From Amylostereum areolatum (lineage: Eukaryota; Basidiomycota; Agaricomycetes; Russulales; Stereaceae): a DNA stretch of 64,000 nucleotides. The stretch is from NCBI GenBank assembly GCA_012932865.1, contig SAXG01000007.1, positions 1,216,601 to 1,280,600 on the forward strand. Direction: 5' to 3'. This document shows, piece by piece, positions 1-64,000 of the stretch. Below the pieces are notes generated by a model. It worked only from the letters and a program-made list of their open reading frames with translations, made no database searches and was not told where the DNA came from. A program made the position numbers and the translations under genes. Within the stretch, counting starts at the first letter, position 1; every line of letters begins with the position of its first letter.

Positions 1-1406
1 AAGCGCATATCCTAAGCAAATGTGAGCATATAAACAGAATAGCATTCCAACACACATACATTAGGTGTCTGCTCATGAGTATCTGGCTCTCCACGAACCC
101 ATGGTTTATTCCATTCGGTGCGGAAATTGTCGCAGTCGGTTGTATAAGAGGAAGGAAAAGGTGGTGTGTATCCAGATATGGTGAGGATTTTTGCGTCAAG
201 CCCATGCAGCCGCTCTAGCCGTGTGAAGAATGCTCTCCAGCGACGGGCGAACTGTTTCCAACATCCACCCAAAGCCGTTCATGCGCTGATTATGAGTAGA
301 TCTGTCCAATTTTCGTTTGAGTGGCGACACAGAAATGAAAATGGACATACTCACGATCCCCACATAAACGATGCACGATTCGGTCCTCTATGCATTATCA
401 TCCCACAGCGACCCATTTGTTTTCACCACCACGGTCACCACGCACCCGTAGAGGGCACCATATGTGATGATCGCCTCCAGAAAGTCTTCTAAAACCGTGA
501 GTGGCCAGTTTTGCCATTGGCACGGAGCTGTACCACCTACAGCTCAGTTAGCAAGGTTGAGGCAATATTAAAAACTGGTGTACCTGTCTGTCGTATCCAT
601 CAATGATACCATGAATCACGATTCCCCATAAGATCAGCTTGTGGTGACCATCAAGATGCCAAAGATGATTGGGACGGGGGACACTGTACTTCTGCCTGGT
701 AATTTTGGGGTGCTTCCGAAGTGTCTGGCCTACACGGTCGATGCGGCGAAGAGATTCACGAACACGGTGTCTCTGTACTTTAAGCCCGAGGGAACGTAGA
801 AAGGCGTGTGCAACTTGCTTCCAGAGTCGGGCTTGTTAATCTTGAAAAGACGCATGAGATCGTCCAGATGACTGTCTGTCATATCCGCGTACCATGGTCA
901 AGGCCATACTTATTCATATATGACCGAATAGTATCAGGATGCATCTTGAGGCAGAGGCCAGGCGTGTGATCGGGATATTGCGATCAGGGCCAACAGCATC
1001 ACGCAAAAACATCTTCGCTGATAATTTTCCTGGGACGTCCCCGCCCTCCAACCTTTTGACGGTGACAGGGTCGATAATGATAAATGTCCGCCGAGCTCTG
1101 TATAAAGTAGGATCAAGTGAGTGGTTTGTATATACGATGAGCCTAGATACACGCACTTCTCTCGCCGTGTGTTTGCTGCTTTATCCAGCTCGTAAAGTGT
1201 CTGGCCTAGTGCCAGACTGCCCACAACACCCCAGTCAAAGTCGTTGACTTCATCGACCAGAGCTAGAAAGATGGGTCTTACACGGGTGTGGAGACCTCGG
1301 CAAGTGCTCTGAGTTGTCCAGGATCACCATCCTCTTGATGGAGAATGCGACGTGCATGTGCATAGTGATCGGAGACCAAGGCATGAGCGAGCCCATTCAG
1401 TGACAT
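1..1406 (-). pseudogene. Decayed integrase-core-domain gene, cut by the left window edge
   Basis: Reads leftwards from an ATG at 1406 (MSLNGLAHALVSD). Recognisable blocks follow in order: VGSLALGQTLYELDKAAN (about 1230-1170), ESLRRIDRVGQTLRKHP (about 745-690), HLWHLDGHHKLILWG (about 660-610), RGDRGGEN (about 450-425), RASFMWGS (about 380-355) and QFARRWRAFFTRLERLHG (about 262-205). This order matches the integrase core-domain proteins common in agaricomycetes (rva_4-like, Pfam PF24764, from memory), which carry an RNase-H-like DDE fold and are probably derived from transposons. Three introns with GT-AG ends are visible at 537-583, 302-354 and 12-59, and the last exon runs off the window. The frame breaks at least near 1285, 1010, 960 and 410 and again near 285, so no full protein can be made. 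The family call is firm; the function of the family is not known to me. Confidence 0.75.
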
Positions 1407-1659
1407 TGTCTGATATATGTGATGCACCCGACGTTGACAAAGGCCCTTTCGAAACGGGTCACCCGCGCCCGCCCTCATTCTGACCACCGCCCGTTTCCAA
1501 CAGTCCGCCCGCGCTGGCGGAGGCTCACCCGCACCGTGTAATACGGATCTGTGTGAGGGGCGACTCAATGGCCCAGATCGTTGATAGAGAACACTGTCCA
1601 GTCCGGCCGTACTGTTTGATACGCCTCGTGGAGGAGCCGTCTTAGGAGTCCTCCCCGAT

Positions 1660-3180
1660 GTTTCCTTCGATGTGGCCGCACGTACCGTGTCTTGGATCTA
1701 CACCCGTTGCACTCGATGCGGCCGGATGGAGGCTACATTGCGGGCCGTCGTTCCACTCAATGCGGCTGGACAAGCCCTGAAGTACCACACATCCGTTGCT
1801 CTCAGTCCGGCCGAAGGAGAGTCGACCCATGCGGTCCCTTGCTCTCGATACGGCCGCACAAAAGGTGACAGAGTCAGCTCACGTTCCCCTCAATGCGGCC
1901 ACATAATGGTCTGATCACACGCTGTCGTTGCCTTCGATGCGGCCACACTAGGGCCAACAGACCTACATCCGTTCTCTTTGATGCGGCCGCACGGCGGACA
2001 TCTGAGCCCACTGCAGCTGCTCTGGATGCGGCTGCCGCACGTCTGTTTGTGTTGAGGCGGCCACACGAAGATTTTGCGACCGACTTCCGTTCCACTCAAT
2101 GCGGCCGCACGGCCGGTTGCTGGGTCACCTCCCCTCCGCTCGATGCGGCCGCACATGGATCTTGGGATCACTCCCTTTCCACTCAATGCGGCCGCACGAC
2201 GAACTTCTTGAGCCGCACCCGTTCCACTCAATGCGGCCGCATTACGCGTCGCGGCGTCCGCTCTCGTTCCACTCGGTGCGGCCGCACAAGGAACCAACTG
2301 CCGCACGTCCGTTTCTCTAGATGCGGCCGCACGTCGATCTGTGGGTCGGCGTCTCCGTTTCACTCGACGCGGCCGCACCTACGTTTGTGGGGCAGCCCCC
2401 ATTTCGCTCGATGTGGCCGCACGCGGGATCGACTGCCGCACCTCCGTTGCTCGTGATGCGGCCGCAGGAGGGACCAACGCCGCATCTCCGTTGCTCTCGA
2501 TGTGGCCGCAAAGGGATCTGTGCGGCGGCATCCGTTCCTCTCGATGCGGCCGCACGCCGATCTGTCCGTCTGTGTCCGTTCCACTCGACGCGGCCGCACA
2601 TTGATCTGTGGATCTGCGTCGTTTCGCTCGATGCGGCCGCACGCAGGATCGACTGCCGCACCTCCGTTGCTCGTGATGCGGCCGCATGCGGGATCGACTG
2701 CCGCACCTCCGTTGCTCGTGATGCGGCCGCAGGAGGGACCAACCGCCGCATCTCCGTTGCTCTCGATGTGGCCGCAAAGGGATCTGTGCGGCGGCATCCG
2801 TTCCTCTCGATGCGGCCGCACGCCGATCTGTCCATCTGCGTCCGTTCCACTCGACACGGCCGCACGTTGATCTGTGGATCTGCGTTCGTTTCACTCGATG
2901 CGGCCGCACGCGGGATCGACTGCCGCACCTCCGTTGCTCGTGATGCGGCCGCAGGAGGGACCAACCGCCGCATCTCCGTTGCTCTCGATGCGGCCGCACA
3001 GGGATCTGCACGGTGGCATCCGTTCCTCTCGATGCGGCCGCACCCACCTTTGTGAGGCAGCCCCCGTTTCTCTCGATGTCGCCGCACACAGGACCATCTG
3101 CGGTATCACTGTTCCTCTCGATGTGGCCGGACACCGACTTGACTAGCACCCCTTCGTCGCTCTCGATCCGGCCGCACCAA
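1660..3180. repeat. Minisatellite, about 44-bp units centred on GATGCGGCCGCAC
   Basis: About 30 tandem units of 43-47 bp, each holding a core like CTCGATGCGGCCGCAC (early units degenerate to GGCCACA or GGCTGGA) followed by a variable 25-30-bp spacer often ending CCGTTCCACT or CCGTTGCT. About 19 cores are exact GCGGCCGC sites between 1981 and 3040. There is a higher-order repeat of three to four units: the block at 2421-2560 is repeated near 2655-2830 and again near 2895-3040. Unit identity is highest in the centre and falls toward the left end, as expected when unequal exchange homogenises an array. It lies between the 5' end of the integrase pseudogene and the 3' end of the next gene. Confidence 0.9.
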
Positions 3181-3338
3181 GGGTCCCTCGGTTCACTCCC
3201 GTTCCCCTACCTGCAACCGCTCCATGGGTCCCTATCTCATCGCCATGGCCGTCAACGAGGTTGCGAAGGAAGGAACAAATTGGATTGTGGGGGCAGGATA
3301 GAGACAGAAGACCTTTATACATTTTCCGACTCTACAGG

Positions 3339-4570
3339 TTAGTTGTCCTCATAGCCATCCGCATGCTGACTTGGCGGCACCGCGTCGAGGACGAAGGGTG
3401 AGTATGCGCGCCGCGGAGCCAACCTGGTCTCCAAGTCCTTGATCAAGATGTTAACTGCACCTTCAACCTCGTCGAAGTCCGTGAGAATTCCAGTTAACTC
3501 TCTGGATCTCCTCGTCTAGTGCGCATGCCTCTTCGTGCGCAGATACCTGCGCTACTCTGAAGGGGAGGTAGGCCCGATGTAGGGCCTTCTGGAAAGACCT
3601 AACTTTCTTTGAAGCAGTGAACTCAGGCAAAAAATTCTCCAGTGCTGGGTGCAATGCTGTGTTCCCGATGAGCGATTGAAGTGTCAGCTTTCGCTGCTCC
3701 TCAGCCTCCTTCAAGTATGCCTTCTGGGTCGCTTCGTTCCCGGCCATGACCCGTTCTACCACTGCTTGCCGATCATGCTGATGCTTCATGCGAACAAGGC
3801 CCTCCGCCGCCTTCCAAAGCTCGTCTTGCATGAACTGGGATGTTACCGGGTCCACATGTGGGCTCATCATTGGCTCCAGGCTACTCGTCTCTACATCCAA
3901 GGAAGGCGCTGTTAGAAATAAAGCATTCGATTGGAAAATGAAACCCGTAGCTATGGAACCCACCTTTACCTTTGCCTTTAGAGGTTGACGACGGGTGCGA
4001 GATTGAAGCTGACGCAGATCCCGGCGTCTGCACCCCCGTTCGCCGAGGGGGATATTCGACGGGGCCGGCTGTAGGAACATTCCCCACCACGGAAATTTCT
4101 TCCCCCGCGGAGACTCTGTCCGCCACGGAGATTCCTTCCGCCCCGGCGGTTTTTTCCGCCGCGGGGATTGGGCCACGCGCGGAACTTTGCGCGGCCGTGG
4201 GAATGCGACCGGTGGCGGGATTTCGAGACGCCGCAGCGGAACGTGGGCCGCTCCGGGAGGCTTTCCCGGGCGGGGGACCTCTTCTCCCAGGAGTAGTGTT
4301 CCTTTCCGGGGACCTATTTTTGGGGCGACGGATTTCGAGACGGTGTGATTGGGCGAGCTCCCGCCGACGGGTGGGAGGAGTACGATTGGCGGGGCAGTCC
4401 TCGAGAGGTCCCGGAAAGGTGGGGGAGAGGATCTTCGAGATGGGGCGGAGCTTCTCGTCTCGGATGTAGGCCGGAGATGGTCGTAAGAGGGTGGGGAACT
4501 GATTCCCTGGGGAGTGACAGCCTCTCGCACGGGGCCCCCATTTTCGTGCTAACCGACGTTTCGCCGGCAA
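3339..4570 (-). pseudogene. Unrecognised proline-rich protein with charged helical C-terminus, one frameshift
   Basis: I do not recognise the protein. Exon 4570-3970 starts MPAKRRLARKWGPR and is rich in Pro, Arg, Ser and Ala up to STSKGKGK; a 61-bp intron (3969-3909, GTAAAG..ACAG) restores the frame to PSLDVETSSLEPMM. The second part (3908 to about 3500) is charged and looks helical (ELWKAAEGLVRMKHQHD, ALDEEIQ). One extra base near 3500 then shifts the frame; the other frame continues coding-like as ELTGILTDFDEVEGAVNILI to a TAA at 3341-3339. A possible upstream exon lies at 4694-4978 (EPMDIDLHPAPNASLTD), so the true start may be further right. The single-base break may be a mutation or an assembly error. 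Confidence 0.5.
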
Positions 4571-5482
4571 CTGTGGAACCTTTTGAGAAGGAAAGCGCTA
4601 AGGCATACAAAGCTTTAGAACCTGCACAAGTTTAACCACGCAGACACTTACCTTTTGCAAAAGAGGCAAATGGACCGTATTGTTGAAAATCTTTCACTTA
4701 TGTTCCGCGTAAATGTAAGCGCGGTGGGGGCGGAGGAAAAACTGACGGTCAATGGGGTCCGTCAAAGATGCATTGGGTGCGGGATGTAAATCGATGTCCA
4801 TGGGTTCTGACAGGACAAATTCATCGTTGGTCAGTCTTGCGCAACATCCGCGGTAACATGGTGAGGCCTTACCCGAGACCACTTGCTGCACTTTTATTTC
4901 AGTCTTCGCGCGCTTATCCATCAAGGGCCACCAGATCGCTGTGGGCACGAGGCTGTAAGTACGGAGGAGGATCTCCACGGAAAGATCGACAGACCAAGCG
5001 GATCCGAAGAATCCTGAGATCCACCCATTGGCTGCGAACTACCCGCTTCGGACGCTGTAAGCACCGGTGAGCTACAATCGACCCAACATCAGGGCGACAA
5101 AGCCTGAAATCGTTGCGCCCACATCGAAAATGGACCCGTCGAGGGCCACGGCCGTCTGCTGTCTGCTGCTTTGCCGGTTAGTCTCAGCACAAGAATGTTC
5201 TATCCAAGGTACCTTCGTTGTGTTCGTGGACTTTTCGCCTGACATAGAGAAAATACGGGAGAGATTTGGAAGAGACGAAGACGACGAGTGGTCGCGGGGA
5301 AGTCAAAAGGGACTGTGTGATTAACCCTGTCACGGCGCCCGGCAGATGCCGCGGAGACGCGGGATTCGTTGTTGATCGCGGGGAAGTGGTCAGCCTTTTC
5401 TTCTTCAACCGCCACTCCCCATTGTGTTCCCCCCATCCTGTCAATCAGCTTATCACAAAACAATGCAATCTAACAACGCCAG
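4571..5482. other. Mostly non-coding; possible 5' exon on the minus strand
   Basis: Only the minus-strand stretch 4978-4694 looks coding (DEFVLSEPMDIDLHPAP, LRPHRAYIYAEHK). It contains a candidate 37-bp intron (GTAAGG..GCAAG) and could be an upstream exon of the gene at 3339-4570. The rest of the stretch shows no supported feature. Confidence 0.3.
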
Positions 5483-6694
5483 TATGAACTGCCCAGCCAG
5501 CACAACGCGCCCGACGGGCTGTCCGCAGGAGTAGCGACGTCGCCGACCAACACGGCCACGCCCTCAGCGAGCACCGAGAAGGGAGTCCGCAGTGCAGAGG
5601 ACCGCGTAGTGGAAGGAAAAGAGGGCGTAACAGAAAACACCCTGGTGCATAGTTGTGATGACCATCTGGCTCAACAGATTGTCTAACATTTTGCAGCACG
5701 TTTCCCCGGCATTGAAATCCGCCGGGCTCGACGACAGTAGCACCACTCCTCCCTTTCTCCTTCAGGTTGAGGAGCCTCAGCGAGCCACTGAAACCCCCTC
5801 AGCATCCCAAGTCCCCATGATCTTTTTCAACGATGCCCAGCACCCGACTGAAGGCCGTGACGTCGCCGCACCAGCGCCGGGAGCGACCCCCCCACCCTCC
5901 GACAAGAATGAGCCAGCTGCCTCTCCGTTAATGCCCGGCAACGGCCTGTCTCCGACGGCTAGCACATTGCAGGCGACCAGCGCCCATCCGCAGAGCGAGA
6001 CGGCGATCGGGCTTGCATCGGACGAGCATGACGACATGGCGGACCGCAAAAATGCAGCGCACCTACGACCGCGCCCCGGCTGGTCAATTCCCGCGGCGGA
6101 CATAGCCTGGCTTGTGCGCAGACTGGGCTGGCCTCGCCGTGAATGCCTCGCGGCACTGATCGCACTCCGCCTCCGCGAAGCCCTTGACACACTGCCCCCA
6201 GTGACCGAAGTCAGAGAAAATAACACACATATGCACGGCGCATATAGCATCGTTGTAAGTGATTTTTACCTTGGCCTTTATTGATTGACGTGACCTCTCT
6301 CGATGCCCGCAGAATCAATACCGGTATGCGTGCAAGAAGCCATTGGAACTTCCCTATCGGTGGATGAGGTAGAGGTCTCCCCCAAAATGTTGGCTGCATC
6401 TAGGCTGGGGAATTCGCGACGATTGTGTGGAAAATGTGGAGCGCGGGATCTCCCACCGATCCCCAAATCATGGTCATGGTCCCCGAGGTCGACGCCGTGG
6501 GCGTTCCCCGCGGTTCACCTCAGGTCCGCGCCGTCAGCATCCCAACCTCGCGGCAGGACAAGGAGACTGGCGCTGCCGTCTCTGCGCTCGCCCCCCTCGG
6601 GTGTACGCCAACGCGGCGCTTTTGCAAAACACCGAGTTGTACCGTGCGGGATGGTCGGCGTGGTGGGAGGAAGGAGGTGAACTTTCCCTCATAA
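5483..6694 (+). pseudogene. Unrecognised multi-exon gene with inconsistent frames
   Basis: Exon 5483-5644 reads YELPSQHNAPDGLSAG up to GVTENTL and follows an AG that looks like an acceptor, so an earlier exon may exist. An intron (5645-5696, GTGCAT..TTGCAG) joins it to 5697-6254 (HVSPALKSAGLDDS ... AADIAWLVRRLGWPRREC), then intron 6255-6312 (GTAAGT..CCGCAG) joins to NQYRYACKKPLELPYRW. Beyond a probable third intron ending at 6407 the coding-like frame is AGEFATIVWKMWSAGSP up to about 6600, and then another frame (VYANAALLQNTELYRAGW). Those last two joins cannot be made without 1-nt shifts. The first half is Ser/Thr/Pro-rich and probably disordered. No family is recognised. Confidence 0.45.
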
Positions 6695-6730
6695 ACAATA
6701 TCAGGAGCGACACTAACTTCAAGTACTACC

Positions 6731-7383
6731 ATGGCAGCGTCTCCGTTGGCAGTCATCCCGTCACGGGAAGACCTCCTCCGCATGGCACTCGCGCTCCCGG
6801 TCGAGCAACTCACCTTCATTCGGCTCGAAGAAGGACAGGACCCGCAGGCAATGCCGAGCCCGCACACGAACCCGGTTGGCATCCTCCGGACAAATGGGAA
6901 GGGGAAGAAGCGAGCGCGTGACGACATGGAGAGCCTGGAGATGCTGCCGGCCCGTCGCGTCCACCCGTCGCCAATTCGAGAGACACGGACGATGTTCTTC
7001 AAGAGGCTGAAGCTCCCCGTGGTCGCTTCCGAGACGAGCAAGGCCACGTCCGCTCGAGCCGGGTACGTTCTCTTTCTCGAGGACCCCATCGTCGCGAGGA
7101 GAAACACCGGCGGCTTCGAGGAATCGTCGCCTCAGCGTGGCCGCTCAACATCTCGGGGGCCAGCGAGGAAGAAGGCGAAGAAAAATGGTGCGGCGCATGT
7201 CATGACGAAGCAGGGGGATCTGAGAGAGGTAGGCTGACCACCCACAACGCTTGGCGACTCTTCTGACACTTTTTTTCCCAGCATGACCGATGTATGGGAT
7301 GCAGACAAGATAATCTGGCATGCTTCGTCGGTGGAAAATCCCTGAACAGCGTCAAGAGTTGCGTCTCTGTCAGCAACGACTAG
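6731..7383 (+). pseudogene. Unrecognised gene truncated by the chromovirus A LTR
   Basis: Exon 1 (6731-7228) runs from MAASPLAVIPSREDLL to QGDLRE and includes basic segments (GKGKKRARDD, ARKKAKKNG) that look like nuclear localisation signals. A 53-bp intron (7229-7281, GTAGGC..TTCCCAG) leads to HDRCMGCRQDNLACF and then NSVKSC, a cysteine cluster of the CxxC type found in putative zinc-binding or DNA-binding fungal proteins. The host coding sequence stops at 7367, where the LTR begins; the apparent stop at 7381-7383 is LTR sequence. The remainder of the gene is not visible on the far side of element A (14872 onwards), so the true C-terminus is lost or lies elsewhere. Putative function only: nuclear protein. 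Confidence 0.6.
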
Positions 7384-7825
7384 TGCGACAGCACCAAGTT
7401 ACGACACAGCTGACTAGAAGATGAGGACGACAGAGGGAAGCCGATCAGACACGGCGACAGACAAGGGAAAGCAAGCAAAGTCGGTAGAATTGACTAGCTC
7501 GAGATAAGGAATATGTACAGCGAGAGCGAGCCTTATATACACAAGAGGAGAGAGACTTAGGTAAGCAACCAATACCACGGCGATCAGTAAGCAGACCAAG
7601 TATAAGTAAGCAGTCGTATGTAAAAGAGCACAGCATGAGTCAGTATCGTACAGCATGAGTCAAGAGAAAGGAGTCAGACCCGGACCGAGATGAGTCACGT
7701 GGGTCCGGGCGGGATATAGATGAGCCGGTCCGGGCCAAGGTGGAGCCGGACCGGTGATAAGTCGATAAGTCCTAAAGCGTGTAACCGATGTAAAGTAAAA
7801 AGAAAATTATAGACCGTTCATGACA
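7368..7825 (-). repeat. 3' LTR of chromovirus A
   Basis: 458 bp, starts TGTCAGCAACGACTAG and ends CGTTCATGACA on the plus strand. It matches the LTRs at 14415-14871, 39489-39946 and 46556-47013 and, in the opposite orientation, the solo LTR at 32029-32487. The pol reading frame ends just inside it (stop at 7818). It differs from its partner at several places, for example an extra C in CAATACCACGG and one missing G in GCCGGTCCGG. Confidence 0.95.
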
Positions 7826-10800
7826 TCACCCCTTCCTTAGATTCGACGTCCTCGTCGTAATCAGATCCAGTTTCTTCCTCCGACAGGAGTTTCCAACGAT
7901 TAAGGCGTGCAGGTTTCGGGGCACCCGGATGTTCACGGTGGAAGTCGTCAATGCGTTTCTTGGCATTCTGGAGATTGGTGAGAGGCTCCCAAGTATTGTC
8001 ATTGTCTGGGTAGCCTTTCCATTTGACGAGGTACTTGAAGCCGCGACCAACCTTCTTGGAGTCTATAATCTTTTCGACCTCATAGACTTCCTCTCCTTGG
8101 ACTAACTCTGGCGGTGGAGGTGTAGGTGCTTTCTGATTGTCAAAGGCGGGACCGTTGTGTGGAGATAGGAGGGACTCGTTGAAGACCGGATGTTTTCGTG
8201 ACCAGGATGTAGGGAGGCGAAGCTTGTAAGCCGATGCTCCGACTTTTTCCAGGATTTCGAAAGGACCAAAGCGCTTGTCATCTAGCTTTTGCATAGGACG
8301 TGCCGTTTTGATTACGGTTTGGCCATCTCTGGTCTTGGCTTCCAGCCAGACGAAGTCGCCAATTTTGTAATCTATTGGTTCGTCCTTCTTGCGATCGTAA
8401 AAGCGCTTTTGATCGTCCTGTGCTGCCTTTAGCGCAGAGCGGGCTTCCTCATAGATGTCTCGCATGCGTTGTGCAAACTCGTTCGCCGATGGGTTGTCTG
8501 TCTCACGTCGAGGGTTGTCCCCAGGTAGAGTTCCCGACCATAGTTGGCAAAGTTGGGAGACATCCCAATCGAACTATGGACCATGTTGTTGAGTGCAGTC
8601 ATGGCAAGTGGGAGGTAACGTGTCCAATTGTCCTGTCGTTGATTGACGAAGATGCGAAGGTAGTTTTCCATGGTCATGTTGGAGCGTTCGGTCTGTCCGT
8701 CCGTCTGAGGGTGATACGCCGTGGACGGGTTCCCTTCAATGCCTAACAGTTGGAACAATGCTGTGGTGAATTTGGAGACAAACACGCTGCCACGGTCGCT
8801 GACGATCTTTCTAGGAATTCCATGATGGGGGACCACTTCGCGTAGGTACTCGAAGGCGAGTTCGTCCTCCGTTAGGTCTTTGGTCGTGGCCCAGAATACA
8901 ACCTGCTTGGTACCCATGCAGCTCACATTGCAGATGGCGTCTTTTCCATCCGAGACTGGGAGCGGCATGACAAAGTCGATGGATACATGCTCCCAAGGCG
9001 CTTGTGGCGGGTCATGTGGGTGGAGTGGAGCGGCAATGCGATCATGTCTAATCTTGGTACGTTGGCAGGTCTCACATCCTTCAACATATTTCCGGACATC
9101 GTCTCTAATGGCAGGCCACCAGTAGTTGCGCGTGATGAGCTCATGGGTCTTGTATCGTCCTGGGTGACCGACAAGCGGGCCGTCATGATGAGCTTGGATG
9201 ATGTCTGCACGGAGTCCTTTGTCTCTTGGGACATAGAGTCTGTGTTGCCAGGTGATCGTTCCATCTGCGTGTTCCAGCCATCCCTTCACTTTGAGTGCTA
9301 AGGCGCGTTCTACTGCATGGTCTCGGAGTAAGGTAGCCTCCTGAATCCGCTCAATGAAGACATTGTCAGGTCCATTGGTTATAATTCCTGCATGGTTGAG
9401 GGCGGCGAAAGAGTTCTGGTTTCAGGAGGACAATGTTTTCATTGTCTTTCTCCCCCTTCTCAAGGCCCGCTAGTCGGGAAATAGCATCGGGTTTACCCAT
9501 TGTTTTTGCCAGGCTTGTGGAGTAGCGTACAATGATACTCTTGTAGCTCCGTTAACCATCGTGCTTGTCTCCGATTTAGCTTCTGCGCCTTGCGGAAGTA
9601 CGTGAGATTGCGATGATCCGACCAGATTTCAAACTCCTGTCGTGCCCCCATGAGGTATTGTCTCCATTCCTCTAGCGCCGTCATGATAGCCAGTAATTCC
9701 TTGTCATAAATCTCATAGTTCCTCTCAGCTTCGCTGAGGGACTTTGAGAGGAAGGCGACCGGGTGCCATTTGCCATTGTCCTGTTGTTGCGAAAGTACCG
9801 CGCCCGTGGCATAGTCAGAGGAGTCCACCTCGACACGGAACTGCCCATCGTCTGTAGGGATTGCTAGAACTGGCTGTGATGTTATACGTCGCTTGAGTTC
9901 CTGAAAAGCCTCCTGCTGTGGGGTGTCCCAGACCCATTCCGTCTTCCCAGTGAGTTTAGTCATTGGGTGAGCAATGCCGCTGAAGTCCTTGATAAAGCGA
10001 CGGTAGAAGTTGCAAAAGCCCAAAAACGATTGAAGTTGTTTCTTCGTTTGGGGGCTGGCCAATTGGTGATTGCCGCGACCTTTTCTGGATCCATGCGAAC
10101 CCTTCCTCCGCCGACAATCATGCCCAGGTATTCGATTTCTGCCTTCTCAAACTCGCACTTTTCTGGCTTCAGATAGAGTTTGTTTTCTCGCAGGATCCGA
10201 AGGACCTCCTTGACTATCCGACGATGTTCTTCTAGCGTATGTGTGAAGATGAGGATGTCGTCCAAATAGACGACCACGACTCCTTGATGGATCAAGTCTT
10301 TGAACAGGTCATTCATCATGGCTTGGAACGTAGACGGGGAGTTGGTGAGTCCAAAGAACATGACCGTAGGCTCGTAGAGACCTTTGTTCGTGCGGAATGC
10401 AGCTTTCCACTCGTCCCCTTCTTTAATCCGAACATTGTTGTACCCCCATCGGACATCGAGCTTGGTAAAGTGCCGTGCTCCTTTAAGTTTGTCAACCAAC
10501 TCTTGGATGAGCGGGAGCGGGTAACGGTTCTTTATTGTCATCTCATTGAGCTTTCGATAGTCCTGCACAGGACGTAGCGAGCCGTCTTTTTTCTTGATGA
10601 AGAAGAATGGGGAGGCCATGGGTGATTTGGACGGTTGAATCCGGCCAGATCTCAGGTTCTCTTCCAGAAAGGCGTCCAGTTGCTTCTGCTCGTCCAATGT
10701 GAGGGGGTAAACTTTGCAATCGACCGGTTTGAAGTTAGGAGTGAGCTCAATGGCGTGGTCCCATGGGCGTCGCTCAGGGAGCTTGTCGAAGTCGTCTTTG

Positions 10801-11982
10801 TCAAAGATGTCCTTGAATTCGTGGTACGCCGTTGGGACTCGCTCAGAGAAGGTCTGTTCCTTTTTCTTAGCGTGCTCTTCAATTGCAATGTCCGATGCAT
10901 GGGTCCGGATGTGGTATGTCGCTTTGTAGCCATCCCAGTCGAAGGCAAACAGCTGCTCGTCTTTTTCCATGTGGACTGGCTCTTCCTCCTCCTCTTCATC
11001 ATCATCGATATTGAGGAGGGGAGGGGGACGAGAGCAGCTGATTAGGGCATCGGTCGAATTCAATTGACCCGGATTTCCAGTCGATGTGAGGGTTGTGCTT
11101 CTTTAGCCACTCATGTCCAATGAAAAGGTCCGTATCTCCTAGATTGGAGACCGCCAGGTCAATGTTTTCTTCATGGTCTTGAATATTTAGGCGAAGTGTG
11201 ACATATTCCGTGATGGGACCTCCTGTGTTGAGAGTGCCGTCTGCATTTCGTACTGGGATTGGGCGAGCAGTCCGTCGCGTGGGGATGTGATTTTCCTGCA
11301 CAAACTTCGTGTTGATACACGAGCCAGTGCAACCACTGTCCAGGAGTGCGAGAGCTTTGACAATGCGCTTGGAATTTACCACCAGTTGTGTGGGAATGAC
11401 CGTTTGTTCCTTGGCGCTGGCGGAGCGTATGAACTGCATAGGAGTGGCGAGCTCTAGTAGAGCTTGACATGCTAACTCGTCTCCCATGCCAGTTATTTCC
11501 TTGATGGCTTCATAAGTAGCCTCGTCACGGCGTCGGTGGTGTGTCCAGATGCGAAGGATTGCAATCGCACTTTCGGGTTTGTCTTCCCTTAAGCGACGAA
11601 GCGTCCATTGAGCCGTTCCAGGTGCCATATAACATGATTTGGGCGTCGTGCCCCTTCCATCGCACGGCGTTGTCCCTGACTTCACAGGGTCCATATCCAA
11701 AACCGAGTCTGTATCCAAAACTGAAGCCGAAACCGAAGCCATATCCAAAGCCGAAGGCTCACAAATCGAAGCCTGAGTATCTAAAATAACAACGGGACGC
11801 GTGCCCGTACCGATAGAGTCCGTAAGAGAAGTCATAATGGGGATATCCCCCGTAGTAGTACAGTCCGAATCAGCAATGCGCATATGTAAACGAGAACCAG
11901 GCCACCGAGGCGCCACAAAACCAGATGAGCGAGAGACAGAAACTTGGGCTTCAGATGCCGTGTACATCGTCAGCCCCCTCAA
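7818..11982 (-). pseudogene. pol: pol of chromovirus A: protease, RT, RNase H, integrase, chromodomain
   Basis: Sense order: protease with LLDSGCTGS (about 11350-11320), RT from LDEQKQLDAFLEENLRSGRI to the catalytic YLDD (about 10280-10265), RNase H with [11 protein letters not shown] (about 9835-9805), integrase zinc finger (H-H, then C-E-T-C near 9075-9065), integrase core with DFVMP, SDRGSVF and an E in QTDGQTERS, and a C-terminal chromodomain from YEVEKIIDSKK to WKGYPDNDNTWEPL (about 8095-7990). Single-base indels relative to copy B break the frame near 11041, 10050, 9502, 9406 and 8515; each sits where copy B is in frame. Pol follows gag in the -1 frame. Without those five indels it would be one long polyprotein; as written it cannot be translated through. 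Confidence 0.93.
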
Positions 11983-13235
11983 AAACCCTCCTTCTTCTCC
12001 TCCACCTTCGGCTGAGCTTGAAGCGCGTCCATCACGCTTTTCCGATCTTCGGCCGACAGGCTCCTAGCCCAGGCGGTGGGCGTCTCGAACGTCTGTGCTC
12101 GAGTCTCCCGCTTTGGTGGTTCCGTGTACCGGTCCCTCCCCCACATGTCTCGGATGTTCTTCACGTCCACCCTGCAGTCCCGCACCTGGTGGCCATTCTG
12201 TCCGCAGCGGAAGCATCGCCCCTTGATGTCGACACGGTTGACGTCCATTGGCTGACCTTTGCCACCGTGCACCGTGCCGGTTCCATCGCGGCGCCATGGG
12301 ACCTGCCCCCCTTGTTGCCCATTGGACGATCCTTGTCCTTTGGGTTTTTGGTTCTGCACGGGTCCACTGCGCTGGGTCTTAAGGTCCTCCCGCTCCTGTC
12401 GCAGACCGTCGATCAGGATGATGCGCTCTTTGAGGTCCTCATATTTCTGAGGAACGTGACCGCTGTCGTAGATGGAGTCGATGGTCCGATAGTAGACGTT
12501 GTGTTTGAGCAGCTGCATGAGGTGGATAGGGTCCTGCGCCGTGGAGTATCCTGCCTTCCTTGCGAGTTGCTCGAACTTGGCGAAGTATTCATGGGCAGTG
12601 GTACCCTTCGTCTGTTTGAACCCGTCCAGTTCGACTGCGGCACGGTGCTGCTCATTGACGTCGGTGAAGGCCCCTTTGAGTGCTTTGTGGAAGTCCACCC
12701 AGGCGACCATGGCTCCATTGGCCAAGTGTGCATCCTCATACTCGGCCTTCCAGGTGCGTGCTGCCTCCCCCGTCATGTAGGTGAGAATGAAGAGGACTTT
12801 GTCCTTGTCCATCACGAGGTCATCCTCAGCGGCTCGCATGTATTCCTCGCACGACCGCATCCAGTCATTGAAGTCCTCTCGTTTCCCAGAGAAGCCTTCA
12901 GGAGTTTTTGCGTGGACTTTCTTTCGGGGGGGTCTGGCGGCGGCGGCGGCTGGGGCACTAACAGTGACCGCAGGGGGGTTGACGGTGATGGGGGGGGCCG
13001 TGACGTTGACGGTGGGGGGTGGCAGGTTGAGGGCAGCAACAAGCACGGCAGGGATGGCGACCCATTGGCCATTTACTTCCATGAGCCAGGCATCGTCGGT
13101 GCCGTTATTCATGTGTTGGATGGGAGAGCCAGTTTGGCCGATGACAATGTTCCATGTTCCACCGATTTTGGTGCAGTTGGCGAGTTCGGCGGGGAGAGGG
13201 GGTTGGGGGTCGGTGCGGATCCACTGGGCAGCCAT
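11979..13235 (-). CDS. gag: Gag of chromovirus A, with CCHC zinc knuckle
   Basis: 418 codons from MAAQWIRTDPQPP to EEKKEGF, uninterrupted. The N-terminal third is Pro/Val/Ala-rich; the central part (about residues 115-280) has the helical retrotransposon Gag pattern (FSGKREDFNDWMRSCEEYM, VDFHKALKGAF). One CCHC knuckle, CFRCGQNGHQVRDC, lies near residues 350-363 and should bind element RNA in virus-like particles. The frame is open upstream of the Met for about 100 further codons to the ORF0 stop codon, and those codons look coding although they hold no ATG. The stop TGA directly follows a GGGTTTT heptamer that would allow -1 slippage into pol. Confidence 0.92.
   Translation of the reverse strand: MAAQWIRTDPQPPLPAELANCTKIGGTWNIVIGQTGSPIQHMNNGTDDAWLMEVNGQWVAIPAVLVAALNLPPPTVNVTAPPITVNPPAVTVSAPAAAAARPPRKKVHAKTPEGFSGKREDFNDWMRSCEEYMRAAEDDLVMDKDKVLFILTYMTGEAARTWKAEYEDAHLANGAMVAWVDFHKALKGAFTDVNEQHRAAVELDGFKQTKGTTAHEYFAKFEQLARKAGYSTAQDPIHLMQLLKHNVYYRTIDSIYDSGHVPQKYEDLKERIILIDGLRQEREDLKTQRSGPVQNQKPKGQGSSNGQQGGQVPWRRDGTGTVHGGKGQPMDVNRVDIKGRCFRCGQNGHQVRDCRVDVKNIRDMWGRDRYTEPPKRETRAQTFETPTAWARSLSAEDRKSVMDALQAQPKVEEKKEGF
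11982..11988 (-). promoter_or_regulatory. Probable -1 ribosomal frameshift site between gag and pol, copy A
   Basis: On the sense strand the gag frame reads G GGT TTT TGA, a perfect X XXY YYZ slippery heptamer (X=G, Y=T, Z=T) abutting the gag stop. Slipping back one base gives the frame that is open into the protease. The same sequence is at 44121-44127 in copy B. Function is inferred from the motif and frame relation. Confidence 0.65.
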
Positions 13236-13541
13236 GATTGGTTCGTCGAGGTCAGAGAAGTCTTCGTCGGTGACAGGCGGTAGGGCGGAGGCGGCGATGA
13301 GGTTGAAGTCGGCTTCAGTGAGGTCGTCTTGGCTTTCGTTGGCGAAGTACCAACTGATGCCACTTGTTTGGGTTGCTACGAAGGCGACTTCGACAGTGGT
13401 GTCTCCGAGTTGGACAAAGAAGTCGTTTCCTCGTTCAGTGAAGCCTAGAGGGAGGGGATATATGTAGCAGTTTTCGTCCTCAACGTCGGTGTCGGAGTCA
13501 GAACTGGAGTCGGAGCCGTTGAGTCCGAACGAGGGAATTGT

Positions 13542-13943
13542 TTATAAGTGGGTGAGGTCGATGACCTCTGGCTGGGTGAGGTCGATGACCTCTGGCTCTG
13601 GTGTGGGGCTGGGGGTGTTGCCTGGTGTAAGGAGGCGGTGGGTGTGTCGAGTGTCCACTGGTATTTTCTCGTTGGGCGCGTAGAAGGATTTTGGGGGTTG
13701 CTCGAGTTTGTAGCGGTAGGTGACGTATGGGCAGGAGTAGACGTAGAGGTTTCCATTTCCTTGTTCGCTTATTTTGAGGCGATAGAAGTGGATGTCTATG
13801 ATGGAGTCTTCAAGTTCTTCTACACCGAGGGCGACCTTCCAATTGTGCCAGGCCCAAGGGTCTTTAGATTCGTTGATGAGGGAGATGATAGCGTCGTGGC
13901 TGATGGGGATGAATTCTTGTACTTGCGAGCGCCAATCTTCCAT
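13542..13943 (-). CDS. ORF0 of chromovirus A, ending in tandem VIDLT motifs
   Basis: 134 codons from the first ATG (MEDWRSQVQEFIPISHDAI); the frame is open upstream to about 14150 without an ATG. I know no family for it. Visible features are an acidic and aromatic middle (DPWAWHNWKVALGVEELED, YVYSCPYVTYRYKLEQPP) and a Pro/Glu-rich tail ending PEVIDLTQPEVIDLTHL before a TAA. VIDLT is the classical SUMO-interacting motif core, here present twice. The TAA is in the same frame as gag, and the roughly 100 codons between it and the gag Met are open. The ORF is conserved in copy B at 45683-46084 with few changes. It may be a separate protein or the N-terminal part of an extended Gag. Confidence 0.7.
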   Translation of the reverse strand: MEDWRSQVQEFIPISHDAIISLINESKDPWAWHNWKVALGVEELEDSIIDIHFYRLKISEQGNGNLYVYSCPYVTYRYKLEQPPKSFYAPNEKIPVDTRHTHRLLTPGNTPSPTPEPEVIDLTQPEVIDLTHL

Positions 13944-14400
13944 GCACGAGCCCCCAGTCGAAATGGTTACTCTGTGCGGCAAGGGAAGATTTTGTCGAGG
14001 GAAGGTGGTTCTGTTATGAGATCGCAAGACGGTCTGCCTCAGTCTTCTCGACCTGTTGGCTGTCTCTTCGTCTAGGGGACACGAGCCCAAAGACTTCCTA
14101 AACCGCTTTCCTTTCGCCGCTTTTACTCGTTTCCTACACCGAAGGTGCACCTTCTACTGTCACCTCTGAGCTTTCAACTCCTGGTATTGGAGAGTCTCGA
14201 GTAGGTGTAACGTTTCGAGGAAACGTCAAGCCGGCACCGGTATACGTGCGCACGACCACAATGTCAGGGTAACGAGTCGCGTACTCTGGGGGCAACGGTC
14301 TAGGGCGGCACGGGGGAAGAACAAGGTCAGTACCAGACGGGTACTACTACTACTACGCTACAGTACGTAGGGACGGTCGTAGGGTGGTGCAAGAGTAAAC

Positions 14401-14414
14401 AGATCTCGAGCTTA
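14401..14414 (-). promoter_or_regulatory. Self-complementary primer-binding site of chromovirus A
   Basis: Immediately inside the 5' LTR the sense strand reads TAAGCTCGAGATCTG, with no TGG of a tRNA-type site. Ten bases (AGCTCGAGAT) are exactly complementary to ATCTCGAGCT at 14551-14542 in the LTR, which lies about 32 bp downstream of a TATATAAG box (14586-14579), where transcription should start. This fits the self-priming seen in Tf1/sushi-type elements. The mechanism is inferred. Confidence 0.65.
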
Positions 14415-14871
14415 TGTCAGCAACGACTAGTGCGACAGCACCAAGTTACGACAAAGCTGACAGAGGAAGAGGACGACAGAGGGGAGCCGATCAGACACGG
14501 CGACAGACGAGGGAAAGCAAGCAAAGTCGGTAGAATTGACTAGCTCGAGATAAGGAATATGTACAGCGAGAGCGAGCCTTATATACACAAGAGGAGAGAG
14601 ACTTAGGTAAGCAACCAATACACGGCGATCAGTAAGCAGACCAAGTATAAGTAAGCAGTCGTATGTAAAAGAGCACAGCATGAGTCAGTATCGTACAGCA
14701 TGAGTCAAGAGAAAGGAGTCAGACCCGGACCGAGATGAGTCACGTGGGTCCGGGCGGGATATAGATGAGCCGGGTCCGGGCCAAGGTGGAGCCGGACCAG
14801 TGATAAGTCGATAAGTCCTAAAGCGTGTAACCGATGTAAAGTAAAAAGAAAATTATAGACCGTTCATGACA
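14415..14871 (-). repeat. 5' LTR of chromovirus A, with TATA box
   Basis: 457 bp with the same ends as 7368-7825. On the sense strand it holds TGTATATAAG (14588-14579) and, about 30 bp downstream, a CCTTATCTCGAGCTAG start-site candidate (near 14551). GC-rich upstream repeats of GGTCCGGGC and GTGAGTCACGTG type lie in the presumed U3 (about 14720-14810). Confidence 0.92.
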
Positions 14872-15248
14872 ATCGTCCCCTCCTTCGTAGTCTGGATTCT
14901 CTTTCTTTGCTCTTTCTCTTATCTTCTGTCGCAACCTCCCGCTTCGTTTTCCGGCCCGAGGAGCGCTGTCCCTCACTTATTTCCACCCCCACCCCTTCCG
15001 ACGACCCACGTTGTAGTTGTATTGCTGTCACGCTGTCACGACCTGTTTTCCCTACCCTACGTTGCTTTGCAACAATTATGAATGTCTTTGCCATCCATTA
15101 ACTTGGCTCATACCTTGACAATGTCATGAGGCAGTGTTTAATGCAGAAACAATGCTGGAGTGCGCTTGAGGAGGTTTAAAGGAGGATACATCCACCACAG
15201 CCGTGCATCAGAGGAAGAAAATGACGGACTCAGGGATTCTTGACCAGC
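14872..15248. other. No supported gene
   Basis: Pyrimidine-rich sequence (CTCTTTCTTTGCTCTTTC) follows the LTR; no convincing coding frame or RNA gene is seen. Confidence 0.4.
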
Positions 15249-15995
15249 TCAAGACGCCTGTGCCGTCGCTCTTAGATTCTCATCCAGGAAGAGGGACGTC
15301 ACCAACACACACCTTGGGCAATCGTCGTGACCTCCCCCGAAAAGGACGCGACGGGTCATGACGAGGCCGCAACCGCAAGAGGCGAAAAGATCTTCGAATT
15401 CTGAGCAGGAGAGACCGGGAGAAAGGTATGAGTCCATCTTGAAGAATTTGTCCAGCAAGCTTCCTTTCTGGCGCTTTGCTGGTGCCCGGGCCTTGGGTCC
15501 AGCGGAACGATTCGTCGGCAAGTCCTGACCCCCCGCGCTCCGAGACGATTCGTGCAGGATTATTCCAACGACTGAACCCGCTGGGTGATGCTCCACGCCT
15601 GACCAGCCCAGATACGACGGCGGCGCAGAGGCCCGGGTGCTCCCTGCTGAGTAGCCAGATAAGTGGGCGAAGGCGCATTTTTAGAACCTGGATCATACCG
15701 CGGGGAGCATACTTCTTCATGGTGGTGCCTACCGACCTGTAGACTTTCTCTAGGTCCACTGGACGCGGGATGGGCGTCAAGACAAACGTAGCGGGGCAGG
15801 GAAGGTCTCACCTTTGTAACCGCATGTGTTGGTCGCGCATCCAACTACGTACTTCCCGGAGAGCTCTCCGTCGAGGGCCATATATTGAGCGCACTCGACG
15901 TAGCTCCTGTTGGGATCGTCAAGGGAGCAAAGGCAGCATGGTCCGCAAAAATTCGAACTCCGCGCGATAATGGTGGAATTCGGAAGGAGGAACAC
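15249..15995 (-). CDS. Weak: unrecognised cysteine-rich multi-exon gene
   Basis: Three minus-strand fragments look coding. 15995-15812 reads SSNFCGPCCLCSLDD and ECAQYMALDGELSGK and ends at a GTGAGA donor; about 15780-15690 reads PRPVDLEKVYRSVGTTMKKY; 15490-15300 reads KRQKGSLLDKFFKMD and then FEDLFASCGCGLVMTRRVLF with a nearby HDDC. The C-x-C-x(n)-H-x-x-C arrangement suggests a small zinc-binding fold. The exons cannot be joined with certainty, and the upstream segment 16491-16090 (DKLLKYLLLQVKQSVAVDN) may belong to the same gene. I do not know the function. Confidence 0.35.
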
Positions 15996-16099
15996 GCATG
16001 CCTGAAGGCGTTACTGGCCTGTTGATGCTGTTGAGTGGGATACAAAGAACAGCGAAAACCGAACACCAGCAGACGCACCAGCACCACGGGCGAAGATTT

Positions 16100-17193
16100 T
16101 GACAGGTGGGATCGAAGTGCATGATGACCGGGAAGTTATCGACGGCCACGGATTGTTTGACCTGGAGCAACAAGTACTTTAGCAACTTGTCATTCTGCCT
16201 CGCGATCATCACGGCAGTGTCCATGCAGAGGGAAGGCGGTTTAGAGAGCGCATTTATACAAGACCCCCTTCGTCGGTAACCGACGACTTTGTCCCGACCT
16301 GAAGCGGGCGCCTCTGCATGCGATGAGGATCGGAAAATCGGGCTAATAGAGCGCAGCATTACCGCTGGGACAAAGCAGAGGGGGATGTGACTGTACGTGT
16401 AGAAACGGCAAGTCTGCCCTACTTTGCTACCGTTGGCTTTTGCACGGAGCCTTGCGTACCGTGGTTGGCGAGTGCGCAGTTTACTGCGCACGCAGCTCCT
16501 TCTCTTCGAACCACGAGTCCGAACACGAACTTTCAGTCGGCCTGGACTTGAGATTCAGCTTGAGCTGGAGTGCTCAAGCACTGGAGGAGTCATGATTTGT
16601 GGCCTCCGCATAAATCAGGAGCCGCGCTTCCGCATTGGCATGATGGAGGGGAGAGGGATTTGAGCCAAGTTTGAGCGGCCGCCGACACAGGAGCTCACAC
16701 TCAAGGCGTACCGCCAACGTTGAATGACTCGATGCTTGAAGGTTGAGTGCGTGAGCTCTGGCTGCGCGGGTTGCACTTGGAGTCTGCGCGTCTGACGCCA
16801 CACTCCTGCGCGACGCTTCCATCATCGGAAACTGGCCTTCGAATTGAGCTCGCTGATCCCTCAGGACCCTCACCTGATAAGTTTCAAGGAAGCTTTCAGT
16901 CCGGATGTTCAAATTAACCGTACCCAGTCATTGTGTAGTGTGTGGAGGCAAAGGCTCTTTTGTGTCCCGGACGGAACGAGCTTTTTACACATTCCGTTGA
17001 AGATGTAGATGTGTTCGTTGAGGGAGTGCACGAACTCAGACATGTCGCACCGGTGCCGACTGCAACGGGAGCTGTGTTATAGATGCGGAAAGGGTTTGGT
17101 ATGCACAGAGGCGCAGACATGCCTGGTGGGTGAGAGGTTATCCAGAAAAACAAGGGAGTGCTGGACAGTGGCATCCCGTTCTTCCACTTGGTT
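16100..17193. other. Possible upstream exon of the cysteine-rich gene, otherwise empty
   Basis: Minus-strand 16260-16095 is coding-like (MDTAVMIARQNDKLLKY ... DNFPVIMHFDPTCQ). From 16500 to 17193 the frames are short and I see no supported feature. Confidence 0.3.
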
Positions 17194-18091
17194 TCACTTT
17201 CCACCTCCACCTGCGATCGACGATCCTCCACCAAAGCCGTGCTCCTTGAGTTGTAAGCGCTTAAGCCATTGAACGGCAAGAACGCGCCAGGTACAACGCG
17301 GTGCACGAAATTCACGATCTGACGATGCAAAGAGCCTCAAAGGCGCAGTTGTTAGGCTAGGTAACATCCCAGGGGAGAATGCCCAAATCCGCCGCTGACA
17401 CTGAACGGTTCCGCCTGTGACCGCAACGGACGCCCCCTCTGCCCCGCCGGATTGAACCGGCCTGACCCCAAATGCGTCCATCTCCTCGCTCGCTGACCGG
17501 CGGCGCTGCTGATCAGATTGCATTGGTGTCGAGGCGAGAGTTCGCAGTGGAGAATGTGTCGTACCTGGTGTCCGGTGGTGAACGATTCTTCATCGTAACT
17601 GTCCAGAGGAGCCATGCCCGACAGCATTGCCATTCCACGATCCCAGGTCTGGGTGAACTGGTCGTAGGGGTAAGGCAATCCGGTTACGGAGATGGCGTTC
17701 GCTGCACGGAGGCGGCCCTCCTCAAATTCTTGCCGTGTATATTCAAGGCTTCCCTGATCAAGGCATGTTGTTGAGAGTTCGTTCAATTGAAAGGTGTGCT
17801 TACAGTGTACCCTCCACTTCCGGCGGACCCTTCTCTCAAGAAGGGTTCTCCCAGAGCGCTTTCTCTGTGCGAATCGCGGTCCAACAGGGAGACCACGCGC
17901 TCTATGAGCTCCACTTCATACCGGTTTACCTTCTTCCTGGCGGCCTTTAATTTCTTTATCTTTTTTCGGAGGTCCAGAGCTTGAGCTTCCAAGAGATTGT
18001 GAAGCCTCCTCACTTCAGCCTGAGAGGCTTCCAGAGAGGCCTGCAGGGTGTGGAGTTGCTCTGTGGGGTTCGGTGCAGCGTGGTGTGACAT
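17194..18091 (-). CDS. Unrecognised coiled-coil protein, three exons
   Basis: Spliced model 18091-17804, 17753-17565 and 17508-17194, giving 263 codons. The start ATG opens MSHHAAPNPTEQLHTLQASL; residues 10-75 form a long heptad-like coiled coil (QAEVRRLHNLLEAQALDLRK, then a Lys-rich stretch KKIKKLKAARKKVNR). Both introns have GT-AG ends (GTAAGC..GATCAG and GTACGA..CTGATCAG) and keep the frame. Exon 2 reads SLEYTRQEFEEGRLRAAN and TWDRGMAMLSGMAP; exon 3 starts QRRRSASEEMDAFGVRP and ends Gly-rich. The basic segment could be nuclear or nucleic-acid binding. It is probably one of the repetitive hypothetical genes of agaricomycetes; no function is claimed. Confidence 0.55.
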
Positions 18092-20342
18092 GCTTGTGCT
18101 CGTGGAAGAATGGAGGGTGTCCGACGTGGCCTATAAAAGCTCAGCTTTTCAAGTGCGCACAACAAATGGAGTCATACAAAGTTGCCAGTCCGGACCGGAA
18201 GACGGTGTGTCACGGTTCGCCCTTTTGCTCCGCTTTTTCCTTGCTTTCTCGCGCTATCTGATCTCACACCTGTGGATCAATCCCCTTTGATGGCATCGCT
18301 TATGTGCCCCTTGGTCTGTGCACATCCCCTCCCTAGTATATATAGCTGGCCTGCATGTATCTAGTTCCTTAGTCTTTCCTCCTAGTCTTTACCGGCTTAG
18401 AGTGCAATGTACTGTTCTCCCTTTGTTCCCTGATTCCCCCTTCCTCTGAGCCACTGCCTGTGTCGCGACTTAGAAGGCTATTGGATGCATTCCTTAGTCG
18501 GTCGTTCTTGACACGGTGCTATTTTTTCCAGTCAGTGACTCGGCGTGCCAATGCTACAATTGCCGTGTTGTACAAATGGGGTATTATACATTGAGGACAA
18601 ATGTGCCCACGCCCCAGCTTGCGCGCCCCACGCGAACGGTCGACGCACGGACTGAAAGAGGCGGCGGCGACGCATGAAGAGGAAGAGTCCGCGCAAAGTG
18701 TGCTTGACCATCGCGACGAAGCTCGTTCGGCATCGCTTCGATTCTTGATGTTTTCGCTTTGTGTACCTTCAGTACGGTTCCATGGACATCGCCTTGGCTC
18801 GGGGTCCAGACGCACACAGTCCTTCTCAGTGTGAAAGGGATGGGGGGCTTCAGTGTTCATGACGGGAGGTTGGGCGTGATCTATGTGCGTTGAGTGAGTG
18901 CAAAATCTTCACACCACGGGTCCCTTTCGCATACTCTCTGGGGCTCGCTGCGAACCTACCTGCGTTGCGGGATTCCTTCCAGCCATCTTGATCTCATCGC
19001 TCTTGCACGTTGAGGCAGGAGGTTTGAGTGACGAGGGCTTGTAAGCCGGAATCGGGTCACCCGTTGCAAAGACGGTGCGCAATCCCGAGACCGGTCTGCG
19101 CAAAGGCAGTGATCATAATGACGTGGAGGGTGCGGTCGCGTTGGGTCTCACTCGCCCACTTCAGAATGCCGGGCTTCTACGCGCTTTGCATTTTCGCCCT
19201 GCCGCTGTCCTTGTATGCTTCCCGGCGCATGGAGCACGCACAGATTTAGACATGTTTTGTGGGCAATAAAGTTCAATTCATGTAGTCGAAATAGATCCAC
19301 ATGTAGCTCACCTTTCCCGGCTGGTCCTCGTCGTTCCAGGGCTTCAAAAAGTTCAAACGCCCAGCGCGCGCCGCACCGTATCCTTGAGCGGGTATAGCGG
19401 ACAAATTGGCTGACCATTTCGTGTGAGCCAGACGATAAAGTGAGAGCGCTCAGTGGAAGACGGTTCGTGAAGGGGGATCGGAGAGGGACGTTGGTGGATG
19501 TTGGTGTCTGTCGGAGGAAGCCCCGCGAGAGGCACGTGATCGCGTCAGTTGCCCTCCGACATCCACCATCCACAAACCTTGCCCCCTTCCACCGCAATTT
19601 TGACGGCCCCCGCGACGTCCATACCCGCATCTATAGTTTGTCCTACTCGTACAGCCCACCCTTCTTCCGTACTTCCATACCGCCGCATTTAGTCATAGGT
19701 ACTTGACGCGGGATATAAATGTATTTAAAAATTTGAAATTTGAAAAAGCGAGAGGCACGTGATCGCGGGATTCTCAACTTCACTTCTCTCAACCGTATCG
19801 GCACAAGGTGAGTATCTTAGGCTCTCTCGTTTTCTTGGTTGTCTCATAGGTCTGGGAACAAAGGTGACTGACATCAGTCTCTATCACGACCTTCCGTCTC
19901 ACAAGTATTGGTCTCCAGCCCGGGAGTAGTTGCACACACTGGAAATCAAAACAAACACACTGAGGTCCCAAACTCGCCGTAAGCATGTCTCTGCACCTCT
20001 TTTTGGCTTCGCGAGCTGCATCTCATTCTCATCTCAAGCTTCGTCGCACTTCTCAAGCTACGTTGTTTCTGCCGCCCACCCTCCACCACCGTCTGTTGAC
20101 GCAGAAACGCATTCGCGACTATACTGCTTTTTAGCAGTCGCGCGTTTGTTGTGGTGGTGACCTCCGCCGTCGGCCGCGTGGCCCTGCCTTATAATCCGTC
20201 GATTGTCGTCACCCTATTCTCCCTTCAACTATATCGCAACTCGGCCCTCCTTAAAACGATCCAGCTTTCACGCCAAACCCCTCTCCCCACCCTTCACCCA
20301 CAAACCTTCTCGTCTGTCTCACCTTACGCCACCGCCTCCTCC
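18092..20342. other. Sparse region, coding remnants on the minus strand
   Basis: Minus-strand fragments at 19420-19310 (EMVSQFVRYTRSRIRCGARW, FELFEALERRGPAGK, then a GTGAGC donor) and 19080-18960 (TGDPIPAYKPSSLKPPAS, SDEIKMAGRNPATQ before GTAGGT) look like exons of one or two lost genes, but no complete frame can be assembled. TATATATAG at about 18339-18347 is an isolated TATA-like run. A 19-bp motif, GCGAGAGGCACGTGATCGC, occurs at about 19527 and again at about 19748. Confidence 0.35.
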
Positions 20343-21083
20343 ATGCCCTTATCTCCTGCATCTGATTCCCGCTCTCTGCCTCCACCCCCGTCGAACTCTG
20401 AAGACCGGCCCAGGTTTGCCCCTTCACTCCCATCTGTGTATGGAAGTTGACCAATGCACGCTTTTTCGCGCAGTGTTGCCAAGCCCCTCGACCTGGCGTC
20501 ACTCTCGGATCTGGAGAAGGATAACTTCCAAAGGTTCGACCCCCTTGAAGTCCGCTTCCAAGCCACCGACTGCTTTGTTATCGACGAGGCGCCGCACTCC
20601 CGCGGGCTCTTCTACATCTCTTCGCCCAACGCTTTCTGGATTCCCGAGATGCCCTGGCACCAGCCCGGAGACATCTTCACGTACTACAGTGACGGAATGC
20701 TTGGTGTGCACGAATACACGAAGTGGCCGCAAATCTGGGATCCCACCGAGCCCCATTTGGTCCTCGCTCCATTACACCCTTGTGTTTGTGACGTTATTCG
20801 CGACGATTTCGAACGCCTCCGGGTTCCCGCTTCCATCCAACCATCCCCCACCTATCGCAAACCTTGGGCCAACCCCGTCGATACAACTGGCGCACACGTC
20901 CAGTTCTTCTTCCAGGACTTCAAGCCCAGATGGTGGGAAAAAGTACTGGACACCGCCGCGGGCCCTCTCGGCCGCATCGGCGCTGAGCTCCCAGACCTCT
21001 TGAACAAGAGGGTATCGGACGTCTCGTTGCGCGCGCTTGCCATCGCTCAAACTCTCCACTCCGACCCCGACCATCCATCCCGT
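20343..21083 (+). pseudogene. Unrecognised host gene, 5' part, split by the 16.7-kb element
   Basis: ATG at 20343 (MPLSPASDSRSLPPPPS), an in-frame TGA at 20448-20450, and then a long open frame (MHAFSRSVAKPLDLASLSD ... FDPLEVRFQATDCFVID ... GDIFTYYSDGMLGVHEYTKW ... RVSDVSLRALAIAQTL) up to DPDHPSR at 21083, where the LTR begins. Removing the element and one CCGT copy continues the same frame at 37759 with RYVHQQIVRLSRAINKL. Similar proteins occur in agaricomycete genomes as far as I recall, but I know no function. The split and the TGA make it non-functional here unless the TGA is an error. Confidence 0.7.
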
Positions 21084-23264
21084 TGTCAGATCAAAAGTGG
21101 GTTTAAACACTTTCCTAGATATATCGGGTTTTCCTCTTTCCCAGATGATACCTAGTTGTTCGGGGGTTTAGGGAAATGTGTTAGGGGATATGCTACCAAA
21201 GGTTGCCTTTCCTTCCAATTGTTTTTCCAAACAATGGGGGGGGGGAATGTGTAAGGAGACGGTCACGGTAGACGGGCTCGGTACACGGACGGACGTGGAG
21301 ATACTGAATCTACCTTTCAGTGATAGACACAATATATAGAGAACGGAACTTAGATTATAACTTGACTTGCAGAGACTGAAACTTGAACTTGGATTGAACG
21401 GGGGACTAAACTGGGACTGAAACTAACTTGAGAACTGAGAGAGAACTAGCTGAAAACTGACTTGATCGTGGGAACTGGGGACTACTGAATAACTGGGTGA
21501 TGGGAACTTCTTGGGTATGGAACTTGGTACGTTATCTATCTCTGATGCCTGAAGCAGGGCCTTTATATAGTGCTCTAGCTTTGTTTGTGCACTGTTCGTT
21601 GTTGGCTATGCAAGGGCAGTGCAGTCCTGCCTCATGAGCAATCAACGCAGCCGTATCAGTGCCACACAGGCAACGTAGCCTTTTCTGATCTGCGGCTATG
21701 CTGACTACTTAAGGCAGTGCAGCGTTGAGAGAGGGGAGGATGGCAAACATAACCAAGGCGTACGTAGAAGTATGACATAGAGGGGGGGAGAGACAGTAAG
21801 CGACACGAGACAGCACAACCAGAGCCGGTAATCGTACAACGAGGCAAGCTAATCTAATAAGGACATCAACAAACGGAGTGCAGATAAGAAAGGCCTAGGT
21901 GAAGAGTCAGCTCCTACTGGCGAGTGTATAACCCAGCCTCCCTGTTCCGTCCTACCTCCGCCACCCGCTCCTGAACCTCGTGCGAGAGCTGGACCATGGC
22001 ATCGTACTTTGCCTCAGCGATCAGCTGGGAGAGTGCCGTCTCCACCGTCTCGTACGAGTTGGGATAGATTGCGTGCCGGATACGCTTGAAGTATCTAGCT
22101 ACTTCGTCTATGGGCGTCCAGGGATCTATCTTGTATATGCCTGGCAGATATGTTGAGGTAGGTGGACAAGCAGTGTATGGGGGTTGAGCGGCGTACCTGT
22201 GGCATTTCCCCAAGGGGGAAACACGAATACCGAGTACCCCTCGCACCCAGTGGCGTAGTAAAGCATCTGGGGGAGGTGGCGATCGACGAGACGGGCGATT
22301 GCTACAGCGACTTGCGAGGGGGGACCGATAAGACCGTCGCAACGAAGGTTGAAAGTCCAGTACCAGTCGGCGGCGATGGAACTGGAGACTGGGGTGTTGG
22401 GCTCAAGGTTGAGCGTCCAGTTGATATTGCAGATGATGAACACGATTAGTTCTGGTGGCAGGTTAGTGTGTGTTGCGAACAAGACAGACAGTGACGCACC
22501 AGCGGAGGTATGATTCTGCACTCGTCCTACATAGATTGCGCTCTGTCCGTTGCTCCCAAGGCACTCGCCGGCCGTTGCGTAGTAATGGAAGCCACATCCA
22601 GTGACGGCTTCGACGAGCATGGCGGGTCCGAGCTGCTGTGCCTTTCCCTCCACGATCCATAGACCATTTATCTCGACGGGGCCGGTGGACGGGTTAGGTC
22701 CCCATCCCGCGTTAAGGGCCTCATTGGCCTCCAGCCACTGCTGGTGCGAGGCGTCGTCCTTGACCAGTTTGGCCAGAACCTTGGCCCGTGTGGTCGCCAT
22801 GTCGTCGCGGGCCTGATAGGAAGGAATGGATGGAACCATATAGGGGTGGTTAATCAGCCTGTTCGACAAGACAGGATCGTAAATTACGTCGTCGACGTGG
22901 CCTTGGTGGGAGCGTAGGCGGGCGTCCAGGATTCGTGCCGAGGTGTACGGGTCGGGAGATGCTGACTGGCGTGTCGAGGGTGGAGCGGTTGAAGAGGGAA
23001 GGGGGGCAAACAGGCTGCTGGCAGGGGAGGAGGAGCTTTGCATGGTGTGAGAGATGGGGGGAACAAAGAGGGAGGTGTCTGCGTGCCGCCTGCCTATACG
23101 CTGCGGGATCAGCCTTCTGGATCTGCATTCTATTTTGGGCTTCTTGGATGCCGATCTTTGGTGTTTTCTTTGTCCGGCCCTTCCTGTCTCCGGGTGACTC
23201 TGCTCTGGATATTACCTGGTTGTTGTCTGTCCTGTCCCGCCCATAACCATTTGTGGGCGTGACA
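21084..23264 (-). repeat. 3' LTR (2,181 bp) of the giant element
   Basis: Repeated at 35574-37754. Sense layout: about 220 bp of upstream sequence, a 357-codon gene, then CTATATAAAG (21570-21561) as the probable promoter of the element RNA, leaving about 480 bp of R and U5. Visible differences from the other LTR are at about 22515 (T versus C), 23134 (T versus C) and 23210 (A versus C). Confidence 0.92.
21914..23043 (-). CDS. LTR-encoded protein of unknown function, 3' LTR copy
   Basis: Exon 23043-22197 starts MQSSSSPASSLFAPLPSS and ends PPWGNAT; a 56-bp intron (22196-22141, GTACGC..TGCCAG) joins GIYKIDPWTPIDEVARYFKR, ending AGLYTRQ before TAG at 21916-21914. Total 357 codons. The first 45 residues are Ser/Pro-rich. 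The middle has the look of a compact domain (LEANEALNAGWGPNPSTGPV, GFHYYATAGECLGSNGQSAI, LSVLFATHTNLPPELIVFII, DWYWTFNLRCDGLIGPPSQV). The C-terminus is helical (YETVETALSQLIAEAKYDAM). I recognise no family. The gene lies in U3 upstream of the element promoter, so it needs its own promoter or read-through. The other LTR has the same gene with one residue changed. Confidence 0.7.
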
Positions 23265-23313
23265 TCCGCGGGGGTCTTTAAATCAACCGTCCTCGGTTGA
23301 GCGCTCTTATAGC

Positions 23314-25086
23314 CTAGTCACTTTCCCAGATGTCGTCTTCAGCTGCTAGCGGCCTAGTCTTTCCCTTTTTCTGTATCTGTTTTTCTACGGTGTCAGGATT
23401 TGGAATGCGAGTAGATAGTTCTCGTAGGACCCTCCTATTTCTTGTAATGTAAGGGACCAGTCTGGATACAGCAAACTTTGTTGCTGATATTGCACCGTCT
23501 AACTCAGCCAATTTATACGCACCACCTTGTGTTTTTTCAATAACCTCATATGGTCCAAGGAACCTGTCTTTGTCTTTGCGGCTGTGGGAGGTTTCAATGG
23601 CATTATTCCTGACGAGCACAAGTTGGCCTGGTTGGAATTCATCTGTCCGGATGCGGTGCTTGAATCTGTCTTCAAACTGTGCTTTCGATGCAAACCTATG
23701 TTCGCGTAGCTTGTATGCGGCTTCATCAATGTCTGTCTGCCGCTTTTCTAGCTGTCGTATGCGTAGGGATAATAGCTCTGCAGATGACATTTTTGCTGAA
23801 TAGGCTGGGCCTAGAAAAGTTGCTTCCGTCAAGTCAAATGGATAAATAGGATGTGTTCCATGCAGGAGATAGTATGGGGAGAAGCCTGTCGACTGTGATA
23901 TTGTTATGCGGTCTGCATAGAAGGCTGCATGCACTTTAGCTGGCCAGTCTTGGACTTTTGATCCACATGTCTTGATGATGGATTCTCGGATTGTAAAGTG
24001 GCCGCGCTCCACTACTCCATTGGCCTTGGAGTTATATGGGGCAATCTTGACTTGAGGGACACCAAGACGTTCTACCAGTTCTTGAAACGCTCCGCGTACT
24101 TCTGGGCCATTATCTGTAACCACCTGTCGGACAACTCCATATCGACAGTAAATTTGTTCCCAGAAGAACTTCTTCAATGATCCTGCATTTGCATTTCGTA
24201 GTGCCCGCCCTTCAGACACGCGAGTAAGATCATCTCGTGCTGCCACAATGTACTTATACCCATGGGCCTGCGGCATATGCATGACATCAATATAGACCTT
24301 ATCCCATATTGCAACTGGGGTTGACACCGTGGGATGCCGCAGAGGCCATAGTGTTGAGCGGACCTGGCATTCATGGCAGGATCGGATATGCTGTTTAATG
24401 TCTGATAGCATGGCTGGCCAGTAGAAGCGCAGACTGATGGCTTTATGAACTGCCTCCACTCCTCTGTGTCCCATTTCCTCATGCGCCCCTAGCATAATGC
24501 TGTACCGGGTGTCTGGTGAAAAGATCACCTTCCTTGGGATTCCTTCTGCTTCCTTCCGAAACATGTCCTGGTCCCGTAAGAAAAATTTGGTAGCCTTGGC
24601 TACAAACCGCTTCTCTTGCTGGGTCGTTTGGACTGAGGGAGGATATTCCCAATTCTGTAAAAAATGCTTGATCTGATCCAGGGTAGATTCTATTGCTCCA
24701 ACAGGCAGTACAAGGCTGGCTTTGATGTTTGAGTGTTGGTAAACTGGTCGCGCTGACCGGTCTTGCAGCGTAACAAAGCGGTCTAGTGGAGCCTTAGGGA
24801 TAGAATACAGGGCAATGGCATCTAACCAGTCATCGTCATCTGGTTCATGTTCATCTTCTGAGGGCGGTCGTCTTGAAAGACCGTCGGGGCCTGAGAACCG
24901 CTTACCTGGTACATGAATTAATTCAAAGTCAAACATCTTGATTCCTTGTATCCAGCGGTTAATTGCAGCGTTCGGCTGAAGGTCTGGTGCATTGAGCATA
25001 CCTTTGATATAAAGGGCATCAACTTCTACATAGAAATTTTTGATCCCAATTATGTAGAGGCTAAAATGCTTCAACGCTCGGAACAA
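23314..25086 (-). CDS. pol: Pol C-terminal part of the giant element: RNase H end and integrase
   Basis: 590 codons open. Begins in the RNase H domain (FSLYIIGIKNFYVEVDALYI, LQPNAAINRWIQGIKMFDFE). The integrase follows: zinc finger with H-R-G-V and a C-H-E-C pair (near 24360), catalytic D in YIDVMHMP, D in VTDNGPEVRGAF and E in NGVVERGHF, in the DDE order that inserts element DNA into the host. The C-terminal part has the beta-rich GPYEVIEKTQGGAYKLAEL module and ends without a chromodomain, unlike copies A and B. A 1-nt shift near 25085 separates it from the rest of RNase H. Confidence 0.92.
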   Translation of the reverse strand: MFRALKHFSLYIIGIKNFYVEVDALYIKGMLNAPDLQPNAAINRWIQGIKMFDFELIHVPGKRFSGPDGLSRRPPSEDEHEPDDDDWLDAIALYSIPKAPLDRFVTLQDRSARPVYQHSNIKASLVLPVGAIESTLDQIKHFLQNWEYPPSVQTTQQEKRFVAKATKFFLRDQDMFRKEAEGIPRKVIFSPDTRYSIMLGAHEEMGHRGVEAVHKAISLRFYWPAMLSDIKQHIRSCHECQVRSTLWPLRHPTVSTPVAIWDKVYIDVMHMPQAHGYKYIVAARDDLTRVSEGRALRNANAGSLKKFFWEQIYCRYGVVRQVVTDNGPEVRGAFQELVERLGVPQVKIAPYNSKANGVVERGHFTIRESIIKTCGSKVQDWPAKVHAAFYADRITISQSTGFSPYYLLHGTHPIYPFDLTEATFLGPAYSAKMSSAELLSLRIRQLEKRQTDIDEAAYKLREHRFASKAQFEDRFKHRIRTDEFQPGQLVLVRNNAIETSHSRKDKDRFLGPYEVIEKTQGGAYKLAELDGAISATKFAVSRLVPYITRNRRVLRELSTRIPNPDTVEKQIQKKGKTRPLAAEDDIWESD

Positions 25087-26790
25087 GCCAATAGCTCTAG
25101 CTTGGGTTGCGAGTATCGCGCTTCAACTGCACTCATTGGTAATGATCCGTAACGTGCGGGTCGTCTTCTTCCTTCTTCATCTAGCTGGGACAGAATAAAT
25201 CCTACTGCGATATAACTGGAGTCAACGGACAGAATCACTGGGCGTTCGGACTTATAGTCAATTGGGCGGAGGGCAGGTGCGGCTGAAACCTTAGCTTTGA
25301 GGTCGTCGAATGCTTTTTGACGCCGTGTATCCCAGATAAANTTCTTCGTCCTTGCGTACCAATTCTGTTAGAGGTCGCGCAACTTCGAGTAGTTTTCGAT
25401 CCAAATACGAACTGTACCGCATAGGCCCAGAAAACCTCGTACCTCTGTGACATTCTTGGGCGCCGGCCAGTTCTGAATTTTTTCGGCTTTATTCTTCTCA
25501 GGGACCGTCCTTTTGGTGTACAGGTTTGTCCTAAAATTTCGACTTGCTGAGCGCATATCTGTGCTTTATCGGGATTGAACGTTCCTCCTGCAGATTTTAT
25601 GCGGTGCATTATGCGGTGGACATCCTGTGCGTGCTCCCATATAAAGCGCCGTATGCCCGGGTTATCTTTTAGCACTTCAGGGTTTCCAGATGAGTCCAGG
25701 TATGCTGACAAGGGTCCACGTATTGCTAAGTCATCAATGAAAATGTTTGCTGTGTGGGGGATTTCATCCTGCAGGATAAACACCATACTGTTTTGAAATT
25801 CTGCTGGCGAATTTGTGAAGCCCATAGGCATAGATGTGATCCGTAGTTGTCCTAATGGAGTCTGAAAGGCTGTCATGTCCCTGCTATCCTCATGTATTTG
25901 CGTGCGTCAAATCCCCAGAATAGGTCAAAGACGGTACTGCATTGGCGCCCGGCAAAGGGCTCTACGAAGTCATCTAGGGATTGGCGGGCATTCCAGAGTC
26001 TTTGATTGTTTACTCGATTTAGCGGCTGCAGATCGTGAACAATTCTGAGTTTACCATTTTTCTTGACTACACAAAACCAGCGTGAACGATAGCTTGATTG
26101 GCTGGGTTCATATACCCCACACCGGATTTTTTTCTTTCACAGATCAATAACTTTGTCTTGATGCCAGGTGGGATTGGGATGTTTCTTGTATTCCATGGCT
26201 CGTGGGGGACGGTCGGAATTTTGTATGGTGTAAAATAGTCGTCGCGTAGCGTACCCCGTTGTTCATCGGTGTATGCCATTGCTTCCTCATTTAATACCAT
26301 AATGTGTTGAAACAGCTTGAGTTCTTCTGGCCAGAGGAATCCGGCGGCATCTAATTTTAGTCTTGCTAAGCTCTCCATTGTTTGTCGCTCGGTGGGCACA
26401 AATTTTGGCGGGTTGACTGGCAGCGGGGCTAAAGATGCCAATGGATCTTCAGGGAATCTTCGTTCCACACGTGCTGACTGTGGGAAAGCAGTTGCCACTG
26501 GACGGACCTTTTTATCTACCTTCTTGTATGCAGTTAACACAAAGCCAGGTGGTTGAACAAGGTACAGTTCTTCCCCATCTATCTTGTTCCAGCTAACTGA
26601 GGCTTGATGATGTAATGTGTCATGTGCACGCAGATCTGGGACTGCCCGGATAATTCCGACCGAGGCTGATCTCAGATTCCGAGTCGTTTGATTGTTGGGT
26701 TGTCGCCGGAGTGATTCTTTCCTTCTTGATCCCGTTTGGCTTGTCGATCTGATCGGCACGTGATCGATCCATCAATCATAATCTTTCCCA
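25087..26790 (-). pseudogene. pol: Reverse transcriptase and RNase H of the giant element, frames broken
   Basis: Sense order: ASVSWNKIDGEELYLVQPPG (about 26590), FQHIMVLNEEAMAYTDEQRG (about 26280), IPIPPGIKTKLLICERKKSG, then KNGKLRIVHDLQPLN (about 26060), FDLFWGFDARKY, TAFQTPLGQLRITSMPMGFT (about 25870) and the catalytic box FIDDLAI (about 25740) in place of the usual YxDD. RNase H has AVDSS-like VILSVDSSYIAVGF (about 25225). Frames break near 26650, 26110, 25900, 25510 and 25085, and there is an undetermined base N at 25341. The domain order and FIDD match other agaricomycete Gypsy elements as I recall them. Not translatable as written. Confidence 0.85.
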
Positions 26791-27287
26791 TCTTAGTGAC
26801 TCCAGCTACGTCGCGTCGGAATGGGAGGGATACGATTGGTGCAATGTGAGGAGTGGAGAGGTAGAGTGCAATAGCGCGGGAGGGGACGGGTGGTGGTACA
26901 GATAGCGAAAGGCGGCCGGGTAAGATAATAGATGTGACGGAGGCGGGTGGGGGAGGTGGGCCGAGATCGGAACGCGCGTGAGTAAGTCCAAAGTGTGACT
27001 GGAAAGCATAGGTAATTAAATAAGCGGGGGGAGCGGAGACGGAGTGGTGATTGTACATAATAATAGCAGGGAGGGAGTCAGAGCGGGGGTGCATAGACGG
27101 CAGAGCGGCAAGAGAGAAGAGTGGGAACAGTGAAATATAAAAGGTACAGGTGAGTCCGCACGGATTATTCAAACAACGCGACGAGCCTGTGATCGAGATT
27201 AGCAATGCGACGATCTGACATCTACTGCTACGCACCATGGCGCCTGCACGGCCCCTACCACGGCCAATCCTGGAGGAAGCGCGTGGC

Positions 27288-30200
27288 CTAACGGACCCGC
27301 TCGTCATGGAGTCCGAGGAGCGGCCGGAGTTCCGGGTCTTCGAGGGTGCCGGACCGGATGAGGCTTGCGACGAGCTCGTCGCCCTGAAACCGCGAGCCGA
27401 TGAAGTTGAGGAGGGGACCCACAAGAGCCGGAATCCCGGCCCTGACGAGCCAGTCCGTGAGCGCGACGAGAAAAAGATGTTCTGTGCTGCGGAGGAAAGC
27501 GCACCATCCTGGTTGGGGGCTAACACAAAGCGAGAGTCCTGCAGCCCGAAAGGTGACTGGCCAGGCTTGGAGGCTGTTGACGAGGCTGCCGATGTAGCCC
27601 TCGACCGCCTCATTGGCCGGGAACTGCTGCTGCTTGTACTCGAGGATCGCCTCGGCGAGAAGGACGCCCGTGATGGCCACCAATCGCGCTGCTTGCCGGC
27701 ACGCCGAAAATGAGGACTGCGGGGGGGTGGGTGAACGACGAAAGGAGTGCTGTGAGGGTGAATCGTACGCAGCGGGGTTGAGAGCATGTTCGCTGCCTGC
27801 CGGAGCCGGCACCGCCACGTCTGGGCCTGCGTCGGCGACACGGAGCCTGTACCGTTTCTGGGGGGGACGTAGCGGGGGGGGGACGGGGGCGACGGTCTTG
27901 ACGTGCTGGCGGATGCGGGGGTGGTGCCGAGAACTGACGGGATTTTCGTAAGTGCGGTGCGAGCCAGACTCGATTGACGGAGCGGCGTACACCTCTGGGG
28001 CCTCGTCCCCGACGCCTTCCGCGGCCGCGCGTGTTGTCGTTGCGAGAGCCGAGGTGCTCCTGACGAAAGGGACGTATGCGCATGTGTGTGTGTGGCTCAG
28101 AGATTACGAACGCGCTCGATTGGCATCGAGGGCATACCTTGTTGTCGTCGAACTGGCTGGGCTCGGGCTTCTTGATCGTCGGCTGCTGGTACGGCGTCGG
28201 GTTGGCTGGGCGCGACGGTGCGTCGACGGAGGGGACATCTTTCGGGCTGCTTACCACACTCTCACATTCCGCGATCGTGATCAAGGACGGCATCGAGCCA
28301 CCTGATGACGAGCGAGACGGAGAGGTGGGGGCAGCCGAGTCGATAGGCTTGGGTATCGGCGACGCGAGCTGAGTTGTGTCATCGTCGGGAGCAGCTACGG
28401 GCTCAGGCGGTGTCGAGTCGTCCATGCTGTCGGTGTCTTCGTCCTTGAAGAACAGGGGTAGCGGAGAGGCGGCCGACACGTCGACGGAGGCGGCTGCTTG
28501 GTCTTTGGGAGACGGGGGGCCTTGCAGGGTGCCGTTAACAGCAAACGGGATCTTGATGTTGACGAGGTCCTCCATGTCGAGTGGCGAGAGAGCGCCGCCA
28601 TCATCCGAGCTGGACGAGTCCGCGTCGTTAGGGGACGTGTCGGTGGTGGAGAGGATGAGGGGAGACTTGGAGGCGGAGTCAGTTTTTGAAGTGTCGGAGG
28701 TGTCGGAGGTGTCGGAGTCGACGGAGTCGACCTCCTTGCACCAGCGGACGTAGGTGCGGAGCCGATAATCTGCCGCATCGAGAATCGAGCGGTGAGGTGT
28801 ACCGCCGAAAGTCTTCAAAAGGATACTGCAGAGTCGACGGAGGTACTGGAGAAGGCGGCTGCGATGGTCGGAGGACTTGACAAGTTGCTGGCCGAGGTTT
28901 GTGCCGCTGTGGATGCGCGAGACTAGGACCATAACATCCGAGATGGGGGGGTTCTCCTTTAGATCCCCTGCCGCGACGGCCTCTTTGATGACGAGCGGCG
29001 GCTCTCCCGCGTACAGCGGGTTCCCCGGAATATTCGGAGCCAACACCCAAACGGGGTGCGTCTCATCTATCGACCCGAGATACTCGAACTGTCCAGCCGC
29101 CGCAGCACGGCGCGGGCTCATGGCGGTTGGAGGCGGCGGGATCGACGGCGGGATGTCGACACGGATGGCGTTCGTGTGCGCCTGCCACATGCTGAGGCTG
29201 GCAGCGAGGCGCTGGGAGATGCCTGGGGTCATGACCTGCGGGCGCGGAGAGCGGGGGTCAATGGAGGAGGGTAGCGGGGGACGTGGCGTCGGGGGGCGTG
29301 TGTTTGCGGACTGTCCGAGGGGCTCGCCATCTTCACGTTGGTACTGCGTCGAGGGCAGGTGGAGTTGGAGACCAGGGTTACGTTTGGAGCGCAGAATTGG
29401 GGTGAAGTTATCGACGCGTCGGAGGCCGTTGAGAGAAGAGTAGCCGCCACCCGCGATGTCGAGCACGGACTCTTCGCCGTGGGAGGAGCCTTCGGTTGTA
29501 ATGAGAGCGGCGGTCGCCGACATGATCAGGTGGCCGTCGTCGTCGGAGCTGCCCGTATGGACTTGCGCGCGGATGAACGAGAGAACTTGTTGGTGTGTGT
29601 CGGGCCCGATTGCCTGCGGGGTGTCGAAGTGTGTCCATAGTCCATCCGGCGCGAGGACAGTGGCCGAGCGAACGGACTCGCCGTAGATGCTTGGGATCCG
29701 ATTCGCGAGAATGCGGACCGAGTCGGCCCGCACCGTTTCACGGATGATGTCGACCTCGTCAATGCTCGGGACAATAGGACGGATGTGCGTGTCTTGGCGG
29801 AGGAACAGCGGGATCGCTGGGTCGTGATAACCCGAGGACAACCCTACGGCGTGCGGGGTAAGTCCAGTGCAATTGACGCAACTGCTGGTTTGCTTACGGT
29901 TTTCGTACCAGGCAGCATCCATTTCCGTGAGTGAGAGCGGAGAGTTCGGCAGCGTGGCGTCGGGCATATCGACGTCCTGGTGGTCTTCGGGTAACGTGCC
30001 GAGGTCGGCCATGCGGCGTGCGTCCCCAGCGGATCCTTCCTCGACGCAGAGCGCGCGGAGGAAAAGGTCGCCTTTGAACGAAGTGGTCTTGATGCGCGTG
30101 CCGAGGAGTTCGCAATTGTCGGGGGTGAGAAAAGCTTGGATGTAGCGGGATCGGCGGACTAGTACCGGGTCCTTGAAGGACAGATCCAGCACACAGGCAG

Positions 30201-32028
30201 TCGTGCCATGGTCTTCGATCAAACTGAAGGCAAGGACGACGACGCTGTTGCTTTTGATCTCGACGGCGCGATCGTCATAGACGACCCCGGGTGCGCGTCC
30301 ACGGAGCAGTTGCTCTCGCCAGTCGGCGATAACCCGGATATTGAAACGACCAAGAGAAGACTGCGAGAGTGAGTCGGGGGAATGTTCGAAGGGGTCGAAA
30401 TGACTAACCATGGGCGAGACGGGAGTATCAGGGGAGATCATGGGGGCCTCGGCCAGCGAGGCGGCAGAGAAGGAATCTTGGGACATAGTGGTTGGGGGAG
30501 ATGAGAATGAGGACGAATAATCTGAAAGCGGTGATAAGTACGAGAGTGCAGACGGAAAAGTGAGGGAGGTGAGAAGATGGGGCTCACCAACGGCGGACGC
30601 GGGGGTCTTTATACGCCTTGTGCGCGCTAAAGACGTCAGTGGCCCGGCTTGCATGGGCAGTGCGTGGCCGTCAGCGGTGATGCTCTTGAGGGGAGCTCTC
30701 GACGGCTCGGGACCGTCGCGCACGGCGACTTCGTGGCGCAAAGGTACGCCGTTCGTTCCGTTTGCTATACTTACACTAACATTCACCTCGCCGTCTCCGT
30801 TCGCACAGGACATTAACCCGCGCGCGTTCGCGGCTGCACGCTCGGATGCGTAGGGGATTTCGACGGTAAGCCTTGCCTTCGTCATTTTGCGACCGACGCG
30901 CTTACACTGGTTGCGACGCGTAGGTGCTTCGAACGCGACTGGCCCGTCATTATTCTTAATGACCCCAGTGCGAACTTCGGAGGGGGGCCGCGGCGGCGTA
31001 CGAGGTCGGTCGGGGCCGTCAAGGGCTATGACCTTGTCGTGCTTTGGGCGAGACTCTGGTGCGTTCGTATTCTTTTCTTTTTGTTCGAGACTGACTTTGT
31101 CCTTGGGGGGACCCTCAGCGATCCTCGCGCCCGCAATGGGCATGGAACGGGGCCCGTTCGGTTGGTACTGTGGCCGTTCGCGTTTCCACCGCGTCACAGG
31201 TTCATGTTCGGCATTCCTCTCCACGGCGGTGACATCCTGACCTCGCCTTTTCTCGCAGACTCTTGGCTGATGCCGCGCGCATTTGCGTTCGCCGATGCTG
31301 CGTATCGAAGGGCCTCGGTCGTGTCGTATCGTCAGTACGATTTTTCCTGGCCGCCGCCCGGTCTCGTCATGCTGATCCAGGCGTTTTTCGCTAGGTTCGC
31401 AACAATTTCGCGCGCGACTTTGCTCGCCGCGGTCGGTGCAGGCTGATGTCTCGCCAAACCTGTGTTCCGAGTTTTCGTGTTCGGGTCGCTCGCCGTCGGC
31501 TCGAGATCTGGGGTTCTGCTCGCGCGCGCGTTCGCTAGCGGCGGTGTTATTTTGCTCGATTAATGCGCTATCTGTTGGGGATCCGTCGGCGGTCGGTGTA
31601 TTGCCTGTTCCCCATGCCACTTTCCGTTGAATAGGCGGCTTGTTTACTTGCTCTGGGGTTTTCTTGCTGTGTGCGCATTTATTCATTTCTACTGGCGAAC
31701 GGTCATCGACGACCTCGAATATTCGGCCTGGCTTTGGTGTCGGCGCGGCTTGATGAGCCGACGAATCCTGTATCGAAATCTCTGGTGATCGGATGCTTGG
31801 TGGAGAAGCCACATATCTTGGGCGAATATTTGATCCTAGCCTTGGGTGTAATATGACCGTGTTGCATGCTATGGACTGACTCATTTTTGCGGCTTCGTTT
31901 CGCTCTCGTTGGTGCTGCTCTACCCGCAGACGCACTAGGTTCACGGCGTCGGTTTCTTCTTCCTCGGTTCGGGCCATGAATTGCTGTATGTTCTGGGTAG
32001 CCACATTGTGTCCTTGTAACATGACGTC
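27288..32028 (-). CDS. Extra large gene inside the giant element, function unknown
   Basis: An open frame continues in phase from the protease (IRYDV) across the solo-LTR site as MLQGHNVATQNIQQFMARTE and stays open to 27610 (1,474 codons). Two in-phase introns are likely: 30587-30522 (GTGAGC..TTTCAG) and 28137-28060 (GTATGC..CGTCAG). After the second, the coding frame shifts by one base to that of 27992-27288 (ARLVAITGVLLAEAIL, WCAFLRSTEHLFLVALTDWL, VGPLLNFIGSRFQGDE). Residues to about 480 are charged and low-complexity. From MSQDSFSAASLAEAPM (ATG at 30486) the composition is that of a folded protein (RVIADWREQLLRGRAPGVVY, VVVLAFSLIEDHGTTACVLD), followed by a Ser/Asp-rich tail. I recognise no domain. 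It may be a captured host gene; whether it starts at 30486 or is fused to Gag is open. Confidence 0.55.
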
Positions 32029-32487
32029 TGTCATGAACGGTCTATAATTTTCTTTTTTACTTTACATCGGTTACACGCTTTAGGACTTATTGGCTTATCA
32101 CCGGTCCGGCTCCACTTTGGCCCGGACCCGGTTCATCTATATCCCACTCGGGCCCACGTGACTCATCTCGGCCCGGGTCTGACTCCTTTCCCTTGACTCA
32201 TGCTGTACAATACTGACTCATGCTGTGCTCTTTTACATACGACTGCTTACTTATACTAGGTCTGCTTACTGATCGCCGTGTATCGGTTGCTTACCTAAGT
32301 CTCTCTCCTCTTGTGTATATAAGGCTCGCTCTCGCTGTACATATCCCTTATCTCGAGCTAGTCAATTCTACCGACTTTGCTTGCTTTCCCTCGTCTGTCG
32401 CCGTGTCTGATCGGCTCCCCTCTGTCGTCCTCATCTTCTAGTCAGCTGTGTCGTAACTTGGTGCTGTCGCACTAGTCGTTGCTGACA
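32029..32487 (+). mobile_element. Solo chromovirus LTR nested in the giant element
   Basis: 459 bp, the reverse complement of the A and B LTRs (starts TGTCATGAACGG, ends GTTGCTGACA), flanked by a perfect 5-bp duplication ACGTC at 32024-32028 and 32488-32492. It splits the Gag-protease frame: DRIRYDV on one side and MLQGHNV on the other join in phase once it is removed. It is the only member of this LTR family here with an intact target duplication. Confidence 0.95.
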
Positions 32488-35390
32488 ACGTCGTAGCGAA
32501 TGCGATCTGGATTTTGTTTGTCCTTAAACACGAGATATGTTCCGGCTTTCCGTTCATCGATGCACACCAGGTTGTCGCGCTGCCATGGCCGTCCTAATAG
32601 AAGGTCAAATGGAACATGATCTGCTGCCCATAAGTGCGCGTGAGTTTCTAATGCACCGAAATGGATTCGAACATCCTGGACAAGGCCTACCAGTTTCTCT
32701 TCTCCTCCGTTTGCATCGGTCATATGTACTACCGACTGACGATCCATAGGGAGGCAGACAAATTTATCTGCAAGTTCGCGCCGAATAATATTGAGTTGTG
32801 AGCCTGAGTCCATTATGGCGGTCATGAGTGCTCCATTTATGTTGACCTGAAACTGAAGGAGACGATCATGCAGGACTGTGGACCGAGGAGAAATGGCTGT
32901 CAGGCCCAGAGATGTTAGATTGATCTGAGCCGCGCGTTCCGGTCCCACATTGTGCGTGGGTCCAGTTTCCTTGAGGTCCCTTTTTACACTCTTGAGCTTC
33001 ATATTTTCCACCAACAAGCTGCCCAATTCCCTCGACACACCCAGGATATCACCAATCGGCAAGGATACCGATGTTCCTAGTATATGTGCGAGTACTTGAC
33101 GAGGGTCCGCAACTTTCGATATGGTGGACTGACGTATAGGTACCTTGCGCGTGCGTGACTGGAGAAGGTCTGCCGGTTCTCGTATAATTTCTTCTACCAC
33201 AGGGCTAGATATACGAACTTGTTTATGTGGGCGGTCCTCTACGTCATCCATAAAGGCATCCTCATTTGTCGGGTCAAATGTCTGGGGAAACACGTCTATT
33301 GGACGCTCTGGGAGTTCACTAAGCTGGCTTCTAGTAGGCTCTTCTGGATTAGAGACAGGTTCTGAACCTTTGGGTGCACTGGTTGGGTTATTACGCGTGG
33401 GCGGGTGTCCTGTACGTTCGCCAGGAACCTTATTTAGCATTTTAGGGCGCACCTTGGAGGTCCCTGCTTCCTGCGATTCCTGGGCTCGGTGACTAGGAAC
33501 AGGTACACGGTTTGAACGCCGAATGCCGATCTGCTCATCAACATTCTCGCGTGCTTCCCGAGTGGTCTTCTTTCCACGTTCCGCCTTGTATGAATGGACT
33601 GGACGAGGCTCGTATTTTTCATCTTCCGAGTCACTTTCAGGGCCGGACCAGGATCTGGACGGGAGTGATCTTGCATGGACACCGTACACATCTGCTGATG
33701 GCTCAGAAAATTCTTCATCGTCTTGCCTGCCAATTGCGAACCGCACCAGATTTGCATGAACGGGGTTGGAATTGAAAGTGCTAGCCTTGCCTCTGTCACG
33801 CATTGCCGCTTGGACTAGGGTTTCCCCTGTTGTACGCCGTATGATTGAACCATCTGGGAAGGCGTAGCGTCCATTCGCGTCGCGAACAACCTTACCTTGC
33901 GTGACCAGGCCTGCTAACTTTGGACATATGTTCATTGAATGCCCCTGTTCACCACACCCATAACATCCGGTTGGTCGCGGTGGCGCTGTGTTGGACATAT
34001 GAGGGGGTAATGGGCGAGGCGTAGAGGTAATGTTGGGTCGAGTGTCTTGAGCTACTGGGGCCACTTGGTAGTTCCGCGCTGAAGATTTGTAGCCGCTGTA
34101 TGGAACCGGGTCTGAGGCGGGCATAGCCATTCCAACCATGGGCATTGGGAGGGTCTGACGCCACTTCTCATCAATACGACAGATCTGGTAGTGGAGAATT
34201 GCATACCGAGGTTCATTAATCTTGAGCGACCCCAACTGCATGACCAAGTCTTCAACACCGTCAGTGTTCTGAGGGTGCACTTTCCGCCTGGGGTCCGCAC
34301 TCACCTTTGCTGAGGAAACTGCGGGCTTGCGGGTCTCGCCTTTCTTATGCCTAGACTTGTCATACTTGGTAGGTTCTTCTGCGGGGTACTCATCGTCAGA
34401 ACTTATGGCTTCTGAATCGGTATTGGTGTCTTCACTCCACCCGGATTCATCTTCCGAATCTGGGTCGCTGAGATCTTCATGAAATGTGCCACGGGCTAGG
34501 AGGAACTCGGCCGCCTTGTCAACTTCAGTCTTGTCCCAGGGATTGGCCATGTTATGGGTGGGGTGCCAGTTGATAAGACATTGCTCAATACGCTTACGGA
34601 GTGTAGGACATATGCCTTGCCAAAGCTGCAAGTTGATCTGCCGCCTGGTCATACGTCCGTTCTTGTACACCCATCCTGCCTTAGTATTGAACTTGAGGAG
34701 GTACTGACGCCACTCGCTCAGATTGCGCATCTTCCTGTGGCGCATCTTCCTTACAAATGCCTTGACGTCACTTGGCTGGTATCTTTTCTCGTGGCGGTCT
34801 GCATCAAATGCCTTTAGGATTTCTCTCTTGAGGCTATCCCAGTCACGTATGGCATAGGAATCCATAGCTTCAATGGCATCTCGCACCTTGTCTGAACAGT
34901 AACGCAAAATTCCAGAGCAGCGTGCCGCATCAGTGAACACGTGATGACTCATACAGAGGGCCTCAAACTGTTCAATGAACTGTTTGACCCGTCGATGACT
35001 GCCATGGAAGGTCTTGAGGGCGTACTTGGATTGACGGTCAGGTAGAATGCCGGTCTGAGACGGTTGGACATAAGGTGCAGGGTACGCAGATGGGTATCCA
35101 GTGGGAAACGCGTGGGGCTGTGTGTTTGCTTGAGAATAATATGCTTGAGGGAACGGTTGGGGAATAAATGGGGTTGCTTGAGGGGAGGTCATATAATTAG
35201 GTACATGTGCTGAATGCTGTGATGATCGAGGGGAAATATCGGGAGATGGGTGAAGGGAACCTGCTGGAGAGACGTGGGCACTGGCGTGCTCATTGTCCAT
35301 ATCAGAAGGCCCTATAAATATACGTTGAGATGTTTGGCCACCCTGCCCTGCAGGGTTGTTGCCAGATAAATTAATAGACTTGCTTGACAT
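32488..35390 (-). CDS. gag: Gag-protease of the giant element, cut by the solo LTR
   Basis: Probable start MSSKSINLSGNNPAGQGG at 35390; the frame is open back into the LTR but without an earlier ATG. Domains: Pro/Ser-rich N-terminus; retrotransposon Gag helices (TFHGSHRRVKQFIEQFEALC, MDSYAIRDWDSLKREILKAF, about 35010-34770); an acidic stretch (SDPDSEDESGWSED); one CCHC knuckle CYGCGEQGHSMNIC (about 33967-33930); a basic and disordered spacer; and an aspartic protease with AIMDSGSQLNIIRREL (about 32825-32775) and LLLGRPWQRDN. Gag and protease are fused in one frame with no stop or slip site between them. The frame runs to the solo LTR boundary and resumes beyond it. Confidence 0.9.
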
Positions 35391-35552
35391 ATTCTGTGGT
35401 CGGATTCTTCGTCCAATTGCTCGTATTGCTTGGCCGGTTGACGTGGTCGATGAGAACGTAGCACTTGATATCGGAGATACAGACGTTGGGAATGGAGAAA
35501 CAGGAGAAGGATGAGACAAGTTGGTAGGATCCACTATGATTAACCTCAAAGA

Positions 35553-35571
35553 CCCCTCGCGGTGGGCTCCA
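35553..35571 (-). promoter_or_regulatory. tRNA-type primer-binding site of the giant element
   Basis: Two bases inside the 5' LTR the sense strand reads TGGAGCCCACCGCGAGGGG, that is TGG (complement of a tRNA CCA end) followed by a sequence that would pair with a tRNA 3' end. I cannot name the tRNA from memory. This contrasts with the self-priming site of copies A and B. Confidence 0.7.
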
Positions 35572-35573
35572 GA

Positions 35574-37754
35574 TGTCAGATCAAAAGTGGGTTTAAACAC
35601 TTTCCTAGATATATCGGGTTTTCCTCTTTCCCAGATGATACCTAGTTGTTCGGGGGTTTAGGGAAATGTGTTAGGGGATATGCTACCAAAGGTTGCCTTT
35701 CCTTCCAATTGTTTTTCCAAACAATGGGGGGGGGGAATGTGTAAGGAGACGGTCACGGTAGACGGGCTCGGTACACGGACGGACGTGGAGATACTGAATC
35801 TACCTTTCAGTGATAGACACAATATATAGAGAACGGAACTTAGATTATAACTTGACTTGCAGAGACTGAAACTTGAACTTGGATTGAACGGGGGACTAAA
35901 CTGGGACTGAAACTAACTTGAGAACTGAGAGAGAACTAGCTGAAAACTGACTTGATCGTGGGAACTGGGGACTACTGAATAACTGGGTGATGGGAACTTC
36001 TTGGGTATGGAACTTGGTACGTTATCTATCTCTGATGCCTGAAGCAGGGCCTTTATATAGTGCTCTAGCTTTGTTTGTGCACTGTTCGTTGTTGGCTATG
36101 CAAGGGCAGTGCAGTCCTGCCTCATGAGCAATCAACGCAGCCGTATCAGTGCCACACAGGCAACGTAGCCTTTTCTGATCTGCGGCTATGCTGACTACTT
36201 AAGGCAGTGCAGCGTTGAGAGAGGGGAGGATGGCAAACATAACCAAGGCGTACGTAGAAGTATGACATAGAGGGGGGGAGAGACAGTAAGCGACACGAGA
36301 CAGCACAACCAGAGCCGGTAATCGTACAACGAGGCAAGCTAATCTAATAAGGACATCAACAAACGGAGTGCAGATAAGAAAGGCCTAGGTGAAGAGTCAG
36401 CTCCTACTGGCGAGTGTATAACCCAGCCTCCCTGTTCCGTCCTACCTCCGCCACCCGCTCCTGAACCTCGTGCGAGAGCTGGACCATGGCATCGTACTTT
36501 GCCTCAGCGATCAGCTGGGAGAGTGCCGTCTCCACCGTCTCGTACGAGTTGGGATAGATTGCGTGCCGGATACGCTTGAAGTATCTAGCTACTTCGTCTA
36601 TGGGCGTCCAGGGATCTATCTTGTATATGCCTGGCAGATATGTTGAGGTAGGTGGACAAGCAGTGTATGGGGGTTGAGCGGCGTACCTGTGGCATTTCCC
36701 CAAGGGGGAAACACGAATACCGAGTACCCCTCGCACCCAGTGGCGTAGTAAAGCATCTGGGGGAGGTGGCGATCGACGAGACGGGCGATTGCTACAGCGA
36801 CTTGCGAGGGGGGACCGATAAGACCGTCGCAACGAAGGTTGAAAGTCCAGTACCAGTCGGCGGCGATGGAACTGGAGACTGGGGTGTTGGGCTCAAGGTT
36901 GAGCGTCCAGTTGATATTGCAGATGATGAACACGATTAGTTCTGGTGGCAGGTTAGTGTGTGTTGCGAACAAGACAGACAGTGACGCACCAGCGGAGGTA
37001 TGATTCCGCACTCGTCCTACATAGATTGCGCTCTGTCCGTTGCTCCCAAGGCACTCGCCGGCCGTTGCGTAGTAATGGAAGCCACATCCAGTGACGGCTT
37101 CGACGAGCATGGCGGGTCCGAGCTGCTGTGCCTTTCCCTCCACGATCCATAGACCATTTATCTCGACGGGGCCGGTGGACGGGTTAGGTCCCCATCCCGC
37201 GTTAAGGGCCTCATTGGCCTCCAGCCACTGCTGGTGCGAGGCGTCGTCCTTGACCAGTTTGGCCAGAACCTTGGCCCGTGTGGTCGCCATGTCGTCGCGG
37301 GCCTGATAGGAAGGAATGGATGGAACCATATAGGGGTGGTTAATCAGCCTGTTCGACAAGACAGGATCGTAAATTACGTCGTCGACGTGGCCTTGGTGGG
37401 AGCGTAGGCGGGCGTCCAGGATTCGTGCCGAGGTGTACGGGTCGGGAGATGCTGACTGGCGTGTCGAGGGTGGAGCGGTTGAAGAGGGAAGGGGGGCAAA
37501 CAGGCTGCTGGCAGGGGAGGAGGAGCTTTGCATGGTGTGAGAGATGGGGGGAACAAAGAGGGAGGTGTCTGCGTGCCGCCTGCCTATACGCTGCGGGATC
37601 AGCCTTCTGGATCTGCATTCTATCTTGGGCTTCTTGGATGCCGATCTTTGGTGTTTTCTTTGTCCGGCCCTTCCTGTCTCCGGGTGACTCTGCTCTGGCT
37701 ATTACCTGGTTGTTGTCTGTCCTGTCCCGCCCATAACCATTTGTGGGCGTGACA
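35574..37754 (-). repeat. 5' LTR (2,181 bp) of the giant element
   Basis: Same ends and content as 21084-23264, including the LTR gene and the CTATATAAAG box at 36060-36051. CCGT follows at 37755-37758, matching 21080-21083. Confidence 0.92.
36404..37533 (-). CDS. LTR-encoded protein of unknown function, 5' LTR copy
   Basis: Exons 37533-36687 and 36630-36404 with the same 56-bp intron as the other copy. The protein differs at one residue in the segment YVGRVRNHTSAG (Gln in the 3' LTR copy). Being in U3 of the 5' LTR, this copy lies outside the element RNA and would be expressed only from a promoter in the first 220 bp of the LTR or in flanking DNA. Read-through from the plus-strand host gene would be antisense to it. 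Confidence 0.7.
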
Positions 37755-37758
37755 CCGT

Positions 37759-39419
37759 CGCTACGTACATCAACAAATTGTCCGCCTGAGCCGTGCCATC
37801 AACAAGCTGTTGGACGGCTTGCAAACAATGGTCGATGCCATCATGTGGTTCCGGGAGGCGCAACGCCTTATTATAGACATCAGGGCGTGGGCGGACTACC
37901 AGGAACACTTGAAGCCGGTATGGGATTACAACCTCGCAGAAGGCCCTTCTCTACCATGCTATCCCTCTTATTCCATGCGCGGTGCCATAACGTCTCAACT
38001 GTCCGTTGTTGAGCGTCTCTACTCGCTGGTCATCCCTGTTTGGTGGGTTCGCCCCCGCCACACCCTCACGACGGCCACCAAGTTCGCCACTTGGCCTTTG
38101 GAGAAAACTTGGAAAGCATCGGCACGTCTCGGACCTCCGTCATCGGCGAAATATCCATCCGCGCCCCCACCCGGCTGGACAGCGTCAACCTTGATACCAC
38201 AATGGCCTCTGTTCGCGACCAGCTTCGTCGATTCACACTGGCCAATCGGCCGTCTGTCGCCGCGTCGTGCCCCGCCCTCGAAGAAACGCCTGCAGCCGCC
38301 GCCGCCGAAAATGTTTCTGCCCCACCCTCGATTGTGGCAACCTCGCGACGAACCTTCCGTGCAGTCTTACCCGACTGCCCGGAATGGGCCCCCCCCTTCG
38401 AAGGCGTGTGGGAGCGTGCATGGCGCTCCCTTCCTGCCCTCAAAAATCCCAAAGTTCAGCAGGCCTCTACGCATGCTCTCCCACCCCCATCACTCTTCAT
38501 GGGCATCCGCCGAGACAATATGAGTTGGATCCATAATTGGTTGCGTGTGCGTGAGTGGGTCCTTTCCACGGCGACAGGAAAAGTAGATGGCAGTGCACAC
38601 AAATGGACCGCTCAACAATGGAAGTGGGTGCTGGAAGGGAGTTTTACACAGCTGGAAATCGAACCTCGAAGCCGCATCCAGCCCAAATCGCCTCGGAAGG
38701 ACATACTGCGCCTCCCCCCGTCGACGTCGTCCCAAGTTCCTGTCGCCCTCGGCAAGCGCGCAGCAGCCACTCGTCCCCCCGCAGAAGAGCACCCGCCCCA
38801 AAAGAAGGGAAGGGGTGAGCGCAATCAACTCGCCAAGAGGAAGGAGAGTCGCCTTGCTCAACGATTGGACATCCATGTTCATTTCGGAGTCATTGGAGGA
38901 TTTGCGCCATACTCGCGCGATGCCGTGGTCCACTGGCGAGGGTGCGATCTCAGCGCGGATAAACTCAGCCGTGATACTTCAACATGGGCAGAAGTTGTCT
39001 GGGAGCTCTCTGTGGATGAGTTCCGGTTGGAATTCATGCGCCTGGACCTGCAACTGGTTCCGGATCTAAATGCTTCTCCGGAGGGTCGACGTGCACGCCA
39101 GGATGCCATCCAGAAGGTTTGGCGCACGGAGGGGGACGTCCTTGTGAGCTTTGCTGACGGCGTCCACCCTCACGACGCGGCGATACGCCCGCAAGGGTAC
39201 GATCGGTGGGCGGCTGTCATGGGTGCATGGACGGCCTCCGCCTCCATTGACACTCTACCACCACGTCCTTCCCCCGGTACGCAGGAAAGCCACGATCGCT
39301 GGCACGTCGAGGTTGTACGCCACTATTGTCTGCACTTTCACTCCGCCCTGGGCCGCCTCCCCACCATTCCCTTCACATGCCCAGCTTCCCTCCCGCGCCT
39401 CTCCTTGGCGCAGATTTGA
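37759..39419 (+). pseudogene. Unrecognised host gene, 3' part, with one frameshift
   Basis: Continues the frame of 20343-21083 after the insertion: RYVHQQIVRLSRAINKLLDG, IMWFREAQRLIIDIRAWADY, VVERLYSLVIPVWWVRPRHT. A 1-nt loss near 38082 moves the coding frame to RHLAFGENLESIGTSRTS and on through WIHNWLRVREWVLSTATGK, WTAQQWKWVLEGSFTQLEI, HPPQKKGRGERNQLAKRKES (nuclear-signal-like) and LDIHVHFGVIGGFAPYSRDA to RLSLAQI and TGA at 39417-39419. The whole protein would be about 800 residues. Trp-rich segments recur. No family function known to me. Confidence 0.65.
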
Positions 39420-39488
39420 TCTCCCGCGTGGCCACCTTGCCCCTGCCCATGCACATCCTTCATCTTGTCACGGCATCTACTGCATAAG

Positions 39489-39946
39489 TGTCAGCAACGA
39501 CTAGTGCGACAGCACCAAGTTACGACACAGCTGACTAGAAGATGAGGACGACAGAGGGGAGCCGATCAGACACGGCGACAGACAAGGGAAAGCAAGCAAA
39601 GTCGGTAGAATTGACTAGCTCGAGATAAGGAATATGTACAGCGAGAGCGAGCCTTATATACACAAGAGGAGAGAGACTTAGGTAAGCAACCAATACACGG
39701 CGATCAGTAAGCAGACCAAGTATAAGTAAGCAGTCGTATGTAAAAGAGCACAGCATGAGTCAGTATCGTACAGCATGAGTCAAGAGAAAGGAGTCAGACC
39801 CGGACCGAGATGAGTCACGTGGGTCCGGGCGGGATATAGATGAGCCGGGTCCGGGCCAAGGTGGAGCCGGACCGGTGATAAGTTGATAAGTCCTAAAGCG
39901 TGTAACCGATGTAAAGTAAAAAGAAAATTATAGACCGTTCATGACA
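39489..39946 (-). repeat. 3' LTR of chromovirus B
   Basis: 458 bp, TGTCAGCAACG to TTCATGACA; contains the pol stop (39939). Differs from its partner at a few bases, for example CAACCAATACAC versus CAACTAATACAC. Confidence 0.95.
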
Positions 39947-42900
39947 TCACCCCTTCCTTAGATTCGACGTCCTCGTCGTAATCAGATCCAGTTTCTTCCT
40001 CCGACAGAAGTTTCCAACGATTAAGGCGTGCAGGTTTCGGGGCACCCGGATGTTCACGGTGGAAGTCGTCAATGCGTTTCTTGGCATTCTGGAGATTGGT
40101 GAGAGGCTCCCAAGTATTGTCATTGTCTGGGTAGCCTTTCCATTTGACGAGGTACTTGAAGCCGCGACCCACCTTCTTGGAGTCTATAATCTTTTCGACC
40201 TCATAGACTTCCTCTCCTTGGACTAACTCTGGCGGTGGAGGTGTAGGTGCTTTCTGATTGTCAAAGGCGGGACCGTTGTGTGGAGATAGGAGGGACTCGT
40301 TGAAGACCGGATGTTTTCGTGACCAGGATGTAGGGAGGCGAAGCTTGTAAGCCGATGCTCCGACTTTCTCCAGGATTTCGAAAGGACCAAAGCGCTTGTC
40401 ATCTAGCTTTTGCATAGGACGTGCCGTTTTGATTACGGTTTGGCCATCTCTGGTCTTGGCTTCCAGCCAGACGAAGTCGCCAATTTTGTAATCTATTGGT
40501 TCGTCCTTCTTGCGATCGTAAAAGCGCTTTTGATCGTCCTGTGCTGCCTTTAGCGCAGAGCGGGCTTCCTCATAGATGTCTCGCATGCGTTGTGCAAACT
40601 CGTTCGCTGATGGGTTGTCTGTTTCACGTCGAGGGTTTGTCCCCAGGTAGAGTTCCCGACCATAGTTGGCAAAGTTGGGAGACATCCCAATCGAACTATG
40701 GACCATGTTGTTGAGCGCAGTCATGGCAAGTGGGAGGTAATGTGTCCAATTGTCCTGTCGTTGATTGACGAAGATGCGAAGGTAGTTTTCCATGGTCATG
40801 TTGGAGCGTTCGGTCTGTCCGTCCGTCTGAGGGTGATACGCCGTGGACGGGTTCCCTTCAATGCCTAACAGTTGGAACAATGCCGTGGTGAATTTGGAGA
40901 CAAACACGCTGCCACGGTCGCTGACGATCTTTCTAGGAATTCCATGATGGGGGACCACCTCGCGTAGGTACTCGAAGGCGAGTTCGTCCTCCGTTAGGTC
41001 TTTGGTCGTGGCCCAGAATACAACCTGCTTGGTACCCATGCAGTTCACATTGCAGATGGCGTCTTTTCCATCCGAGACTGGGAGCGGCATGACAAAGTCG
41101 ATGGATACATGCTCCCAAGGCGCTTGTGGCGGGTCATGTGGGTGGAGTGGAGCGGCAATGCGATCATGTCTAATCTTGATACGTTGGCAGGTCTCACATC
41201 CTTCAACATATTTCCGGACATCGTCTCTAATGGCAGGCCACCAGTAGTTGCGCGTGATGAGCTCATGGGTCTTGTATCGTCCTGGGTGACCGACAAGCGG
41301 GCCGTCATGATGAGCTTGGATGATGTCTGCACGGAGTCCTTTGTCTCTTGGGACATAGAGTCTGTGTTGCCAGGTGATCGTTCCATCTGCGTGTTCCAGC
41401 CATCCCTTCACTTTGAGTGCTAAGGCGCGTTCTACTGCATGGTCTCGGAGTAAGGTAGCCTCCTGAATCCGCTCAATGAAGACATTGTCAGGTCCATTGG
41501 TTATAATTCCTGCATGGTTGAGGGCGCGAAAGAGTTCCGGTTTCAGGAGGACAATGTTTTCATTGTCTTTTTCCCCCTTCTCAAGGCCCGCTAGTCGGGA
41601 AATAGCGTCGGGTTTACCCATTGTTTTGCCAGGCTTGTGGAGTAGCGTACAATGATACTCTTGTAGCTCCGTTAACCATCGTGCTTGTCTCCGATTTAGC
41701 TTCTGCGCCTTGCGGAAGTACGTGAGATTGCGATGATCCGACCAGATTTCAAACTCCTGTCGTGCCCCCATGAGGTATTGTCGCCATTCCTCTAGTGCCG
41801 TCATGATAGGCCAGTAATTCCTTGTCATAAATCTCATAGTTCCTCTCAGCTTCGCTGAGGGACTTTGAGAGGAAGGCGACTGGGTGCCATTTGCCATTGT
41901 CCTGTTGTTGCGAAAGTACCGCGCCCTGTGGCATAGTCAGAGGAGTCCGCCTCGACACGGAACTGCCCATCGTCTGTAGGGATTGCTAGAACTGGCTGTG
42001 ATGTTATACGTCGCTTGAGTTCCTGAAAAGCCTCCTGCTGTGGGGTGTCCCAGACCCATTCCGTCTTCCCAGTGAGTTTAGTCATTGGGTGAGCAATGCC
42101 GCTGAAGTCCTTGATAAAGCGACGGTAGAAGTTGCAAAAGCCCAAAAACGATTGAAGTTGTTTCTTCGTTTTGGGGGCTGGCCAATTGGTGATTGCCGCG
42201 ACCTTTGCTGGATCCATGCGAACCCTTCCTCCGCCGACAATCATGCCCAGGTATTCGATTTCTGCCTTCTCAAACTCGCACTTTTCTGGCTTCAGATAGA
42301 GTTTGTTTTCTCGCAGGATCCGAAGGACCTCCTTGACTATCCGACGATGTTCTTCTAGCGTATGTGTGAAGATGAGGATGTCGTCCAAATAGACGACCAC
42401 GACTCCTTGATGGATCAAGTCTTTGAACAGGTCATTCATCATGGCTTGGAACGTAGACGGGGAGTTGGTGAGTCCGAAAGAACATGACCGTAGGCTCGTA
42501 GAGACCTTTGTTTGTGCGGAACGCAGCTTTCCATTCGTCCCCTTCTTTAATCCGAACATTGTTGTATCCCCATCGGACATCGAGCTTGGTAAAGTGCCGT
42601 GCTCCCTTAAGCTTGTCAACCAACTCTTGGATGAGCGGGAGCGGGTAACGGTTCTTTATTGTCATCTCATTGAGCTTTCGATAGTCCTGCACAGGACGTA
42701 GCGAGCCGTCTTTTTTCTTGATGAAGAAGAATGGGGAGGCCATGGGTGATTTGGACGGTTGGATCCGGCCAGATCTCAGGTTCTCTTCCAAAAAGGCGTC
42801 CAGTTGCTTCTGCTCGTCCAATGTGAGGGGGTAAACTTTGCAATCGACCGGTTTGAAGTTAGGAGTGAGCTCAATGGCGTGGTCCCATGGGCGTCGCTCA

Positions 42901-44121
42901 GGGAGCTTGTCGAAGTCGTCTTTGTCAAAGATGTCCTTGAATTCGTGGTACGCCGTTGGGACTCGCTCAGAGAAGGTCTGTTCCTTTTTCTTAGCGTGCT
43001 CTTCAATTGCAATGTCCGATGCATGGGTCCGGATGTGGTATGTCGCTTTGTAGCCATCCCAGTCGAAAGCAAACAGCTGCTCGTCCTTTTCCATGTGGAC
43101 TGGCTCTTCCTCCTCCTCTTCATCATCATCGATATTGAGGAGGGGAGGGGGACGAGAGCAGCTGATAGGGCATCGGTCGAATTCAATTGACCCGGATTTC
43201 CAGTCGATGTGAGGGTTGTGCTTCTTTAGCCACTCATGTCCAATGAAAAGGTCCGTATCTCCTAGATTGGAGACCGCCAGGTCAATGTTTTCTTCATGGT
43301 CTTGAATATTTAGGCGAAGTGTGACATATTCCGTGATGGGACCTCCTGTGTTGAGAGTGCCGTCTGCATTTCGTACTGGGATTGGGCGAGCAGTCCGTCG
43401 CGTGGGGATGTGATTTTCCTGTACAAACTTCGTGTTGATACACTGAGCCAGTGCAACCACTGTCCAGGAGTGCGAGAGCTTTGACAATGCGCTTGGAATC
43501 TACCACCAGTTGTGTGGGAATGACCGTTTGTTCCTTGGCGCTGGAGGAGCGTATGAACTGCATAGGAGTGGCGAGCTCTAGTAGAGCTTGACATGCTAAC
43601 TCGTCTCCCATGCCAGTTATTTCCTTGATGGCTTCATAAGTAGCCTCGTCACGGCGTCGGTGGTGTGTCCAGATGCGAAGGATTGCAATCGCACTTTCGG
43701 GTTTGTCTTCCCTTAAGCGACGAAGCGTCCATTGAGCCGTTCCAGGTGCCATATAACATGATTTGGGCGCCGTGCCCCTTCCATCGCACGGCGTTGTCCC
43801 TGACTTCACAGGGTCCATATCCAAAACCGAGTCCGTATCCAAAAGCCGTATCCAAAACTGAAGCCGAAACCGATGCCGTATCCAAAGCCTGAAGGCTCAC
43901 AAATCGAAGCCTGAGTATCTAAAATAACAACGGGACGCGTGCCCGTACCGATAGAGTCCGTAAGAGAAGTCATAATGGGGATATCCCCCGTAGTAGTACA
44001 GTCCGAATCAACCATGCGCATATGTAAACGAGAACCAGGCCACCGATGGCGCAACAAAACCAGACGAGCGAGAAACAGAAACTTGGGCTTCAGATGCCGT
44101 GTACATCGTCAGCCCCCTCAA
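39939..44121 (-). pseudogene. pol: pol of chromovirus B: protease, RT, RNase H, integrase, chromodomain
   Basis: The stretch from RNase H ([20 protein letters not shown]) through the integrase zinc finger, the DFVMP / SDRGSVF / QTDGQTERS catalytic blocks and the chromodomain (VEKIIDSKKVGRGFKYLVKW) is one open frame, 41800-39939, which copy A lacks. RT with VVVYLDDILIF is open from about 42475 to 41930. Extra single bases break the frame near 41810, 41927, 42478, 43443 (right after LLDSGCTGS-like codons of the protease) and about 44050. The chromodomain is predicted to read histone H3 lysine methylation, as in other fungal chromoviruses. Confidence 0.93.
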
Positions 44122-45376
44122 AAACCCTCCTTCTTCTCCTCCCCCTTCGGCTGAGCTTGAAGCGCGTCCATCACGCTTTTCCGATCTTCGGCCGACAGGC
44201 TCCTAGCCCAGGCAGTGGGTGTCTCGAACGTCTGTGCTCGAGCCTCCCGCTTTGGTGGTTCCGTGTACCGGTCCCTCCCCCACATGTCTCGGATGTTCTT
44301 CACGTCCACCCTGCAGTCCCGCACCTGGTGGCCATTCTGTCCGCAGCGGAAGCATCGCCCCTTGATGTCGACACGGTTGACGTCCATCGGCTGACCTTTG
44401 CCACCGTGCACCGTGCCGGTTCCATCGCGGCGCCATGGGACCTGCCCCCCTTGTTGCCCATTGGACGATCCTTGTCCTTTGGGTTTTTGGTTCTGCACGG
44501 GTCCACTGCGCTGGGTCTTAAGGTCCTCCCGCTCCTGTCGCAGACCGTCGATCAGGATGATGCGCTCTTTGAGGTCCTCATATTTCTGAGGAACGTGACC
44601 GCTGTCGTAGATGGAGTCGATGGTCCGATAGTAGACGTTGTGTTTGAGCAGCTGCATGAGGTGGATAGGGTCCTGCGCCGTGGAGTATCCTGCCTTCCTT
44701 GCGAGTTGCTCGAACTTGGCGAAGTATTCATGGGCAGTGGTACCCTTCGTCTGTTTGAACCCGTCCAGTTCGACTGCGGCACGGTGCTGCTCATTGACGT
44801 CGGTGAAGGCCCCTTTGAGTGCTTTGTGGAAGTCCACCCAGGCGACCATGGCTCCATTGGCCAAGTGTGCATCCTCATACTTCGGCCTTCCAGGTGCGTG
44901 CTGCCTCCCCCGTCATATAGGTGAGAATGAAGAGGACTTTGTCCTTGTCCGTCACGAGGTCATCCTCAGCGGCTCGCATGTATTCCTCGCACGACCGCAT
45001 CCAGTCATTGAAGTCCTCTCGTTTCCCAGAGAAGCCTTCAGGAGTTTTTGCGTGGACTTTCTTTCGGGGGGGTCTGGCGGCGGCGGCGGCTGGGGCACTA
45101 ACAGTGACCGCAGGGGGGTTGACGGTGATGGGGGGGGCCGTGACGTTGACTGGTGGGGGGTGGCAGGTTGAGGGCAGCAACAAGCACGGCAGGGATGGCG
45201 ACCCATCGGCCATTTACTTCCATGAGCCAGGCATTGTCGGTGCCGTTATTCATGTGTTGGATGGGAGAGCCAGTTTGGCCGATGACGATGTTCCATGTTC
45301 CACCGATTTCGGTGCAGTTGGTAAGTTCGGCGGGGAGAGGGGGTTGAGGGTCGGTGCGGATCCACTGGGCAGCCAT
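44118..45376 (-). pseudogene. gag: gag of chromovirus B, two frame breaks
   Basis: Same protein as in copy A: MAAQWIRTDPQPPLP at 45376, Gag helices, and CFRCGQNGHQVRDC near 44365-44324. Extra bases near 45151 (GACTGGTGG versus GACGGTGG) and 44881 (TACTTCGG versus TACTCGG) break it into three frames. Ends KEEGF-like before TGA at 44120-44118, preceded by GGGTTTT. Confidence 0.92.
44121..44127 (-). promoter_or_regulatory. Probable -1 frameshift site between gag and pol, copy B
   Basis: Sense GGGTTTT directly before the gag TGA, identical to 11982-11988 in copy A. Confidence 0.65.
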
Positions 45377-45682
45377 GATTGGTTCGTCGAGGTCGGAGAA
45401 GTCTTCGTCGGTGACAGGCGGTAGGGCGGAGGCGGCGATGAGGTTGAAGTCGGCTTCAGTGAGGTCGTCTTGGCTTTCGTTGGCGAAGTACCAACTGATG
45501 CCACTTGTTTGGGTTGCTACGAAGGCGACTTCGACAGTGGTGTCTCCGAGTTGGACAAAGAAGTCGTTTCCTCGTTCAGTGAAGCCTAGAGGGAGGGGAT
45601 ATATGTAGCAGTTTTCGTCCTCAACGTCGGTGTCGGAGTCAGAACTGGAGTCGGAGCCGTTGAGTCCGAACGAGGGAATTGT

Positions 45683-46084
45683 TTATAAGTGGGTGAGGTC
45701 GATGACCTCTGGCTGGGTGAGGTCGATGACCTCTGGCTCTGGTGTGGGGCTGGGGGTGTTGCCTGGTGTAAGGAGGCGGTGGGTGTGTCGAGTGTCCACT
45801 GGTATTTTCTCGTTGGGCGCGTAGAAGGACTTTGGGGGTTGCTCGAGTTTGTAGCGGTAGGTGACATATGGGCAGGAGTAGACGTAGAGGTTTCCGTTTC
45901 CTTGTTCGCTTATTTTGAGGCGATAGAAGTGGATGTCTATGATGGAGTCTTCAAGTTCTTCTACGCCGAGGGCGACCTTCCAATTGTGCCAGGCCCAGGG
46001 GTCTTTAGATTCGTTGATGAGGGAGATGATAGCGTCGTGGCTGATGGGGATGAATTCTTGTACTTGCGAGCGCCAATCTTCCAT
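45683..46084 (-). CDS. ORF0 of chromovirus B, with tandem VIDLT motifs
   Basis: 134 codons from MEDWRSQVQEFIPIS to PEVIDLTQPEVIDLTHL, uninterrupted and followed by the same in-frame TAA (45685-45683) as in copy A. The two copies agree at nearly all residues although their gag and pol frames have broken independently. Confidence 0.7.
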   Translation of the reverse strand: MEDWRSQVQEFIPISHDAIISLINESKDPWAWHNWKVALGVEELEDSIIDIHFYRLKISEQGNGNLYVYSCPYVTYRYKLEQPPKSFYAPNEKIPVDTRHTHRLLTPGNTPSPTPEPEVIDLTQPEVIDLTHL

Positions 46085-46541
46085 GCACAAGCCCCCAGTC
46101 GAAATGGTTACTCTGTGCGGCAAGGGAAGATTTTGTCGAGGGAAGGTGGTTCTGTTATGAGATCGCAAGACGGTCTGCCTCAGTCTTCTCGACCTGTTGG
46201 CTGTCTCTTCGTCTAGGGGACACGAGCCCAAAGACTTCCTAAACCGCTTTCCTTTCGCCGCTTTTACTCGTTTCCTACACCGAAGGTGCACCTTCTACTG
46301 TCACCTCTGAGCTTTCAACTCCTGGTATTGGAGAGTCTCGAGTAGGTGTAACGTTTCGAGGAAACGTCAAGCCGGCACCGGTATACGTGCGCACGACCAC
46401 AATGTCAGGGTAACGAGTCGCGTACTCTGGGGGCAACGGTCTAGGGCGGCACGGGGGAAGAACAAGGTCAGTACCAGACGGGTACTACTACTACTACGCT
46501 ACAGTACGTAGGGACGGTCGTAGGGTGGTGCAAGAGTAAAC

Positions 46542-46555
46542 AGATCTCGAGCTTA
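46542..46555 (-). promoter_or_regulatory. Self-complementary primer-binding site of chromovirus B
   Basis: Sense TAAGCTCGAGATCTG next to the 5' LTR; AGCTCGAGAT here pairs with ATCTCGAGCT at 46693-46684, about 30 bp downstream of TATATAAG (near 46722-46730). Same arrangement as copy A. Confidence 0.65.
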
Positions 46556-47013
46556 TGTCAGCAACGACTAGTGCAACAGCACCAAGTTACGACACAGCTG
46601 ACTAGAAGATGAGGACGACAGAGGGGAGCCGATCAGACACGGCGACAGACGAGGGAAAGCAAGCAAAGTCGGTAGAATTGACTAGCTCGAGATAAGGAAT
46701 ATGTACAGCGAGAGCGAGCCTTATATACACAAGAGGAGAGAGACTTAGGTAAGCAACTAATACACGGCGATCAGTAAGCAGACCAAGTATAAGTAAGCAG
46801 TCGTATGTAAAAGAGCACAGCATGAGTCAGTATCGTACAGCATGAGTCAAGAGAAAGGAGTCAGACCCGGACCGAGATGAGTCACGTGGGTCCGGGCGGG
46901 ATATAGATGAGCCGGGTCCGGGCCAAGGTGGAGCCGGACCGGTGATAAGTTGATAAGTCCTAAAGCGTGTAACCAATGTAAAGTAAAAAGAAAATTATAG
47001 ACCGTTCATGACA
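46556..47013 (-). repeat. 5' LTR of chromovirus B
   Basis: 458 bp; TGTCAGCAACG to TTCATGACA; TATA box on the sense strand near 46728-46721. Confidence 0.93.
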
Positions 47014-49161
47014 GGCGGTGAACTCGATGCATTCATTTTCATAGGGGATATCTTTTGGGAGACTATGGCCTGTTTATCCAAGGATCCTGCTGTTAAGGTC
47101 GATGTCGCACGGCACTCCACTGTTCCCGCCTCCATCCACAAAATACTTCTCGGCCAGACAGACACGTGTCTATCATTTCTGATCCTGAAGGCAGTATGGC
47201 CTTGTCGGAACTGGATGACTGGCTGTGTATTGGGTGGGCCCACGAATACAAACAAGTGAATGACCGAAAATCAAGATCAGATGTGCGTAGGTTCAGGGCG
47301 GGACTGCCGATGGATTCGACGCTGATGACATTTTCAGGTTTCTGGCAAGTTCTGCGGTCCATACACCACATGATGCGAAATGACGCTTGCAGCCGCTTCG
47401 TGCTCGGTCTTATGATCGAAGCCATGATGGCCAGACTGTGGTTCCACGACAGGGCAACCGTTGTGGCCTCCACTCCATTTGATGTCCATAAGGTTCGTTT
47501 TCTTCCGCTCTGGTCATATACTCGGAGGCAACGACTCTACGGAATCTGGTCCAGGATTGGCGACAATTCATCCGCATCTTCATTGCCCTCGGTACCGCTA
47601 GCTGCGCCGACCTTGGCTGCGATGAGACCGTCCGGCTACTCGACAGCCCACCCGACTCGGCGGACGCACTTCAAGGACGAGGAATGTGTGTATGGGAGGT
47701 TCGGGAGGTTTACGACGGAGGAAGTCTCAGCGAGGAGAAGTTCGTCCTTAAGGATACGTGGATCTATAGTGACCGGAAGCTGGAGCATGCCATGCTGGAT
47801 TACATCCATCGACACCTTGGAGACGATCCACGTACGAAGCATTTCCTAACCATTGTCACTGCTGGACTTGTTCCCGTACACCCTCCTGGCTCCACCAATG
47901 ACAAGTATGTCGGGGACGACACTCGCACAGTCATTCACCGTGGTCGCAATCTTATTCCCGCCGGCTCCCCCGCTCCCCTCTACTCAGAGAATCGTGTGGT
48001 CCCCGCTCCACGGCAGAGCGCTAGCAACCGCAAGGGTGGCGAAAATAAATCATGCATCCATCGAGGAACACAGTCCTCAACAGGACCCATTCCTACCATT
48101 CCTGCTGCCGCCCGCAGGGATCATCTGTCCCTGGCAAATACCAACTTGAATGCATTCCCACGTTGTCACTATCACGTTGTGTTCGAGGAAGTTGGCATCG
48201 CCGTCACGGAGATTCGAAGATACGATGAAATGTCTGCTGTCCTGAAAGGAGCGTCTCTTGGTTAGTCCTTTTCCCCCCGCGCGGCAGCACTCTTATATAT
48301 CTTAGCATGTCTGTGCAGGACTGCAAGCGATGCACGATGCAGGTGTCATTCATCGAGATCCTAGTAGAGGAAACATTATGTCAGTCTAGCACCCCGGTGC
48401 AGGCAAAGTGGGGGTGATCATGGACCTTGAGTACGCCGTGCTCGCGGATGACACAAACTTGCCTTGTGATGCGCGAATGGTACATGTTCAGTCCCTCTTC
48501 CAACAATAAAAACAAAAATTCACAGTCGCAAAAACAGGGGACGCGCCCATTCATGCCTCTAGAGGTCATGGACAACTTGTCTTCTGATATCGGAGCCGTG
48601 GAAAAGCGCTCTCGCTGCTACGTTTCTGACACAGGCGACCTGGTCTGTGCCAACATCGGCCCCCAATCCTGCACTGCTGCACCCTTCTGTGCAAACACAT
48701 TTCACAATGTGGAGTCTGTCTGGTGGATCACGGTGTGGTTCCTGTTCACCTTCGTGCCGAAGGGATACCGCCCCCTGTCGAGCCACTACGAAGCGTACCA
48801 CGCGCTCTTTCCCGGACCGGGCAGCAGCCACGCTTCGCGGGCCACCGCATGGATTGACAAGACAGAAATGGCTGCTCGCTTGAGCTGTGTCCCCCCGGCA
48901 TGTCGGCAATGCGTCGATCTACTGGCCGATGCGCAGAATGATTTGCACCTGATGAAGATAGAGGCCTACGGCGTGCCCGATGCATTTCGTGATCCCGAGG
49001 TCTTGAAGAAGGCTGCAGGAGAGGCGACGCGTTACCTGGTGGCTGCTATGTCTTTGTTGGCCTCAAAGGTTGATGGTGGCGAGTTGATCCCCATGCCATC
49101 CTGTCCGGGAGATGTCAAGGGGTATGGCTACCTCTACCTACCTTCTGTGGATACTCGCTGA
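47014..49161 (+). pseudogene. FunK1-type fungal protein kinase, 5' end cut by chromovirus B, in-frame TAG
   Basis: FunK1 kinases are a fungal expansion of protein-kinase-like proteins. N-terminal part: GGELDAFIFIGDIFWETMAC, then after a frame change near 47160 MARLWFHDRATVVASTPFDV. Intron 47493-47554, then CVWEVREVYDGGSLSEEKFV with the lysine of VLKDTW. Intron 48261-48318, then the catalytic loop HRDPSRGNI; the metal-binding DLEYA replaces DFG. Intron 48480-48537, then GTRPFMPLEVM (activation/P+1) and HNVESVWWITVWFLF, ending SVDTR at 49161. A TAG at 48387-48389 sits in frame between the catalytic loop and DLEYA (or marks a micro-intron of about 25 nt). No start codon is visible, because the LTR of copy B ends at 47013. 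Confidence 0.85.
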
Positions 49162-49411
49162 TGCCTTGCATTGTGATACAGGTCAGGTTTAGATGGGACC
49201 GGCAACACCGACGGCCTGTTCTCATGATCACGTGGTTTGTCCGATACAATACAATACAAGTGGTGATACATGGCTTGATGAAATGCAGTGTTCTTTGTGT
49301 CGCATTTTACACATGTCACTATGTACTTCATCACCCTGTGTTCGAAGCTCCTGATCCATTGTGATGATCTTCACAAGCCTAGTCAATATATTACATAAAA
49401 TCGAAACACAT

Positions 49412-49485
49412 GGCCGACTAGCTCAGCTGGTTAGAGCGTCGTGCTAATAACGCGAAGGTCTTGGGTTCAATCCCCACGTTGGCCA
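49412..49485 (+). tRNA. tRNA-Ile (anticodon AAT)
   Basis: 74 nt, GGCCGACTAGCTC to CACGTTGGCCA. The acceptor stem GGCCGAC pairs with GTTGGCC; the D-arm is GCTC AGCTGGTTA GAGC; the anticodon stem-loop TCGTG CTAATAA CGCGA gives anticodon AAT; the T-arm is TTGGG TTCAATC CCCAC with one G-C variant. There is no intron. Discriminator base A. A run of eight T at 49512-49519 downstream can end Pol III transcription. Confidence 0.95.
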
Positions 49486-49686
49486 CTGCATTTCTTCACA
49501 TGCAGTTATTGTTTTTTTTGCCATCCCCGCTCTGAACAAGTATTTATTCAAATCTAAATAATATATATGTCATGGTCCATGAAACATTATTTTGAGGTTT
49601 TACTGTGGCTGCTCGCCACTGAAATTCAGCCCGTCATGCGAACTTGAAAGTTACGCGGTATGCCCACCTTATAATCGTGGTCTATC

Positions 49687-50692
49687 CAGACTCCTACCCA
49701 TCAACTCTACTCACGGGTTCCGGCCCCCCACACCCGACTAACCCACCTCCACAGCTCGTAGAGCGACTGGCACATAACGTCCTGACAAAGCAAGGACCCC
49801 GTGGAACCCCTCCCGCCATTCCACCCAATTCGGACGGTCAGCGCGCCTTCCGAGATGCCGGAACGGGTCGTGCCTTCTCGCGAGTTGCTCCCTCTCGCCG
49901 CTCGCGCGTAGCCTCGCGCGTAGCAGAGCGAGTTTTCGTATGTGCTCTCCCTTACGCACTGCCTTGAGTGTATTATATATGTAACAGATTGATACAGCAC
50001 AAAAGAAAAGGCTTGGAGTTTCAGTTGTTCAGCCAGTGAGCCAGATGTTTAGCGGGGGCACTGGGCTATTCATTCTGTGGCCGTTGACGGGGGATGCTGC
50101 GCTGTAGCCCTTGCCGTGTTCTTGTGTCGGCGACTTGTTGAGTCGTCGGTGACTGTGGCGCGGCCGTGGTCCAATCTCGAGTCTCGACCCGGGATGTACA
50201 TACATTCTCGCGGTCCACCCACTAGAGCCGCACCCACCCCGCATTGTGCGCGGGTATAACGCACGCGGGTCGGATACGATGTCCACCTGCATTCCGACTT
50301 TCCGAGTGAGGGGTAAGATAGGTAAACTGAATGAGCTACTTGTGAACTGTAGTACTATTTGGGGGGAAACCTGGCTACTCAGACTCTTATCATTTTGGAA
50401 ACATAGTCACAGTATACATAGTTGAATCTAATTGAATAGAAGTACTAGAACTCATGATGCCAACGGCACACGCGCGAGCGGCGAGAGGGAGCAACTCGCG
50501 AGAAGGCACGACCCGTTCCGGCATCTCGGAAGGCGCGCTGACCGTCCGAATTGGGTGGAATGGCGGGAGGGGTTCCACGGGGTCCTTGCTTTGTCAGGAC
50601 GTTATGTGCCAGTCGCTCTACGAGCTGTGGAGGTGGGTTAGTCGGGTGTGGGGGGCCGGAACCCGTGAGTAGAGTTGATGGGTAGGAGTCTG
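49687..50692. mobile_element. Non-autonomous DNA transposon with perfect 223-bp terminal inverted repeats
   Basis: The arms 49687-49909 and 50470-50692 are exact inverse copies, ending CAGACTCCTACCC at both outer ends. GGTCTATC flanks both sides (49679-49686 and 50693-50700), an 8-bp target duplication. The 560-bp centre has no coding frame. An 8-bp duplication and CAG ends fit an hAT-like element; such long inverted repeats also recall MULEs, whose duplications are usually 9 bp. No transposase is present, so it would be mobilised in trans. Confidence 0.88.
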
Positions 50693-50700
50693 GGTCTATC

Positions 50701-51206
50701 CAGCATCAGCTTCGACGTATACTAGTCGCCAGATGGTACCGCGACCCCTGCAGCTGTTCCCGAAGGACTCGAAGAATTACATCAAGATGAGAACATCCCT
50801 CGAGGCGAACGCAGAGTAGGGGGGGGTAGGTATTCGGACAGTAGCGACGGCGAGGACCGCGCGAAGTATACAGAGTGGGGTGGAGGCGTACGTAGTACAA
50901 CAGTGCGGTAGGTATGTACACTAGCGAATAGAGCCGCGAGGACGCGTAGCGGTAGAGTAACGTGCATTCGAGAGGAGAGAAAGAGAAACGCTGTGCGTAT
51001 GTGTCGTATGAGAAGTGTGTGTGTCCAAGAGGGGGCCGGGGTATTCACGAACAAGAAGAAGATGCGAACCACGGTTCAAGGAGGCCCATGCAGAACAATA
51101 CACCGAATTATTTAACACGCCGTCCGAGCCGTAACGTACAACCGCCGATTTGTGTTTTGAGAGGAAGGGAGATGCAGAGGGTACAGAGGTTGAGGACGGG
51201 GGAGGG
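50701..51206. other. 3' flank of the RING gene, no gene seen
   Basis: Purine-rich plus strand (GGGGAGGGGAAGAGAAAGGG near 51231); no supported feature. Confidence 0.4.
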
Positions 51207-52378
51207 CTATGATGAAGCGGGGAGATGGAGGGGGGGGAGGGGAAGAGAAAGGGAAGGAGAAGGAGACCGGGACAGAGACAGAGACGGGGAAAGGGGCGAG
51301 CGCGAGCGCGAGCGGCGGGCTGGATGCGGGCGCGACTCGACCCAGAGACGCTTTTTCTTGCTGAGGGGCATGAAACCTTCGAGGGCGTCCTCGTGATCGA
51401 GCGGACGTTTCGGCCTAGGGCTGCCGCCGTACGCGAGGTGCGGAAGGAGGGGTGAGATGTCGAGTTCGCGTTCGCGGTCGTGGTCGTGGTCGTGAGGCGG
51501 GGGTAAGGGCGGGGGAGTGGGGAGGGTGAGCGGCGCGAGGGGGATCGCGGTTACGACAGCTTCGGGCACTGCCCCCTCCTCCTCCCGCACCTCCATCTTC
51601 ACGCCCTGCTCCTCTATCTTGCGATCGCCATGCTCCGTGCCGACGCCCCCCGCGCCCCTGACCTCCTCCACCCACCGCCGCACCGCCGCCTCCCGCCGCG
51701 CCATCTCCTCCCGCTCGGCTTTGACCTGCTCCTTTACGAGGCGCAGGATGGCCGTGAGCCCGAGGCCGGCGGCGGACTGGGCTTCGGCGCGACGGCGCCA
51801 GGCGAGGCAGCTCTGGCGGAGGGTGATGTTTTCGGATTGGAGGCGGGCGAGGGTGGAGGGTGGGGAATGAGAGGGGGGTGAAGAGGAGGAGGAGGCGAGG
51901 GAGGTGGGTGGGGAGGGCTGATGTGCGGAGGAGGCGGACGTGGTGGCGGGGGTGGTCACGAACGGCGACGGCGATGAGATGGACGGCTCGGGTTCGGGCG
52001 AGCGCGGGGACGGCTCGTCGAGGTACAGCCTGCGAAAAGGCGAGAGGAAGTACGGTCTGAGATGGGCGGGGATGAGCGCGGCGTTGAGGGTGACTGGTCG
52101 CCGATGCTGCACGTGAGCGCTAGGGGTCGAGGAAGGGGGAAAGCGAGCGTACCGATGGGGAAGGTGGCGCGGCAGGTGGGGCAGGAGGCGGTGGTGAGGG
52201 GGTTGAGCGGACGCACGCTGCGCGCGACGCATTCGTAGCAGAAGACGTGGCCTGGTTTTATGAGCTGCGCTTAGTTTTTTTTTGTTGGTGGTGGGTGAAT
52301 GGGATAGGACGTACCGCAGGGATAGGCGGTGGGCGCCTTGAGGGTGTCGAGGCAGATGGCGCAGGAGGACATGAGCAT
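51207..52378 (-). CDS. RING-finger protein, probable E3 ubiquitin ligase
   Basis: Model 52378-52315, 52251-52153 and 52093-51207. MLMSSCAICLDTLKAPTAYP, then PCGHVFCYECVARS and SCPTCRATFPI form a C3HC4 RING near residues 6-55, which would bind two zinc ions and recruit an E2 enzyme. Both introns have GT-AG ends (GTACGT..ACCAG and GTACGC..GACCAG) and preserve the frame. After the RING come VTLNAALIPAHLRPYFLSPF, a Ser/Pro-rich linker, a coiled coil (RLQSENITLRQSCLAWRRRA, EQVKAEREEMARREAAVRRW), an acidic patch and a basic tail (PLSKKKRLW, then RRSRSRSP), probably nuclear. The frame is open upstream of the Met (NSALVPTTASDPDKHS), so the real start could be further right. The nearby gene at 53462-54172 shares the REREALLRKCAAWRAR-type helix. 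Confidence 0.75.
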
Positions 52379-53461
52379 CGAGTGCTTGTCCGGGTCACTA
52401 GCGGTGGTGGGAACGAGGGCGGAATTGAAGGACGATGTTAAGGATGAGTTACGGTGGACGAGAGGGTAGGGGGACAGGCGTTATATAGTAGCCTTGCAGG
52501 CCACCTCGGACGTCGGAGCAGCCCGCTCATTCCGAATCTTACGCGTCCCCCCCACGCACGCACTGCACGCCGCACGCATGATGTCTGCCGGAGGAGCGTG
52601 AAAGTTAACGCACTGACTCCAGCGGAAGGGCTGGGTCCCATCCAGCTCCAGTTCCTGTCTGCCCCGGTGCGCCCGAGACGGAGAGAGCGCGAGATGAACG
52701 GGGCGAAGGGAGGGGGCGAGGCAAGTCCGAGATGCTAGACACGTGCGATCCAGCTGCTCCTCGCCCGCTTCATCCTTCCAGCTGAGCATCTGCACGAAGC
52801 CATCAGCGGACGGTTGTGTCAAAGGTAAGGAGGGACAGAGAAGGGCAGCATCGGGAACGGGACTCGAGCGGGCCTCGCACTTTCCAGTGGGGGCCCAGAA
52901 CTCTAAATTTCAAACCCAGCGAGCAAGCACAGCGTGGGACTGTCCTTCCGCATTTGGATATCACGCCAGGGAACGACGTCATTCCGAGCCTCGAGGAAGG
53001 TTCGTCTCGCGGGAGAAGCATGTTGGACGATTCCGACTCCCGAGGTTACTATGCTTTAGGGACATCGTGGAAGGCTTGAGTTTGGGTTTTGCGGGAGCGG
53101 AAGATCGGAGGCGGACGGAGAGATGCTCCCTCGACTTAAGCTTTGCACTGCAGGACGTTCGCCGGAAGGAGGTGGTACTGGCACACATCGTACGCGTGTG
53201 TACTACCCGCCTGCTCTTTATAATCCATACGAATCCATATTAGCGCATCCCCAAAAATACGTTCGAACGCGTAATAACTTCGCTCCGAGCACGGCGTTGC
53301 ACCCCCAAAATAGGCGTCTCCTCGCCCCCTCCCCGAACTAAAAAAATCACCACCACCCGTCATAACCCCCATCGCTTCCCCTCCACTTCACCTACCCCCA
53401 TCGCGACGCCACACGCCGAGATCCGAGTCGACGCTATCGCGCACGTACTCTACATACATGC
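52379..53461. other. Intergenic, no supported gene
   Basis: Short frames only. Likely divergent promoter and terminator sequence between the RING gene and the gene at 53462-54172. Confidence 0.4.
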
Positions 53462-54172
53462 TTACCGACGACAACGGCCCGGAAGGCCTGAGTCCTGCGG
53501 TGGCAGCTGTGCCCCGACCCGCGCGCGCCACGCCGCGCACTTCCTCAGCAGCGCCTCCCGTTCCCGTCCCATCCGCCTCCCGCGCTCCTCGCTCGCGCGC
53601 AAAAGCCTCATCAGCCGTGCGCGGCGATCGCGCGCGGTATCGGGGTGGTCCGGCGAGGGCGAGCCTCTCATGGAAGAAGGCGGCGGCGGGAGGGTGTGCC
53701 AGGCGCGCTGGGGGTGCGTAGCGAGGACGAGGACGAGGTACGGACGGGCGAGAGCCGGCGGGACGCGACGACGGACGTCTGAAGGAGGATCGTGCGGGAC
53801 TATGTGTGTCCACATATCGCGCGGGTCAGCGCTGGATGTCTCGAACGAAGCTATAAGTACGTTGACGTACCGATGGCGATGGGGAGTGTGTCGACGAGGC
53901 ACGTCGCGCTGGTCGTCCGCGCCTTCAAGTTCGGGGGTGCGGCGCACGACGCTGTGGCGGCGGGTGGTGCGGGGCTCGTCGGGTCGTCTGTGCGTTGTGT
54001 GAAGGCCTCTCCATTAGCGCCTCCGTCGACGGTCGGGGATGGGATGCGCGAAAGGGAGGCGGGACTTACCACGGGGCGGGGCGCACTTGTTCTTGAACGC
54101 GTAGGGATCAATGTGCTGTGAGCTCGACGCCGTGGCCAGGGGCGGTTGGTATTGTTGCGCGACACTAGTCAT
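53462..54172 (-). CDS. Unrecognised three-exon protein with Arg-rich helix
   Basis: Exons 54172-54070, 54006-53871 and 53799-53462 join in frame through two GT-AG introns (GTAAGT..GAGAG and GTACGT..ACATAG). Protein about 192 residues: MTSVAQQYQPPLATASSSQH, KNKCAPPR, a low-complexity middle, then LARPYLVLVLATHPQRAWHT and a C-terminal amphipathic Arg/Glu helix (MRLLRASEERGRRMGREREA, LLRKCAAWRARV). That helix resembles the coiled coil of the neighbouring RING protein (ITLRQSCLAWRRRAEAQ), so the two may be diverged tandem relatives, but no RING is seen here. The stop lies at a GTAAGC that could be a donor, so a further exon is possible. Function unknown. Confidence 0.5.
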
Positions 54173-54985
54173 GGCGGGGGTGTAGGGTACGTCGGTCGCT
54201 ATGATATAGTTACTGCTTCGAACGCGTTCAGAGTGGGTTGTGGTGCGTCGACTTCGTGGATGGTATCTCTGGGCGAGGCCACGGCAGCGCTCGCATCGTC
54301 AGTACTTATACCGCGGCGTGCAGTGGGGCCCATCCACGATCCACGGACGCCTCGGCCATGGGGGGGGTCGCACGGCACTCCAACGCGCAGAACCGTAACT
54401 GACTGAGGGTCCACACGCACTGACCAATGTTTCCTTCCAGTCCTGGCACCCACCCATCCACGCAACAACGACCGGTCGAAATTCGAATGAGCTGGGCGTG
54501 ACCGCGCCGAGCTCGCCATGACCCCGTTCCGCCCCTGCGCGCGCCTCGACCGTACAGCGTCAGCGGGCCCCTCCACGACCGAGAACCCCCCAAGCCGTCC
54601 AGCCGTCCAGCCGTCCAGCCGTCCAGCCCTCCAGAGTTCCGAGTCGCCACAGGCACCGTGGCCGCAGAGTTCGACACCCGCCGCGGCGGGCCCTGTCAGT
54701 GCAACAAAGCATAGCAAGTTAGTAGTACAAATTCCCTGCGACGGGACTCAGCGGGGCGAAGGTCGGCCCAGTAGGAGGTTTCGGAAATAAGCACCAGTGC
54801 GAAAGCCTTGGACCTCTCTCTCTCTCGCTCTTCGAGACAAGCTCCAGACCCGTCGCCCAGGCTCTGACCGCGTTTATTTGAACACTCGCCTGGAACGCGT
54901 CGCGTACGCAAGGCGAGCAGAGGCGTGGAGATGTCGTGCGGGGCCTCGACCGTGAGACTCGAAAACAAGGCTTGAAATAAGGTTA
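54173..54985. other. Intergenic with a short tandem repeat
   Basis: Five near-perfect copies of an 8-bp unit AGCCGTCC at about 54597-54638. No supported gene. Confidence 0.5.
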
Positions 54986-55200
54986 CAGCTATTTGCATAT
55001 TGATAGAGCGCCCACGATTATTTCTTCATCATAGGGAATCAGACTCCGCGAGCTGCCGATGATTGCCGATTGGGCTGCGGCTCACAACGAGTCCTTCGTC
55101 ACTGATCGTCCCTGATCGGCAGTACTCGGCAGGACGTCGGAGTCAAGAAGCCTGTGATGAAGGAAAAACCCAAGGCGCTCTATCATTATGCAAATAGCTG
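54986..55200. mobile_element. 215-bp mariner-like MITE
   Basis: Terminal inverted repeats of 27 bp (CAGCTATTTGCATA... at 54986 and the inverse ending ...TGCAAATAGCTG at 55200) with one mismatch, flanked by TA on both sides (54984-54985, 55201-55202). A TA duplication, CAG ends and small size are typical of Tc1/mariner MITEs. No coding capacity. Confidence 0.7.
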
Positions 55201-55202
55201 TA

Positions 55203-55787
55203 AGTTAGGGAGTCGGTGCTGGGTTCGGTTGGAGTCTGTGGTCGTGGTCGTGGAAGGGGGGGGGGGTCTTCCAGCGTCCGGAGGAAAGATCGGTCGGATG
55301 ATACATCTGATCGATGCGGCAGGAGCGATACCGACGAGACGAGACCATAGTACTGGAGACTCAGCGGAGAAGTGGCGAGCGAGTCGAGAGGGAGTTCAAT
55401 CCGAGCCAGTTTTTCCATCACGTGATGGTTCAGACGCCCTCCCAATCCATTATCCACACTTGGCATTGGTACTAAGTAACTTACCGTAGGTGAGCTACTT
55501 ACCAGCTGTTTATCGACTTTCGACACACACCAGAGTCTCGGAAGAGCCCCATCGCCCCCCTCTCCCACCCCAACCGACTCAAGTATCCTGTTCACCCGAT
55601 CACGAAACAATGCAATCGAAAGCTCTCAAGATTTTACCGGTATTACTGTACATACACCCAACGCGCGCGCGTCGCCCCAACTAAAACTTACATTGCATTT
55701 CCTCGCACCAGGCCCGCCCTCCCATCCTCTCAGTCTACTGAAAACCCCATCGATCGCATCCCCCCCCCCCCCCCCCCCCCGCGCGCA
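55203..55787. other. Intergenic, 20-bp poly-C before the monooxygenase stop
   Basis: A run of 20 C lies at 55761-55780, just past the stop codon of the monooxygenase gene (sense strand poly-G). A minus-strand frame at 55610-55143 is open but not convincing. Confidence 0.5.
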
Positions 55788-58762
<2,975 letters not shown>

Positions 58763-59590
58763 CGTTCTTCGTGCGTGCGACCTTGTTGTATGCTGGCTGC
58801 GGAGTGGCGGGGAGGAAGGATCGGGTGCGCGGGGGGGTATCCTTTAATACAAAGAGAGACGCGGTGGAGCGCTGCGTCACGTCACGACACAAACCGCGAG
58901 ACAAGTGAGCTTTCTGATTGGTTGTGGGACAACAGCCACGTCATCGTAACGCGACGCGTGACAAGTCGCGTTGACAAATGCACGTGGCTGCTTGCGTCAT
59001 CCTAGGCTTGCGCGTCGGCCGGGTCGCCGCGTCGCTCTTCGTCTTGACCTCCACCACGTACTTGGCCACCGTCATACCTTCCCACTCTCTATGGCACCTC
59101 TACGCACCGCCGTTAGCGTCAAAGTAGCCTCCATGGCACAGCCCTACTTATACCTTTTACTTTGTATATCAGAAAACAAATTCAAATCAATTTTCCTCCA
59201 AAGCAATGTTTGTGCAGCAACATGGACGTGTTTTGTCGCTTCGGTCACGATGACCGCGTCGCTCCCACCCCCCCTGATTGGATTTATTTATATATCTAGA
59301 GATTTTTCGGGAAATTTCCTCGGTGCTCGGATGAGGCGTGGTGGTCCCGAGCTCGAGTGATGTACGACACGACCCGACCCGACACGACACAGTACAGCAC
59401 ACCCTGTCATCTGCATCCAGTGCATCTCGGTGCGTTCATCTGGATCATGTGCGCATTTTCTTTCTCTCTTGCGAGACGAACTGACATGTACTATTTGTGC
59501 AGAAGAATCTATGCGAGTTGGGGGTGACATTGGCTGGCCATTGGGACGGTGCACCGAGCAGGAACGCAGGTCCACTGATTCCGTCCAAGA
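58763..59590. other. Intergenic, no supported gene
   Basis: Contains the monooxygenase upstream region and AT-rich sequence near 59160-59310. No coding frame stands out. Confidence 0.4.
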
Positions 59591-60160
59591 TGCAGCCCCC
59601 AGAAACAGTGCCCATTCAACCTCCTCGCAAGCGAACGAGAACACGGCCGTCCAGGTATGACTGACCTTAACAAACTGATCAATGTCCTTGCTTACTATAT
59701 TGTTGTCTACAGCTTTCCTCGGCTGACGCCATTGGCCACCGCCGGTCTTGAGTGCGAGCACAACGACATCCTCAGGATCCTGAAGGTCCGCAACAGCATT
59801 GTATTGTGTCGTCCACGTCCGAATCAACGACAGGTGACACGATAATGCAAGAACCCAACCAACCAGCAAGCCTCGAACGGAGCTTTCATAGATGGTACGT
59901 GCATACAGTATCAATCAATGTGATAGTAAAGGCTTTACTGATCCTTTTGTTATCCATATCACAGGTGATATGTCCTCATCGACATTGCATATTCGCAGGC
60001 CTACTCGGCCCTCGGCGACTTGCTTCCTACGCCCCCAAGGACTCCAGCTCTGAACCCTCAAGGAACAGAACAACCCACTCTGCTATCGAAATGGCAGATT
60101 GCCAAGAGAGCCCGACACGAGCGAGAGCATTTGGGACCGTCACAAACCCCTCTACTGTAG
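59591..60160 (+). CDS. Weak: unrecognised short multi-exon gene
   Basis: ATG 59591 reads MQPPETVPIQPPRKRTRTRP before a GTATGA donor; the intron ends CTACAG at 59711. The next exon can be read as FPRLTPLATAGLECEHNDIL or, with an in-frame TGA, as HPQDPEGPQQHCIVSSTSES. The last exon is clear: DIAYSQAYSALGDLLPTPPR, then LLSKWQIAKRARHEREHLGP to TAG at 60158-60160. A basic N-terminus and basic C-terminus are visible. The joins between exons are uncertain and no family is recognised. Confidence 0.35.
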
Positions 60161-60428
60161 GCGGCTGTAGTTTGGCAACTCGCAACCGGTGTCACATGAC
60201 CGTGGGAGCGGGTAGAGGAGGGCAACCCGGCCTCGGGGACGGGGGACATCCACTTTAGGCAACGCAACCTCTTGTGAGTGAGCTCTCCCAAAGGGCCAAA
60301 GCTGTCCTATGTAGCGTCGAGTGATCATCCTCACGCTTTGGCCCATTACACTGTACACGAATCTGTATATGAATACAAGGTTTTGTGCACACTGACCACC
60401 TTATTTGTCACTGAGTGCTGATTAGCTC

Positions 60429-60932
60429 AGGACCCCTGAAATTCCCTATAAATGATTCATCTCGGACCACCGAAAATTTGGGCCTTATGGGAACCTATGT
60501 ATGGTACTCTCCACCGAAAATGGGCCCCGTAGGGCCGACATGTTGGAGCTAAGAACCACTGAAAAGGAACCCGCCCGTCCGAAGTCCCATCTTCACCACC
60601 GAAAATGGTAAGCATCTGAACACGCCGAGGATCTGTCAGTTCCAATCACAAGTATTTTGCATATTTTGCTTCCCATGGGTCTATGGAAGCAAACTAGGCA
60701 TGTTATAGCAAGCTTGTGCATAAAATGAGAGTTCTGCTCTGGAAACCTCGACGCCGAAGGCGTGGGAAATTAGACTATTTTTAGATATGTATAGTCTAAG
60801 AACCACTGAAAACGGCTGACTTGAAAAAATCTATCATGTAAATCACCGAAAATGGCCCAAATTCTGTCCCAGCGCACCACCGAAAACAGGTCACCCTGGG
60901 ATGAATGCTCTATAGGGAATTTCAGGGGTCCT
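60429..60932. mobile_element. 504-bp MITE with 8-bp target duplication and seven internal repeats
   Basis: Terminal inverted repeats of 22 bp (AGGACCCCTGAAATTCCC... and the inverse at 60911-60932), flanked by ATTAGCTC on both sides (60421-60428, 60933-60940). Inside, CCACCGAAAA or a one-base variant occurs seven times in the same direction (near 60467, 60510, 60555, 60597, 60802, 60843, 60881). An 8-bp duplication with subterminal repeats fits hAT or KDZ (Kyakuja-Dileera-Zisupton) families known from basidiomycetes. Confidence 0.8.
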
Positions 60933-60940
60933 ATTAGCTC

Positions 60941-62135
60941 ATGAGGCTGGCAGCGCTGCGGCGGTTTGTAGAAAACAAAATACAATATGAGCGAACCTCA
61001 TGTCGATTTCGTACTTGGTGCCGCTGGTGACGTATTCTTGAGGGTTTTTGACCTTTTTTTTGCGAAAATTAAGCATGGGTAAGCGGAAAGCAACTCAGCC
61101 TCGGGGACAGGAGACAACCCGCAAATTAGGCAACCGCAACCGACCCCCGGGGACAGGGGACGTTGCCTAACGTCGGCCGCGTACAGTAGGCATCCCGGCT
61201 ACAGTTTCCCTACTATTGGACTGCGAGTTGAATCTTCTACACTTCATGCTTAGTACTTAGTTATGCTTATTTGTTGCTTATTTGAATACAATCACCACAG
61301 CCTTGCTACTTGAATGAGTGCAATGCACGGGTCTATGCTAGTATCGAACAAGTGAGATAATACTCCATGTCTATTTTATATTTGGATCGGGGGAGGGTCG
61401 AGAGGGCAAGCGCCGGTCACGGACTCGGATCGCTCGTTCCCCGCGGCGCATGTGACTCGCCCTCCCCGACGACCTGCCCGATATGGTGTTCCCGTCCTCA
61501 CCCTCCCCCGCCCCTCGCCCGCGCAGAACGCGTTGCCAGTGGGTAAAACCCCCCCTGCCGCCTGCTTACCACAACCGAGATGACCTGTGGAAGCCTGTGG
61601 ACGACACACCGTGACAAATAGCCCACCGCATCCGGTGCGGATGTCCTCACGCGTCCCGCCAGGAGCCCCCCCTTCGGCCTTGGCCCAGCGCGGAGTCGGG
61701 CGGGCGCGAACTCCAGGGGATGATCCATGTTCCCGCGGACGGTGCACTTGCGTCTTGTGAGCACCGGTCGTGCGCGAATCTTTTAGGGGGTCATCGGTGA
61801 GCGGATGGAGTGGAATGGCGCCGTCGGAGCGTACGGGGGTATACGTTGTGCAACAAGCGCAAGCTTTCCGTGCGAAGGGAGCTGGCTCGAGCTTGCATGA
61901 TGGTGTGAAAGTTTATGATACATAGTACAGGGAGGATCAAGCACTGCAGACACGTAAAGTACACGGATACAGTCGATACACGGGCGTCGGGAGGTCGTAC
62001 AACGGTGCATATACGCAGGAATATGAATAAGTGAACGACAGCAAGGGCACTGGGCAACAGAACAGAGCAGAGCAGAAATAGAGATAAAGCACACCTCCGC
62101 CGACAACAAACCAGACGAGCTCAACGCGGGACGAC
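60941..62135. other. Intergenic, no supported gene
   Basis: A GGGGACAGGGGAC-type motif next to TTAGGCAAC occurs near 61098 and 61142 (inverted) and also at 60227, left of the MITE, so it may be another worn repeat. From 61370 to 61780 the sequence is GC-rich with short frames only. Confidence 0.4.
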
Positions 62136-62913
62136 TCACACCTTCTCCGCCTCGTAAAACACACACTGCGCGTACTCCGGATCGTCCACGCCCTCCCGCG
62201 TCAGCAGGATCTCGCGCACCTGTCCTCCAGAAAGCGTCAGCGTCCGTGTATGCGCTCTGTGACCAGAGCCCGGCGAACGCACCTCGACGGGCGGGCGGAG
62301 GCCGAGCGCCTGCGCGCGCTCCCAGCGTTGCAGACGGCTCACGCCGACGCAGGGCCCGTACTCGTACGATCTGCATTCGCGGCCGACGACATAGGGGGGT
62401 TGAGCACGCATACACGCGGTCGGAGGAGGGACGGAGGGATCGGACGTACGTGTCGAACACGCGCAGGATGTGGTGCACCTTGTTCTTTCCCTCCGCGTGG
62501 ACTGGCACCCCCCGCGACGATGAGCATACTGGACGAGGAGTATGTATGTATGCGAGAGATGCTTACCGGGTTCGATGTGGCCCATCTTCGCTCGAGCGAG
62601 GCCGTACACCCGATTCCACCGTGCATCCCGCACGTCCAACCGCGCCCTCGCCGCCCTCTCCCTCTCCCTCTCCTTCTCTTTCTCCTTTTCCTCGTCGTCC
62701 GCGTCCTCCCGCGACAGCGTCCTCCTCCCGATCGACAAACGTCCCCCGCCGCTCGCCCTTCCCTTTCTCCGTCTCCTTTTCCTTGTCTCCGTGCTTGGTC
62801 TCGCTCGCGGTGCGCTTCGCCGACGCGAACCCGAGCGTCTGCTGCTTGAGGCTGGAGCCCGCGCCCGCGCTCGAGGCGCGTTTCATCAGCTTGGAGGGCT
62901 TGGAGGGGGCCAT
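62136..62913 (-). CDS. DNA polymerase delta subunit 4 (Cdm1/POLD4-like)
   Basis: Smallest, non-catalytic subunit of DNA polymerase delta. Exons about 62913-62567, 62501-62450, 62370-62283 and 62219-62136 join in frame through GT-AG introns (GTAAGC..CCAG, GTACGT..TGCAG, GTGCGT..GACAG). N-terminus MAPSKPSKLMKRASS, then LKQQTLGFASAKR, a degenerate PCNA-interacting (PIP-like) peptide. A Lys/Glu-rich stretch follows, where the frame changes by one base near 62740 without a usable intron. The conserved C-terminal domain (PF04081) is clear: RWNRVYGLARAKMGHIEP, NKVHHILRVFDTSYEYGPCV and GVSRLQRWERAQALGLRPPV, then REILLTREGVDDPEYAQCVF. The frame change in low-complexity sequence is probably an indel error. 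Confidence 0.8.
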
Positions 62914-63876
62914 GGGGATGTGCGGTGTGCAGGGGTGTGTGGATTGCGAAGGGTGTGATAGGGGTGGATGATGAGAGTAAGGAGTAAAGAGGATCTGCAT
63001 CCGTTCACTTCGCGACCGCTTTCTGACCCGTCCGACCTCCTATCGGTATCCCGCCATGTCCCCTAAGATCGGTCTGCGACCCCGTTTCCGGAGCGATGTA
63101 ACCTCCCGAGCCCCTAGAGATAAAATGTCTGACATCGCACCCGACGCCCCCTCTGGAATCACGCACGACGCCCCGTTCGACGACGGCGTCCTCCACTGAG
63201 ACTTCCGCGGCGCGGCGCTGTTGCGCGCGGGGGAACGCTATGTACGAGGCGTGCACGCCCGGGTTCGACCGTTCAACGTCCCAGTGGGAAGTCCATATTG
63301 TCGGATCGATTCTGGTCTAGCGATATATATAGCCCAATTTCGGTCTGATTAGAAATTAACATATGGATGACTGTATATGATATTTTGTTAGACAAAATCC
63401 ATCCGTTTCGTGTCGCAGCGTACCTGACCTTGTATCCGTTTGCAGCAGAATCTATTCCGATGTATTCTCAATGTATTCTGTCTCATTCAGATTGCAGCTC
63501 ACGCAGCCAATAAAAACAATGCAACAGATATATTTCGATGTATCTAAACCTTGGGCATGCCCAGCTTGGGCGCGGGGCACCCCGGTCCGGAGGGGCGGGG
63601 GCACCTTGGCGCTAATCAGAGTACATTTGCCCGAATAGGCAACTCCTGCCGTACGCTGCCTCCTCCGCTTTGCTTCCGCGCGCACGCCCCTCGCGCTCGA
63701 CGGTCCTCTCGACAGTCGACGACCGTCGGAGGCAAATCGAGACCGTCACTGGCGGACGGTCTGCCGTGGCGCGATCCTACTTACGATCCTTCTTGATGTT
63801 TAGCCTCCGTTCCCTCCGTTTCCCGCACACATGCGTGCACTCTCTGATCTACCGTTCGTGCTCTTGCTCGCGGTCG
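62914..63876. other. Intergenic, no supported gene
   Basis: Upstream region of the POLD4-like gene and AT-rich sequence near 63320-63400; no supported feature. Confidence 0.4.
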
Positions 63877-64000
63877 ATGTCGACAAATGGTGAGTGTGTC
63901 CTTTGCATTCTCAGGGACCTTCGGTATTGACTGCTGCTTCTGCAGAGCGTCGCCCTGCCTGCCCTGCCCACTCACTCGGTTCATGACCCCGCTTTGTTGG
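63877..64000 (+). CDS. Weak: possible 5' end of a gene leaving the window
   Basis: ATG 63877 (MSTN) is followed by a consensus donor GTGAGTGTG; with the acceptor at CTCAG (about 63914) the frame continues GTFGIDCCFCRASPCLPCPL to the window end, Cys-rich. Too short to judge. Confidence 0.2.

Follow-up and report, generated by a model that had tools for sequence, protein, structure and literature searches.

A probable accessory gene in the U3 region of the LTRs of giant fungal Ty3/gypsy-type elements

Anatomy of the element

The window, that is, the whole stretch of 64,000 nt that was analysed (56% GC), holds on its minus strand a Ty3/gypsy-type element of 16.7 kb (21084..37754), with two LTRs and a target duplication. 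The 5' LTR (35574..37754) and the 3' LTR, which is downstream in the sense of the element (21084..23264, reading TGTCACGCCC...TGATCTGACA), lie where the earlier note had placed them and carry the same gene; both are 2,181 bp long with termini TGTCA...TGACA, and comparing one with the other gave differences at 3 of the 2,181 sites (22517, 23134 and 23209). The 4-bp target duplication, CCGT in the window orientation, flanks the element on the left (21080..21083) and on the right (37755..37758).

As for the coding regions, all on the minus strand, the gag-protease part of ORF1 (32472..35657, from stop to stop) matches Asp_protease_2 of Pfam at 8e-6, and zf-CCHC at only 0.19. The remaining ORF1 (27610..32061) is a sizeable additional region separating protease from RT, without Pfam match, in which two pieces (344 and 147 residues aligned) show 33-35% identity to a second family of the genome, B, the window element being a member of family A. 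A 460-bp solo LTR from a different, ~7-kb element family is inserted into ORF1 (32029..32488) with a 5-bp duplication, ACGTC; it is missing from the C109 and C1 copies of the element. The RT region (25235..26771, with one N at 25341) has interrupted frames in this copy and open ones in the C109 copy, and the RNase H end and the integrase part of ORF2 (23314..25122) match Integrase_H2C2 at 3e-15 and rve at 8e-9 in Pfam.

The order PR-RT-RNase H-IN was found by combining Pfam matches on pieces of families A and B with the ORF layout; the LTR ends are TG..CA, and exact 4-bp duplications occur at 16 of the 18 testable insertions. The best PDB match of the RT, taken from ORF2 of family B, is the Ty3-G polyprotein (E 5e-42). 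On these matches, RT and integrase are classified as being of Ty3 type.

Regarding the primer-binding site, the candidate TGGAGCCCACCGCGAGG (35555..35571, minus strand), 2 nt inside the 5' LTR, adjoins the LTR in families A and B and is identical in both. A stretch of 15 bases from its complement is present at nine sites in the genome: five lie beside an identified LTR end (C150, C109, C1, C112 and C94:760414), three probably belong to LTRs of a further family, B', judging from their position near them (C105:368922, C132 and C161), and the last, C149:28588, adjoins no LTR matching A or B. In the search for a primer tRNA, none of the nine sites in this genome was recognised as a tRNA gene; in that for a polypurine tract, the 3' end of the element abutting the LTR (GACCCCCGCGGA in A) proved not to be purine-rich.

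The gene within the LTR

The LTR gene is on the minus strand, in the same sense as gag-pol. It had been described as a two-exon gene for 357 residues with an intact frame in both LTRs, and indeed MQSSSS...LYTRQ, the frame of 357 residues, is uninterrupted in each LTR, the two copies differing in a single residue (Q/R, site 22517); the 56-nt GT-AG intron of that description (22196-22141 and 36686-36631) also stands. What that model overlooked is a predicted 48-nt intron, and the gene very likely has three exons encoding about 341 aa. In copy 1, exon 1 (22500..23043) would be followed by intron 1 (22452..22499), which has 48 nt, is in frame, reads GTGCGT..CTAAC..CAG and has an equivalent position in family B; the gene model continues with exon 2 (22197..22451), intron 2 (22141..22196; 56 nt, GT..AG), which is absent from family B, and exon 3 up to the TAG stop (21914..22140). 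Copy 2 (36404..37533) has its predicted exons at 37533-36990, 36941-36687 and 36630-36404, and its introns at 36989-36942 (48 nt) and 36686-36631 (56 nt).

Splice-site-like motifs are common to families A and B. The in-frame stops of copies C96:166218 and C163 fall within the predicted 48-nt intron; those of C1, C172 and C178 lie outside it, so that stops in the copies do not exclusively mark introns. C96:166218, an old relic with small indels (+4, -4, -1) relative to the A reference, had been considered a pseudogene for its TAG, and this reading was dropped because the predicted intron contains that stop.

The TATA TATATAAAGG, from which the genomic RNA is presumably transcribed (minus strand, 21569-21560 in the 3' LTR and 36059-36050 in the 5' LTR), is 3' of the gene in both LTRs, with the U3/R boundary placed just downstream; a complete ORF is thus found between the LTR start and this presumed promoter, and we infer, in agreement with the earlier note, that the gene is located in U3. 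The presumed promoter of the gene itself is the TATA-like TATAGG (23093..23098, minus strand), 55 nt 5' of the ATG; other families have TATAAA, TATAAG or TATATATA in the corresponding position. A scan of the family-A LTR for AATAAA found none.

The encoded protein has a pI of 5.9-6.5, and a search for a transmembrane-like stretch found none, the highest 19-residue Kyte-Doolittle mean being 1.24-1.56; two AlphaFold models, with pLDDT values of 36 and 43, were not good enough for a search by fold. The earlier note had recognised no family, and database searches agree: there was no Pfam match at the curated cut-off, none in sequence to the superantigen, Nef or Bel families of Pfam, and no relative in NCBIfam. 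When 18 family members were compared with profile families, nothing listed was better than E 0.039; in the PDB, the single-protein search gave a best E of 0.99 and the profile search 0 matches at E 10. Scans of viral contigs with two alignments, and of a collection with a single genome for each bacterial and archaeal species, turned up no relative, both collections containing few or no fungi. Two divergent homologs used as queries retrieved no further family in this genome, the source of all relatives found.

Copies, families and selection

Other copies of the LTR were sought, as the earlier note had proposed; they carry the gene, and many are intact. The LTRs of families A, B and B', and the old relic, all have a homologous gene at the corresponding position, and by this distribution the gene is a property of at least three LTR families and one relic, not of the window element alone. 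Between A and B, 189 of 341 residues are identical, and the LTR DNA matches only in part of the gene and in ~100 bp at the LTR 3' end/primer site. In family A, the gene is open in 7 of 13 copies and disrupted in the other 6 by a stop, frameshift or insertion; of 20 family-B-like matches that start at or before residue 22 and reach residue 357, 19 have no stops. Solo LTRs retain the gene as well, open in many of them.

Comparison of dN/dS between genomic copies, also suggested in that note, gave values far from neutral: the most diverged lineages have 0.05-0.16, and closer B lineages reach 0.27. Family A has ratios of 0.16 with B, 0.09 with C138, 0.13 with C96:160852 and 0.05 with the relic C96:166218 (dS saturated); B has 0.12 with B' (C105) and 0.14 with C94:52731, and Fisher p values across these pairs range from 8e-10 to 3e-65. 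Between B and B', codon positions 1, 2 and 3 differ by 3.7, 3.2 and 9.0%, and noncoding DNA by 13.9% on the 5' side and 22% on the 3' side. These figures demonstrate purifying selection on the LTR gene between lineages. In close pairs the signal is weaker or lacks significance: A has a ratio of 0.48 with C34 (p 0.27) and of 0.37 with C172 (p 0.10). C149 and C47 represent one insertion site, with the same flanks; 10 nonsynonymous and 5 synonymous changes separate them, a ratio of 0.64 (p 0.38) from a small sample; this insertion has drifted near neutrality, so selection on the gene appears to act through replication of the elements.

Origin, role and significance of the protein

Taken together, it is probable that the LTRs of these giant Ty3/gypsy-type elements hold a bona fide U3 gene for an undescribed accessory protein, likely host-derived and acting in trans. 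A TATA promoter belonging to the gene, close to the U3 5' end, would produce a short spliced mRNA, and the second TATA, further down the LTR, would drive the genomic RNA. The product would be a soluble acidic protein of ~340-360 aa; since each full-length insertion has two gene copies and each solo LTR one, it would be supplied in trans. The introns, together with C96:168353, a divergent and apparently multi-exon single-copy homolog in repeat-free sequence, which seems to have introns at places matching the two predicted in the LTR gene, suggest that a host gene was captured before the A/B split, although this homolog could instead be element-derived.

The protein resembles neither an envelope nor any enzyme from a known family, nor does it seem to be a factor linked to the repeat array of its own LTR; tentatively, it may be a regulatory or host-directed accessory protein, acting for instance in splicing escape or nuclear exit of the genomic RNA, or in counter-silencing. 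One specific version, which we regard as rather unlikely in this precise form, sees in these elements an undescribed class in which each LTR is a self-contained gene cassette (promoter, intron-bearing gene, genomic promoter) whose protein, like Rev, Rem or CERV, would retain the U3 introns by suppressing splicing or promoting export; this would explain how introns persist through repeated rounds of reverse transcription, and the U3 protein would still be supplied in trans by solo LTRs.

Foamy viruses encode transactivators, and by analogy the LTR protein could be a self-encoded transcription activator that binds repeats just upstream of the genomic promoter. Family B has eight ACTGTGC/GCACAGT motifs at LTR 1852-1980, seven of which extend to GACTGTGC/GCACAGTC, directly before the TATA-like TATTTAAGG at LTR ~2013, and its commonest 7-mer occurs 8 times, more often than in any of 300 dinucleotide shuffles (at most 5); A and B' carry their own short repeats at the equivalent place. 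However, the A repeats are within the shuffle range (3, where the shuffles reach a maximum of 2.2 on average and 4 at the highest), and in C100 the B' protein has 92% identity to its B counterpart although the 3' part of the LTR and the repeat motif are different (the TGCTTAGTAA type; the shuffles covered A and B). The motif change in B' and the shuffle result in A weaken the idea of a transactivator with cognate repeats, and we hold it to be doubtful.

Selection for the host, or a selfish effect on it (e.g., a poison-antidote gene spread by LTRs), instead of for transposition, would suit the gene being open in many solo LTRs, which alone can no longer transpose, and the 3n intron, which could yield two isoforms; we consider it improbable, given the near-neutral C149/C47 pair (with its small sample) and the several broken copies in family A. 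A host gene trapped by chance in one LTR lineage, and carried passively with no function for the element, would account for the introns and for C96:168353; it is already disfavoured, and is very improbable, because dN/dS stays at 0.05-0.16 over lineages down to 55% protein identity and the protein is conserved while the rest of the LTR DNA, apart from the 3' end/primer site, gave no match between A and B. Finally, an overlapping or accidental ORF, which the GC-rich LTR and window favour and which some long ORFs overlapping in other frames might suggest, can practically be dismissed in view of the codon-position-specific divergence, of p values down to 3e-65 and of the splice-like motifs of A and B.

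Regarding known systems, one that is close in layout to the U3 gene proposed here is sag of mouse mammary tumour virus, a U3-encoded superantigen: an entire accessory gene placed in U3 and duplicated by reverse transcription, in an infectious animal retrovirus and not, as here, in a fungal Ty3/gypsy element with predicted introns in the gene. The accessory genes nef of primate lentiviruses and bel/bet of foamy viruses overlap U3 only in part, whereas the fungal gene is complete within the LTR and without Pfam match.

Among plant elements, Retrosat2, RIRE3 and RIRE8 of rice exceed 12 kb, have LTRs of at least 3 kb starting with TGTCACACCC, close to the fungal TGTCACGCCC, and carry an extra ORF0 of unknown function; ORF0 evolves faster than the gag-pol ORF (average Ka 0.257 vs 0.078) and lies upstream of it, with no LTR location described in the accessible part of the source, unlike the fungal gene (PMC3485330). 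Grande (gene23), Retand and bdelloid elements (ORF3) have accessory ORFs besides gag-pol, that of Grande with its own promoter; the accessible parts of these papers mention no ORF within an LTR, and bdelloid LTRs measure 159-551 bp (PMC7264820, PMC5408684). CERV, from the Caenorhabditis elegans Ty3/gypsy element Cer1, is required for export of the genomic RNA and resembles the fungal protein in being an extra product of a Ty3/gypsy element with a genomic RNA that has to avoid being spliced; it differs in being a 3' ORF, apparently outside the LTR of ~492 bp, according to the accessible part of the source (PMC10309623). In the open-access literature, no fungal retrotransposon with a gene in its LTR was found, which, with subscription papers excluded, is weak evidence of absence.

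In conclusion, LTRs are conventionally seen as regulatory sequence only, and a gene within them is very unusual; a gene family that several retrotransposon families carry fixed in their LTRs, with clear purifying selection on it and introns that outlast reverse transcription, would extend U3 coding past the animal retroviruses. Each solo LTR would become a potential gene copy, and a route for the capture of host genes would be suggested. Gene annotation would be confounded as well, some thirty open "genes" of this genome being parts of LTRs, and the elements offer a testable case for how an intron-bearing genomic RNA may avoid splicing in a fungus.

Element, families and insertion sites

The Ty3/gypsy-type element lies on the minus strand, from 37754 to 21084, with LTRs of 2,181 bp each; because these differ from one another at only three sites, the insertion is recent. 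Both LTRs have the termini TGTCA..TGACA, and a 4-bp repeat, CCGT in window orientation, flanks the element. The internal part holds a candidate primer-binding site, a gag-protease frame, a large Pfam-less region, RT, RNase H and integrase. ORF1 of this copy is broken by a 460-bp solo LTR from another element and its RT frame is interrupted; in the C109 copy both frames are long and open (2,684 and 1,234 codons between stops). The coding region between protease and RT exceeds 1,400 codons (window 27610-32061; also after the protease in ORF1 of the family-B element C112) and has no Pfam match in families A or B, thus forming, next to the LTR protein, a second unusual trait of these elements.

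As for related copies, a DNA search of the genome with the LTR gave 34 matches, from full length to 41 bp. Family A, that of the window element, has two more full-length elements (C109 and C1); a further five insertions are solo LTRs flanked by exact duplications (C138, C172, C34 and two on C95). Family B has LTRs of ~2,442 bp, with a pair 14.9 kb apart on C112 and apparent solo LTRs on C102, C7, C105, C149, C156, C47 and C139. LTRs of family B' share positions 54-1635 with B at ~89% (83% for C94:52731) and nothing of the remainder; the solo LTR on C100 measures ~2.55 kb. A and B match as DNA over 562 bp within the gene, and over ~100 bp where the LTR 3' end adjoins the primer site. Finally, a recognisable LTR start (TGTCATATCCGCAAATGG) lies ahead of the old copy C96:166218, here called the relic.

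Exact 4-bp target duplications accompany 16 of 18 testable insertions (C150, C109, C1, C138, C172, C34, C95 twice, C112, C102, C7, C105, C149, C156, C139 and C100), and because all 16 have the form NCGN, CpG appears to be the target of these elements' integrases. With CG dinucleotides at 7.0% of the long stretches examined, the chance of 15/15 is 4e-18. The two insertions without exact duplication are on C47 (GCGT/GTGT, the same site as C149) and C96 (CCGA/CCAG).

In the window, the element probably interrupts a gene, since the flanking frame, read by eye, is open at 20451-21083 and 37759-38523 and in phase across the duplication. A different element of ~7 kb, with end repeats of more than 400 bp, is present at 7368-14852 and 39489-46994; most matched blocks of the two copies are 97-100% alike, and it is a solo LTR of this element that forms the 460-bp insert in ORF1. 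Two perfectly matching 224-nt inverted arms, separated by a 560-nt spacer (49686-50693), lie shortly after a tRNA gene (49412-49485).

Structure and copies of the LTR gene

The gene occupies LTR positions 222-1351, in element sense, upstream of TATATAAAGG (LTR ~1696). Three exons encoding 341 aa are the most likely structure; retention of intron 1 would give 357 aa. Intron 1 of family A would be the 48 nt at gene positions 545-592 (GTGCGT, CTAAC, CAG); family B has 48 nt at the equivalent position, with GTACGT, CTGAC and CAG and little other sequence in common with A. The in-frame TAG of the relic and TGA of C163 both fall inside this stretch, and its removal leaves no stop in either aligned copy; the divergent homologs C96:168353 and C96:163587 have, by eye, intron-like sequence there, and C156:163424 lacks 16 codons at the same position. 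Counting against this model, the stops of C1, C172 and C178 are outside the 48 nt. Of the two-exon, 357-residue gene of the earlier note, the intron (56 nt, GT-AG; intron 2 here) stands; the exon count most likely does not, the 48-nt intron having been overlooked. Intron 2 is absent in family B, where the neighbouring codons align without a gap, and an intron was also read by eye at its place in C96:168353.

A protein search of the genome gave at least 72 matching stretches. Among the matches listed, family A has 13 gene copies, seven with an intact frame: both window LTRs, as the note had claimed, the first listed C109 LTR, C34, C95 at 1627931, C138 and C96:160852, which has an extra base, located in intron 2. 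Stops break both C1 LTRs and C172, a 1-nt deletion affects C95 at 1542100, and insertions split the gene in the other C109 LTR and C45. For B/B', 19 of the 20 listed matches that begin no later than residue 22 and reach 357 are stop-free; C13 carries two stops, C163 and C45:287759 one each, and about six further listed loci are fragments. Two listed B' copies at C161:46937 and C161:58214 have equal search scores and opposite orientation, ~10 kb apart, a layout unlike a normal LTR pair.

Selection and descent with the element

Nei-Gojobori dN/dS values were computed on spliced frames, leaving out the merged split copies C45, C106 and the second C109. Between lineages the ratio is low: 0.16 for A vs B (dN 0.38, dS 2.3), a rough 0.05 for A vs the relic (dS 2.5, saturated), 0.09 for A vs C138, 0.13 for A vs C96:160852, 0.12 for C138 vs C96:160852, 0.12 for B vs B' (C105), 0.16 for C105 vs C100, 0.14 for B vs C94:52731 and 0.16 for B vs C163. 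For closer B lineages it is 0.19, 0.25 and 0.27 (B vs C149, C156 and C56) and 0.25 (C149 vs C139), with p 2e-5 to 3e-3. Results are weak for the closest pairs: A vs C34 0.48 (p 0.27), A vs C172 0.37 (p 0.10), C94:52731 vs C163 0.43 (p 0.016) and C149 vs C47 0.64 (p 0.38). C149 and C47 have common flanks, so their difference postdates insertion, and this divergence looks neutral, in a small sample. Selection on a replicating element predicts such a rise of the ratio as pairs become closer. B and B' differ by 3.7/3.2/9.0% at codon positions 1/2/3, by 13.9% upstream and by 22% downstream.

A-B identity is 58-80% in pol-frame pieces, 38-45% in gag-protease, 33-35% in two pieces of the extra ORF1 region between protease and RT, and 55% (189/341) in the LTR protein. 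The last thus diverges at a rate intermediate between gag and pol, consistent with its presence in the element since before the A-B split. C96:168353-169540 is a single-copy homolog, about 30-40% identical, with an open first exon and, by eye, apparently several exons, in sequence without other repeats; it may be the host ancestor of the LTR gene, or a domesticated copy.

Probable position in U3 and possible function

All lineages inspected have a TATA-like site 50-75 nt ahead of the ATG: TATAGG (A), TATAAA (B), TATAAG (B' C105) and TATATATA (relic). Because a second one lies far downstream of the gene, the gene should fall within U3 in all three families, A, B and B', in line with the earlier placement upstream of the element's own TATA box: in A the gene ends at LTR 1351 and TATATAAAGG is at 1696, with no AATAAA found in the LTR; B has TATTTAAGG at ~2013 and AATAAA at 2180; B' (C100) has TATATAAAG and AATAAA ~275 nt further on. 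Genomic RNA would then contain the gene in its 3' U3 alone, and introns always spliced from it would be missing from new copies. Since intron 1 is kept in A and B and intron 2 in A, we infer that a large part of the genomic RNA must escape splicing; that B lacks intron 2 is what a single slip would be expected to give. Possible end-to-end pairing of genomic RNA was noted by eye, and the sequence abutting the 3' LTR in A is not purine-rich.

MMTV sag is a known case of U3 coding, as are, in part, nef and foamy-virus genes. The open literature searched yielded no fungal element whose LTR contains a gene. In the parts consulted of reports on plant, rotifer and nematode elements, extra ORFs are not placed inside LTRs (PMC3485330, PMC10309623, PMC5408684, PMC7264820). 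As far as these searches show, an accessory gene at this position is unprecedented for LTR retrotransposons.

The LTR protein matched no family in Pfam, NCBIfam or PDB, whether searched as a single sequence, by member scans or as a profile, and so agrees with the earlier impression. It is acidic, as computed from its sequence, and a hydropathy scan found no strongly hydrophobic N-terminus or membrane-spanning stretch; the core conserved in A and B includes WIVEGKAQQ, GECLGSxGQSAIYVG and SSSIAADWYW. A role as transactivator, exerted through repeats in the LTR itself, would suit family B, where eight ACTGTGC/GCACAGT copies (shuffle maximum 5 in 300 shuffles) stand just upstream of the genomic TATA-like site (C112 LTR 1852-1980); yet C100 (B') has a different repeat at that place although its protein is 92% identical to that of B, which weakens this reading. 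The survival of the introns is the basis for proposing that the protein may act in export or splicing. Among the possible roles of the LTR protein, that of a regulatory or host-directed accessory protein seems the most likely.
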